A stretch of DNA of 64,000 bases. Source: Dastarcus helophoroides (Eukaryota; Arthropoda; Insecta; Coleoptera; Bothrideridae). This document shows, piece after piece, positions 1 to 64,000 of this stretch. The stretch spans positions 30,487,578 to 30,551,577 of the forward strand of contig CM053328.1 of assembly GCA_028583605.1 (NCBI GenBank), written 5' to 3'. Numbering within the stretch: position 1 is the first letter of the stretch; each line of letters starts with the position of its first letter. The notes under the pieces were generated by a model. That model made no database searches. It was not told the DNA's origin and was given only the letters and a program-made list of their open reading frames with translations. The translations under genes were made by a program, and so were the position numbers.

Positions 1-2
1 CA

Positions 3-2363
3 GTCTAGGGCCGCAGCTGCTGTAATTTTCTGTGCTACATTCTTTGCTTTCCCTGTTACGTGTTTTATGTGTTCCTTATAGTTTAATTTCTTATCTAGTA
101 TAATTCCTAAATATTTAAGCGTTTCTTTGCACCTTATTCTGCCACTTCCCATCCTGAAAGTCGGCTCTTGTTGATTTGAACTTTTTCCAAAAAATATAGC
201 TTCCGTTTTTTCTGCATTAAATTTCACCCTACTCCTTTCGGCCCAGGCTTCTAGCATTATCAGTGCTTCTTCGCCCGCTTGTTTTGTGCCCTTCCATGTG
301 TTATTCCTTATGATAAGTGCCGTATCATCAGCATATGCTATGATGCGACACCCATTTGGCAGCTCACATTTAAATATATCGTTATAAAATATTTTCCAAA
401 ATAACGGTCCAGACTTCGATCCTTGGGGGCATCCCAAGTCTGCTGTTTTATTTACTTCAACTCCTTCTTCCTTCATTATCGCTATTCTCTTCCTAAAATA
501 ATCTCTTGCCAATTGGACTAAATTATCAGGACATTCATATTCTATCATCTCGTTTATTATTTTTGGCCTCCATGCGTTATCAAACGCTCCTTCTATATCC
601 AATGATATTATTGTACAGTATTCCCCCCTTTCCTTTGCAAGTTTAACTTCTTTAACTACCTCTTGTATAGCATCTTCCGTGCTTTTCCCTTCTTCGAATC
701 CATATTGATCCTTGTGAATCTTTCCTCTTCCCATGTTTATATGATATTCGATCCTACTCGCCATCAGTCCATCCAGCACTTTCCCAAGTACTGGAATAAG
801 ACTAATTGGTCTATGTTTGGTTTTATCGTTTCCTTTTGGGATCAGCTTAACCACCTGTTTTTTCCAGATGTCAGGAAATGCTCCTTTTTGAAGACATTTA
901 TTGAATAAATCAACAAATACTTCTGGTTTGGCTTCGATTGCTTCTTTAATGATATCAGACGTTAATCCATCTATTCCTGGAGCTTTCTTTGGGCTCATTG
1001 ATTTTATTATCCTTATTATTTCTTCTTCTATGAATTCCTGATCGTTCTCTCCTCCGTTTAAATTTTCAGCCCTTTGTCTGATTACTCTCTGTTCATCAGA
1101 TTCATTTTCCTTATCTTCATTTGGAAAGTACTTCATTAGAAGCTCTTGTGCTGTCTCTTCAGCCGTTTTTGTGTATTCGCCATTCTTTTTGCGTACGCTT
1201 TGCATCAGTACGCTACTTTTCCTTTTTCCTCTTATTATTTTGTATGCTCCTTTCCACGGATTCTGTCCCTGGTTTCTACTACAGAACTCCCGCCATCCGT
1301 TTAATTTTGCGTTTTCTATTTCCTTTTTAAATTCCGTCCGCTTTTGCCGATAAACTTCTAGCTTTTCTTCCCTCTCTTCCCCTTGTTTGTCTTGATAATC
1401 TCTTCGAGATTTGTTTACCTCTTTTTTCTTTTCCGTTAATTCTGAAGTCCACCATGGCACTGCTTTCTTATTTCCTTTCCTTTTGGGAATTACTTCCCCT
1501 GCTATCCTTTCGATAGTCCTATTTATTTTCTCGGCTACCGCGTTAATTTCTTGTTTTGTGTGCGCTTCTCTTATTTCGACTTCTATACCTTCCATTTCTT
1601 CTTTAATTCTCTTTGAGAATTTCCCCCAATCTGCTTTCTTTGTACTAAATCCAAAGTTTTCTTCAACCCTATTCTCTCCTTCTATAGTAAACATGATGTT
1701 TCTATGATCACTCATATTTTCTTCTTGCTCTACGTTCCATCCTTTTATCAGCGAATATATTCCCATGGAAGCTAAAGTCACATCCAAGTGGCTGCTCCCA
1801 TGTGGCCCTATATATGTCGCTTCTTCTCCTTCGTTCACAATTACCAGATCCAGCTCAGCTATCAACTCGGTAATCGCGTTTCCTCTGTTATCTTCCCTCT
1901 GACTTCCCCAAGCAGGTGACTTACTGTTCACGTCTGCTCCGATTATTATTTCGCCTCCTTTCGTTTTTAGTATGCTTATAATTTCTTTCAGTTTTCTTAC
2001 TTTCATAGTGAATGTGTCATTCTCCATTCTTCGTGCCACAGGTGGTATATACGAAGATACCGCAAACATGTGTCTATTTCCCAGATTAATACCTATTACC
2101 GTATTATAATTATCCGCTAATTCCTTAATTTCTATTGCCCCCATTGAATTACTATTAATTAAAATCGCTGTTTTATCTCCTCCTGAGAATACTTTAATTT
2201 GTCCGTTAAATCCTTTAATCTGTGCCCCCTTTACATGAGGTTCTTGAATTAGCACAACCTGTATATTTTCTCTAATTATCTTTTCGTTTAATAATGCTGT
2301 AGCCGCTTTAGATTTTCCTAAATTTATTTGTAAGAATTTAATATCTTCTTTAATAATATTCAT
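3..2363 (-). CDS. LINE ORF2: endonuclease-reverse transcriptase (partial, 3' end off window)
   Basis: I read this frame codon by codon: 787 sense codons from the ATG at 2363 to the window edge with no stop. An in-frame TAG lies about 50 nt upstream of that ATG. Residues about 1-220 are an AP-endonuclease-like domain (LQINLGKSKAA near the N-terminus, QEPHVKG, then a GADVNSKSPAWGS motif and SDHRNIMF). Residues about 430-760 are the reverse transcriptase: KAPGIDG, HRPISLIPVLGKVLD, QYGFEEGKSTEDA, SLDIEGAFDNAW, PQGSKSGPLFW and the catalytic YADD at 677-680, followed by the thumb motif LKYLGIILD. It would nick target DNA and copy the element RNA in place. It starts about 260 nt after the ORF1 stop in a different frame, so translation probably needs reinitiation. 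Confidence 0.93.
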   Translation of the reverse strand, partial: MNIIKEDIKFLQINLGKSKAATALLNEKIIRENIQVVLIQEPHVKGAQIKGFNGQIKVFSGGDKTAILINSNSMGAIEIKELADNYNTVIGINLGNRHMFAVSSYIPPVARRMENDTFTMKVRKLKEIISILKTKGGEIIIGADVNSKSPAWGSQREDNRGNAITELIAELDLVIVNEGEEATYIGPHGSSHLDVTLASMGIYSLIKGWNVEQEENMSDHRNIMFTIEGENRVEENFGFSTKKADWGKFSKRIKEEMEGIEVEIREAHTKQEINAVAEKINRTIERIAGEVIPKRKGNKKAVPWWTSELTEKKKEVNKSRRDYQDKQGEEREEKLEVYRQKRTEFKKEIENAKLNGWREFCSRNQGQNPWKGAYKIIRGKRKSSVLMQSVRKKNGEYTKTAEETAQELLMKYFPNEDKENESDEQRVIRQRAENLNGGENDQEFIEEEIIRIIKSMSPKKAPGIDGLTSDIIKEAIEAKPEVFVDLFNKCLQKGAFPDIWKKQVVKLIPKGNDKTKHRPISLIPVLGKVLDGLMASRIEYHINMGRGKIHKDQYGFEEGKSTEDAIQEVVKEVKLAKERGEYCTIISLDIEGAFDNAWRPKIINEMIEYECPDNLVQLARDYFRKRIAIMKEEGVEVNKTADLGCPQGSKSGPLFWKIFYNDIFKCELPNGCRIIAYADDTALIIRNNTWKGTKQAGEEALIMLEAWAERSRVKFNAEKTEAIFFGKSSNQQEPTFRMGSGRIRCKETLKYLGIILDKKLNYKEHIKHVTGKAKNVAQKITAAAALD

Positions 2364-2623
2364 TATCTCTAATTTGTTTGTTTGTCCGACTCTTTTGCTC
2401 CCTAATAACACCTAATACCCCCGTAATGAGTTCAAGCACCCGGTAGACAACTACTCTAATGTGTTTCCCGTAAGTGCCTGTGACTAATTCCACAGTAATT
2501 ACCTCGCGTTTATTCCTCAATGAAAATGAGTCCAAACAACTATTTAAACTCAATTCCAAAACTAAACAAAGTATTAAGGAACTAAACAAGGCAACCAAGT
2601 GCGTAATTTTTGTGTTTAACTGA

Positions 2624-3721
2624 TTAACTTTCGTAATCAGTTCTCGCGATAACCGCGTTTTTTAATTTTTCCATCGATTTGCATTCTTTGCTATAAACCT
2701 CGTGTTCGCTTTCAAATTTATTTCTTACGCAAATTACGCACTTGGTCTCCTTGGCGCTGCATTCCTTAATATCGTGTTGCCCTCCACACTTTTTGCATGC
2801 AATCTCCTTTTTACAGTTAGCAGCTTTATGCCCCGTCCCAAAGCATTTAAAGCAGTATAGGACATTAACATAATCCGCTGTTGCTACAGTACCCCATCCC
2901 AGGTTAATACGCCCTGTTAGTAATTTTCTAAGTTCCGCATTAACTTCCAACACCACATGCTTCTTATGCGGGTCCCTCGGTTTTTTAATGAAGTGCCTCA
3001 CCTTCATGTCCTTCGTGATTTCCGAAATGCTTCTGTATTTCCTTTTTACTTCCTCGTTCTGTTCCCTTATAGAAGTAATAATTCCCTCAGCTTCTAACTT
3101 GTTGTCGATGTTATATAAGATAACCAACGTCTTAAATTTTTTCTCCTCCTGAACAATAACCCCTGAATTTTGCACTCCCTTCTTTAATTTTTCGGCATCT
3201 TCCCGCGTCGCACATTTTACTACCACTTTGTCGCTTTTTGTCTCAACAACCCTCTTAATCCCTATTCCCATTTCCGTTGGATTCACTTTTTCCCTTAATA
3301 ATTTTGTCGTATCCCCCGCGTTCTCTTTATTCGCCCCCTTGAGGATCACCGCATAAGACTTGTTAATTTTACCCTCCTCCTTTTCAATTCTTTCCTGCAC
3401 CTTACTTTTAGATCTTTTTCCACCTACCTTTTCAGCGTCCTCTTTTTCCGTCGTCTGTTTTCCTGTCTTTTTCTTCCCAATTCCTTTAATGTGGGTATCC
3501 ACGATCCTCCGTAGCTCACCAGCTTCTCCTTCCAGCCTCATGACCTTCTGATGCAGCGCAAACACTATTTCCCGCAATGTTTTTCGTTCCGCCACTGTTA
3601 TTGGTTTAGATTTTCCCGTAATAATTGTCAAACTAGCTGACAATAGCACATCCGCCGTATTTGCCGACATATCTTCCGAATTAATCTCACTTCTACTAGA
3701 ATCCTCGTTCTCTGTTGGCAT
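2624..3721 (-). CDS. LINE ORF1: gag-like RNA-binding protein with three zinc knuckles
   Basis: A 365-residue basic protein starting at the ATG at 3721. The N-terminal half is Lys/Glu-rich and probably coiled-coil (residues about 60-130). The C-terminus at residues 290-347 holds three retroviral-type zinc knuckles: CFKCFGTGHKAANC, CKKCGGQHDIKEC and a third looser CVIC...H...C motif. This arrangement is usual in ORF1 of R1, TRAS/SART and Jockey elements, where the protein packages element RNA into RNPs. The reading frame is intact, as is that of ORF2 downstream. The ORF1/ORF2 pair is a cis-acting retrotransposon unit and not a host gene. Confidence 0.92.
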   Translation of the reverse strand: MPTENEDSSRSEINSEDMSANTADVLLSASLTIITGKSKPITVAERKTLREIVFALHQKVMRLEGEAGELRRIVDTHIKGIGKKKTGKQTTEKEDAEKVGGKRSKSKVQERIEKEEGKINKSYAVILKGANKENAGDTTKLLREKVNPTEMGIGIKRVVETKSDKVVVKCATREDAEKLKKGVQNSGVIVQEEKKFKTLVILYNIDNKLEAEGIITSIREQNEEVKRKYRSISEITKDMKVRHFIKKPRDPHKKHVVLEVNAELRKLLTGRINLGWGTVATADYVNVLYCFKCFGTGHKAANCKKEIACKKCGGQHDIKECSAKETKCVICVRNKFESEHEVYSKECKSMEKLKNAVIARTDYES

Positions 3722-3831
3722 TATACTGTATAAGTATAATGCCTACTATTAACTTGAACTCACACACCAATGCACACCAATCGCTTAGCTCTCTTGAACT
3801 CGACCGTACACTTCGAGCACTCGAACTAGAC

Positions 3832-4965
3832 TAATCCTATATACAGCTACACAGATGATAGTAGCCTGGTGTCATCTTTTTTCTCCGACAAACCATTACC
3901 TGTCGCTGCTTCAGATCAACTAAGGGAACAGCAGATACAGATGATTAATCGGGACCTCGAAATGATTCTGGAATGGGGTAAGAAAAATCTAGTTGACTTC
4001 AAAAACTGAGACCGCGGTTTTCTCCAAGAAAATATCAAAGGATAATGCAACAAACATAGTAATGGACGGTAAAATCCTTCCCTTGGGATCTAATCTGCCT
4101 ATCCTAAGAGTGAATGCCAGCGCCTATCAGAAGCTAGGCTTTCTTTTTAGAGCTAAAAAGTACTTCATATCTCATCAGCTACTCACACTATATACAAAGC
4201 TGAAGTTAGGTCAACACTAGAATACTGTTCTCATGTTTGAGAGTTTCGCCTCTGGTATGGTGGACATACTGAGTTACCGTGCTCTGATGTTTTGAAATGG
4301 CCTTTTTTCATTTTTCATTTTATATTTCCTTGTATTTTATTTTTCATTTATTGTTTCTTTGTTCCTGAAGAAGCCCCCTACGATGGTGGGCGAAAGTCGA
4401 ACACTTTTAGTAGTCCTTTGACACGGTCCAATCCCGTACAGGTATATCCTGTACTGACTTTGGCCGTTGAAGCCTTCGTTATCATCTCATGTTTAAAGTT
4501 CTGCCTCAAAGCACACTTTGGCTCTTTTGTTGGATTCAATTCAAAAAAGAGCGATTCGCCTAACTGATGACGAGAGTTTGACCGATTCTCTCGAAACACT
4601 AGAGCACAGGCGGATGGTTAGTGACTTGTCTCTTTTCTATAAGTACTATCATGGAGATGCTTGCAGGAACTAATAGGATTGATCCCCCCAAGGGCAAGAT
4701 TTTTGACAAGATAATCGGAGACAGCAAATTTATGTGTGGTCCAGCTTGACACAGTGAGCACTTCTGTCTACGGAGACTCTCTTTTCTATAGAACTTCCAA
4801 GCTATGGAGCTCGTTACCGAAAGGAATTTTTCCCAAAAATTACAACCTATTCTTGTTTAAGAAGGCGGTTTGTCGCCATCTATCCTTGTTTCCGCATCCT
4901 AATCGCAGTGCTTTAAAGGCATAATGGGGTTGCCCTTTGAGAGTTGATTAAGCTTAAAAAAAATA
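3832..4965 (+). mobile_element. Decayed LINE fragment (Jockey/CR1-like family, here 'family B')
   Basis: This is the 3' third of an RT ORF, beginning inside the YADD region (tatatacagctacacagatg), where the R1-like element interrupts it. It continues through thumb and C-terminal domain to a short A-run near 4960. The sequence aligns by eye to two other copies in the window, 12950-14055 and 45930-48445. Frameshifts and stops break every frame (pieces such as ETAVFSKKISKDNATNIVMDG), and a 256-bp insertion splits it at 4239. It is a dead copy, older than the R1-like insertion. Confidence 0.85.
4239..4494. mobile_element. 256-bp insertion in the LINE with a 10-bp target-site duplication
   Basis: The decayed LINE is continuous with its relatives up to 4238 and resumes after 4494. 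The 10 bases tctcatgttt occur at both 4229-4238 and 4485-4494, as expected for a target-site duplication. The insert contains a poly-pyrimidine stretch and the motif cctgaagaagccccctacg followed by atggtgggcgaaagtcgaac, reminiscent of hairpins near the ends of some LINEs and SINEs. It has no coding capacity. It could be a SINE or a short truncated LINE; I do not recognise the family. Confidence 0.6.
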
Positions 4966-6039
4966 CAACACAGTCAAACCTCCCTATAGAGAATTCCTAA
5001 ATCCTACAAAAAATTCGTTTTAGAGAGGTTTTCGTTACACGGAGGTAATATAAAGTATATAAAATGGTTGGTTATATCTCTGATAATTTTCCGCCACATC
5101 AATCTTTTTGAGAGCTTTTATTAGATCAAGGTTTCTTAACTTGAACTTCATGGGCTCCTGGACGTTCGTAGTGGGAATCTCAGAAGTTCGTGGCTCTCTG
5201 TCTGCGATGGAGTTTTTTTAGTCGTTACTTATTCATAGGCACGACAAGAAAGAATTTATGAACTTATGACTCACTCGACAAGAAATGCTACACAAAATTG
5301 GACTGGTTGACTTTTTTTTTATATTTTAGACTGATGTTAGGTTCATAAACTTCTTTTGGTCGTTTAAAATATAGCGGACTAGACAAGGACATTTGACACA
5401 TCGGAATGTTCCATTTAAAAATCAAAAGTTGGTATCAGTTTTAGCGAAACTGAGAGCAGTAGGAATGTTATTTTGATGTCAAAATGTGACATTTCATAAA
5501 TACATCAACTGTATTTGAAAATTTTATCTTCATAAATAAAGAAAACATAGAGGGTGCACCATGATCCTATTATATCCGATATATCGGTCACCTTCCTGCA
5601 ACATCCAATAATTTAGATTATTTTGATGGTCGGTATTTACAGGTTTTACTGTATTTTCTATTTTGATGGTAATGCAAAACGATAAGTTTGCTCCCTCTCC
5701 AAAATCGCTAAATGCACCTAAAGAAGTTTCCACTTCAAAAATATTTCTTTTCATAATATTTTGGATAAAACTCAATTTTTGTTATACATTTCGAAAATGC
5801 AGATCATCAGATCTCGTAGAAAGCCCCAAAATAATTTTCTTCTCAAACTTCTTTATTTTAGAGAATAGTTATAATTTGAATTTAAATTTAAATTTTGCAG
5901 TTAAGTCGACATGAGAGATTAAAAAAATCAATCTCGGGTTAATTTTGCTTAGTAAAATAGATTTTTCTCTACCTGTCTTAGAAATTTACAATTGAACTTC
6001 GAGAATGCTGGATTTTAAATTCAGAATTTTGCTTTTTTT

Positions 6040-6102
6040 CTCAATACGTTTTTCGATTATTGTAAAAAACGTTTTTCGATTATTGTAAAAAAACGTATTG
6101 AG
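6040..6102. repeat. Palindrome enclosing a tandem 23-bp duplication
   Basis: The ends ctcaatacgttttt (6040-6053) and aaaaaaacgtattgag (6087-6102) are inverted repeats. Between them the unit cgtttttcgattattgtaaa occurs twice in direct orientation. It is probably a decayed fold-back fragment. No function can be assigned. Confidence 0.6.
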
Positions 6103-6710
6103 GTAAAAGAATCAAAGTTTTTGAATTTAAAGTCCGAATTTAAAATCGGAATTTTAAGAAAAGAATCTCAAAATTATAAAACAAAAGCTAATTTTGAAGA
6201 AAACATTAAAAATGACAGATTTTTCTATTTTTAGCTTCTACTTTTTCTTTTTGGTTTTAAAGTCTCAAGTTTGTTTCGGACAAATTTAAGTTTAAAATGG
6301 CAATATTGACTTTAATCTCGTAACGTCGAGCTTAATTTCGAAATTTCAGTTTAAATCTGCAGATGTTGACTGTTATTGTAAAACTTTCTGCATTTCCAGA
6401 AAAATTGTCGAAAGAAAAGTCGAAATTCCTAGTTAAAATCTAAATTCTCAGTTTAAGGTGGAAAAAAAATGAGTAGTTTAGGGGAAAAGTTAAGATTGAA
6501 AAAAACTGAACATTTTGAAAATGTAACTTTTTTAACTTCAGTCTTTTTTTGTTTCTATTTCAACTTTGGGACTTGAAATGTCTGCCCTAGTGCCAGAAAT
6601 AGAATGTTTTTGAAATATTTTGTTAATTTTTAATTTTGACAAAAACACTCGATTCTTCAAATTTCATGTTTTTCTGGAAAGGATTTTTTCTCAAAGTTAA
6701 CAAATATAAG

Positions 6711-6905
6711 TGAAACGGACTGGTCCTTCGTTATCTTCACAAATTGATTTAGAAATATTGTCCCCCGAAATCAAGAAAGATTACAAAACACAACCACAGT
6801 TGCCCTAACCCGTTTCGATAGCCAAGGTATCATCTTCAGAGAGATACTGCTGCTTCTTAATCTTTCTTGGTTTCAGGGGACAAGATTTCTAGACTAATTT
6901 TTTAA
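6711..6905. repeat. Fold-back (palindromic MITE-like) repeat, family F
   Basis: The left side carries acggactggtccttcgttat, then gtcccccgaaatcaagaaag. The right side carries the complement, ctttcttggtttcaggggac. A middle segment reads tagccaaggtatcatcttca. The same ends occur at about 9215-9363, 21968-22080 and about 29985-30060, so this is a dispersed family with inverted ends and no coding capacity. The superfamily is not recognised. Confidence 0.65.
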
Positions 6906-7516
6906 TAAACATAAATTTCAATTTATTTGGTACTTATCAAAATTTTATTACATTCGTGTTGTTTGCCCTTAGAACGGGCGCTGATCTCAACTGTATTCCT
7001 ATCACCTAAAATAAAAAAAAAACACCTTTAACATTTTTGGGCTCCCTCGCCGTTGTACCCGTTGCTTCTGCCTCCCTACGTCTCTGTGTAAACTACGCAG
7101 TTACGACCCTTTTCCTTCATACTTCATTTTCGTAAAAAGCTTATTGAACAAAAGAAAAAGACGGAACGTTTAGCTTTCGGTGTTTTATGTAGCCTAAGAT
7201 ATCTATTTTAACAACCCAGACCTAACAATTTTTTCTTATCTAAATCAATACATTATACTATTTCCAGGATATACAAATTTTCATCTCGATACGTTAATAT
7301 TACAAAATTTTTATGATGCACTTTACAACATTGAAATATGTCGTATGTCTCAAAAAAAAAATTCGATAATAATAATGATTTTAACTGAAGAAGAACTGAA
7401 TCACACTCAAGTTAGTTCACTACTGAACTAATAGTGAATAATGTTTCACTAAAAGGTCACTAAAAGGATTCGGAACGAAGTAAATGGTAAATAAGAAGCT
7501 TTGTATTAGAAATTAG

Positions 7517-7522
7517 TTTATT
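7517..7522 (-). terminator. Poly(A) signal of inotocin copy A
   Basis: AATAAA on the minus strand, 48 nt past the stop codon. The same hexamer at the same distance follows copy B, so the 3' UTR was duplicated along with the gene. Confidence 0.75.
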
Positions 7523-7569
7523 TTTACACATTTTTATCCAATTATTACGATATTGTACAGATATCTATC

Positions 7570-10405
7570 TCATTTTTCGTTAACAATCTCTGCCTGATAG
7601 CTAAGTATATTGTATAAATCTGCAGGAGTAAGACCATCCGATAGGGTACTTCTTGTCTTCTCCTCGTTGCTGCAACTTGGATCAGAATAGCAGGCATCTA
7701 AAAAAAACAATTACCATAATTGTAATTATTGTTAATATTAAATGTGAATCCAGTTTTAACATCTTAGAGTTAATTATTCACTTTAGCAAAAACCATTAAG
7801 AACCTAAATTTAGTTTTTTCCGCCACATTCTGAATGAGCATTTCAGGAGCCTGTCCTCAGTAAAAAACTATATCATTTAATTCTGCAATGAGCTGATGAA
7901 CACTTGAAATTGGTAAGTAATAAAAGTAATATTGTCCCCATAACTAATTTTAGTTTTAGGACCACTGTTTCTGCAGGTCCCGGTAAAGAGGGGGAAGGAG
8001 TACTGACGAGTGACAAAAGCAACTTTGTAAATATAAAAACTTATATGCCTAGTTATCTAAACTAAACAATTTTATTAACATTCAAAGTCCAATTTACAAG
8101 CTTTAATAATGCAACTTCTGATTTTTAGAAACTAGGAATTATGAAACTTTTTGATAACGTCTGGCTAATGGAAAGGGCGCCAAAACCCCTCCCAATTAGA
8201 TCTGTCCTACTATTTAGTTTATTGATATTTGACTAGCTAAGTGGATTGATATGTAAACGACTAGTTCGTTTATATTTCACCAAAAATTTACTAATGTCTA
8301 TTGACTCATAATGGAAGTCAATATACGGAAATCAATTTGAACCACCTCTTACAATGGAAGTTTTGTGCATTGATTTTTTTTGAACGCCCTTAACAAAAGC
8401 ATCACTAATGAGAAAATAACAAAGAAAACGATTAGTTCCCTGTTCGTCTTAATATATCACTTACCTTGGCTACAACATATTCCATCAGCAGCGCATCGCC
8501 CTGTATTTTTTCTGCACGATGAATTTCCTGCTATGCAAGGATCACGTTCGTGAAAGAACCCTTCTCTTTGGCATTTTATTGTATCGGGTGTCCCAACAAG
8601 ACATCCGAAAGGACCGCAGCATATGTTAGGACCAAAGCATTGTCCTGTCCTTGCAGGGCCGCACGAGATGCACTGAAATTGGTAAATAATTCGCTTCAGT
8701 GAAATAATTGTATTGATTAAATTTTATTTCATGAAGTAAATTAAATCGTAGCAAAAAGTTTTTAGAATGTTAGATGTGAGCTGCATATGGTAAGGCATAA
8801 GCACAAAATAAGTTGTTACTTATTTTGTTGCCACGACTGCTCGATTTTTTGCGTAGACTGTAAGCGTGGATACAAATAATACAAATCTCCAAGCCACTTT
8901 GCACCAGATTTTCCGAGCAGACAGCTCTGCATTAATAAGCATTACTTAGGTATATCAAAGTATTTTCACGACGCAGCTGAAGCCTAATCCATGTAGAAAT
9001 CTAGAAGTAGTAGAGCTGCTATATTGCCATTACTTTAAAATGTTTCCCTAACATGCAGAAAGAAGCTTCAAAGTTGTATGATTCGGATTGAGATTATACA
9101 AAAACGGCTCCTCTAGCAATCCCCACATTGCACTATTTTATTCACAATAGAACTCGACGTAATGTATAATGTATTCGTTTTTTATCAAAATCCATAAAAA
9201 ATTAAAATACAAATCTTGACCTCTGAAACCAAGATAGATTAAAAAACACAAGAAAGGTTGCTCTAACTTGTTTCGATAGCTAAGCTATCATCTTCAGAGA
9301 GATACTGGTTTCAAGGGACAAAATTTCTATTTTAATTTTTGAAGGTAACCAAGGACCAGTCCGTTGCACTAAAATTAAAATCCATAGAAAGATTTGGCTG
9401 CAAGAAATTAAAATCTCTTCGCCTATACCTTGCATGTTAAAAATTGTAAGTTTGACATTGAATATTCCGATTTTGGTACCGGCATGAGTCTTTTAATTTT
9501 GCATTTGTATGGATAACACTTTTAGTAATATCTGACAGAAATTTAAATAAAATTAATTAAAAAAATTGACCCTTACCTTAAGGACAAAGTATAGAACTTG
9601 CGTGCTAGTTTCATTTTGTTTTATTTTTTCTAATACTTCTGATAACATTACCTATGAAATCACTAGAGACTGAGCGAAAGTGTATTTTTGGCCGAAACCG
9701 AATTTCAGTTTCTGGTCTGGTTTACGTGGAAACCGAAACTCACGAGGATTGTATTTCTACACATTATAAATGTACGTCAAAATTTTGAGGAAAACTCTAT
9801 TTCTAGAGATTATTTTCTTTTAAAAAATGTTTCAACTTTCGAGAAATTACTCAGTATTTGTAAGAAAAAATTTCTATTTCAGAATGTTTGTATTTTCCTT
9901 GTGACAATTAATAAAAAATATTTAAAAAAGTCTTTAAATTCAAGTAAACTGACAAGATTTGTTTATTTTTCAAGATAAGCAAGTACCAGTCCCTTCCATA
10001 AAAAAGTCTATATTTTTGCAAAGCATCGAACTTTCAACATTTCTTAGTTCTTAACAACGTTAATTACATTTAAAACACTGAAGTTTAACCAAAGGCTCGA
10101 TTCAGGGGTTTCAAAATTTCGAGTTTTAAAACGGGGAAACACATATGGTATTAATAGGGGTAGTCGCAGAGGTATCAGCTAATAAGATACAGAACGTCTC
10201 TGCACAGAACAATAAAATGTAACAAAAAATTCAATTTAGGGGTCTCCAAATTGGGAATACTTACGGGTTTTATGCTGTGTTCAGATCTACCCAATTTTCC
10301 GTTCCGTTTGCCACCTCTAGGACAATTAGTAATTAAACAACTGTTGATAATATTGTCCCCAATAACTAATAACAACACAAGTGCGGAAAATATAACTTTA
10401 GACAT
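7570..10405 (-). CDS. Inotocin (oxytocin/vasopressin-like) precursor, copy A: CLITNCPRG hormone
   Basis: Three exons, minus strand: 10405-10265, 8672-8465 and 7697-7570, all with GT-AG introns and phases that join to 158 aa. Residues 1-22 are a signal peptide (Met-Ser-Lys then a Leu/Val/Ile core, ending IINS). Residues 23-31 are the hormone CLITNCPRG, followed by the amidation Gly and the KR cleavage site (GGKR). A 12-residue linker leads to neurophysin: 14 cysteines including [31 protein letters not shown] and ACYSDPSC. The product is a secreted, disulfide-ringed, amidated neuropeptide acting on a V1a/OT-type GPCR, and the neurophysin is its intracellular carrier. The upstream GTG at 10414 is in frame, but the ATG at 10405 gives the standard signal peptide. 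TATA box at 10459-10468. Intron 1 is 1592 bp, intron 2 is 767 bp. A near-identical paralog lies at 28784-35584. Confidence 0.97.
9215..9363. repeat. Family F fold-back repeat in inotocin A intron 1
   Basis: It contains gacctctgaaaccaagatag, the shared middle segment gatagctaagctatcatctt, and the end ggtaaccaaggaccagtccg. These match the copies at 6711-6905 and 21968-22080. It is intronic and absent from the corresponding intron of copy B, so it inserted after the gene duplication. Confidence 0.6.
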
Positions 10406-10458
10406 ATTGTACACAAGAAGTAACTGTCGGAATGATGCTAGCTCTCCAAACTGGATCT

Positions 10459-10468
10459 CCTTTTATAC
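10459..10468 (-). promoter_or_regulatory. TATA box of inotocin copy A
   Basis: Minus strand GTATAAAAGG, about 55 nt upstream of the initiator ATG. An initiator-like TCATTC lies about 30 nt downstream. The element aligns with GTATATAAAAGG upstream of copy B, so the core promoter was part of the duplicated segment. Confidence 0.75.
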
Positions 10469-10659
10469 GCCCTAAGGTTTTCTACGTTACTTTTAGTTTT
10501 CTAAATAAAATTAGATGCACAGATCAGCTTTTTACTTGGAAAGGCAATCGGAATTTTAATGTCCACTTTATGGATTCCCTTTTGTTATGGTAACCAATTC
10601 TTTTCCAGTCATGTGTTTGCCATAGGTATTCTGTATTTGTGAAATGAATATTGCATAAA

Positions 10660-10737
10660 ATGTCTGATTTAGACGATGAGGAGGCCAAGGAGAAAAGAAT
10701 TAATATTATATTCGTGGGTGTAGCCACCATTGTATGG
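10660..10737 (+). pseudogene. Dead copy of Rab28 exon 1
   Basis: 26 codons align without gaps to exon 1 of the full Rab28 gene at 35842 (MSD-DDEE-K---INIIFVG). The P-loop is destroyed: functional GEANIGK reads GVATIVW here. The donor gtatat is gttgtt, and none of the four downstream exons is present nearby. It lies head-to-head with inotocin copy A, exactly as the functional gene lies with copy B, so it marks the upstream part of the segmental duplication. Confidence 0.88.
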
Positions 10738-11477
10738 GTTGTTTTTAACACTGTAAGCGAATGCACTTTTCGTATTTTTGATTGGTCAGTAAAAGAGTTC
10801 ATAAGTGGTATAATAAATATAAATCTTAATGAATTTATTCCGTTTGAAAAAAAAATCAGTTGAAATTAAATACCATCGTATTTCACTGTAATTTTAAATC
10901 TAATTCGTTTAGAGTCATATGCAGAAGTAATTGGGGTAGAAAACTATGTAATGAGTATAAAAATCGAATCCAATAAATGATAGGAATAAGGAATAAGTAA
11001 GATAGGAGGATATGATTAAATAATGCGTTCTTCTATTTCTATGAAATTATGTAGAATTTCATACAAATTCAAATTTCACGTTCTAAACTCGGAATTTTCC
11101 AAACATAATTAAAAAAAAACAAATTTGAGATTTAACTCAAAAATTTTATGTACTCTAAGTTCAGAAATACATACATACAATTTTATAGTTTAAAATGAAT
11201 CTTCAAACAAAATCGAGCTTTAAAAACAAAACTCGAAATTTGAAATAGAAATATGTTGCATTTTTAAATTATAGAAATATCGACTCCCTATTTTCGAAAT
11301 TTAGGTTCTCCTTTCTGAAATTTGACTTCATTTTTCGACATTTCAAGAGATTTAAGTCAAAATTTTTGAAAACAATGAATTCTTGATAAAAATAACTCGA
11401 TATTTCTAGAGAAAATTTCAAGTTTGAAGAAAATTCGAAGTTTTGAAAGAGAAAGGAATTGTAACAAAACTTTTTAC
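10738..11477. other. Flank of the duplicated segment; AT-rich, no gene
   Basis: Homology to the copy B locus fades soon after the dead Rab28 exon (shared actgtaagcga at about 10752 and 35946). From about 11080 the sequence becomes the degenerate aaatttcga-type repeat. Nothing else was recognised. Confidence 0.55.
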
Positions 11478-11571
11478 AAAATTACCAGGGTTGGCAAATA
11501 TCATGATATTTTTACAAATATCATATCAGTGATATATATCAGATATTACATCTGATATATATCATTGATAT

Positions 11572-11866
11572 TGTTACGAGCTTATCGGTTCGATACGATT
11601 ATTAAACTCTTGCTGAATAATACCCACTTTATTTTCAGACTAAACTCGAAACACTACAACTGAATAATGAACTCACTTATTGACATCTAACTAACTGCTT
11701 TGGCTTCCAGGTTCTAGAAAAATCCCGCAGATAAGGCTTATCGTTTGCCGAAATTTCTGGAACGCTTATCTGCCATTTGCTTCATTATCGCGGCCGCTTT
11801 CCCCTTAGCAGATCTTTGTAGAAAATTTTCTTACGTACTAAATTCTATAATTTACATTTCGCTACA
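11572..11866 (-). mobile_element. Solo LTR, gypsy-type, 295 bp
   Basis: Read on the minus strand it runs TGTAGCG ... CGTAACA with an AATAAA signal near the 3' side. It is flanked by a perfect 4-bp duplication, atat (11568-11571 and 11867-11870). It is clearly related to the LTRs at 49583-49883 and 53446-53813 (shared blocks agataaggcttatcgtttgc and ccgaaatttctggaacg). No internal retroelement sequence adjoins it. Confidence 0.8.
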
Positions 11867-12485
11867 ATATATACCAATTTCTTTTTGATCAAAATAAAAA
11901 AAAACATCTTCATAACAAATTTTAACAATGCAAAAGTCTGGTGCTCCTCTAATTCGCAATTTGACCAAAACGAGTTCAAGTTCTCTTTTGTTATTTCAGT
12001 TTTTTGATTTAACTAGTGGAACAGAAACACAAGTTTTTAGATTTTTCATCTCCTAGGCGATTTTGTGGTTTGAAGTCAATTAATCCAAAGTTCGAAAAAA
12101 TTATTTTGAGGCCAGCTGCTGTAACAGTAAAATGAATGAAAATGTTGATGTTTATAAAAACAAAAACGGGGTGTTTTAGAATGCAGTATAATGTCGTTTT
12201 TGTGTATGATTTGAAGCACTTGTGCTTTCCAACTTTGCTTTGGGTCCCACTGTTGCGCAGTTACACGAAGAGTACTGATATTACCAACAACAAAGGAATT
12301 TTGGAGTTAAAAATGTATTTACAATCACTTCTATGTCTTATGTTATATTTTGTTAACCTAAAAAGACTTCATTTTCAATCTGCCTGAACACATTGGGTAG
12401 TTTAAACAGTCGTAATTCCCTGTAATATGGTCCAGGGTGCAGCTGTATTTCACTCCCTCACTCATCTACACGTGCAATTTTTGAT

Positions 12486-14088
12486 ATACAGAATGGACCA
12501 TAAGTAATGGTACTCCGAGCAATGGTGGATTTTTCGAATAAAAATAATGTGATTTAGCTACAGGCAAATATCTTGAAAACGGTTGCTTGCATCAACCTTT
12601 TTAACGTAAAAAATGTAGGTAAATAAAAATATCTATTTAAAATAAGTGTACATGAAGGCACAAAAAAGTTATGATGCTTTAGAATAATACGAGGTAGCGC
12701 AGGTGGTGCCCCCTATGAGTTACTGACAATCTGTTAGCAAATTAGAATTTCTTAACCAAAGAAACTTTCCTTTGCCAAATTTCTTGTCTATAGTGAAATG
12801 TGTTCATCAGTTATGCGAAAAAATCACAATTTCTTTTTCAAATTTGACACCCTGTATCTCTGTTAATATCAACTTTTGGTATAAGGTAAATGTAGCTAAA
12901 TCATGTTATTTTTATACGAAAAATCTACTCTTGCTCTACTCATATCTGTAACTCAGCTATGGAAAAACATAGTGAGGCTAGGATTGTGGCATTGGATATT
13001 TCAAAGGTTTTCGACAGAGTCTGGCACCGATGTCTTCTCGCCAAATTAACATCTTATGGTCTTCCTCCTGGACTCTGTCATTTGATATCCAAATTTCTCG
13101 CTGACAGATCTCTTTAGGTCGTCGTCGATGGCATCTCATCCGAGATATTTGCGATTAACGCAAGGGTACCTCAAGGGTCTGTTCTGTCTCCTACTCTATT
13201 TATTTTACACATAAACGATCTCTTAGCTGCAACTTCCAATTCTATATACAACTACGCAGATGATAGTAACCTTGTGTCATCTTTTTTCTCCGACAAACCA
13301 TTATCTATCGCTGCTTCAGATCGACTAAGGTAACAGCAGATACAGACCATTAATCGGGATCTCGAGATTATTCTGGAATGGGGTAAGAACAATTTGGTCG
13401 GCTTTAACGCTTCAAAAACTTCCGATGGGATCTAATCTACCTATCCTAGGAATGAATGTGAGCACTAACTTCTCTTGGGACGATCATGTGCGCGCCATTG
13501 CTAAATCCGCCTCTCAGAAGCTAGGCTTTCTTTTTAGGCTAAAAGGTACTTCACATCTCATCAGCTATTAACAGTATACAAAGCTCAAGTTAGGCCAACA
13601 CTAGAATACTATTCTCATGTTTGGAGTCATCCCCAAAACAGACTTTAGCTCTCTTGGATTCAATTTAAAAAAGAGCAATTCGCCTAATTGATGACGAGAG
13701 TCTGACCGATTCTCTCGAAACACTAAAGCACAGGCGTATGGTTGGTGGCTTGTCAATTTTCTACAAGTATTATCATGGAAGATGTTCGCAGGAACTAATA
13801 GGATTGATCCCCCAAGGGCAAGATTCTTGAGGCGTACTGGACAATCGGTCCAGTGAGAATTACTGTCTACGGAGACTCTTCTTTCTATAGAACCTCCAAG
13901 TTATAGAACTTGTTACAGAAAGGAATTTTCCCCAAAAATTACAACCTTTCTGTTTTAAGAAGGCGGTCATCGCATCTATCCTTGTTTCCGCATCCTACGC
14001 GCAGGGCTTTGAAAGCATAATGGGGTTACCCTTTGCGAGTGGATTAAACTTTAAAAAAATGTACCATTACTTATGGTCCAGCCTGTAT
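12486..14088. mobile_element. TIR (Tc1/mariner-like, TA-type) element interrupted by a LINE
   Basis: The left end, acagaatggaccataagtaa from 12488, has its inverted complement, ttacttatggtccagcctgt, ending at 14087. About 28 of 30 terminal bases match, bordered by TA on both sides. The left inner part (12500-12940) has no recognisable transposase. The right inner part is a LINE fragment whose 3' A-run abuts the right TIR. Confidence 0.7.
12950..14055 (+). mobile_element. LINE family B fragment, RT portion
   Basis: Broken frames encode the RT core ([61 protein letters not shown]) and the C-terminal domain. It is 5'-truncated at about 12950 and ends at a short A-run near 14055. Nonsense and frameshift changes make it inactive. 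It is nested inside the TIR element. Confidence 0.85.
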
Positions 14089-14187
14089 ATCATAATAAAT
14101 ATTAGCTAATAAATAACAAGATATATATCGTCATATATATCATGATATATATCGCCTGATATATATCATGCCAACCCTGAAAATTAG

Positions 14188-16958
14188 ACTCTTTTAAGAA
14201 ATTTAAAGAAAAGTCGAATACTTGATTTTAATGTAAAAATGTTGTGATTAAAATTTGTAAATTTATTTTTGCAACATTTCTTTGAGGTTTTAGAAAAAAG
14301 TCCAAATTTCGACTTAGTTAAAACTTTGAAAAGACAATCAAATTAATTAATTAACAAAGATTTTATCTCCAATCTCAAATTTTCAACTTTTTCAAGAAAT
14401 TTTGATCTTTCTAGCAAAATGTCAAATATGTAGGATTTATCACAATTTTCGAATTAAATTTGATATACAGTCTTTAAATTTCGAGGAACAATTCGCAATT
14501 TTCGAACTATAATCAAATTGTCAACAAAAAGTTAAATAAGAAATTTTCAAAAATTGTTAAAATTTAGAAACCGACAAATCTATTAATAACAACTTTATCG
14601 CTGGAAGTTTTCAACATTTGGAAAAGAAATGTCAATGAAGTTTTTTTACTGCTTTTTTTTTTAAGAAAATGGCATAATTTTGAAGAAAGAGCAAACGGCA
14701 AACGACTTTTTCACTAGAAGCTTTGAACATTTGAAAATAAAGTTCAGGTTCTTTTTTCGATATTTTTACTTTTTTCGCAAAATCTAGTATTCAAAACTTG
14801 GAATTTTTAGTTAATATTATTATTATGTTTGGAGAAAAAAGCTTTTGGATACGAAAGTTTTTTCAAGAGAAAAGGTCAACATTTTTGGAAAAAAAGTTGA
14901 AACTCCATAGTAGAAACTAGATTTATCTTTCAAAAAGTTCCTACTTAGAAATATCTTCTTAAAAGTAGGTTTGAAATATTTGGACTAAAAAATTGAAGAA
15001 TGTTTTGAAATAAATTACAAAGTCGAAATTTTAAAAATGGCTTAATTTACAAGGAAAGCTCACAAAATATTCGATTTAATCACGAAATCTTAACTTTTTC
15101 AAATTCTCAAGTGGATTGTATTTAGTAAATATTTAACATTTTGACATGTTCTGTACATTTTAAAAAGTTCAAGTGAAATCTTAGACTTCAAATTTAAAAC
15201 TTCTCAAAAAAATAAAGAACAAATAGGGTTAAGTGGGGTAATTGTAAACGATTTTGAAAGTTCGAAGTTTAAAGCTCCATGTATTCTTAATAAAAATTAA
15301 TTTTTGTTTTTACTTGAATTTTCGATTCCTTAGAAAATTCCACTTTTTATCTAAAAATTCTTCGAACTTGGAATTGCGACGAAATTTTACATTCCTTTAA
15401 ATTATTTCTTAAATTGTCTTGTTTAATTTTTGTAATTTTTAGTTTAAACCTGACATGTATTTTTAAACCCCTGTATATTTTTTTCGGAATTTCAAGTTAA
15501 AAGCTACAGTTCTTATTTTTTAAATATCTCAATTTCAAAAACCAAGTTCCAAATATTTTCATTCAAATTTTTTATCGCCATTTTAAAATTGTAACTTCTT
15601 TTATAAACTTCATATCACATCATTCATTCAAAGAAGTACGAACTCAAAATGTAACCCTTTTTTTGACCTTTCGACATTTTTCTTGAAATTTATAGTAAAC
15701 ATGATTTTTTTATGAAATATCTGTTTGTTTTGAAATGTCTTTTTTTTCAAAACTTCAAACTAAAACTTGAAGATCTAAATTACCAAAAATTTTTATTTGA
15801 CATGTTTCTTATTTTTAGGTTACAAATCTTTTGGTTTGGAAATCAAAGTTGAAGATTAATTTTAATTTTTTTTTCGCAATTGCGGTTTAAACTTAAAATT
15901 ATTTTTCAAAATCTCAATTTTACAATCAAAATTTCAACTTTCTTTTGGTTATTAAAATCCGAAATTTTTCTTTAAATTGGAACTTAAAAGCTTTTTCCTA
16001 AAATTTTGACATAAAAGTTAAAACATGAATATTTCTGAAGTAATTTAATCCCAAAATTTACATTTTATCCATCAAATTTCGACTTCTTTTTTAAAAGATT
16101 TTAAATTTGAAAAGTTGACCTTTTTCTAGAAATTTTGGGTTAAAACTTGACTATTATGTCAAATTCCCCAGTTTAATTTTTTTAAACCTTCAAATATTCA
16201 ATGTTTTTCTCTAAATTTCGAGTGAAAATGTTTTTTATAAATTAATCAGCTAAGACATTTGAAAAGTCCTTAGGGCTTAAACTCAAAATTTCAACTTGGA
16301 ATGCTCAAAAAAAAATAATTTCAAAATTCGGATTTTAAAACTAAAAATCGAAATTTTGGGAAAAAAGTAAAATTTGAAAATCAAACCTGAACTTTTGACA
16401 TGCAATTTTTTGGAGAAAGTAGGAGATAAAATTTGAAATTTTAAGTTTAATGTGAACATGTTAAAATTAAAGTTGAAACGAGTAATGTTGAAATTTCGAA
16501 ATTATAGTAGTAGTAGTAGTATTAGTCGAAGTTGCGAGAAAAAGTTTTTGAGATTCAACTCAAAATTTCAATTCAAAATCTTTTAAGACTGAATTTAAAA
16601 TTTTTACTGACACCTCGATTTTGGAAAAGTAGAGGTTGAAATTGAAATGGAGGTTTGGAGATTTTAGTTTAAATGTTAATTGGATGAGATTTGAAGGGTG
16701 AATATAATATTCTGAACAAGCACTTGAATTGTTATAAGAACGTAGAAATTTCGCATATGAAGTAAAACTTCTCACTTTTCTTTTATGAAATGTTTAATTT
16801 AAAGTCGAAATTTTGAGCTGTAAGTTTGCAGTTCGAAAAAAAAAAAGTTTAAATGTTAAATTTAGACTGGAAATTTTTAATTCTTTTTTAAAAATTTCAA
16901 TTGTAAAGTTAATATTTTTGCCTTTGTTAGAAACTTGACAGCTCTACTTTAAAATGGA
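14188..16958. repeat. Degenerate AT-rich repeat tract
   Basis: About 2.8 kb built from short related words (aaatttcgac, gaaattttgaa, tttttcaaaa) on both strands without an exact period. No ORF in it has recognisable coding content. A (TAG)n microsatellite lies at about 16507-16521. It sits between two hAT-type elements and no end structures were found. Confidence 0.65.
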
Positions 16959-16966
16959 TTTCTGTC

Positions 16967-19355
16967 CAGGGGCGGCCTTTGAGACTGGCGAGCAGGGCAA
17001 CCGCCTGGGGCCTCGCTCCTTCAGGGGGCCTCGCGCACTAGCACGAATTCTTGCGTGGTAGTTATCGCGCTGATATCTGTCTCATTCGCTCCAATTTCAC
17101 ATTGACGAAATTTCGTACCAGTGCCACAAGTACTGCCAACTGCAAGGGCTAAATAAAACCTGATAGTACTCCATTTTCTTCGTATTTGCGATTCGGGAAA
17201 TTCCCGTGTTTCATTTCACCTGTCAACTGTCGTCGGGTTATGCTTTTATATTAGAGCAGCGTCATCATTTCTAAATCCCTGACTTTTTTAAGACATTAAT
17301 GCACCTTAATTTATCACGATTAATATTAATTTATTAGCTTTGTGTTTATTAATTTTTCCTAATTTCCAATAAATAATTTTAAAAGCCTAAATTTATTTAT
17401 TTATAACTTTGCATTTTTCGTCAAGCATCATCATTAAAACTCATGGGTGGAGGCAGGATTTTATTGGGGGAGGAGCAATAATCATTTTGACAAATTGATA
17501 AAAAAGAAAACCAGAAAACGTTCCAGTTGAGTATATCTATATTTTCATTTAACTACATGAACTGAGGATTCGAATTTTCAGATCAACTTAGAAATTTGGA
17601 AATAGAGCCGAATTGAATCTAAAATAAAAACCGAATCTTTCGGAAAACCTTGAAAACTATCGAAATTTCAAAGATTTCAAAAAATAACGATTTTTGAAAA
17701 ATATCGTCGAAATGTCGAGAAAAAGACTGAAATCTGTTAAAGTAAAGTAAACATTTTCAAGAGAAAATTTAATTTTGAGAGAGACGAATTTCGAGGAAAA
17801 ACGAATTTTGGGAAACAGTTTGAATGTTTAAAAAATCGTGATTAAAATAAAATCCTATCCTTTCAAAAGATCTCAAAAAATGTTGAAAATTCGAAAAAAT
17901 TATATTTTTAACGGTGGAATTTTGTGAAAAAAGACGTAATTTGCAGAAAAAGTTGGAACTTTGGGACAAATTTTTCACTGTAAGTGGAGATTTCCAGAAG
18001 CTGAAGTACGAGGCAAAATTTCCAGAATAAGACAAGTTTTGAGAAAAATGAAATATTCGGAAATTTAAATTTAAAGAAATTCAGTAAAAATCGAATACTA
18101 CAAAAAGTGAAAGTTCAATTTTAAGAGAAAAATGTAGAATAAAATCGTCATTTCGAAAGCGACGAATTTTGAGAAAAAAACCCTATTTTGGGAAAGGATT
18201 TTTTAGAAAACCAAAATTGAATAAAACCCCAACCTTTCTGAAATCCTCGAATAATGCTGAAAATTCTAATATGCCAAAATATTTCCAAAGGCCAAATATT
18301 GTGAAAAAATTTGCACTTTCCAGACACTTTTCTCAAAATTTTTACTTTGTTATTCTAATTTTGTCACAATATTTAAATTTCAATGAAGAAATTGAATGTA
18401 CAAGAAATCTTTTTCACGAAATTAACCAAAAATATTGTTCCCAACATTTTTAATTTTCGATAATATGCCGATCTAATTTAGAGAAAACAGACGAATTTCG
18501 AGAAAACAGACGAATTTCAAGAAAATTGAAATTTTAAGGAAAAGCCAATTTCGAGGAAAAAGTACAGAAAGTTCCAGAAACTAAAACATCGCATTTTAAA
18601 ATAAAAGTCAAAATTTCGAAAATAAGGCCAAATAATGAAGTTGAAATTTCTAGAGTCAAGTTTAAAAAAGTCAAAATTTTAAAAAAAGACAAATATTAGG
18701 AAAAGTGGCAGAATTTTGATAGAAAAAATGATTTCCGAAAGAAAAGTCCAAAAAGTAGAATTTTGAGAATCAAGTCGAAATTTTGAAAAAGACGAATTTA
18801 AACTAATTTTAGGAGAAAAAATCAAAATTTTTAGCAAAGTTGATATAAAAATATCGATAAAAAGGCAACTTTTAAGAAACCTGTCAAAATTTCTGAAAAA
18901 TCAAATTGTAAAAGTTAAAAACCTTCAGAAAAACCTGATATTAATAAAAATAAAGGAATTAAAAAAAGGAAATCGCTGAAAAACAGTCGACATTTCTAGA
19001 AAAAACTATCAAATGAAGCATCAAAATTCTAAATTTTCCAGAAAAAATTCAAACTTTAAGAAAAAGTACAATTTTGAGAATAGTTGTTTATGAAAAAAAC
19101 GAATATAAAAAAAGGTCAAAATTTTAAGAAAGATACCAATTTCCAGGAAAAATATTCATATTTCCGGGAACATGCAGGATGGGATTTTAGGATAAATTTC
19201 AAATTTGCGAAAAAAGACGTATTTTGGAAAAATATCCAAATTTCGATTTTTTTTAATTCGTTTCATTCTGGAAATATAATTTTTTTTTCCTTAAAAAACA
19301 AAAAAAAGATCAAATTTTAAGAAAAAAGTCGAAATTTAGTAAACACTCTAAATTC

Positions 19356-19392
<37 letters not shown>

Positions 19393-20152
19393 TCAAATTT
19401 TATCGAAATTTTGGAAAAAGGACAAATTTTGAGAAAAATGCAATTTCTAGAATTTGCTCTTGACCGCTTGAATCAGAGGCAGACATGCGCCCTGATCTGC
19501 CCCACCCTGAGTCAGAAAATGTCCAATATTGAGATAACGTCGAAATTTTGAGAAACAAGTTGTATTTCAGTGATGAACCATTCCAGGAAAATTTTTCTCG
19601 GAATTTTGGTCCCTTTACAAAGTTTCTCAAGTCATTATAAAAATTTTCAGATAAATATTTTCATCTAAAAAATCCATCAACTTTTGAGGAAAAAGGTAAA
19701 TCTTGATAAACAAGTGAAAATTTTCAGAAAATCCAAATTTAAAGAAAAGAAAAGTTTCTGGAAAAAACAAATTTTGAGAAATGGTGGAATTTCGAAAAAT
19801 AAGACGATGAATTTTGAGATAAAAATTCGAAATTTTGACTTAAGTTGAATTCTGATGAAAGAAATCGAATTTTAGAAATAAATTTAAAATTTTGAAAGAA
19901 ATTTATGGAAAAAGACGAATTTTGAGAAAATGTCAATAGCTTAAAGAAGGATGAATTTTGCCAAATGAAAATTTTTTAGAGAAAGTCCTCAGTTGAATAT
20001 AAATTTTCGTTTATCTGCATGAGCGAGGGGGGTGGCTAGCGCCCTACCCTGCCCTATTCTAGCTACGCCCATGTTAAAACTAATTCCACCAAGACAAAGG
20101 CCTCGCAAAGATCTACCCGCCCGGAGCCTCGCAATGGCTAAGGCCGCCCCTG
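16967..20152. mobile_element. 3.2-kb non-autonomous hAT-type element with perfect 8-bp TSD
   Basis: It starts CAGGGGCGGCCTTTGAG at 16967 and ends in the inverted CTAAGGCCGCCCCTG at 20152. Both ends continue with gcctcgc-rich subterminal sequence. The 8-bp target duplication tttctgtc is identical on both sides (16959-16966, 20153-20160). The ends are GC-rich, but the interior from about 17500 to 19990 is the purine-biased degenerate repeat (gaaaaagacgaatttt words), and it contains an (AG)n run. No transposase was seen, so mobilisation would be in trans. Confidence 0.85.
19359..19388. repeat. (AG)n microsatellite
   Basis: About 15 uninterrupted AG dinucleotides inside the hAT-type element. Confidence 0.95.
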
Positions 20153-20160
20153 TTTCTGTC

Positions 20161-21121
20161 AATTTTACAAACCATGATTTTGTGTATATTGTTTGTAACT
20201 TTGGACAGCTGATTGTATAGTATATTGTTTTTCTGTAGATTTTTTACGTAGTACATTCGTTTTATTGCATTTATCTAACTGTAACTATAAATGGGTAAGT
20301 GTGTTGCGTTGTATCTATCGTGCCATCTGTCGTACCATCTTATGATAACCTTCCTATTCAGGATTATTTTTGCTTCAAATTTTTGTTTTTGGCTGAGCAA
20401 CTAGCAGAAATAAAACAATGTTTAAAAGAAGCCCTGCTATCGAGTTCACATCTAAAACAAAACAAATCGAATTTTTGATTGAACAAACCTTGAAATTGAA
20501 TCAACTGTATGTAACTTTGGATAGCTGAATATACACATTTTTTTAATAGTACTTTATACCGGTTTCTTTTATTATCTTTTTTTATGTAATATTAAAGAAG
20601 GTACCTTATCTTAGCCAATTATTAATGGATCTTTGACTATACATATCTAAGTAATGGATGAATGCATAACCTAAATCTTTGGACATAGAAACCTAAGCTT
20701 GCATAGTAAATTCTACGACGATCTAAGATATTAAGTGATTTTTTTTAGAAAGTTAAATCTCAAGAAAGTAAAATAGTACAACATTTTCTAGAAAAATTAA
20801 TTTCACGCGTACGAAGTCGCGGGTAACAGCTAGTTAAAAAATAAAAGGTAACAAGGAGCGTTAATTTTAGTACTTTTAAAATTAGTAGGTGGCGCGCCAT
20901 ATCATCATTCATACTGTTAAACGTTTCAGATTAATTTCTGTTTTGCACATTCTATGATCCCACGTAAAGGCGGGATTGTTTTGTTTTCAATTCAATTTTC
21001 TAACATAACCTATAACATATCCTATAATACGTTTTGTAAAAAAAAAAAGTTATTATAATTAAGTCTGAGCGAAATTTTGTTTAAATATTTACTACTAGGA
21101 CGGTTACACTAAGAGTGAAAA
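20161..21121. other. Upstream region of RFC5
   Basis: No coding sequence. A local imperfect duplication around tgtaactttgga-agctga occurs at about 20190 and 20510. The stretch cgaagtcgcgggtaacagct at about 20811 resembles the 3' tail common to some RTE-type LINE/SINE repeats. The last 200 bp before the RFC5 ATG should contain its promoter; I see no clear TATA box, usual for a housekeeping gene. Confidence 0.5.
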
Positions 21122-24100
21122 ATGGTGAAAGCTGATGCCAAGGTTAATTTACCATGGTAAGTGTGTTAGCCTAATTCACATTGTATTGCTAATCGTTAAA
21201 TTCCTGTGCAGGGTTGAAAAGTATCGTCCAAGCACACTCGATGATTTGGTTTCTCATGAAGATATAATTACCACAAGTATGTTCGGTTACATTTGAATTT
21301 TACCCTTGCTTACTTATCAATTCCTCTTTTAGTCAGCAAGTTTATTAAAGAGGACCAGCTACCCCATTTACTCTTTTATGGACCACCGGGTACCGGTAAA
21401 ACTAGTACAATTTTAGCCTGTGCTAGGCAACTCTATACACCAGCTCAGTTTTCATCAATGGTAAGTATAAGTGTTTCGTTTAAAGTCTCGTGTTTTCACA
21501 ATACCAATATAATCAAGAAAACTTTTTGTGATGCAGTGAAAAACCTGAGGTAGTTTCAAATGACATTGTAAAAGTAATTTGCACGACATGTTATTCGTGA
21601 TATGTTTGAAAAGACAATAGATAGAATAATGATTTTTTTCCTGTGTAAACGTCTGGGTAAATTTTTCTGAATTTATTTTAATTTTAGGTATTAGAATTAA
21701 ATGCTTCAGATGATAGGGGCATTGGTATTGTTAGAGGGCAGATTTTAACCTTTGCAAGTACAAGAACCATATTTAAATCAGGTTTTAAGCTAATTATTCT
21801 TGATGAAGCAGATGCAATGACTATGGATGCCCAAAATGCCCTTAGAAGAAGTAAGTCTTTGAAATGTTTATCTGTCTCCACAAATTTTGCTACATTTTTT
21901 TTTTTGCATATCTTTCATTTTTACTATGGATCATGCGTGTATCATTTGTAATGAAATAAAAGAATGGTTGAAATACAAATCTTGTCTTCTGAAATCAAGA
22001 AAGATTATCTTTCTTGGTTTCAGAGGACAAGATTTGTATTTCAATTTTTGAAGTTAACCAAAGCCCAGTCCGTTCCACCAAAAAAAAAGATGGTGACAAA
22101 TGTAATAATAAGAATTAAAAAAGTAAAATTGACAAATAAACGATAAATAAAAGGAATGAAATACCTAGAGTGTGATCCATTTGTTTTCGAGTTCCTCTGT
22201 AGATTTTTTATTTAATTTGCGATCTTAAATACATTTTTTTTTTCTTTTAATTTGTGGAGCTTGCACTATATCTAAAATAAATACTTTCAAATGTGCATGA
22301 AATTCAAAGCCTTTTGCTGCACTTTTTAGCAGTAAAATTATAAGTGATACAATCATTTTTTGGAGGTGTTAAGTTAGTGAGTTATTATTTGACATTCGAT
22401 TTGTTAAAGTAGGTAAGTATAATTATGAAGTAAGATTTTAGAGCAGATTGAAGGCTCAGGTGAAACACTCCTGAAATATTTTATGTTCTAATTGTTATCT
22501 ACTTAATAAAACTCTAAACACTGACAGACAATGCACAGCCTAAACTGACGGGTCTTAGAAGTATGAGGTTTGGCACAAGAGTTCCTTATAAATATTATAA
22601 CGTAGGCGGGCAAAAATTTTTGAGAATTCATCTCCCAACGGTGTTAAATAGGGGAAATGGTGTTTAGGTTAAATGGAACCCGTTGTATTAGCGCTTTTGG
22701 CAATTCACCAGCTTAGAAGATACATCTACTCGTAAGATGTGCAATGAATTCATATTTAAAAGTACAACATATGTATGATTTGTGAACCTACATTCGGTAA
22801 TCCATATATTAAGTAGTGAACAGGCTAAAAGCCAATAAAAAATGAATGAAATCAACACAACTTCGCAAAGAAGATGGAGAGAATATCCAAGTTTACAGTT
22901 TGTAAACAAAGAGTAACAAAGGTGGTGTGATGATTATCAGAAGGCAGGTAAAATATTGTTACTTTATAGACACAATTGATCGAGATAAGCACAGACGCCA
23001 AACCGTAATTTTATAAATTAAGTGATACTATATAAGACGTCTTTTTGTAAAATGTCGATATGAATGAAAGATAAAAACATGCAAATAAAATATAATTACT
23101 TTGTCTTAAAGAGCAATGAAGAGGTCGTTGAGAATTCGCTTTTTCGCGTGAAAGTCGGCCGATACCAAGCAAATTGCAGAAAAAAGTTAATCTTAAATAG
23201 TGAACAGTGCAGAATATTTTTTAAAAAAATGTGTGCAAGTGTTGTAAAGTAGCTCTCACTTGAGATATCTTCCGACTATGATAAGATGCGAATGTCTTTG
23301 TGTTATTAAGTGCTATTTACCCGGCGCCATTCCAGGAGAGGGTGCAACACATACGCTTGCACGAGAGGGCAGAAATCATAGGGCGGCATTTTATTTAAGT
23401 TCAAGTCCTAATGAAATACAATTAGACGTGGCTAGCTCTCTCCGGCAGCACAGTATCATTATTTAGAGATATTCTTATTACAAATACGATATTCCAATAT
23501 TTTTCTACGTACATAGATGGCAGAATGCATATGTTTAATTTTTAAGATTGTTTAGTTGCAAATGTTCACAAAAAAATCGACATTTCGAAAAATCGAAATT
23601 TAAAAAATGTGGAAATTTTGAAAAAGGTGTAATTTTAAATTATTGAAATTTTCAAACGTCGAAAATTTCAAAAAAAGTAAATTTTTTTAAATAACTAAAA
23701 ATGTTCAAAAACATGACATTTGCCAAAAGAACGGATTCTTCAAAAAGCTTGAAATTTCGAGAAAAATAAAAGTTGAACGGAAAAAGGATCGAAATTTTCA
23801 AGAACTCAAAACTTCATGAAAGACAAAATTTAAAAAAAAAGGTAGAAAATTTTAAAATACTTTTTAAAAATGCCGAAATTTTGAAAAAAGTTTAAATTTT
23901 GAAAAAGTGGAAATATTCAAAATAAAACAAATATTTTAGAAAAGGATTTTTTTGAAAAGTCTTAGTTTACAGAAAAAAGCACAATTTCGAGGAAAAGATG
24001 AAATTTTGAAAAGTCAAAATTTTCAAATGTAAAATACATTATTTTGAAAAAGGCGAAACTTTGAAAAAAAAAATTAACTCAGAAAGATCTAAAAAAGTAG

Positions 24101-27100
24101 AATGTTATAAAAAAGTTTAAATTTACAAAGAAAGCCTCAAAAAGGTTAATATTTTCAATAAAAGTCAAAATTTTCAAAGTAATGGAAAAATGTCAAAGTT
24201 TGGAGAAAAGTGAAATTTTAGGTTTATTTTACGAAGTTGCGATATTTAAAAAGCTATTTTATTTTTAATTTTTAACAAAATCACATTTTCAAAAACTAAT
24301 TTTTGTAAAAGGTTTGAGGAAGAAATCAATATTTCGAGCAGGAATTAAAATGTTAAGAATGAAACTCAAATTTCTTTGAAAATGTCGACATTTTGAGAAA
24401 ATAATTACAATTTCAAGAAAAAAATCTAAATCCAACTCATCTCGCATTTACTATTTCTCTAAAAAATAAGTTAATACGGTATCTTCGAATTTTTACCTCA
24501 AACCTCATTTTGTATGAAAATTTTGTGTTTTTTTCAGATATTTCGATTTTTTTTAGGAAATTTTGATTTTTTCTGCAAAGTTTCCATTTTTCTTAAATAT
24601 TTTATAAAAAGAAATTTTCTCAAAATTTCCATTTTTCCTGAAAGTGTTGTTCTTAAAATTTCTTCTAAAAATTCCCACTTCTCCAGATTTTTCTTTTTGT
24701 TCCTCTAATTTGCTTTAAAAATGTAAAGTTTTTTACGACACATACAATTTAAAGTTCATTTTATTTTGTAGTTTTGACAAAAAATGTTTGGAAAAAACCC
24801 TGAAAGCTCTATAAAAATTTCAACATTTTGGAAAAAACAAAAAACTTGGACGACTTTTTTGTAAAAGATATTTCAATTTTTTTTTAAATTTCGATTTTTT
24901 CTCCATAAAATTTTGCTTTTTTCCTATGCAATTTGTGTTTTTCTCTAAATATTTTATAGAATTTTTTTTTAATTTCGACTTTTTCAGGGGATTTTGTCTT
25001 TAAAATATTTTTTCTTGTAGAAATTTTGATTTCTCTCTAATTTGTTTTGGAAATTTAAACGTTTTTTAATGACATTTTAATATTGTAAAGTTCATTTTAT
25101 TTTATAATTTTGGTAAAAAACTGAAAATTATTAAGCATTAGTTTAGGGAAAATAAACTTCAAATCTGCATAAAAATAAGAAAACTTTGGAAAAAATATTG
25201 AAATTTCAATAAAAAATAAACCTTGTAAATTTCAACCTTTTTTGATTTATTCTCTAAAAAATTACTACTACTGCAGGACCAAAGAAAATTCTGAATCGAA
25301 ATTTCCAATTTTTTTAGAAATGATAAATTTATTCTGAAATTTTTAAGTTCGAAGTTAAAATTCAAATTTCGATTAAAAAAAAAATCTAAATTCAAATATT
25401 AAACTCAAAATTTTAGAAGAAAGCAGATCATATTTCTAGAAAAAGTTGAAATTTCTTATTACTAAATAACATTTTTTTCAAAAAAAATAACATTTTCGAA
25501 AATAAAGAAAAAAAAATTTTTTCAAATAAATTAATTTTCAAAAATATTCTTATAATTTTGACTTTTAAAGTGGGAATTATTGAAATATTTAAGATAAAGG
25601 TCAACATTTCTAGAAGAGTCCCAAAATTTCGAAATTAAAATTATTCAAAATGTTGAAAAAAATTCATTAACAGTTTACTGTTCTAATTTAATTTTTTTCT
25701 AGTAATTTTGAAGTTCCAGAGAGCTTTCAAAAATCAAATATTCCAGCTTGAAGCCAATTTTTTGTGATTAAAATTCAAATTTTGGCAATTTATTTGTACA
25801 TAAAATGCAAATTTTTAAAAAAAAATTGTTTCAAAACTGCATAATTTTAAAAACAGAAATTTTTGTTATTATTTTTTTAAATTGTGTTATTTTGAATTTT
25901 TTTTGAAAAAAGGTAAATTTAAAACAATACATTACCACTTTTAAGGTTTTAAGGTTATCAGAAAAGTCAAATTTAAAAAAAAGTCAAATCTTAAAAAATT
26001 TTGAAATTTTCATAGAAACTTAAATTTTCAAAAGGAAATAAGGATTTCGAAAAAAATTTTCAATTTTTAAAATGGTCGACATTTTCAATAATTTTGGGAA
26101 TCTGAATAAAAGACGAATTTTTGGAAGAGTTTTTAATTAAATTTTCAGAGAAGCTAAATTATTTCAATATTGAAAAAAACTCAAAATTATCGAAAAATTC
26201 GTAATTACATATATTAATTATAAAATTGAAATTTTGAAAAGGTAAAATTTTGAAAAAGTCGAAATTTTCAATAGTTTAAGTTAAAAAAGAATCTTTTCTT
26301 TTAAGTCGAAGATATAATTGGAAAGGTTTAAAAAATGTATAAATAAAATTTTAAAAAAAGTTCGAACCATTAAAAAGAAATAAAGTTTTCAAAAAGAATT
26401 GAAATTTAAAAAAAAAGTTGAAGTTTTGAAATGGAGTCGACATTTTACGAAATATTAGTCGAAAATTTCAATAAAAGGTTTTAAGTAATGTCTGACTTAA
26501 AAAAAATCACAATTTTCAAATAAAGGATCGACCGATTGCAAAAAATGTCAAATTTTTGAAAATAGTTAAAATTAAAAAAATTGTCAAAATTTTTAAGTTT
26601 TCCAAAAATTTTAAATTTTGGAAAATGACTAAAATTTTGAATAATTCCAGCATTTGAAAAAGGTCGAAATTTTCAACAAAATGGGAATTAAAATAAAAAG
26701 TCGAAAATTTCAAAAAATGCAGATTTAAGAAAAGGTTAAAATTTTCAATAAAGAAAGTCGAAAATTGTTGACAAGGCAAAACTTTTCAAATTTCCAAAAG
26801 AAGTCAAAATTTTGCAAAGGAAGAAATTTTCAAAAAGAAAAAGTAAAAATTTTATAGTCGAAATAAAAAAATATCAAAATTTGCAAAAGATTTGAGAATT
26901 TTTGTCGAATTTACGAAATAATTCGAAATTTTAAAAAAGTTTAAATTTTCAATAGTTTGGAAATTTACTCAACTTTTTAATAAAAATCAAAATTTTCGAA
27001 ACCAGAATATTGAAAACAAGTGAAAATTCTGATAATTTTATAGATCAAAAGTCAAAATATTGAGAAGTTAAAATTTTGGAAAAAGCTTAAATTTTTGGTA

Positions 27101-30100
27101 GTTAAAATTTTAAATCAAAGTGGAACATTTTTTTAAAAAGTTGAAATTTTAGGTCAAAAAATATTAAAATTTTGAAAACATGTCGAACAACGTTTTGTAA
27201 AATTTCAAAATTTTCAAAAAAATCGAAATTTTGAAAGAATTTCGAAAATTAAGAAGTAACGAAATTTTAACAAAACAAAATAAAAAAATAAATGAAACTG
27301 CAAAAAAGTCGAAATTTTGAAAATTACTTGACATTTAAATAAAAAGTAGTCGAAATTATTAAAAATCAACATTTTCAATAAAAAAATTATCATTTTCCAA
27401 AAAAAAAATTATAAACAAAGATGAAATTTAGAAAAAAGTCGAAAATTTTAAAAGTCAAAAGCCAAGTTTTGAAAAAAAGTACATTTTCAGAAAAAGTAAG
27501 AATCTTCAAATGGTAAAAATTAAAAGAAACATGTAATAATTAATTTTCAAAAAAATTACCAAAAAAACTGAACTTCGAAAAGTCTAAATACTTACGAAAA
27601 TACGAAATTTTTAAAAGAGGATTCACAGTTTTTCAGAATAGTCAATACTTAAAAATAAAATAAGGTCGAGGATTACAAGAAAAAAATCTAAATTTTGCAA
27701 TACAGTTGAAATTTGAAAAAAATTCAACCTTTCAAAAAACGCGACATTATCAAAAGTTTTCATTGTCAAGTTTTCAAAGAAATCTAAAATTTTTGAAAAG
27801 TAACCTTTTAAAAATGTCGAAAATTTTCAGTCGAAATCTTAAAAATTTTAAAACGCTGCACCCCATTATTTTTGGCTGCGAGCCCCCACTGACATTCCGT
27901 AACTTATAATATACTCCACATTATAATGCTCGCTATTAAAATCAAAAAATCAGAAAAATATCGATGTATCAATTTCAGTTTTTAATACCGATGTTCGAAT
28001 GATGTTTCATTTAAAAAAAAATGATTTTCTAACATGGACGCTGACATTTGTAATTCTTTTTAAAGAATCTTGTGCCGACAGCTTCGTTCGATATTTAACG
28101 GTTGGCACAAATCTCCCAAAGTACTATTACAAAATTCAAAAATAAATTCTGACCATAGGTGTCTCGTGAAAAAAAGGCGCTTTAAAGTAAAACAATTAAT
28201 ATGTATATTTTCATTTTCCTTTCCGGGGAACAAGCCACTGCTTTTCCTAGAATTTGAGCAATTGCCAAATATGTCAATGAACTGTCCTATTTAAAATTCG
28301 CTTACTTAGTGTGGTAGTTAAAAAAAAAAGGATTAATATGGAAGGAGCTTTAGAAGTATTGATTCATTTAAACTTCCTTATCGTTCAGTCTGGTTTGCAT
28401 TACGACTGACAACATCCTTGAACTTTTTGTAAATATGCAATTTATTAACAATTGTGGGGTACTCAATTTCTTAATGAACAAATGAAATATTGATATTAAG
28501 TAAACCTACAAATCAGTCATCATCCAAACTGCCTTTATTCTTAATTAAAATGACTTGTGTTTGTATGGTAAAGTTTCTATGGCAACGTATGATTTGGTCA
28601 TCTTCGTGTTCGGTAATGAATTACCAAACGCGAAGTTAGTTCAATACCAAACTGCTAATGAATTATGTGGTTAGGTCGCTAAGAGGGATTCGGAACGGAG
28701 AAGGTAAACGATTTTTGTATCTTAAATAAGTTTATTTTGACATATTTTTATCCAATTATTAAGGTCCTGTACAAATTTTTATTTCATTTTTCGTTAACAA
28801 GCTCTGCTTGATAGCTCAGTATATTGTATAGATCTACAGGCGTAAGCCTGTCCGATAGGGTACTTCTTGTCTTTTCCTCGTTGCTGCAACTGGGGTCGGA
28901 ATAACAGGCATCTAAAAAATATCCGAATTATAATAATCATAAACTCATATGCTTGGTAATTTCAATTATTCCATGTTATTAACTAGGAAGGTAGGATGAA
29001 AAGTGTGTTTCTATAAAAAAACTGTTTTTTTTTTGTTGACTCTTTTGAGGAGATATTTTTTCTCAAATTGTCTTTAAACGAAAACACTGCTGATTTCAAA
29101 ACGAACAAAAGGATTAAGTACCATCTTATTCTAAATTTATTAGTTACCTTGGCTGCAACATATTCCATCAGCAGCACACCGTCCTGTATTTTTTCTGCAC
29201 GATGAATTTCCTGCTATGCAAGGATCACGTTCGTGGAAAAATCCTTCTCTTTGGCATTTTATTGTGTCGGGTGTTCCAACGAGACATCCGAAGGGACCAC
29301 AGCATATATTAGGACCGAAACATTGTCCTGTCCTAGCAGGACCGCACGGGATGCACTGAAATTAATAAATAATTCGTATCAACTCCAATAAGCCTACTGA
29401 TGAAGTCTTATTTCTTAAAGGATTAATTATAGAACTTGCTTGTTGAGTTACAGATGTATAATTAGGTTTAATTTGGCTTCCATCCGATGAAATACGAGGG
29501 TTGCTTGACAAGTTCGTGGTCTAAGCTCACAGGGGACGTTGTTGGCAAAATACAGTTTTGTGATTTAGTTGTCCTATCTCTTATAAAGGATGTCCATAAA
29601 TCATCGGAAGAGCTCGCAATGGCAGATTCTTTGCAACATTCAAATACAAAAACCTTAATCCAATTATGTCGACTTTAATCTCGAAATTTTGTTTTCTAGA
29701 CATTTTGGAGTTTTGATGAAAAAAAATTCCAAAAATCTGAAACTAAATAACACGCCCAAACCCAATAATTTAAAAAAAAAGTTTTTCGTCAATTCCAAGT
29801 TTTTCTCAAAAATTCGATTTTTTTTTCGAAACTTCGTCTGAAAATTCGCACAACTTGAATTCTTTTACAAATCTTCGTTTTTTCTCGGAATTTAGACTTT
29901 TATTTTAAATTGGAAGTTTTATTTTCATATTTTTAGGTTTGAAAATTCCAGAAATTTTTTATAAATTTTCCGTTTGAAGTTTGGGTGGAACAGACTGGTC
30001 CTTGGTTATCTTCAAAAATTGAAATACAAATCTTTTTTTGTTTCAGGGAGAAGGTTTACAACGTTTACAGTTGTTATTTTCAGTAAATAATTCGAAAAAA

Positions 30101-33100
30101 AGCTCCGTTTGTCGAAAAATGTCAGAATTTTAAGTTTACTTTGAAATGTTGGCTTTAAACTCGAAGTGTTGAGGCAGAATTTCAGATCCAAATTCGAAAT
30201 TATTACTTTGACTAGGCGTGTTCCCGATGAGATTACATTTCAAGAACCGTTAGACTTTTCTCTAATGTTAAGGTAGTTAATTTTTGGGTAACTTGCTCTG
30301 CGCATGCCCTCCTTTTCACCTCGTGTGTTTTAAATCTTTTTCTTCCCCGGCCGACATTTCTTTTTTGATACATCAAAACCCTTGAATCAGTCAAATTGTG
30401 GTTATAACGTAATGTATTATCAATGTTTTTGGTTCTGCAGCAGAATAAAGACTCTCAATTTTACCGCTGCTTGTTCATAAAAGAAATGCGACAAGCAAAG
30501 TAAATACCGCCGTGCCGAGAATATGTTGTCATGCAGTCAAAGTATATGGTTAACGCGTACAGGCACTTTTAAATACAGTGGTGCATATTATTTATTGCCT
30601 ATCTTGTTTTTAGGATTTCAGTGCCCATTGTGGGCCCTTGGATATTGAATTTTGAAAAATCCAAATATTTTGTTTTAAAATTTGCTTTAGACCGATGCCA
30701 CTTCCCAGGGCCATGCGGTAAATTTTCTCAGTATGATGCAACTCTTCAAAATGCCGCCCCATAAAAGATTTTTCTACTTTTTTTTTTAAATCTTAATTTT
30801 TTTCTCAGAAGTTCAAATTTTTCTCGAAATTTCGACATTTTTTTGAATACTACGAATTTTTACTGTTAAAAATTATGAACTTGCGACATTTTTAAAATTT
30901 CAACTTAAAAAGAAACACTGACATTATTTTTAAAACTTTAAATACTTTTAAAATTTTTGAAAATTTTCACTTCATAATTGGGCCGTTTTTGAAAATTTTC
31001 AGTTTTTCAATATTTCATCTTTTTCTTGAGATTTTTATTTTGTTATAAATTTCGATTTTCTTGGAAGAATTATGCTTTTTTGAAAATATCACTTTTTTAT
31101 AAATGTCGATTTTGAACATTTCGATTCTCGAATTTTCGACCTTTTAAAAGTTTAGACTTTTTTATAATTCTACTCTTTTTTATTTTGCAGTTTTAAATCA
31201 TTTCAATTTTTTTTTAATTTTGACTTAAAAATTGCGATTTTTTAAAAAAATGATACTTTTTTCAGTTTCCACCATATTTGAAAGACTTTCTACTTTTTTG
31301 AAAATGTTAAGTTTCTTGAATATTGACTTTTATTCGAAGTTATGACTTCTTGGAAAACCGCGACTGTTTTTTATGTTTTCACTTTTTTTACAAATTCACT
31401 CTTTTTTCAAAATTTCAACTCATTTTTAAAAATGTCACCTATTTTGAATATTTCCATTTTTTTGAAATTTTCGAAGTTTTTCGACGTATCGTTTTTGCTC
31501 CAGATTTCATCTTTTTTCGAAATTTTGCCGTTTTGAATATTTTGATTTTCTTTTTTTGAATCGACATTTTTGTAATTCCATTTTACTTTTAAATCTAATT
31601 TGAAAATTTCGAATTTTTTTGAAAATATTGGCACTTCTATTGAAAATTTCAAATTAAACAGTTTCCAGTTTTTTCAACATTTCCATCTTTGTTTAAATAT
31701 GACTTGTTATCAAATTTTAGATTATTATAAAAATTTTGATCCTCGTTTTCAACTTTCAAAAATTTTAACTCTTGAAAAATGTTACTATGGACAATTTCGA
31801 CGTTATTGAAAATTTTTGCTTATGATTTTTTTGTATACTTTTTTCAAAACTTCTACTTAAAATTCCTTTCTACTTTATTCAAAAGTTTGACTTTTTTTGA
31901 AAAATTCTACTTTTTAACGGAAATTCAATAAAGACGTTTACTTTTTGTTCAATTTTGATTTTTTTTTAAATTCGAATATTTTAAATTTTAACCTCTTTTA
32001 GGATTTTGAGTTATTTTGAACATTTCAAATTTTCTCAAAAATTTTTATTTTCATAGTTTACTTGTTGGAGGAATTTCTTCTGTTCTGCATGATCTTATCG
32101 ACTTGTAAAAATTTCACTTTTTTTTTAGTAATTTCCACTTTTTGTTGAAATTTCGATCAATTTTCAAAAATTTGATTTCTCAGTTTTCATTTTACTCGAA
32201 GATTTTGAATTTTGAAAAATTCAACTTTTCTGAAAACTTTTGACTAAATTTTTTAAAATTATGTGTCTTTATTTTATTAAAGAATTTTGTCGTTTTGTAT
32301 GGACAAAATTTATTTTTTTTCCAAATTTCGATTTTTCCTTCAAAATGTCATATTTCTCTCCAAATTTTGAAATATTTTCTTTTTAAGTTTTTTGCAATTT
32401 TTTATATTTTCAAAATGTTGATTTTCAAAATTTTGTTCTTTTTCATAATTTTCACTTTTATCAAAAATTCCAACTTTTTTGCAATTTATTTGTTTTTTCA
32501 AAATGTCGATTTTGTAAGTTTTCTTCTTTTTCATAGTTTACACTTTTATCAAAAATTCCAACCATTTTTCAAATTTTCGGCTGCTTTTCAAAATTTAGAC
32601 TTTTTTTTGAAAATTATGTCTTATTTTCGAAATTTCGACTTTTGCTCTACATTTCTAAAAAATTTTTTAATATTTCGGTTTTTTAAAATTCCTTGGTTTC
32701 ATAATTTTTAATTTTTTCATAACGCTACTTTATAAACTTACTTTTTTCAAAATTTTGGTACTTTTTTGAAGTTTTTGAATTTTCTGTTTTTTCAACCTTT
32801 CCAAATTTTGTCTTATGGAGTCAGAATTTAATTTTTACGTTTCTCCTGAATTTTTGACTGTAAGTTTGAATTTTTAAGTTTTTGAAATACTGTTTTCTTG
32901 TTTATCTGATTCCGATTTTTCCATCTTTTATCTCAAAATTTTTCAAATTTCGATTCTTTTTTAAAATTTCTAATTTAGTCTCGAAAATAATAAGAATTGT
33001 AAAATGTAAACTCAGAATTTTGAGAAAAAACGAAAATTTCGAGAAAAAACTCGACATTTATGAAAAAACGATCAAAATTTTTTAGTTTTTTTTTCCTTTT

Positions 33101-36100
33101 CATGAATATCAATTTTATCTCAAAATTTTGTATTTTCTAAACCTTTTTAATTAGCACACAAGTTTTATTTATATTTTTCTTAATTTTCCTCAAAGGACGT
33201 CTTTATTTTTTTTCTTCTGTTTGCAAAATTAGGACTTGATTGACGAGACGTGATTGATTACTTTTTTATTAGATTTAATTTTTTTTAATATTTGCCAGTT
33301 TTATATTTACTAATTTATCTAAATTTTAAATGATTTCAGCAAAATCGCGAGTTTAGGTACGAAATTTTGTCCGTAAAAAGTTCTGCACTTTTTCGGAAAT
33401 CAAATATTGTAATTTAGAAAAAAATTGTATACACTTTGGAATTTTATTTAATTTTTAGCTTAAACTTTTAACAAGAATTGTATCTTCTGAATTAAAAAAA
33501 ACTGTAAAATTTGAACCGCATTTGCCCACCTTTGATATAGAACGATATGGAAAAACGATGTGTAATTTTTTTAAAAATTATTGAATGGCTCAAATTATAT
33601 TTTGATTTAGCTGCTTATGCCGCCCCCTTAAGATGCCGCCTGATGCGGTTGCCTCTTTGCATCATAGCACATTACGCCCATGCCACTTATAATAATAAAA
33701 TTTTCAATAAATAATAAATTTAGACAAAATTATGGTCTACCAACAATACTCTCTATGGGTCAGGTCACGAACTTTTCAAACAACTCGCATATTTATTCTG
33801 TATTTCGTGCGAAGTATTGAACTTTCCAAATTTTGTTCATAAATCATTAATATGTAACCTTTTTGTTGTTTTGTTTTCCTTGAAAGTTGTTTGAGGTTAA
33901 TTAATATTTGATTATTGCACTTTTGCCTGGAACATTTTGTCACCAAAAACTCTTAACATTTATTATACTTTTTCTGTTATATTTTTAATGAATAATATGA
34001 GAAAAGAGTTGTAACTAATTCCTTATTCATGATTAGTACCAAAATTTTCTTCAATCTTCTTTCTGTCGAAAATAGCATACGGATTAGGGTCAAAACTTTT
34101 CATAAAATCGAAACTCGATTTAATATTTCATTGTGGCATTTATCCTTGATAAAATTCGCTTTTAATAACCTGCAAACTAGTACCTATTTCTGAATGTTTT
34201 TATGGTCGATTTACTACATCAAACCACTAACGTCATAGCTTGGTTCGTTTTATAGCCACCTATGTCGTATTTGTTTCAGATACATTCAGAATAATTTCAC
34301 TTATGAATGTTATCCAATTATCTCAGTATACAAAGTTGCTTGCTTAAAAGCTACTCTTCCGAGAAGGTTATTTTTTATTTATTTATTTTATTTTTACTAG
34401 TTTCATTTTTGGGTGATTGTTCCCAAAATTTGGAAAGGGGGTTTCTTTGCGTAATAAACCTCCCTATGTTATCCAACATCTCAGTATAGAAAGTTGCTTG
34501 CTTAAAAGCTACTCTTCTAAGAAAGTTATTTTTAATTTATTTATTTTATTTTTACTAATGTGTAATTTTTTGGTGATTGTTCCTAAAATTTGGAAAGAGG
34601 GGGTTTCTTTGCCTAATAAACCTACATAACTGCTTATTTTTTGATGTACAAGGCGACCTCGGCGCTTGTGACAGTATTATTTTCTTCAGATCTTTTTTAC
34701 AATAGAGATTTTTAGAAACTGGTTGGTTTCTTTAAAGCTGTATTCAAAATGTTGCAACACTAATTCACGAGTCCTAAAACACCCAAACTTATATTATAAT
34801 TTATTTATCTAACGAAGGATTTGTTCTTTACTTACATGCATATGGTCGATGCTACAAATTATGTTGGGGACAGGCAGAACATTTTTATAGAATTTCAAAA
34901 GGGGTCGCTGATTAAATAGACGGAATCTACTGACTTAGAGAGGGCAGACTAACGAAGTATTTATGTCACAGTTTTCCTACAGCACAATCTGCGTGAAGCC
35001 TAACAAAATGTGATACAGTGTCGAAAATTGCCACGAAGCTAACAGTGTATGTCCAAACTTTTTTACCTTGAAGGCTACTTATTCTGCAAAATATAATCTG
35101 CGGACGTCTATGAATATGGACAAACAATTTTAGAATTTTTCAAATTTTTCATAGTGCAACAATTTTAAATTTAAGGGAAAGCAAATTGTTCACTTTAGCT
35201 TTCGCGGGCTACTTTCAAACCTTTGCGGTCGACCGCGGTCAACGTGTTGGCTACCCCTGGCGTATAGTGGTGCTCGTTGAATCTATCACTCAAAGCTTGT
35301 AACTCATCAATACCTTGACATCCGGGGTAACACATATGATATTAGTAGAGGTATCAACTAATAACATACAGAACGTCTCTGTACAGAGCAATAAAATGTA
35401 AGAAAAAATTCAACTTAGGGGTCCCCAAATTGGGAATACTTACGGGCTTTATGCTGTGTTCAGATCTGCCCAATTTCCCGTTGCGTTTGCCCCCAGGGGG
35501 ACAATTTGTAATTAAACAACTATTGATAATATTGTCCCCTATAACCAGTAACAGTACAAGTACGGAAAATACAACTTTCGACATATTGTACACAAGAAGT
35601 AACTATCGGAATGATACTAGTTCTTCAAACGAGAACTCCTTTTATATACTTTAAGATTTCCACGTGGATGTAAGTTTATTTAAATAAAATTAGATGCCAG
35701 ATCAGCTTTTTGCTGGAAAAGGCTATGGAATGTTAACGTCCCACTTTATGGATTTTCCTTTGTTATGGTAACCAATTATTTTTCAGTCATGTGCTGCCAT
35801 ACGTATTCGGTATCTGTGAAATGAATATTGGATAAAATAAAATGTCCGATTCAGACGATGAAGAGGACAAGAATAGAAGGATTAATATCATATTCGTGGG
35901 GGAGGCTAACATTGGAAAGGTATATTGTATCGTTTGTTTTCTGCACTGTAAGCGACCGACTAAATCAGGGGTCGGCAAACCGCGGCTCGCGAGCCGAATG
36001 CGGCTCTTTTAAAAGAAAAGTGCGGCTCTTTAAATTCCCTTAAAAAAATAAATAAATAAAAACTAGAGCAGACAGGCACCCAGACACTCATTAAACAAGT

Positions 36101-39100
36101 GACCTACAGAAGTCAAAATTTCCAAAAATACTTTTCTAGGAATTTTTACGTTTTACTAAAATTTTGACAAGATTTCAAGAAGTAATTTTCCGAAATTTTT
36201 GATTGATTTGTATTAACATGAACACATGAAATTTGAAATTTCTAGAAAAATAACAACTTGGGGAGTCGAAATTTCTAAAAAATATTTTTCTCATGATTTT
36301 TACTTTCTTGTTTGTAAATTTTACAAAACCTTGGGATTTCGTGAAAAAGAGATGAATTACTTTTTGTGAAAAAAAAATCTAAATTTTCAGAAACACGACA
36401 ATTAATTGAAATCCAAAAACTGAAATTTTTAGACAATTTTGAATTTTTTGAAATATAGTAAAATTTCTAAAAGGGAAATTGTAGAAATTAACTGGAAGCT
36501 TAGAAAAAATTATCAATCTCTAAAAAAAGTTAAAGTTTTTCAGTGAAGAAGAAAAAACTTTAATTCTAGGAAGGACTTCATGAAAAAAGTTTAGAACAAC
36601 TCGAAATTTCGATAAAAAATTGCAATTTTCCAGAGAAAGCTAAATTTTGCAATTTCTAAAACAGGACGAATTAAAAAAACTCCAAATATTCATATAAATT
36701 CGAATTTTGAGAAAATTGGTAAAATAATTTTGAAAGAAAATTCCAAGAAAATTTCGAGAAGAGTTGAACTTTAAAAATGATCAAAATTTGCTAGAAAAAG
36801 CCAAATTTTGAGAAAAAGGAAGAGATTTCGAAAAAAACTTGGAAAAATGAAGAAATTTAAAAAAATGAATTTATCTAATTCGGAAAAAGGGAGAAATTTC
36901 GAAAAAAATAAATTTATCCAAAGTTCTCAAAAAAGGCAAACTTTTAGAAAAAAAACGTCGAATTTCGACATTAGATTGAAATTCAAAATAAATTTAAAAA
37001 CCTGAAATTCTTAGAGAATTTTGAATTTTTTGAAAAGTTGCAAAATTTCGAAAAGAGAAATTGTAAGAATAAATTGAAAGCTTAAAAAAAATGTTGAAAT
37101 TTAAAAAAGTCAAAGTTTTTCAGAGAAGAAAAAAAAAGTCGAATTTTAGGAAAAATTTCAAGGAAAAAGTCAAAATTTTAATAAAAGCTCGAAATTTCAA
37201 TAAAAAAAATTACAATTTTCTAGAGAAAGTTAAATTTTGAGAATAGATTTAAAATTTCGAGAACAAGATGATTTAAAAAAAATCCAAATTTTAAGGTAAA
37301 TTCGAATTTTGAGAACATTTGTAAAATAATTTTGAAAGAAAATTTCAGGAAAATCTCGAGAGAAGTTTTTAATTTTAAATAAACGTCAGAATTTCCCAGA
37401 AAAAGCTGAATTTTGTAAAAAAGAAAGAGATTTAGAAAAAAATTGGGAAAAGTGATTTAAAAAAAATGAATTGGTCCAAAGTTCTCAAATAAATAAGTTC
37501 TCAAACATAATAAAATGTCGAATTTTCAGTTAAAAGTTGGAATTTTGAGAAACATCTAATTTTGCGAAACATGTCGAAATTTCCAGAAAATAAATAAAAG
37601 TTTAAGTATTCATTAAAAGTCAATATTTGAGGGTAATAGTCAAATTTAAAAAAGAATAGAAGAATAGAAATGGAATAGGAATTTCGAGATAAAAGTCGCA
37701 ATTTAGAACAAAGTTAAAAAATTATAATTTTGGAAAGAAGTCAATTTAAGAATAGATCTGAATTTCGAAAAAAGAAAATTTGAGAAAAAGATCGAAATCT
37801 TCAAAAACTATTTTATTTAACATCTCCAAATTATTACTTCAAATTTTTACTTCTTTTATTACGAAATCGATAAAAGATGAATTTTTGAGAAATAAGTCGA
37901 ATCTTCCAGTGTTAGTCGAATTAAAAAAAAGTCAACATTTTCACAGATTGTCGAGTTTTGAGAAGAGAGGAAGATTTAAGGACAAAAGTCTAAATACATA
38001 GTTGAAAAAAAAGACGAATACAGAGAAGAGTTAAAAAAGTCGAATTTACAAGAAAAAGGCAAATTTTGAAATAAAGCTCTAAATTATGAGAAATTAAAGG
38101 TCTTTTGGGCTGAATATGTTTTCTTTTGACTACATGAATCAGAGGGGTTCTTCCCTGTCCCATGTTTTGTCTGATTTATTTGATTTAACTGTGAAATAAA
38201 ATGTGAAATTAGAAATAAAAACTTGTGGCTCTTTGAAATTCACGAAACCAATTTTTTCATTGCGAATGGCTCTTTTGGCTTACAATTTTGCCGACCCCTG
38301 GACTAGATAAATAGCATAACAAACTAAAATGTTAATGAATTAAGTACTTTGCTGAGATAATAAGCCTATACACGAATATATACAAGTTTATTACGATGCA
38401 ATTGAAATATAATTTCATTAGAATCTAATGAGAACTAGATTGCAATTGCAAAGTTCACGTAGATGAGGTAAAGCTTGTATCACGGGTTGCATCGCAACAT
38501 CCATTGATACAAACGTCCTCGGCGTGACTTTACTTTCTTCTAGTTCGACAAAGGACCAATTAATTAGCATGTAGCGAAAATGTTTGCGTAATAAACAGTT
38601 AAAAATCAGTTACAAGACACCCAATGGGGGTTTACTCTCTTGGATACTTATACGACTGACTAGCGGCTTTAAGTTGGAAGTGTATACAGCTATCGTACCA
38701 TACTGATGAGGCCAAGAAAGGCCGAAACTAGTCTATGGTTGCGGTTGTAAATAATTTCAATTTTAAGCACGTTTAACTGTTTAATTACAAAACATTTAAT
38801 TGGTCATTTGTCGAATTAAGTACTTTGAAAGAAAAACACTTTTCATAGTTTTAATTGGTTCACATACTAATAGACATTAAACCATTTCAGTCGAGCATTG
38901 TAAGAAGGTTTTGCTTCAATGAATTCTCAAGACAATATACTCAAACCATCGGAGCTGAGTTCTACATTAAACGATTAACTCTCCCAGGCTCTCGAGAAGT
39001 TACCATGAGAATCACCGACGTTGGTGGCTTTGAACTAAGAGGGCCTATGCTTGCTAATTACTTATTTAATACAAATGTACTAATTATAGATTCATATGCT

Positions 39101-42100
39101 CACATCTTATGTAATATAGTTTATTTGTAGATAATAATCATGGTTTTTGACATAACAAATAGTCGAACATTTGATTGTTTATCGGCCTGGCTGGACCAAA
39201 TTTGCAAATTAATGGAAAAGCGACCATTGTGTGCCCTGTTCGGCAATAAATGTAAGCGTAAAAGCGTAACCACGCCAATGAAAATGTGTGTTGTGCGTTG
39301 TATTTAACACAAATTGTTAGGTTACGTCCACGTACTTATTAACTACTGGCTGTCACCGGCAACTTCGCCAACGAACTTGAAATGCAGATGGAAGTTTCAA
39401 AACAATTTTATATTTAAATGAAATTAGAAGTTAATTTTCAGATCAAATTACAAGACAGTAACGTAATAAATAGTTTGAGCACCTAAGAAGAGAGGCCGCT
39501 GTCAAATTAAAGATCACAGAGTTGACATGACTACTTACCTTCTCTAGGATTATTTACAACGTATAAAAAAGGTTGTTTAAGCTTTCTGGATATAAGTTTG
39601 GGATAAAAAGTAACCTACTAAATCGCATCAGTTATTGAACCATGGAAAGCGGACAAACAAACACTTTCGCATTTATATATTAGTTAGGATATAACCTAAT
39701 CTTATCGTCAAAGGTTTCTGCGCTGCATTTGACGAATTTACGAAGCATTCAAGGGGAGTCGGTACAACACAAAACCTATTAGGTCACAAAATAATTCACT
39801 GAACAAAAATCAGTTTCAAAATACAACGCACACCACATATATTCAGCTTAACATAATAAGCACATCGTTACACTAGCAATTCTTACAGCTGACTTGGAAC
39901 ACTACAGGGTGGTTAAATTAACAGAGATTATGCGATTCGTTCACGACAAAGCATTACTACATTATTTAGTTTCAGCTAAAACCGGAGATGGCGTAAGCAA
40001 CTTTTTATTTTCGTAATATCTGATACCATTGAAGGCTCTTTTTAGGTCAACTCAAGTATAACGGATTTTGTCTCAAAGTACTTTGGAGTTTCCCTAAGTA
40101 GCTCTAATGGGGAGAGTAATGGTGTCGTAAAAGTTCCGGTTTCGTTAAAAACAATTAGGCGAAATACTGAGCGTAGCACGTCATCTGTGTGCTCTATCCA
40201 ATAATTTTCTATTTTTATAAGTGCAGACTACTATATTTTGTACCGCTATTACTAGAGAGTAGTTTTGACATTCTTTTAATGATAATTTTGTATATTTTTA
40301 TAAATATACGAATTTTAAACACATATTTGGGTATTGTTTTTGCATACACTACTCCTCTTTTGAGATTAATTTTTAGAAATTTCGATATTTTTGTCTTAGT
40401 TTCGATTTTTTCTAGAAATATCAGTTTCAAAATGAAAATTTGGATTAATGGTCCCCAAACTGTGCGTCGCGGTATCATGGGGAATAACAGTTAGGCTACA
40501 AGGAAGCCGCAAAATATTTCAATGCTCGTACCGACCTTGTGCAATAGTTAGGTTAAATTTTGTTGTACAGTAAAACCTCGCTTAACGCGGGGCTTACGTT
40601 CCAACTAAGTAGAGCGTTATACGAAACAGCGTTAAACGAGGTCATCTCATCATGTACATAATGGGGTTACGGAAAACACGGGTGTAAAAAGCAAGTCACC
40701 ATTCATGTTTAGATCATTCGGATTCTTCTGCATTTCCAATTTTCCGCTTTCTCATCAAGAAGGCGCCTAATGTCATTTGTATTTTTCTTGAGTGCCCTAT
40801 AAGAAGTTGTCAACATGTGGGAAAGGCATCGATGGCACCTTGTCTTGCCGTTGAACTCCTCATTTTCAATAAATTGGTTTATAATTTCTGTTCTAGTGGC
40901 TAACCTGGGTTTTAGAAATGCCACTTAACATTTTTTTTGTTCTTCAGAATCACTATTCTTAATATTTTTGGGTTGTTCTTGATCCACTATTTCCTTGGGC
41001 TCATTAGTCAACATTTCTTTGAGGATCTTCCACATTTCTAAACCTGTTTGTTTTGCTAATTCGACTATTTCCGTTCATATCAACAGAGTATCTAATGTCA
41101 CCGTCCTCGTTTAGATCTTGCCAAATATTTTTACACACTCCGTTCAAACCTTTTTTCGTAACCTCATCTCATTATTCCAAGCGTTAAACCGAAACAGCGC
41201 TAAACCGAAAGCAGCGTTTAGCGGAGTCTTACTATATTATTGACATTTCAGGAAAAAGGTGAAATTTGCAAGAAATACATCTAGTAGAAATTTCCAAAGA
41301 AAATATTTTTCCTGAAATTATTGCTGCTTTTATTACAATGTCAACCTAATTTCAAAAGAAATTTTGGAAATAATCATGAACTGGCAACGAATTATGACAA
41401 AAAATTTACATTTTAAAAATGTGTTTTCTATAATTTTCACTTTTTGGTTTACATTTTGACACTTTTCAAAGTTACTGAGAAAAATTACCCATAGTGCAAT
41501 ATTTTTCTCGATATTTTTAATTTTTTTAAATAAAATTTTGAACTATTTTAAGAGAAAATAGAAAAAGAAGGCAAAGAAAGAAATCGAAATTTGCAGAAAC
41601 GGAAAATGTCGAATTTCTAGTGGTCAATTTCCCAGAAAAAAATCAAGTTTTAGGAAGAATAAAAAAAATAACAAATCTGAAAGGAAAAAAAATCGGAATT
41701 TTAAGTTAAAATTTAACATTTCAAGAAAAAAGGTCTGATATTTCTGTAGAAGGTCAAATTTTGGAAAAAAAATGAGATTGTGAAATTACGACTTTTGAGA
41801 ATCAAAATTCGAACAAAAGATTAATTTCAGAAAGATTGAATTCCGAGAAGAATAAGACATTTTCAAAAAAAAAAAAGATTTTACAAAAAAAATCTTGAAC
41901 TTTCCAAACAAGCCCCTACTTAAAAACAGATGATACCTCGGAGAAAGTCAACTTTGAAGGACAAAGTCGAATTTTGATGATAAGGTCAAACTTTCCAAAT
42001 TTTCTTAAAATTGAAAAATTTCGACGATAAAGTGGAAGTTTGCATTTCGAAAATATTTGGAAAAAAAGCAAATTTTGGGAAATAAATTGTTTTCAGAAAT

Positions 42101-45100
42101 TAGATATTAAAAAGGTCGATTTGTAGACAAAGTAGGAAAAACATTTCTTTAAAAACAACAAATTTTGCGAAGAAAGTCGAAAAGACAAACATATAGAAGA
42201 GTCGAAATTTCCTGAGAAAGTCAGAATATGAAATAAATAGAATTTTTAATTAAAGGGTTGACCATGGAGAATAAAATCAATATTTCAAAAAAAATGCGAA
42301 TTCAGACAAATTCGAAGTTTCGAGAAAAAAAGTAAAATTCCCAGAAAATTCGTTTTCGATATTTTTTATTTTTGAATAAAGCTTCGACCTGTTTTTGAGA
42401 AAAGAGAAAGGGGATTTGAAATAAAATCGAAATGTTGAATCGAATTTTGAGATAAAAGTCGACTTTTCCAGAAGAAGTCATCTGTGAAAAATAAAAAATT
42501 CGAAATTTTAAGTTAAAATGCACCACATTGAGAAAATGATTAAATCTTTCAATAGAAAGTCAAATTTTGATGAAGAAAAATTCTTTTTCAATAAAACGTT
42601 GAAATTTTGAAATAAGAACGAATTTTCAGGATCGAAGTTTCGAGCAAAAGACCAGTTAGAAAAACGTCGAATTTTAAGAAAAATGTGGAATTTTTAAAAA
42701 TAGACGAATGAAAAACGACTGAATTTCTGGAAAAAGAGCAAATAGACGATTATATTCCTCAAATAAAGTCAACTTTTGAGAAAAAATACGAATTTGGAAA
42801 AAAATGTGGAAGTCTAGAATTATAATGGTTGAATTTCATGAGAAAATTGAAAAATTTTGGGAAAAAACAAATTTTGAGAAAGAAGGTGTTTCCAGAAATG
42901 TGGATATAAAGAAAATGTCGATATTTAAGCGACGAATTTTCAAAAAAAGACGGATTTTATAAACGTAGCGAAATTTTAAGAAAAAAAATCAATATTTCGA
43001 GAAAAAGTCCAACTGCCTTGAGAAGGTCAAATTTTGAAATACAGTCGACTTCCGCTAAAGTGGCGCCCTTTAAAGTTGTACGCGCGTTAAAGTTGTGAGG
43101 ATAAGACCGTTGAAGTTGCGCAGATATCCCTCCACTCTAATTTTCGAAAACGAATTGGACTTCTGAGTTTTAGCGCCACTTTTAAGTAACCCACCCAACC
43201 GTGCAAGGAACAATAAAGCGTATATATTTTTCGACTTTAACGGTCAATCCTGTACGGTGAGCGCAATTTTAGCGGGAGTACGACTGTAAATAGAATTATG
43301 GAATAAATCTTTGAGGACAAAATCACAATTTTAAAAATAGACGCATTTTGAAAAAAAATTGAAATTTTGAGCAGAAGAATTTGGATATGAAAATAATCGA
43401 AATTTCAAGAAAAAAAGTCCTCTTGGCTGAATTACATATATTTAAAACATTGGGGGAGGGGGGAAGAAATTAGAACATTGCAGTATTTTGTTTGCATGAA
43501 GTTAGTTAAATCTGCTTACTAATGAAACGGTCTCAAAATTATGTACTAAGCCTATCTTGGCAACATCGAATTTATCATGAAAAGGAGGTCGTCAGGAATA
43601 AAAATTTGAAAAAGTAAAAAGAAATACTGTAAAATTTTCCATTTATAATCAAATTTTATTATATAAATTAAGACTTTTCGACAAAAGTAATTTATGTTTT
43701 TTTTTAGTCATTGAAAAGTACACAGAAAACATAAGATTTTGTATAATTTGTAATTATCTTGGAAAAGTTATACCAGCTCTTCAATCTCGGTGCACCAGGT
43801 TTCGATTTGGACCGTTGTCTCCAGAGCAAATATTACCGAGATTAAATTACGTCATAGAACAAGAAAAGTAAGTTTTTTTTTACTACATGCGCTCTTAAGA
43901 TATTTTATTTAAATTCCTAAATATGAATCCAAAAACTAATTACGAGTCAAATATTTCCGGAATATTATTATATTAAAAAAACTAACAAGGAACATTTTAA
44001 TCTACTTAATAAGATCTTCAAAGTAGTATTGTGACACTATACACTTATCCCATAGCTCATGCCGAGCATGCAAGAAAAGAAAAACATCTGTTGGATTTGG
44101 AGTAAGATCTGGGGAGTAGGGGAGGCGTTCAGCGTTTCTATGTGATTCTGCCCCAGAAAGTTCTGCACAACTGCCGGCGCCCACAGTCCAAGTCCATTTT
44201 TCCAGAAGTTTGCGATGCACATTTTCTTTTACTCTGAACAATGCCATGATCATGTGTCGAAGAGTACAATCAGCATTCACTTCATATAGGATTTGACCAT
44301 CCGAGCTTTTTTGAGACGAGGTTTCTAGGAAATTTCCACTGCGACAATTCCTTTTTGGTTTTTCCTAGTTTGGCAAAATTTAATGCATACACGTTGTTCT
44401 ACTTGTACTGAAACAAAAACTTCTGTTTACGCACTTAACAGAGCTGCACACTATATCCGTCTAATCTTACAGTGTACATAGCTCGAACATAGACTCTGCA
44501 GTGGCAGATCGTGGTAGTACAACTGGTTCCGGAAATTTTTGACTCCTACCTCGTACATACTTCTTTTAGAACAATTTCCCGTCTATTGATCTGATTAGAA
44601 GTTTTTTTCAACAAACAAATTTGTCAGCTTATGGAGATATATTACGAGGGCAAGTCAAAAATTATCTACACTTTTGACATAACTCTGCCTAAATTGTGCA
44701 CACTCACTTGTGTCCGCGCTTATTTTATTATTATACTGTTGTGGTCATGCTATAAAAGTTTAATCCAAATTGCTCCATTTGTCTTCCTTTTGTCAGAGGT
44801 AGATCAGGGCTGCTCCAAGTTTGCACCAAAAATGAACAACGAGCAGTGATCTGCTTCCTCTGGTCAGAGGGTGTCAAAGGGTCAGACTATCACCGCAATA
44901 TGGGGGAAGTGCACTATCACGAAAAACTATGTTCTTGTGGATCGAGAAGTTTAAAAGTGATCGAACAAATGTAACACATGAAGAAGGGGCAGGATGGCCA
45001 TCAACCTCCACTACAGATGACAACATCCAGCGAGCTCGAGAGATGGTTCTGCTATGCGAATTACTGTGGGGAATGTAGCATCTGCTTTGAATATCAATCG

Positions 45101-48100
45101 TGGCTCTGCCCATCAAATTATCCATGACGAGACCTTGCACAAACTTTACGAAAACTTTGTTGTTCCTCTTTGGTGCAAATTCCTAATGGAGCAGCCATCA
45201 TCTATCTGCGACAAAAGGAAAACAAATGAAGAAATTAGGATCAAACTTTCATAGCAAGACCACGACAGTCTAACAATAAAATAAGCGCGGACAGAAGTCA
45301 GTGACCACAATTTAGGCACAGTTATGTCAAAAGTGTAAGATAATTTTCAACTTTCCCTCGCAGTATTTACCTAATTCCAGGCTTCTCTTCTAGACCACAT
45401 TCAAATAATATTTTTGGTTTCCCCTTGACCTGTAGATGGCGCAACACAACATACTGTTAACCAGTAACTAAATAGTTTTACTAATATTAGTTATTACAAT
45501 GACGAAGCTTCTATAGTCTAAAGACCGCAAAAAACTTCATCATCTTTTGTTATGCAAAATCTTAATACTAGAATCTACAAGACCCACCTAATCATGTAAT
45601 CAAGTTCTTATTTTTTCAGTATTAAGGTTACTGAGGATGGAAAACAAGCTCTTTTAAATCTTGCCAATGGTGATATGAGAAAAGTATTGAATGTTCTACA
45701 AAGTACTTGGCTTGCTTATAAGGATGTAACGGAAGACAATGTCTACACTTGTGTTGGCCATCCCCTCAAGAGTGATATTGAAAATATCGTTAAGTGGTTA
45801 CTTAATGAAGATTTTAGTACAACATATAAAAGTAAGTAAACATTTTATGGTTTAGAAAGTAATTGTTTAAGTATCTGAAGTGTTAAGAGAGAGGTTTACA
45901 GTCTTTGAATATTCAGTTTTGTATTTGTGGATTAACTATCTAAATCTCTCCGTAACCTTTGATCACCTACAGACGAATTATCCAAAAGCTGAGGTTGTCT
46001 TTCTCGGTGACTTCAACGTACACAACCTCCCCTGGTTAAGGTTTTCTTCCCGAACTGACGACGCGGGAAGGATGGCAGAGGCTTTCGCCATCACTTGTGG
46101 ACTATCACAATTAGTTGAGGAACCCACAAGAATTCCTGATGTAGATACCCATCAACCTAATCTACTCGACCTTTTCCTTACAAATTCACCATATTCGTAT
46201 AAAATCTCTGTGACATCACCGCTTGGAAATTCGGATCACAAGCTTGTAGCAGCCTCTCGCTCGCTTCATATACCACTTCCTTCCCAGGCGCAGTCCCGTA
46301 GGGTTTGGCACTTTAACTCTGCTAACTGGAAAGAATTAAGAGACTTCTTTAGCATCTTTCCCATGGCAGGAAGTCTGCTTTAACTCAGACAACCCTTCCT
46401 TAGTCGCCAAATCCATCACGGAAACTATCCTGATTGGTATGGAATGTTCAATTCCCCACTTCCAAAAGAAGACTAGTCTCCTGCAAAAAATATCGTCGTT
46501 GTCGAAATAATCCCTCAGTCGAGACTCGGACCATATTTGTAGATGCACAAAATTCTTGTAAACAGGTTATTGACGAGGCAAAAGGTGATTTCGATCGTAA
46601 AATGCGCCAGAGGCTTATCAACTGTCCGAACGGCTCCAGGTCCTTTTAGGGGATTTGCAAAGTCAATTGAAATGAATTTTACATCTTCAAATTTTCCACC
46701 TTTACTCGATGAAAATAGCAATATTGTTATTACCTCCAAGGAAAAGGCTGACATGTTAGCCTTAATGTTTTGCTGAAAATTCCAATCTTGATTCTCGAAA
46801 CGCAGAACCCCCTATTCTTCCTATGGTTGGCACTTCGCAGCTTGAAGTTGTTTTCAGACAACGCACAATCAGGAAAGATTCTCCTCGAGCTCGACACCTC
46901 GAAAGCTTCTGGCCTTGATGGTATTCCCGCTATTGTTCTTAGGAAATGCGCCCCAGAGTTGACTCCTGTCCTGAGCAAATTATTCACACTCTCTTACAAC
47001 AAAGGTGTATTCGCTAACATCTGGAAATCTGCTAGAGTGGAGACTGTTCCTAAAAACGAGAAAAGGAATCTGGCTAACAACTATCGCCCTATATCTTTGT
47101 TACCCGTTATATCTAAAGTAATGGAAAAGGTTATCAACATCGAGATTCTCAAATATCTGGAGGAAAATAGAATCATCTCCGACAGGCAATACGGTTTTAG
47201 ACAACAACGTTCTACTGGCGATCTACTGGCACATATTACTCATATCTGTAACTCGGCTATGGAAAAACATGATTAGGCTAGGATTGCAGCATTAGATATC
47301 TCAAAGAGTCTGGCACCGATCTCTTCTCGCCAAATTAACACCTTATGGTCTTCCTCCTGGACTCTGTCATTTGATATCCAATTTTCTCGCTGACAGATCT
47401 CTTCAGGTCGTCGTCGATGGCATCTCATCCGAGACATTTACGATTAACGCAGGGGTCTGTTCGGTCTCCTGCTCTATTTCTGTTACACATAAACAATCTC
47501 TTAGCTTTAACTTCTAATCCTATATACTGCTACGCAGATGATAGTAACCTTGAGTCATCTTTTTTCTCCAACAAACCATTATCTATCGCTGCTTCAGATC
47601 GACTAAGGGAACAGCAGATACAGACGATTAATCGGGATCTCGAGATTATTCTGGAATGGGGTAAGAACAATTTGGTCGACTTCAACGCTTCAAAAACTCA
47701 GGCCGCGGTTTTCTCTAAGAAAACATCAAGGGATAATGCAACAAACATTCTAATGGACGGTAAAATACTTCCGATGGGATCTAATCTATCTATCCTAGGA
47801 GTGAATGCGAGCACTAACTTCTCTTGGGACGATCATGTGCGCGCCATTGCCAAATCAGAAGCTAGGCTTTCTTTTTAGAGCTAAAAAGTACTTCACATTT
47901 CATCAGCTATTGACACTATACAAAGCTCAAATTAGACCAACACTACAATGCTGTTCTTATGTATGGAGTTCAGCCCCAAAACACACTTTAGCTTTCTTGG
48001 ATTCAATTCCAAGAAGAGCGATTCGCCTAATTGATGACGAGAGTCTGACCGATTCTCTCGAAAGGATAGAGCACAGGCGTATGGTTGGTGACTTGTCTCT

Positions 48101-49326
48101 TTTCTACAAGTACTATCACGGAAGATGCTCGCAGGAACTAATAGGATTGATCCCCCCAAGGGCAAGATTCCTTGAAGCGTACTAGACAGTCGGAGACAGC
48201 AAATTCCAGTGCGGTCCAGCTTGACGCAGTGAAGACTTCTAATCTACGGAGACTCTTTTTTTCTATAGAACTTCAAAGTTATGGAACTTGTTACCGAAAG
48301 GAATTTGCCCCAAAAATTACAACCTATCCTTATTTAAGAAGGCGGTTTATCGCCATCTATCCTTGTTTCCGCATCCTACTCGTAGTGCTTTGAAAGCAAA
48401 ATGGGGTTACCCTTTGCGAGTGGACTAAGCTTAAAAAAAAAAACCTTCCTATAAAATCGATATACTTGTTTCATTTTAAATATCGTTATGGCAGATTCCG
48501 TCTTTAGCCAGTACATATATGAGTATAGTTTCTCCAAATTCATTAACGAACATGGAAAGGAGGTGGCTACCTAGCAAGACTATCAAGAGAGAGTAAGAAA
48601 AGATAACTTAGATCACGTGATGAGTCGCAAAGGCCATTTGAATAAGCAACGCGCATCGATTATTATTTTGGGACTATTAGTACAGTTGACTACAGTCTAT
48701 TTTAGCAAACTGATTAGTACTTCATTACATCAGTCACTTTTTACACATAGGGAAGCTGATCGATGATGTTTTTTCAGATTTCAAGGTCTAATTCATCCTT
48801 AAATGGATCATTACAGTTCTATTCGATTGCAATCAAATTTCAATGAAATTTATAACAAAAATACTCTTGAATTTTCGAGGCTAAAATCCAAGTACGGAAT
48901 TGTACCAAAAGAGTCAAAATCAAAGTTATGAAAAACTGAGTTTTGGCACGAAATTTTGGAAAAAAAGTTCAGATTCAAAATTTGGCGAAAAAATCGAGAC
49001 TTTGGATTGTGAGATAAAATTAAATTATTTTCAGATATCAAGGAGTTAAAAACCATCAAAGGATTGGCGTTAAATGATATCATCACTGAAGTTCATACAT
49101 ACATCCACAGAAGTAAGTTGTACTAATTTTTATCTGCCGTGCTTAATAACTGTTTTATACATTTTCAGTTGAATTTCCATTCGATCCTTTCATTGATCTA
49201 TTACAAAAAATAGCCGATATTGAGTATCATTTAACTTCCGGGGCAAATGAAAATATACAACAAACTGCTCTTATCGCTGCCTTTCAACACATCAAGGAGC
49301 TGAATCCACCCGAGATGTCGTCTTAG
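21122..49326 (+). CDS. RFC5: Replication factor C subunit 5 (RFC5 ortholog; clamp-loader AAA+ ATPase)
   Basis: Eight exons: 21122-21156, 21212-21276, 21333-21460, 21688-21850, 43708-43867, 45620-45831, 49035-49112 and 49169-49326. All have GT-AG junctions, and phases sum to 332 aa plus stop (human about 340). Motifs: RFC box PWVEKYRP at 11-18, Walker A GPPGTGKT at 50-57, LNASDDRG at 80-87, Walker B LDEAD at 114-118, and the SRC arginine-finger motif at 157-159. The C-terminal collar domain contains [16 protein letters not shown] and VYTCVGHP. The RFC complex loads PCNA onto primed DNA in the nucleus. Intron 4 is 21.9 kb and houses inotocin B (antisense), Rab28 (sense) and several transposons. 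Intron 6 holds a LINE. Poly(A) signal at 49360. Every catalytic motif is intact. Confidence 0.96.
21968..22080. repeat. Family F fold-back: near-perfect 38-bp hairpin in RFC5 intron 4
   Basis: The left arm 21968-22005 and right arm 22007-22044 are complementary at about 36 of 38 positions around a single-base centre. The right flank continues with aagttaaccaaagcccagtc to 22080, the terminal sequence of the family seen at 6711 and 9215. The transcript would fold into a long hairpin. Confidence 0.8.
23075..23290 (+). repeat. Dispersed repeat, second copy at about 63720-63960
   Basis: Both places share a segment around gaagaggtcgttgagaattc (gaagaagtcgttggatgatt in the other copy), gtgaaagtcgg/atgaaaatcgg, aattgcagaa and gtgttataaagta. 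Similarity is moderate and ungapped over about 200 bp. The family is unknown to me and there are no clear ends. Confidence 0.5.
23560..27850. repeat. Degenerate AT-rich repeat, purine-biased on the plus strand
   Basis: About 4.3 kb of words such as gaaaaagtcgaaattttgaa and aaaatttcaaaaaagt, in RFC5 intron 4. An internal section (24520-25200) has the opposite pyrimidine bias. No fixed period is apparent. Flanks are ordinary sequence and no inverted ends were found. ORFs within it have Lys/Asn/Phe-rich low-complexity translations and are not genes. Confidence 0.65.
27851..28730. other. RFC5 intron sequence downstream of inotocin B
   Basis: No gene recognised. From about 28630 the sequence is homologous to the 3' flank of inotocin A from about 7400 (shared ggattcggaac and gtttatttt), which sets the downstream limit of the duplicated segment. 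Confidence 0.55.
28731..28736 (-). terminator. Poly(A) signal of inotocin copy B
   Basis: AATAAA on the minus strand, 48 nt after the stop, matching copy A in spacing. Confidence 0.75.
28784..35584 (-). CDS. Inotocin precursor, copy B: variant CLITNCPPG hormone
   Basis: Three exons, minus strand: 35584-35444, 29355-29148 and 28911-28784. Their sizes are identical to copy A (141, 208 and 128 bp), giving 158 aa. Signal peptide 1-22, hormone CLITNCPPG at 23-31 with GGKR processing signal, then a neurophysin with all 14 cysteines. Differences from copy A are few: I5V, A8V, R30P in the hormone, S50P (CIPCGP, the commoner neurophysin form), and G/R, A/V and I/L changes near the C-terminus. Intron 1 has grown to 6.1 kb, mainly by a 3-kb insertion, and intron 2 is 236 bp. 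Its exon 2 donor is GTAACT, weaker than GTAAGT in copy A. The gene is antisense inside RFC5 intron 4 and head-to-head with Rab28. Intact frame, splice sites, TATA box and poly(A) signal argue that it is functional. Confidence 0.96.
30704..33679. mobile_element. 3-kb non-autonomous element with 9-bp direct-repeat flanks
   Basis: It is flanked by atgccactt at 30695-30703 and 33680-33688. The ends share partly inverted blocks (left gggccatgcgg ... atgatgca ... atgccgcccc, right tgccgcc ... tgcatcatagcac ... tacgccc). The interior is degenerate AT-rich repeat with pyrimidine bias on the plus strand (tttttcaaaatttcgac), opposite to the tract at 23560-27850. It lies in intron 1 of inotocin B and has no counterpart in copy A, so it inserted after the duplication. 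No transposase. Confidence 0.65.
33690..35330. other. Inotocin B intron 1, 5' part
   Basis: It holds a two-copy tandem duplication (34306-34629). It also holds what looks like the right end of a decayed hAT element at about 35200-35262 (gaccgcggtcaacgtgttgg followed by ctacccctgg); its left end was not found. Homology with copy A intron 1 starts at about 35325 (copy A about 10135). Confidence 0.5.
34306..34629. repeat. Tandem duplication, two units of about 160 bp
   Basis: The unit starts gttatccaa-atctcagtat, includes aaagttgcttgcttaaaagc and tactcttc, and ends with gtttctttgc-taataaacct. The second unit begins at about 34468. The two differ at scattered sites. Confidence 0.85.
35585..35841. 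promoter_or_regulatory. Bidirectional promoter between inotocin B and Rab28
   Basis: Only 257 bp separate the two divergent start codons. On the inotocin side, minus strand, there is a strong TATA box GTATATAAAAGG (35638-35649) and an initiator-like TCATTC at about 35609-35614. The Rab28 side has no clear TATA box. The equivalent 254-bp interval exists at 10406-10659 in copy A, where the Rab28 side is now dead. The interval is conserved between copies, which implies a shared cis-regulatory block. Confidence 0.7.
35842..40204 (+). CDS. Rab28: Rab28-like small GTPase, five exons
   Basis: Exons 35842-35919, 38891-39076, 39131-39251, 39889-39992 and 40046-40204 join in phase to 215 aa, the usual Rab28 size. 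G1 P-loop GEANIGKS at 20-27; switch I TIGAEF at 45-50, followed by the family signature KRLTLPG (human RRITLPG); G3 DVGG at 69-72; G4 NKSD at 127-130; G5 SAK at 157-159. The C-terminus CSIQ is a CAAX-like prenylation motif, like CAVQ of human RAB28. Rab28 is a ciliary/periciliary GTPase linked to BBSome and IFT trafficking. Oddity: the catalytic Gln that follows DxGG is Phe73. Intron 1 carries a 2.3-kb hAT-type element and a MITE. The gene lies sense-oriented inside RFC5 intron 4. The acidic N-terminus ([10 protein letters not shown]) also fits the family. Confidence 0.94.
35966..38300. mobile_element. 2.3-kb non-autonomous hAT-type element in Rab28 intron 1
   Basis: The left end CAGGGGTCGGCAAACCG and right end ttttgccgacccctg are inverted repeats. 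Both are followed inward by gcggctctttt-type subterminal sequence. Flanks gactaaat (35958-35965) and gactagat (38301-38308) match at 7 of 8. The interior is purine-biased degenerate repeat like the one inside 16967-20152. No transposase. Confidence 0.85.
38546..38813. mobile_element. MITE with TIR, family M, Rab28 intron 1
   Basis: The left end cgacaaaggaccaattaa and right end ttaattggtcatttgtcg are inverted repeats differing at one base. An inner hairpin motif, tgaggccaagaaaggccgaa, recurs in the related element at 53278-53985. No coding capacity. Confidence 0.7.
40568..41233. mobile_element. pogo/Tigger-like TIR element remnant
   Basis: It opens TA-CAGTAAAACCTCGCTTAACGC and closes with the inverted gcgtttagcggagtcttac followed by ta. 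Repeated taaacc-gaaacagcg words occur inside both ends. The interior encodes short broken peptides on the minus strand (40709-40924) that I cannot assign to a transposase domain with confidence. A separate hAT-like left end (ggtccccaaactgtgcgtcg) lies just upstream at about 40450. Confidence 0.65.
41240..43440. repeat. Degenerate AT-rich repeat, purine-biased on the plus strand
   Basis: About 2.2 kb of gaaaaagtcgaattttgaga-type words in RFC5 intron 4, interrupted by a small pogo-like MITE at 43042-43286. The same vocabulary occurs in the interiors of the elements at 16967 and 35966. No ends were found. Confidence 0.65.
43042..43286. mobile_element. 245-bp pogo-like MITE
   Basis: The left TIR cagtcgacttccgctaaagt and right TIR attttagcgggagtacgactg are inverted, with TA on each side (43040-43041, 43287-43288). 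GC content is higher than in the surrounding repeat tract. No ORF. Confidence 0.8.
44000..44556 (-). mobile_element. Mariner transposon remnant, deleted and frameshifted
   Basis: Read on the minus strand, the 5' end is tacgaggtaggagtcaaaaa (44556 side). A frame then holds transposase-like pieces, including a C-terminal [15 protein letters not shown] segment corresponding to the mariner catalytic-domain end. The middle of the transposase is missing. It lies in RFC5 intron 5 beside a second, different mariner. Confidence 0.75.
44640..45365 (+). mobile_element. Internally deleted mariner with very long inverted ends
   Basis: The left end tattacgagggcaagtcaaa and right end (ctttccctcgcagta) are inverted, and similarity extends inward for roughly 100 bp (cgcttattttattatta against taataaaataagcgcgga). 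The core keeps the N-terminal helix-turn-helix part of a mariner transposase in broken frames: [27 protein letters not shown] and [17 protein letters not shown]. The catalytic domain is absent. Inactive. Confidence 0.85.
45930..48445 (+). mobile_element. LINE family B, longest copy, in RFC5 intron 6
   Basis: It encodes in order the C-terminal half of an AP endonuclease ([32 protein letters not shown]) and the RT ([57 protein letters not shown]). A C-terminal domain follows ([32 protein letters not shown]). Several frameshifts and stops split it into at least five pieces. It is 5'-truncated and ends in an A-rich tail at about 48433. Clade is Jockey or CR1-like by RT motifs. It starts about 100 bp after RFC5 exon 6 in the sense orientation. 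Confidence 0.9.
48446..49034. other. RFC5 intron 6, 3' part
   Basis: Ordinary AT-rich sequence followed by about 150 bp of aaattttgg/tcaaaat words just before exon 7. No gene or element recognised. Confidence 0.5.
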
Positions 49327-49359
49327 TTCCGTAATAGTGATGTATTGAGAAATTTCAAA

Positions 49360-49365
49360 AATAAA
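49360..49365 (+). terminator. Poly(A) signal of RFC5
   Basis: AATAAA 34 nt after the RFC5 stop codon. Confidence 0.7.
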
Positions 49366-49582
49366 CTCGTCTGGCAGTAAATTAATTTTTTTTTGCCGTG
49401 TCATGGTATCTCATTTCATTTCCAAATTTGTTTCTTGCATAGTTTTGGAAAGCTGAAACCGTATGTTACATGGGCGCAGTTAAGTAGTTAGGCTAAGCCC
49501 TCCCAGTATCTGAATTAAGCCCCCCCCCTCCACCAAAAAAACTATTGAAAACTATCACCATTCCCTTCTCACTTGTATATAC

Positions 49583-49883
49583 TGTTGCGGGCTATCGGTT
49601 CGAATGATTGCTGAATTGTACACACTTTATTTCCATACTAAACTCAGAACACTACAACTGAATAATCAACTCACTTGACTTCTAACTACTAACTCACTAA
49701 TTAACTACACTGACTGACTGCCTCGAGGGAAAGGCGACTGCCTTAAATAGTTCCCGCTTCCGGGTTTTAGAAAAATCCAGCAGATAAGGCTTATCGTTTG
49801 CCGAAATTTCTGGAACGTTTATCTGCCGTTTGCTTCATTATCGCCTCCGCTTTCTCTTATCAGATCTTTCTAGAAAATTCTTT
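49583..49883 (-). mobile_element. Truncated gypsy-type LTR
   Basis: It is related to the LTR at 11572-11866: shared ccgaaatttctggaacg-ttatctgcc and gcagataaggcttatcgttt blocks. The minus strand carries TATTTAAGG and AATAAAGTGT and ends in CCCGCAACA at 49583. The side near 49883 breaks off into AT-rich repeat, so the element 5' end is missing. Confidence 0.75.
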
Positions 49884-49899
49884 TAGTTCAAAATTTCGA

Positions 49900-51790
49900 G
49901 CTAAAAGAAAAGATTTTAGAAGGGAAAAATTTGTATCTAGTAAGTATGAATCAAAATTTATAAAAAAGTATTAAAATTTATCAGGAAATTAAAAAGGGAA
50001 AGTGAAATTTTACGAAAAATTTTAAATATTTCGAATTTAAATTGAATATTGAATCTCGAATTTATATCGAGATTCAATATTTCGAGAAAAAATCTAAATT
50101 TATCGAAAAAAATCAGATTTTAAGTCGTTATTTGAAAATCAAAGTCACTATCAAAAATCGCACTTTTAAGTTTAAAGCCAAAATTTGGAAAAAAGTAAAT
50201 GAAACTCCTAATTTTTGAAATAAAATAAATCAAAATGTTGACCGAAAAACTCGAAATTATTAAAAAAGAATTCGATCTACATCTTTAAAATGTCGAGGAA
50301 AATGCTGAATTTTGAGTTTTAAATCAAAATTTACCCTAATTTGAAATTTTGTGAAAAAAGCTCTTTTAAATTTTTGAAAACCGAAATTTTCAGAATAAAG
50401 TCCAAATTTTGAAATAATCGAAATTTTCAAAAAAGTGGAAAACATCAATAAAGTGTTTTGAGAAAAGTAGGTGACGAAATTTTCTGAAAGCCGGAATTTT
50501 CAAAAAAATACATTTTCAATAATGTTGATATTAAAAAGAAGAGTCTTAAAAATTAGTGGAGATTTTTAGGAAAAACTAAAAATTTCCGAAAAAGTAGTTT
50601 TGAATCGAAATTAAAAAAGTTCAAGTCTATAAAAATATTTACAAAAGAAGTTAAAATGATCAAAATAAGTTGCAATTTTGAGAAAAAATTAATTCTGAAA
50701 TCTCGAAACTTTCAAAAAAGGTCAAAATATTTATTAAAAAAAACGTAAAATATACTTAATTGTCAAAATTTACAAGAAAACAGACTTTTTAAAAAATTAA
50801 AAAACTTAAAAAAGTTGAAACCAATAGAGAGCTTTTTAAAAAAGTAGAAATTCTCAAAAAAACTGAAATATTTAAAGCTAGCGACATAAAAGACCGCATT
50901 TTTTTTCAATCTTAAAATTTCAAAAAGGGCAACATCTGAAGAAAATGCAGACAATTCCAAATATGTAAAAAAGTCTTATTTTTAAAATTTCAACTTTTTG
51001 AAAATTGTAACTTTCTCGAAAAATTAAAAAAAAAAGTGCTTTTCTGAAAATATCTAAATTGCCAAAAAAGTCTAAATACTCAGAAAGGATCGAAAATGTT
51101 CAAAAAGGTCGAAATTATTAAAAAAAAGTGAAATTAAAAAAAATCAATTCAAAAAAGTGAAATTTAAAAAAAAATTCAATTTTTTAAAAGTCAGAATTTT
51201 AAGAAAGGTCAAAATTTTCAAAAAGGGCGAAATTTACAAAAAATCGAGGAGTTCAAATTTTCCAAAAGAAGCAGAAATAAATAAAATTAAGATGGAAATT
51301 TTGAAAAAGGTGAACATTTTAAAATGTAGAAATTTTGAAGTCGAAATTTCTATGAAAAATTCGAATTATTCTCAAGATTCGAAATTTTTAAAATGGGTTG
51401 AAATAGTAAAAAAGTCAACATTTTCAAAAAATCCAAAATTTAAGAAATCCTAATTTTCAACCAACAGTAAACATTGTCAAAAAGGCAAATTTTCGAATAT
51501 CTCAAAGCTTGAAAGATGAAAATTTTGAATAAAATTTTAATTGGAAACGTCTGATTTTTCAAAAAAAAAAAAAAAATCCAAGCAAAAAAGTGGACAATTT
51601 TTAATAGAAGTAGTTTTGAAGAAGGACAAAAGTTTCAATAAAGCTTGAATTTTAGAGTCGAAATTTTCCAAAAAAAAAGTTGCAGAAGTCGAACAAAGTT
51701 GAGTTACAAAAAAAAACTAAATTTTGAAAATAGTAAAATTTTTCAAAAAAGTCCAAATTTAAAAATCTATTAAAAAAATCGAAATGCCAT
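49900..51790. repeat. Degenerate AT-rich repeat, purine-biased on the plus strand
   Basis: About 1.9 kb of gaaattttcaaaaaagtcgaa-type words between RFC5 and the carboxypeptidase gene. Short ORFs such as 51157-51453 are Lys-rich translations of the repeat. No ends were found. Confidence 0.65.
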
Positions 51791-51800
51791 AATGATAGGC

Positions 51801-52280
51801 ATAATTTTTGAGCTGAAAAATATTACTTTGTTGTTTCCCACTTCTCATTATTTTTCTGGATACATAATTCGGAAACTAGGGCTTTTCTATTTCAAAGCTT
51901 AGCTCTGCTGAAAATTCCCGGGAATTGTCCGGATAAAGATCGAAACAAAGCATCTAGATAATTTTTGAGCTGAAAAATCTTGGTTTGCAGTTTCACACAT
52001 CTGATTTCTTTTATCTGGATACACACATCGAAAGCAATTGTTTTTCATTTTCAAAGCTTAACTCCGTTGAAAAATCCCGAGAAATATATCCACATAAAAG
52101 TCGAAACAAAGTATCTAGATAATTTTTGAGCTAAAAAATATTGGCCTGTTATTTCCCACATTTGATTTTTGTTGTTTGAATACATGAATCGAAATTAACG
52201 TTTTTTCCATTTCAAAGCTAAGCTCTGTTGGAAGACTCCCTGGAAATACGTCCACATAAAAGTCGAAACAAAGCATCTGG
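51801..52280. repeat. Minisatellite, three tandem units of about 160 bp
   Basis: The units begin at 51801, 51958 and 52119 with ataatttttgagct-aaaaat and end with the block cgaaacaaagcatctag. Periods are 157, 161 and 161 bp. Each contains tttcaaagctta-ctc-gttg. The units are diverged, so this is an old array. Confidence 0.85.
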
Positions 52281-52889
52281 AAAAAAACACAGATTTGCAA
52301 GATATTCGGATAACTTTCAAGGTTATTAGTTAAGTAGACAGTTATTGATAACGTTTTATTTTTAACTCTTATAGACTATGATATTCGACAACATTATTAT
52401 AATAAATAAAGAAAGTTTTCAGTTATACATCGTATGTCTAAGATTTAATTTTGCAATAGTTGATTTATGGATTATTTTATTGTCAGAAATATACTTTTAG
52501 TATGTCGATTGATAAAATAAAATAATTAATTCGTAATACATCACTTTTATATCTTAAATATCTAGCAATGAACATTGTAAAATTCAAAGTCACTTCACAC
52601 AGTGGTTATATACTGAGGATAAATTCGCAGTAAAATTGAATAACCTGAGTAATCACTTAAATTAAAATGGAAACAGTCTGTAGCTTATAATACTAAATTT
52701 TAAATAAATAATTACATGCGATTATAGGAAATGAGTCGAACAACATTGCAATTACAAATATATCCAATCCATAGGTATAAGTACATAAAATTAAATGTAC
52801 CAACCTTGTCCGACTATTTCTATCTATACGTTTACCCTAAAAAAATCATCTTTGTTTTGGCAACATCTTAAAATTATTTTACGTGATTT
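52281..52889. other. 3' flank of the carboxypeptidase gene
   Basis: Low-copy AT-rich sequence, probably including the 3' UTR of the long carboxypeptidase transcript. No other coding feature. Confidence 0.5.
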
Positions 52890-55800
52890 TTAACCGAAGA
52901 AGTTGCTAACTAAATTATTAAATCCACTCGTAATTGATGAAATAATCCCTGTTTGTTGAGAGGCTGCCACGGGGGGACCTCTGTGATACAGGGGTGGCTG
53001 TTGAGGTCTGTAGAAGTGACCGTCTTTCCTCTAGAATAACAATAACTTTAATATTTATTCTTGCCTTTATTGATGTCAGAGAAACACATTTGATTATTCC
53101 ACCCAGACTTAATTGAATAACTGTATCAATTTAGATATGTACGATGTAACTAAGGTTATAAAGGTCACTAATAGTAAGGTACCTTTGTAGTATTTCGAGT
53201 TGCATAACATCATGCCATTAAATACCAGCACCATCGACGTGTCATGCGTTTAAGTATGTTAAATTTGACAAATAATGTCCATTAAATATTTTGTTATAAA
53301 ACAGTCGAACGTGCTAGAATTGACAATAATTACAACTACAACCAACAACCATACATGCTGATTTCAGCCTTCCTGGCCTCATTAGTATGACGCGGTCGTT
53401 GTAAATATTTCCAACTTAATAGCTATCAGTCAGCTAGATAAATACTGTTGGGTGTTATCGATTCGGTAATTAAAACTTCGTGAATTGTAAACACTTTATT
53501 TCAAACTTATTATGATTCATTTAACTATCAGACTATGAAACTATCTGACTAACTGACTGACTGACTGACTATTTGGGGAAAGACGACCGCGTATTTATAC
53601 CGTTCCAGTTTCTAGAACGGATCTCCGTACATATCGGGTTCGAGCGCGGAAACGTCTAGAACTCTTATCTACCGTATGATTCATTTATGCGGCCCCTTCC
53701 CATCAACAAATGTTTCCAGAGAGTTCCTTACACTACACACTCAATAATACAAATTTTATAACTACAGTTTATTACAACACTTAATACAAATTTTATAATT
53801 ACAGTTTGTTACAATACTGAATGGACGTGAATTCTATCGAATTATCTTCAATATCATCTTACGAGAAATATAATGATGAAACCAAAGAAGGCCGGAACCG
53901 GTCTATGCTTGTTGGATGTAAATAGGTTCAACTGTAGCACGTTCGACTGTTTCATTACAGAATATTTAATTAACTGTATTAATTAACTTTAGAGATTCTG
54001 AAGCTACTTAAGTTACATTAGTCTCATAACTGTCAAATTGTCAAAATAACACAAAAAAGGATCAAGTAATCCACCAATTAATTACTCTAATCCACTTTAA
54101 TGCAAATGTCATTATTTAGAATATATACAAAGCTAGAAAAGTTATGTGCACATACTTACAGCAAAATAAACTACCTAAAGTGAACACATTGGTTATTATA
54201 CAGGTTAATCTTCAGGGAACAATATCGACCCTGCACTAAATTTCTCACTAGACGCAACAGGCGTGTTAACCATTTTAATGGAAGGTGAGGTAATAGGTTT
54301 TTGGAACACGTCTCCATTCTGAAATATATACAATTATATACAATCTTTGCCACCACCACCAATAGAAAAGAAAGATATAAGAGAAAAGAGAAAAAAAAGA
54401 AGCGAAGAGAAGAAGAGAAGAGAAGAAAAAGCAAGAAAAGAAGAGAGGGTGGGAGGGAAGAGAAGAAGGAGAGAAGGGAAGAAAATAGAAAAGAAGAGAA
54501 GAGGGAAGGAGAGGAGAAAAGAGAAGAAAGGAGAAGAAAGAAGAGAAAGAGAGGAGAAGAAAGAAAAGAAAAAAGAAGAGAAGAAGAGACGAGAGGAGAG
54601 AAGAGGACAGAAGAGAAGGCAAGGGAAGGTAAGAAAAGAGAAGAGAAGAAAAGAAAGAAGAGAAAAGAGAGAAAGAGAGAGGTTAATATTTTCAAAATTT
54701 GAAACTTGTCAAACAGTCGAATTTTTCCAAAAAAGTGAATTATTTTAGATAATTCGAAATTTTCAAAATTGTTAACATTTCCAGAAAAGGACAAACCTTT
54801 GTATGAAGGTCGAAATATTCAATAGAGAAATTGAAATTTTTAAAAAACTCAAAATGTTCAAGAGAGTACAAAATTTTTGGAAAACAAGCAAATTATTTTT
54901 AAAAATAAAAACTTTCCAGAAAGTACTAGAATTTAAATAACTCAAAATTTATTAACAATTAAAACTTCGAGAAAAACCGAAATTTTGAAAGAACAAAATA
55001 GAAACTTTTAAAAAAAGATCAGAATTGTGTATCAGTTGCAATTTTGAAGGTCGCAATTTTCAAAAAACTCGACATTTTTTGAGTTGAGATTTTCACTTAA
55101 GTCAAAATTTTCAAACAAGGATTGTTTTCCAAAAAAAAAGAGAGAGAGCGAAGCATTTTCAATGTCTGCTTTTTTCGCACTTACGAAAAAATCGGCTATT
55201 TTAAAAAGTTAAAAAAAAAACAATTTTGTATTTTTTCTTATTATCACCAAGTTCTTTACAGTTGCCACCTTTTATAAATAGAGAAGCTGAAAGCTTTGGT
55301 ACTTTGGGTTCGAGAAAAATATCTCAAGTTGATTTTTATATTTCTAATTATTTAGTTTTCAAGTTTAATCACGTAATTTTGATTAAAAAAATTCAAATTG
55401 AGAGAAAAAGTAGAAATTTATATAAAAAAAATCGCAGTTGAGCTCAAAATTTCGATTTTGAAGTTAAAATTTTGGAGTTTAATATCTTACACAAAATTTT
55501 AAAAAAAATCGACCAAAATTTCAATCCTTATAAAAAAAACTGACAATAACAGGAAACGTTCATAAAAAATTCGAAATTTCGTGAAAATTAAAAAACTAAA
55601 ATTTCTAAAAAGAGACGTTTCGAATTCGGAGTCGTTAAATATTCTCTGTATCTTTGCGAAATTGTGCTAATTTCATTCATTTTAACCGAAAATTTTTGAG
55701 GAAAAATAAATAAAAATTGCAGCTTTAAACTATGAATGTTGAGAACAAACTCAACCTTTCGAGAAAAAAAAAACTTGTAATGGATGTAGAAGAATTTTTT

Positions 55801-58800
55801 AAATTTTCGATTTTATTCTCAAATTATTGATTTTAGTCTTAAAATTGAATTAACATTTCGTTTTGACTTATAACTATATTTAGGTTTTTTTAAGCGTTTT
55901 GATTTTTAAATCTAAGATTCCTCTTAAGAGTAACATTTCCAGAAAAAGTCATAATTTGGAATAGAGTTTAAAATTCGAGAACATTTCGAGTCAAATATGA
56001 AATGTTGACAAAATTTGTTTTTAATAGATTAGACCTTTTCCGATATTTCGAATTTTTTATTCAAAATGTTTGCTTTAATTTTATATTTGTAACAAAAACT
56101 GAGTTTCATGCTTAAGCTTAAGAAGAGAAAAAATTTAAATTTTCAAAGAAACCCAAAATGTATAAAAGTGAAAGTTGGGGGAAATCGAAATTTGGAGAAA
56201 AAATTGAAAGTTATAAAAGCAAAATCTAGTTTAAAAATTCGAAGTTTAAATTCAACATTTTCATAACATTTTATTTTTTTCTAGAATATTCAAAGCAACC
56301 AAAAAGTTGAAAATTTGAGATTAAATTCCAGAATTTGAAAAAGATTTTTAAATTTTGTTGTTGTTTTAAATATTTAGTTTGATTCGAATTGAGATTTTTT
56401 TTTGCATCAAGAGCTTTTTTCTAAAATAATATAAAAATCCCAAGCCTGAATTCAAAATTTAAGAAGACGGTATATAATTTCGAAAAACCTGAAAACACTT
56501 TCTCTAAATTTGGCACGAAATTTCAAAATTTCTTGGTTTTGAGGTTTTCGTTAAAATATTTGATATTTTTGACTTAATTATCAGGTTTCTTCTAAAAAAT
56601 TTAATTGAAAAATGCATTAATTAATGAAATAAATTAAAAATTTTTTGAGATATAACTGTTTTTCTCGAAATTTAGAGCGCTGTTTTCAAGTCTTGACATT
56701 TTTCTGGAATTTCGAATTGCACTAGAACTTGAAAAGTTGAAAAGTGGAAATTTCGATAAAAACTACTTAAATATTCCATTTTGAAAATACAAAATTTTTA
56801 AAAATAATTTATTCCCAATTCATTTGGTTTTTTGAAAATTTTAACTGATTTAAAATTTAGAGATTTTTTTTAACTGTTGACTGTTTTTATTTGAATTTGA
56901 ACTTGTTCTGGATATTTCTAATTAATAATCAAAATTAAAAAAATAAATAAAATTTCCAGGGTCGACTCAGAATTTTGAGAAAACAATGAAAATCTAAAAA
57001 AAGCTTAAATTTTGGAATTAAAGTCGAAATTTTGAGAACACTGTGTTTTTTAAAAATGTTGGCTGATTAAAATTTAGACTTTAGTTGACTTAAAAGTCAA
57101 ATTTAAATAGAAAAAAATTCTATTTAAATTCTGATTTTATTTCCAAAAATTTGGATTAGAGTCAAAATTAGAAAAAAATAAAATTTCCAGACTTGACCCA
57201 GAATGTTGAGAAAACAATCAGAATTTTATTTTATTAATTTAAGTAATGACTACATTCTATAAAATTTTTACTTTATATTCAAATTTATGAATTTTTTCCA
57301 AAAATGTTAAATCGGTTTCTTCGAGATTAAACTTTTCTCGAAATTTTGTTCTCGAAATTTAAAGTTTAAATACGGATTTAGCTCGAAATTAAAATTCTGA
57401 AAAAAGATTTGAACGAAAAAAAACTAAAAAATTAACGTGTTTGTTTACTTCCTAAAGGAAGCCCTGCTTCAGTTAGTGCTTTGTGACCACGTTCTTCAAC
57501 TGATGGCTTTGGTCGCTTCAGAATTAAAATTTATTACTATCTTTTGCATTGACCAATCACGATGCCTTATCTTTTATATTAAAATCGCTTGAGATTTTTC
57601 GTCAGGGCAGCATACTAAGATAATTTGACGAAACCTGGGTCTCTGCTACCGGAGTTATCTCTTGATGACTCTGGGAGTTAAGGAAGGACAAGGACTGACT
57701 CATAGTAACCTTTCTCTATGCTTCAGAGTCAAAAGCAAATGTTATGTAAGCCACTGTGCATTAGTCAGCCGAGTAAAGTAAAGAAGAAGAAAGAAAATTG
57801 GTTGTTAACTACCACCAATTTTTTTAACAGTTGTGCAACTTTAATTTTGTAGTTTCATGCCATGCTATCGCTCAAATATCATAATATATCTTACTTTCGC
57901 TGCCAACAGAGTAACGTTAAGTAGCGTAGGGTGTTGATCTACGACCATGAGTTCAATTTCTCGTGGAACGTATCCATCGGCATACACCTACAAATATACC
58001 TTAAGAGAAACACTCCGTCAAGTTAAACATTAACCTTACCTCTAACTTATATACACCTGGAAGTAAAATCCTCCAGAATTCCCCATATTTTGTAGATTGG
58101 AATCCTACGTCTCTTGATTTTATCTTGAGTGAAGCCTTTTCAACTGGATTACCGTGTTCGTCCATAACAAACCCGTGAACACCACGATGGGCCTCTGCCA
58201 GGAATTTTACCAAAGACTGTAATGGAAAAGTCTATCTTAGTTTCAAAGAGCTTTCAGAGATTATATGAAGAAAATATATACTTTATTTTGCATTGTATTA
58301 TTCACAATAGTCGTGTTAATGTGGTTTTTCGTAACCTTGAATTTCATCAAATATTTTAAATCGCGTTTTCTTCAGTTCGCAAAAACTTTGAAGTCATTGC
58401 GAATTGAATACAGGAATGTATGGAAGTGGTGATGTACTTCCGTTTTAAATGGAGCTCGAGGAAATCCCACTCGGTCCACAAATTTCAAAGTTTGGAGACT
58501 AGAAAAATGAGGCTCCTTAAATAGAAGTGATCCCTGCATTCAGCTGGATTAAACAGAAATTGACTGTCTTGCTTGAAAATCGCTCTTGGAGAAATCAAAG
58601 TCATCAACCACTTGTATTTCACTATTTGGAGAAATTCAGTTAGAGTTATCAACAACGAAGGTATAGAATTCATGTGAGAAACATACTCCAGATCTACCCT
58701 GGACCATAAGAATGAGAAACTGATGAGCTGATCGCACAAAAATGAAAACCCAGCTTTTGAATAACTCTGATGAGGATTTGATTGCTTTTATTTTAATTCG

Positions 58801-61800
58801 GGTTGTAAGGTCGAATTGTTGTTTACTTGAATATTCCGAATGTTGGGCCAGAAATCTGGACTTCCTATCACTATTCGGGAATTGTATTGTTTATTAAACC
58901 TTATTTTTGCTTTTTCGAAGGACCACTACACCTCGAGGTAAATGAAATAAAAAAAGAGGTTGGTTTATTAACACGGCTTATTATTTGTTTACTCTTCGGA
59001 GGTTGCTTGGTTACTCTCATTGTACTTCATCATGATTGTTTCCCCTGATCACATACGCTTCTTTAGTATGGTGGCCAAAAATAATGAAAAAGACAGCACA
59101 AAACCAACTGAACATAGTTCAAAGGATATGCATGTCTGGGCATAACAGGCGCAATGAATACCTGCCCAACAGCAGCAATGGAGGCAGTGCTAGGTCTAGC
59201 TCCTCTCCACCTTTTAGTGAAGAGGGAAGCGATCAAAGGAGCCTCAAGATTACTGCAGTTAAAACAATTTAAAGAAGGAGACTTCGCTGGTCACATGGGA
59301 ATCCTCAAGGAATGTAGCCCGACGATTTTAGCAAAATTGGTTGATTACATGCAACCCAGGTACGAATTTGATCATTCCTTTGAGGTGGACTTGGATAACC
59401 ACACTGACGCTCAATCAGTACCTGAAGAAAAACAGAAATTACCCATCTGGTTTACAGATGGATCAAAGGCAGCACATCGGATTATAGTGGAAATTTATGG
59501 CCCTAACTATAGGTAAAGCCTTGAGAAAAGACCCAACTGTCTTTCAAACTGAAATACATGCAATAGAACTCTGCGCCTACGAGTGTCTTCGAAGAAGCCT
59601 GAAAGGAACAAAGATCTACATTAACTTTGACAACCAAGCGGCAATAAACGCTCTCAGGAGCTGCCTTGTCAAATCCAAACTAGTTTGGGATTGTCAACAA
59701 ACGTTAAAGCAACTTTTTAAGCACAACAGGATCAGACTTAAGTGCGTGCCAGGGCACAACGGAATACAGGGAAATGAAGCTACGGACCAACTCGCTAGAG
59801 AAGGATCTGCATCATCATTTCTTGGACCTGAATCGGCTTTTGGTTTTTCTAGAAGTCAAATCAACAATGAGGTCAAAAAATGGGAAACAAAGTCAAGGAT
59901 CTCCCACTGAAGATTATATCCAGGACTACGGCAGGCGAAAAGATTCATATCTGAAACGCTTGAAAAGACAAAGGTTTAGAACTCAGCAAATCCGAATTGA
60001 GAATCCTAAACGGCCTCTTAACAGGACATTGCCCTATTAGGTACCACCTTAAGAAAATGGGTCAGGCTAAACAGACCTATGCCGCTTTCGCGCAATAGCT
60101 ACGGAGACTGCAGAACATGTGCTATGCAAGGGCGATGCGCTTGCACGCAAAAGGCACGTCCAACTTGGATGGGCGTCCTTCGACCTTTCAGATGTGGAAA
60201 AACTTAATCCCAGGTCCATAATAAACTTCTACAAGAGTTTGAACGTGGGAACTACATAGATCAGGGTATGCAGGGTCGAGGTGTGGGGTGGACGAAGAGA
60301 AACACGAAACGACCCATTTATAATCTATCTAATCATGGTTCTTTGGTTTTAACGCGGTTCCGAAATTTTAGTTCCTTTGACCGCGGTCTTTTGGTGAACA
60401 TTAACTGTGGTGATAATTTTGTGAGCGGCGGGCGCCGCAGGTCGAAAGCTACTCAATTCACCCCCGATGGCAGGCGTCCGTGACCCACTTCAGCCGCCCC
60501 AAAAGAAGGCTACTCAGTTCACCCCCTTTGGTGCGTGCCGTCCAACCGTGCTCTGTGTTGTTAGGTGCGCTAGCGAGAGATCGTTCACTGGGCGAAAGCG
60601 ACTCAATCCACCTTCGTCGGTAAGCGACCCTCGGTTGCGTGTTGTCGCACCAATTGAAAGCTACTCGATCCACCTTCATTGGTACGACTAACAACGGTGA
60701 TGTTTTTGTTCATCCTTTGTAGAATCTGTCTGGGCCTACTTTCAATGGTGTCTTCGTATTCTGTTATTGCAGAGATCTGTGTATTTGTGTGAGTCTCCAT
60801 TTTTGCGTAGGTCTTTGTAGCCAGTGTTTTGATGTGTTCCGTAAGCGTTGGAATCTTTAGATCGTTGTGGATTTGCTCGTTTGTCATGTAGTAAGGAGCG
60901 TTAACGCATTGCCGTAGCGTTTTATTTTGAATTATTTCTAGCGTGTGCAGTTGTCGTGGACTTGCTCTCAGCCAGACTCCGACGCATACGTTAGATTCGG
61001 TCGAATGATGCGGTCGATGATTGAGGTTTAGTTTGTTTCCGATATCCAATTTGCTCCTGTTGTTGGAGACTGGGTAGAAATTAGTTGCTTGGTTTTCGTT
61101 GCAATGCTTTGGATGTGTGCAGTGTATGAAAGTGTTTTGTCCAGAGTTACTCCAAGGTATTTCACTTGTTTCACCCATGGAATTGGTGTGTCGTTTAATT
61201 TGAGCTTTTGCTCCGGTTCTCTCTTTTTCTTGCTGAATATTATAGCTTGGCTCTTACTTGCGTTAGTTTGGATCCTCCATGTATTCATCCAACTTTCTAT
61301 GTCGTTGAGATGGAATTGTAAATTTTTGGTGATTTTCGTCCATATTCTTTACTGCGATTATGGCCGTGTCGTCTGCGTATAGAGCAATCTTGGTGTTCTG
61401 CTTTTTTGGAATATCCGCGGTGTAGATAAGGTAGAGTTACGGTCCTAATAAAGATCCTTGGAGCACGCCTGCTGTCATTTCTTTGATGCTGGATGTCTTT
61501 TCGGTAATTTTGACGTAGAATTTTCTTCTGTCCAGGCATGATTTAATTATTTTTCCGTAGGCCAGTGGGATTCCCAGCTGATCTGATTTGTATATCAGTT
61601 CAGTGGGCCAGACTTTGTCGAAGGCTTTTGCAACATCAAGGAATATGGCTCCAGAGGTTTTTCCTTTGTTGTTGCCTTCGAGGATATGTTTAGTTATTTT
61701 TGATAGTTAGTAAACTGTGGAATGTTCCTGCCCGAAACCAAACTGTTCATCGGGTAGGATATTTCCATATTTTATTATCTTTTCCAGTCTGGTTAGGATA

Positions 61801-63322
61801 GTTTCTTCAGCTATTTTACTAAGGCTTGGCAGCAGGCTGATAGGTCGATAGCTGTCAACGCTGTTTCTTGGCTTTCCTGGTTTGTGGATCATTATTGTTT
61901 CTGCCATCTTCCACCTGTTTGGATAGACGCGAAGTTTGAAGGTTGCGTTGAACGTGTTCTTAAGATCTTCTATTGCATTTTTATCGTAAAGTTCCTTATG
62001 TTGTCTGGACCGGGAGACTAGGTTCTTAATGATCGTTTAACTCTTCTTTGGTGACCTCGTCGAATTTGTAGTTTTCTTCGAGGTTGAGAAGGGTCTCACT
62101 GTGTGTTTCTACGTTCGAGTTGTGCATTTTGTCTATCGAAGGATTTGAGCTGAATTGCTTTTGCAGCATTTCTGCAAACGCTTCGGCCTTTTTCTCGTTT
62201 GTGATGGCCTTTCCGTTATTGGTTTTTAACAGAGGCAGGTCTCGGCTTGTTTGTCTAAGTTTCTTGGCCAGTTTCCAAGGTGTTTCGTCCTTGTCGTTGA
62301 AACTTTCTGGGTGGCTTTCCCATTTTCTGTTGTATTCTTCGTTCAGACGATTCTTTACTTCGTTTGTGAGTCTGGTCTTGTCAGACGGTTGCAAAGTTTT
62401 GTGATAGGCTTTCTTCGCTGCAGTTTTAACTTTTTATAAGCGTTGCTATTTGCTCTGGTAAATTTTCCTGCCTCCTATTTTGCTGCGTTGTTGTAATTGC
62501 AGCAGTGAGAGCTTGGTTAATGTGTTTTTCAAACTGGTCGGTGGCCCAATTTAGGTGTTTCACGCTTTCGACGTTGTGTTTTTGTGGAACATATTCATGT
62601 TGGAATTTTGTCCAGTTAATCTTGGTTTTTGTGGAACATATTTATGTTGGAATTTTGTCCAGTTAATCTTGGTTTTTGTGTAGTGCTGTGATTGGTTTGG
62701 ATTTCCATATGTGATGTTGAGGGGACAGCGGTCTGCTCATTGTACTTGATGGCTACTGCCCTTAAATAAAATTTATGATCCCTTGTGACAGGGCCAAGCA
62801 AGAACATTGGAGTAGGGCGACCCACAGGTATATACAAAGACATCGGACCAGACTCAATGGTTAAGAGTCAACGTTAACACTGATTGTGGTGATCCAATTT
62901 TTAAAAATGCATCTTAAAAGAGTTATGAAGAAACAGGTGACAAAACAACCACCTTAAATGAATGTTTACTTACAACTTTATTGTCTTCCCAATATTTTGG
63001 TAATTCATGAGCGGGCGGATATTTGCAGCAAGATATTTCCAGTGTTACCTCCATACAACCATACCAGACGTAGTTATAGTCTTGCATTCCTCCAGTCAGT
63101 GGATACCATTCAGCGCCATTTGTTATACCCTAGAATGTAACGGTAGAATGTAAACCTACTGTAAATTGCTAATATTAGCTACCCTTCTGAAGCTTTTCTG
63201 TCCTGATCTACACGATATGCCTCGAGCCATTTTTGCATGATTTGTGGAGTAAGTAAGTGCAAGATGCTTAAATACATCGTCGTCTGGAGTCAGGGATGGT
63301 GCTGATGAGTAACTTTGGAACA
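52890..63322 (-). CDS. M14B metallocarboxypeptidase (CPD/CPM type), 3' part of the gene with alternative last exons
   Basis: Minus-strand exons: 63322-63183, 63129-62974, 58216-58040 and 57987-57895, then two alternative terminal exons, 54318-54205 or 53030-52890. Phases fit throughout. Encoded: [41 protein letters not shown], then [20 protein letters not shown] with the catalytic Glu. The transthyretin-like domain follows ([41 protein letters not shown]). The family removes C-terminal Lys/Arg from peptides and prohormones, in the secretory pathway or at the membrane. The zinc-binding HxxE part lies beyond the right edge. Both last exons have phase-0 acceptors after AAK, giving either a 37-residue tail ending ILFPED or a 46-residue tail ending NLVSNFFG. 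I cannot tell CPD from a CPM-like protein without the N-terminus. Confidence 0.9.
53278..53985. mobile_element. Family M inverted-repeat element, split by a solo LTR
   Basis: The left end attaaatattttgttataaa with aacagtcgaacgtgctag is inverted at the right (gtagcacgttcgactgtttc, then attacagaatatttaatt). An inner motif, aaaccaaagaaggccggaac, matches the MITE at 38546-38813. The LTR at 53446-53813 sits inside. It is in the carboxypeptidase intron between the two alternative last exons. Confidence 0.7.
53446..53813 (-). mobile_element. Solo LTR, gypsy-type, 368 bp, perfect 4-bp TSD
   Basis: TG...CA ends, flanked by atac on both sides (53442-53445, 53814-53817). The minus strand carries a TATA-like GGTATAAATACG and AATAAAGTGT. 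It belongs to the same family as 11572-11866 and 49583-49883 but is more diverged. It contains two copies of a 33-bp unit near 53745-53813 (aatacaaattttataa-tacagttt). Confidence 0.82.
54365..54682. repeat. 320-bp polypurine tract (GAA/GAGA-rich)
   Basis: Nearly uninterrupted A/G on the plus strand (agaagagaagagaagaaaaa and similar). On the transcribed minus strand of the carboxypeptidase gene it is a polypyrimidine run, 47-365 nt upstream of the 3' splice site of the terminal exon at 54318. The Arg/Lys/Glu ORFs across it are composition artefacts. Such mirror-like polypurine tracts can form triplex DNA. Confidence 0.9.
54690..57430. repeat. Degenerate AT-rich repeat tract, mixed strand bias
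   Basis: About 2.7 kb of aaatttcga/gaaaaagtc words in a carboxypeptidase intron. No ORF of interest and no inverted ends were found. Confidence 0.6.
57431..57894. other. Carboxypeptidase intron, moderately GC-richer segment
   Basis: A non-repetitive-looking stretch with blocks such as gacgaaacctgggtctctgc and gatgactctgggagttaagg. It may be a fragment of an unrecognised LINE or SINE. No coding evidence. Confidence 0.4.
58217..59035. other. Carboxypeptidase intron, 5' of a LINE
   Basis: Short ORFs on both strands (58485-58739, 58827-59048) show no domain. No splice-compatible carboxypeptidase exon was found here. The sequence directly before 59036 may include the unrecognised 5' part of the following LINE. 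Confidence 0.4.
59036..60260 (+). mobile_element. LINE fragment with RNase H domain (I/R1/Loa-like)
   Basis: It starts in the RT C-terminal domain ([16 protein letters not shown], then [20 protein letters not shown]). It continues into an RNase H domain with the four acidic positions: [29 protein letters not shown] and [15 protein letters not shown]. At least two frameshifts separate the pieces, and the EN and most of the RT are missing. The presence of RNase H points to the I, R1 or Loa groups. It is in a carboxypeptidase intron. Confidence 0.88.
60430..62860 (-). mobile_element. Jockey-like LINE, degraded
   Basis: Minus-strand pieces in order: the pre-RT region ([50 protein letters not shown]); RT ([51 protein letters not shown]); thumb ([29 protein letters not shown]); and the C-terminal [20 protein letters not shown] region. 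Frameshifts split it. The endonuclease is absent (5'-truncated near 62860). A direct 54-bp duplication occurs at about 62577-62680. The 3' UTR holds a short repeat array. It lies next to the RNase H LINE in the same intron. Confidence 0.88.
60440..60690 (-). repeat. Four irregular repeats in the Jockey-like 3' UTR
   Basis: The unit gaaagctactcaatccacct with ttcgttgg-type ending occurs at 60444, 60504, 60594 and 60656, spaced 60, 90 and 62 bp. The copies are diverged. The region is GC-rich compared with the window. Confidence 0.75.
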
Positions 63323-64000
63323 CTGAAATAAGTAACAGGTAACTGCGTTTGATATTTTTCATATGTTTCATATTTTTCAAGATTTATAACTAGTTTAGTT
63401 TATAATAATGCATAAAATTGTAACTTAAGAAAAACAGCCATTAACCACAACAGTTTTTGAAGGTTTACTTCTATGATATTGCATAAAAAATGCTGATGCA
63501 AAGCTAAAGAAAATGATTCGTGTCTCAATCATAATGTCATTCATTTTAAGAGAAGATAAAGAAAAATCAATATGATACTAATACGTGGTTATATATTTGG
63601 ACCGAAAATTTCAAATCATAATTTAAACACCTTTGAGGGCTGTCAACGACTCCAAGTGACTTTGGCATCGCTAGATAATGCGACAGCTGCGTCACAACTT
63701 GCAATCCAAAATCCGGAGGAACAAAAAACTGATTAATTTATGCCTGAAAGATGCCAACAAACATTAAGGAAGATTTTCGTCTCCGAGAGCTCCGAAGAAG
63801 TCGTTGGATGATTCGCTTTTTTGCATGAAAATCGGTGATGGTTATAAGAAATTGCAGAAGAAGGGCAATGTGAAAATGCGAGAAGAAATTAGTCTAAGTG
63901 TTATAAAGTAAAACTCGAGAAATCTTCTGATGACTATTACCAATGTTTTTAGTTTTGTGAATCAATGAAGACAACGTGAGGCCGATAGAAATTATTTGAA
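63323..64000. other. Upstream carboxypeptidase intron to window edge
   Basis: No further carboxypeptidase exon was recognised; the exons encoding the zinc-binding residues must lie to the right of the window. A dispersed repeat shared with 23075-23290 occupies about 63720-63960. Confidence 0.5.

What the first reader, a model, noticed from the sequence alone, without database searches (positions are those of the whole stretch)
28784..35584. A second, intact inotocin gene encodes a Pro8 variant hormone (CLITNCPPG)
The sequence shows two complete inotocin precursors with identical exon sizes. Copy A encodes the canonical insect hormone CLITNCPRG; copy B has Pro in place of Arg8. Position 8 governs receptor selectivity in this family (basic in vasopressins, neutral in oxytocins). 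Pro8-oxytocin occurs naturally in some New World monkeys, so this would be an independent parallel in an insect. Losing the basic residue would change the peptide from vasopressin-like to oxytocin-like in charge. Insects are generally described with a single inotocin gene.
Basis: partly seen in the sequence, partly recalled or inferred. Interest (0 to 1): 0.92.

Follow-up and report, generated by a model that had tools for sequence, protein, structure and literature searches.

The report
Beetle second inotocin gene, Pro8 hormone
This beetle carries two intact copies of its oxytocin/vasopressin-type hormone gene close together; one encodes the usual insect hormone and the other a version with one changed residue, a new example of a known kind of gene duplication.

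Summary
Copy B (28784-35584, minus strand) is a complete three-exon inotocin gene encoding [12 protein letters not shown] plus a 14-cysteine neurophysin; copy A (7570-10405, minus strand) encodes CLITNCPRG. They are paralogues, not alleles: both lie on one 44.2-Mb contig, 51 of 477 coding bases differ, and dN/dS is about 0.04-0.055. Core promoter, splice sites and a poly(A) signal are kept in both. A DNA search with exon 1 found these two places only in the genome; a receptor search found one clear vasopressin/oxytocin-type receptor exon.

A carries only a broken relic of Rab28 exon 1. So B is probably the parental locus, and the canonical hormone now comes from the daughter copy.

The novelty is narrower than claimed. 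Pro8 is the commonest non-canonical arthropod form (CFITNCPPG), and Leptinotarsa already has two inotocin genes differing at position 8. CLITNCPPG itself I did not find in the full-text searches made, nor among 58 Leu2-type precursors. No expression or receptor data were available. Verdict: a new variant of a known kind, moderate interest.

The parts
35444..35584 (-). inotocin copy B exon 1: signal peptide, [12 protein letters not shown], start of neurophysin linker
29148..29355 (-). inotocin copy B exon 2: neurophysin core
   Evidence: Pfam Hormone_5 1.5e-21 on the whole precursor
28784..28911 (-). inotocin copy B exon 3: neurophysin C-terminus and stop
10265..10405 (-). inotocin copy A exon 1 (CLITNCPRG)
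8465..8672 (-). inotocin copy A exon 2
7570..7697 (-). inotocin copy A exon 3
35585..35841 (.). divergent intergenic region of copy B (inotocin ATG to Rab28 ATG) with TATAAA at -64 and initiator-like TCATTC at -30 from the inotocin ATG; 202/252 identical to A
10406..10659 (.). matching region of copy A with TATAAA at -62 and TCATTC at -30
35842..35919 (+). Rab28 exon 1, open up to a GT donor (further exon matches 38921-39088, 39140-39250, 39888-40001)
   Evidence: no other Rab28 found in the genome
10660..10745 (+). broken relic of Rab28 exon 1 beside copy A: a 13-base gap removes the end of the P-loop and the splice donor; homology with B ends about here; no exon 2-4 match nearby
21204..49320 (+). 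RFC5 gene (matches 21204-21275, 21323-21463, 21688-21849, 43707-43868, 45627-45830, 49028-49111, 49168-49320); copy B and Rab28 lie between 21849 and 43707
35323..35443 (-). 5' end of intron 1 of B, 111/121 identical to A 10132-10264, higher than the other non-coding blocks

Best explanation
A block of about 3.3 kb (as measured at A) holding the inotocin gene, its divergent promoter and the first exon of Rab28 was duplicated within the RFC5 neighbourhood of a beetle. Copy B stayed at the parental place (intact Rab28 next door); copy A is the daughter with a broken Rab28 relic. Both copies are working genes that have been kept by selection for a long time (dS about 0.44-0.59). B's precursor is most likely processed as usual (signal peptide removal, cleavage at KR, amidation from the Gly after Gly9) to cyclic [11 protein letters not shown]2, a neutral-tail inotocin without the Pro-Arg site, released alongside or instead of CLITNCPRG-NH2 and acting on the one vasopressin/oxytocin-type receptor found, with changed potency or lifetime and/or a different expression pattern. 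Shown: gene structure, paralogy, constraint, the changed residue, Rab28/RFC5 anatomy, one clear receptor exon. Inferred: direction of duplication, transcription, processing, receptor effect.
For: Gene models and constraint; TATA, initiator-like and poly(A) signals kept in both copies; A and B form a pair with 99/99 support and 96% identity, against at most 68% to the other beetle precursors over comparable length; Rab28 relic at A and the only Rab28 found at B; inotocin and RFC5 share a longest-contig length in 14 of the 21 taxa tabulated, consecutive tags in Photinus, so this looks like the old beetle locus; one V1a/V2/OXTR-like receptor exon, the next two GPCR exons hitting GnRH receptors first. 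Literature: Leptinotarsa transcribes both of its genes and has one receptor; D-Arg8 in place of Arg8 changes potency at the Tribolium receptor from 0.35 to 12 nM without abolishing activity.
Against: No transcript or peptide data. Pfam's nine-residue Hormone_4 model reports A but not B at E 0.001. B's second donor is GTAACT rather than GTAAGT. At the two amino-acid differences that can be polarised (30 and 50) B holds the rarer state, and B's end branch is longer (0.033 vs 0.014), compatible with mildly relaxed constraint on B. A larger duplication with later loss of Rab28 at A would leave the parental copy undecided. In 7 of the 21 tabulated taxa, and in the wasp Diachasma, inotocin and RFC5 do not share a contig length. 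A protein-level search of the genome for a third precursor did not complete.
Confidence: 0.72

Rival explanations
1. Redundancy or dosage: both genes are expressed in the same neurons and Pro8 is nearly neutral at the receptor, so B only adds quantity.
For: Dosage was proposed for the amplified Locusta genes; promoter and 5' intron are kept in both copies; the neurophysin core (exon 2) differs at one residue.
Against: Position 8 is Arg in 54 of 58 Leu2-type precursors examined, so it appears to be under selection in insects; only copy B departs from it.
Confidence: 0.2
2. B is a decaying copy: still open, but its hormone is inactive or hardly made.
For: Both polarisable amino-acid differences are derived in B; longer B branch; intron 2 donor GTAACT; longer intron 1 (6088 vs 1592 bp).
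Against: Seven non-synonymous codons against 34 expected without constraint, no stop, splice sites, 14 Cys, TATA/initiator and poly(A) signals kept at dS about 0.5.
Confidence: 0.06
3. The two copies are alleles, a haplotig or an assembly error.
For: None found.
Against: Same contig, different flanks, 11% coding divergence, 16-35% divergence in the non-coding blocks other than the 5' end of intron 1 (8%), three-base codon change.
Confidence: 0.02

Closest known systems
Leptinotarsa decemlineata inotocin pair (CLITNCPKG and CLITNCPIG; PMC5153645, PMC6585902)
   Same: Beetle, two inotocin genes, one with a neutral residue 8, one receptor in the genome; both transcribed (652 vs 341 reads).
   Different: Residues are K8 and I8, no canonical R8 copy reported; a separate duplication (window A/B pair together with 99/99 support). 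Two database models share one exon 1 with different neurophysin exons (P0014, P0017).
CFITNCPPG of crustaceans, myriapods, chelicerates and basal hexapods (PMC5153645, PMC7181382)
   Same: Pro8 followed by Gly-amide, same precursor layout.
   Different: Phe2, not Leu2; usually a single gene rather than an insect paralogue.
Canonical beetle inotocin CLITNCPRG (e.g. Zophobas, Tenebrio)
   Same: Zophobas precursor 68% identical, same layout.
   Different: Arg8; all beetles in PMC6585902 except Leptinotarsa have it.
Locusta vasopressin-like gene family (PMC4237046)
   Same: Amplified inotocin genes with conserved promoter and first exon.
   Different: About 6-8 copies with the same peptide; later exons poorly conserved.
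Pro8-oxytocin of marmosets (PMC6820730, abstract)
   Same: Proline at position 8 of a nonapeptide of this family.
   Different: A change in the oxytocin ligand itself (Leu8 to Pro8); different ring (ring letters recalled).

Membership tests
inotocin / oxytocin-vasopressin precursor | Signal peptide followed directly by a Cys1-Cys6 nonapeptide CX4CPXG | tested here: met
   B...[12 protein letters not shown]. The signal peptide was judged by eye; no predictor was run.
inotocin / oxytocin-vasopressin precursor | Gly-Lys-Arg amidation and cleavage signal after Gly9 | tested here: met
   GGKR in both copies
inotocin / oxytocin-vasopressin precursor | Neurophysin domain with 14 Cys | tested here: met
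   Pfam Hormone_5 1.5e-21; 14 Cys in A and B
inotocin / oxytocin-vasopressin precursor | Pfam Hormone_4 nonapeptide model | tested here: inconclusive
   A 19.6 bits (cut-off 17.1); B not reported at E 0.001. The model is nine residues long.
inotocin / oxytocin-vasopressin precursor | Three coding exons | tested here: met
   141/208/128 nt in both
inotocin / oxytocin-vasopressin precursor | Expressed in neurosecretory cells, amidated peptide present, activates a VP/OT-type receptor | not testable with these tools
   no transcriptome, peptidome or assay
canonical insect inotocin CLITNCPRG | Arg at position 8 | tested here: not met
   CCT Pro in B; met by A

The most novel reading that the evidence does not exclude
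In a beetle lineage the parental inotocin locus gave the canonical hormone over to a daughter copy and evolved a second, Pro8 hormone ([11 protein letters not shown]2), giving a two-hormone, one-receptor system: a second independent beetle case beside Leptinotarsa and a recent natural replay of the tandem duplication that produced vasopressin and oxytocin in vertebrates.
Probability: 0.35. Interest if true: 0.62.

Novelty: new variant of a known kind. Interest (0 to 1): 0.47.

Why it matters
Invertebrates are typically described with one VP/OT-type hormone and one receptor (PMC7181382, passages). A species with both the canonical and a changed hormone, nearly identical carriers and apparently one receptor would be a clean natural test of what residue 8 does in insect signalling and of how a duplicated hormone is kept. 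The parental/daughter asymmetry and the repeated loss of the basic residue in beetles (Ile8 in Leptinotarsa, Thr8 in Cryptolaemus, Pro8 here) suggest that position 8 is freer to change in this order than the single-hormone picture implies.

Tried and rejected
Rejected: alleles or assembly error (different flanks, 11% coding divergence, three-base codon change); chance motif; a shared origin with the Leptinotarsa duplication (separate pair in the tree); a third copy in the window.

Led nowhere: naming the species or family. RFC5 (highest identity in the list 92%, Aromia) and inotocin (68%, Zophobas, over most of its length; a 99-residue fragment P0065 of unnamed origin reaches 73% over 46%) trees leave it unplaced among the beetles in hand, none of which is from outside Polyphaga as far as I know their names. 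A search for the conserved intron block in relatives was not possible: the whole-genome tool says this genome has no relatives there, and I saw no other collection here that holds beetle DNA. A whole-genome search with the B precursor as protein and one with PF00184 did not complete, so 'two copies' rests on the exon 1 DNA search. Receptor number rests on one exon; the only other close match is a 75-base, 93% identical fragment on C5 with an in-frame stop. Structure prediction was not used: a changed residue in a nine-residue peptide tail would not be informative.

Full report
What is there. The window (64 kb, 31.8% GC) is part of a 44.2-Mb contig of a 538.9-Mb, 50-contig assembly. Two complete inotocin genes lie on the minus strand about 18 kb apart. 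Copy A (10405-7570) encodes MSK...[15 protein letters not shown]..., copy B (35584-28784) the same with CLITNCPPG. Both have exons of 141, 208 and 128 nt, 158 residues, 14 neurophysin cysteines and GT/AG splice sites. Pfam assigns Hormone_5 to both (1.5e-21 and 1.3e-21); the nine-residue Hormone_4 model reports A and Zophobas but not B at E 0.001, which a changed residue would explain but which is a miss all the same.

More than chance, and kept by selection. 51 of 477 bases differ (37 transitions, 14 transversions), 40 of them at third positions; seven residues differ. dN is 0.019-0.024 and dS 0.44-0.59 by four methods. Random placement of 51 changes gives 34.1 non-synonymous codons on average, never as few as 7 in 20,000 trials. 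If either copy had been free of constraint for its half of the divergence, roughly half of that expected number should show; so both have been constrained for most of the time (inference). Codon 30 is AGA in A and CCT in B: three substitutions, of which one changes the amino acid if the path ran through CGN and CCN (inference).

Regulatory parts. Both copies keep TATAAA at -62/-64, TCATTC (initiator-like) at -30 from the ATG, and AATAAA 48 bases after the stop codon. Identity is 84% in the 75-bp core promoter, 80% in the intergenic stretch to the Rab28 ATG, 65-76% in the other intron ends and the 3' flank, but 91.7% (111 of 121) in the first part of intron 1, above the pooled non-coding rate of 414/536 (binomial 2.4e-5, uncorrected; seven non-coding blocks were looked at, one nested in another). 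The reading frame runs on there in both copies, but five residues differ, so this looks like a conserved non-coding element rather than protein.

Anatomy of the duplication. The shared block is A 7409-10745 and B 28633-35935. Divergently from inotocin B starts Rab28: exon 1 35842-35919, further exon matches to 40001; the joined translation has Rab-28 as its best solved relative (2hxs, 1.3e-30). Beside A only Rab28 exon 1 remains (10660-10731, 75% identical over 24 residues), with a 13-base gap that takes the end of the P-loop and the splice donor; none of exons 2-4 is matched near A. In the genome, Rab28 exons 2-4 match the window's copy and otherwise only sequences at 36% identity or less (the 18 matches). 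Inotocin B and Rab28 sit between RFC5 exons, in an intron of 21.9 kb (21849-43707; best solved relative Replication factor C subunit 5, 2e-110). The simplest reading is that B is the parental place and A the daughter, so the canonical hormone is now made by the daughter. A larger duplication followed by loss of Rab28 at A would also fit.

Old locus, later split. I tabulated 21 beetle and lacewing taxa whose names appear in both the inotocin and the RFC5 result lists; in 14 the two proteins have the same longest-contig length (13 beetle taxa and the lacewing Chrysoperla; some of these contigs are chromosome-sized, so only linkage is shown), with consecutive tags PPYR_12571/12572 in Photinus; in 7 they differ (Coccinella, Cryptolaemus and five weevils). 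One more pair left out of that table, the wasp Diachasma, differs too. A and B group together with 99/99 support at 96% identity, against at most 68% to the other beetle precursors over comparable length; a 99-residue fragment reaches 73% over 46% of the query (P0065). Of the seven differing residues only two can be polarised: position 30 (R in 22 of 28 others) and 50 (S in 19 of 28), both derived in B.

Census of position 8. Of the 121 precursors in hand after two searches (the best 120 of 260 listed, plus P0028, which the second list did not show), 118 show a nonapeptide; the other three are partial or matched elsewhere. Fifty-eight are Leu2 types: 54 Arg8, 2 Ile8 (Leptinotarsa), 1 Thr8 (Cryptolaemus), 1 Lys8 (Cylas, with Asn7); none Pro8. 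Pro8 occurs in 15, all Phe2. The other 140 proteins were not shown, and clusters at 90% identity can hide variants: Leptinotarsa's Lys8 form did not appear.

Receptor. A 75-residue fragment of the human oxytocin receptor (typed from recall) finds one strong exon in the genome, C6:37497430-37497648, 52% identical, E 3.3e-19; the next is 35%, 4e-9 (10 matches). The first has V1a, V2 and oxytocin receptors as its best solved relatives, the second the GnRH receptor. Searching with the beetle exon itself (9 matches), the next intact match is 39% identical (C5:32445749) and hits GnRH receptors before V1a; the only closer one is a 75-base, 93% identical fragment with an in-frame stop. So one receptor is likely, judged on one exon.

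What is known. PMC5153645 (first of five parts read, passages and Table 1 seen) reports 21 different arthropod peptides, among them CLITNCPRG (57), CFITNCPPG (32), CLITNCPKG (8), CLITNCPIG (2); CLITNCPPG is not in the table. It reports two precursors in Leptinotarsa, Atelura and Scolopendra and three in Calanus. PMC6585902 (passages) finds CLITNCPRG in all beetles studied except Leptinotarsa, whose two genes are both transcribed and share one receptor. PMC4237046 (passages) reports 6-8 Locusta copies with a conserved first exon and promoter. PMC5286520 (passages) gives EC50 0.35 nM for inotocin and 12 nM for the D-Arg8 form at the Tribolium receptor and notes that the Pro-Arg bond is a trypsin site, which Pro8 would remove. 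PMC6030093 (passages) held nothing on residue 8. PMC6820730 (outline and abstract) covers Pro8-oxytocin; PMC7181382 (passages) lists Pro8 peptides across protostomes. Full-text searches for CLITNCPPG and its substrings returned no paper holding it (40 of 70 papers listed, all 7, 15 and 18 papers listed); supplements and most subscription papers are not in that library.

Most likely working. Normal prohormone processing to an amidated, disulfide-closed CLITNCPPG, carried by a neurophysin whose core (exon 2) differs from A's at one residue, acting at the shared receptor with altered potency or lifetime, or in other cells. Gene, paralogy and constraint are shown; expression, processing and pharmacology are inferred.

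Noticed in passing
10132-10264 and 35323-35443: First part of intron 1 is 111/121 identical between the copies, above the other non-coding blocks; possible conserved intronic element.
   Followed up: partly
38921-39088: Rab28 of this beetle has DVGGF where the solved Rab-28 (2hxs) has DIGGQ in the G3 motif, i.e. the usual glutamine is missing (motif name recalled).
   Followed up: no
29356-35443; also e.g. 18475-18525, 24518-24591, 42658-42694, 51063-51125: Intron 1 of copy B (6.1 kb) holds many stretches of a degenerate AT-rich repeat of about 19-20 bases (TTTTTCAAAATTTCGACTT-like); similar 19-20-base arrays occur elsewhere in the window.
   Followed up: partly
3831-4963, 12937-14060, 45871-48440: Repeated pieces of a non-LTR-like retrotransposon; endonuclease and reverse transcriptase domains at 45871-46380 and 46752-47273, another RT domain at 61440-61706 minus.
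   Followed up: no
44639-44840 and 45159-45366: Inverted repeat pair (84%) inside the RFC5 gene around a fragment that looks mariner-like (the label is recalled, Pfam gave no hit).
   Followed up: no
58004-58231 and 63159-63383 (minus): Exons resembling a metallocarboxypeptidase (CarboxypepD_reg 30.7 bits, cut-off 32.3; solved relatives LP15968p and carboxypeptidase M), a type that includes prohormone-processing enzymes (recalled), near the hormone genes.
   Followed up: partly
P0014, P0017 (Leptinotarsa): Two database 'isoforms' share an identical Ile8 exon 1 region with different neurophysin parts, suggesting tandem copies merged into one gene model or shared exon use.
   Followed up: no
P0002 (Cryptolaemus), P0020 (Cylas): Further unusual beetle hormones: CLITNCPTG and CLITNCNKG.
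   Followed up: no
L016 (C5:21272455-21272535): 75-base fragment 93% identical to the receptor exon with an in-frame stop, elsewhere in the genome.
   Followed up: partly
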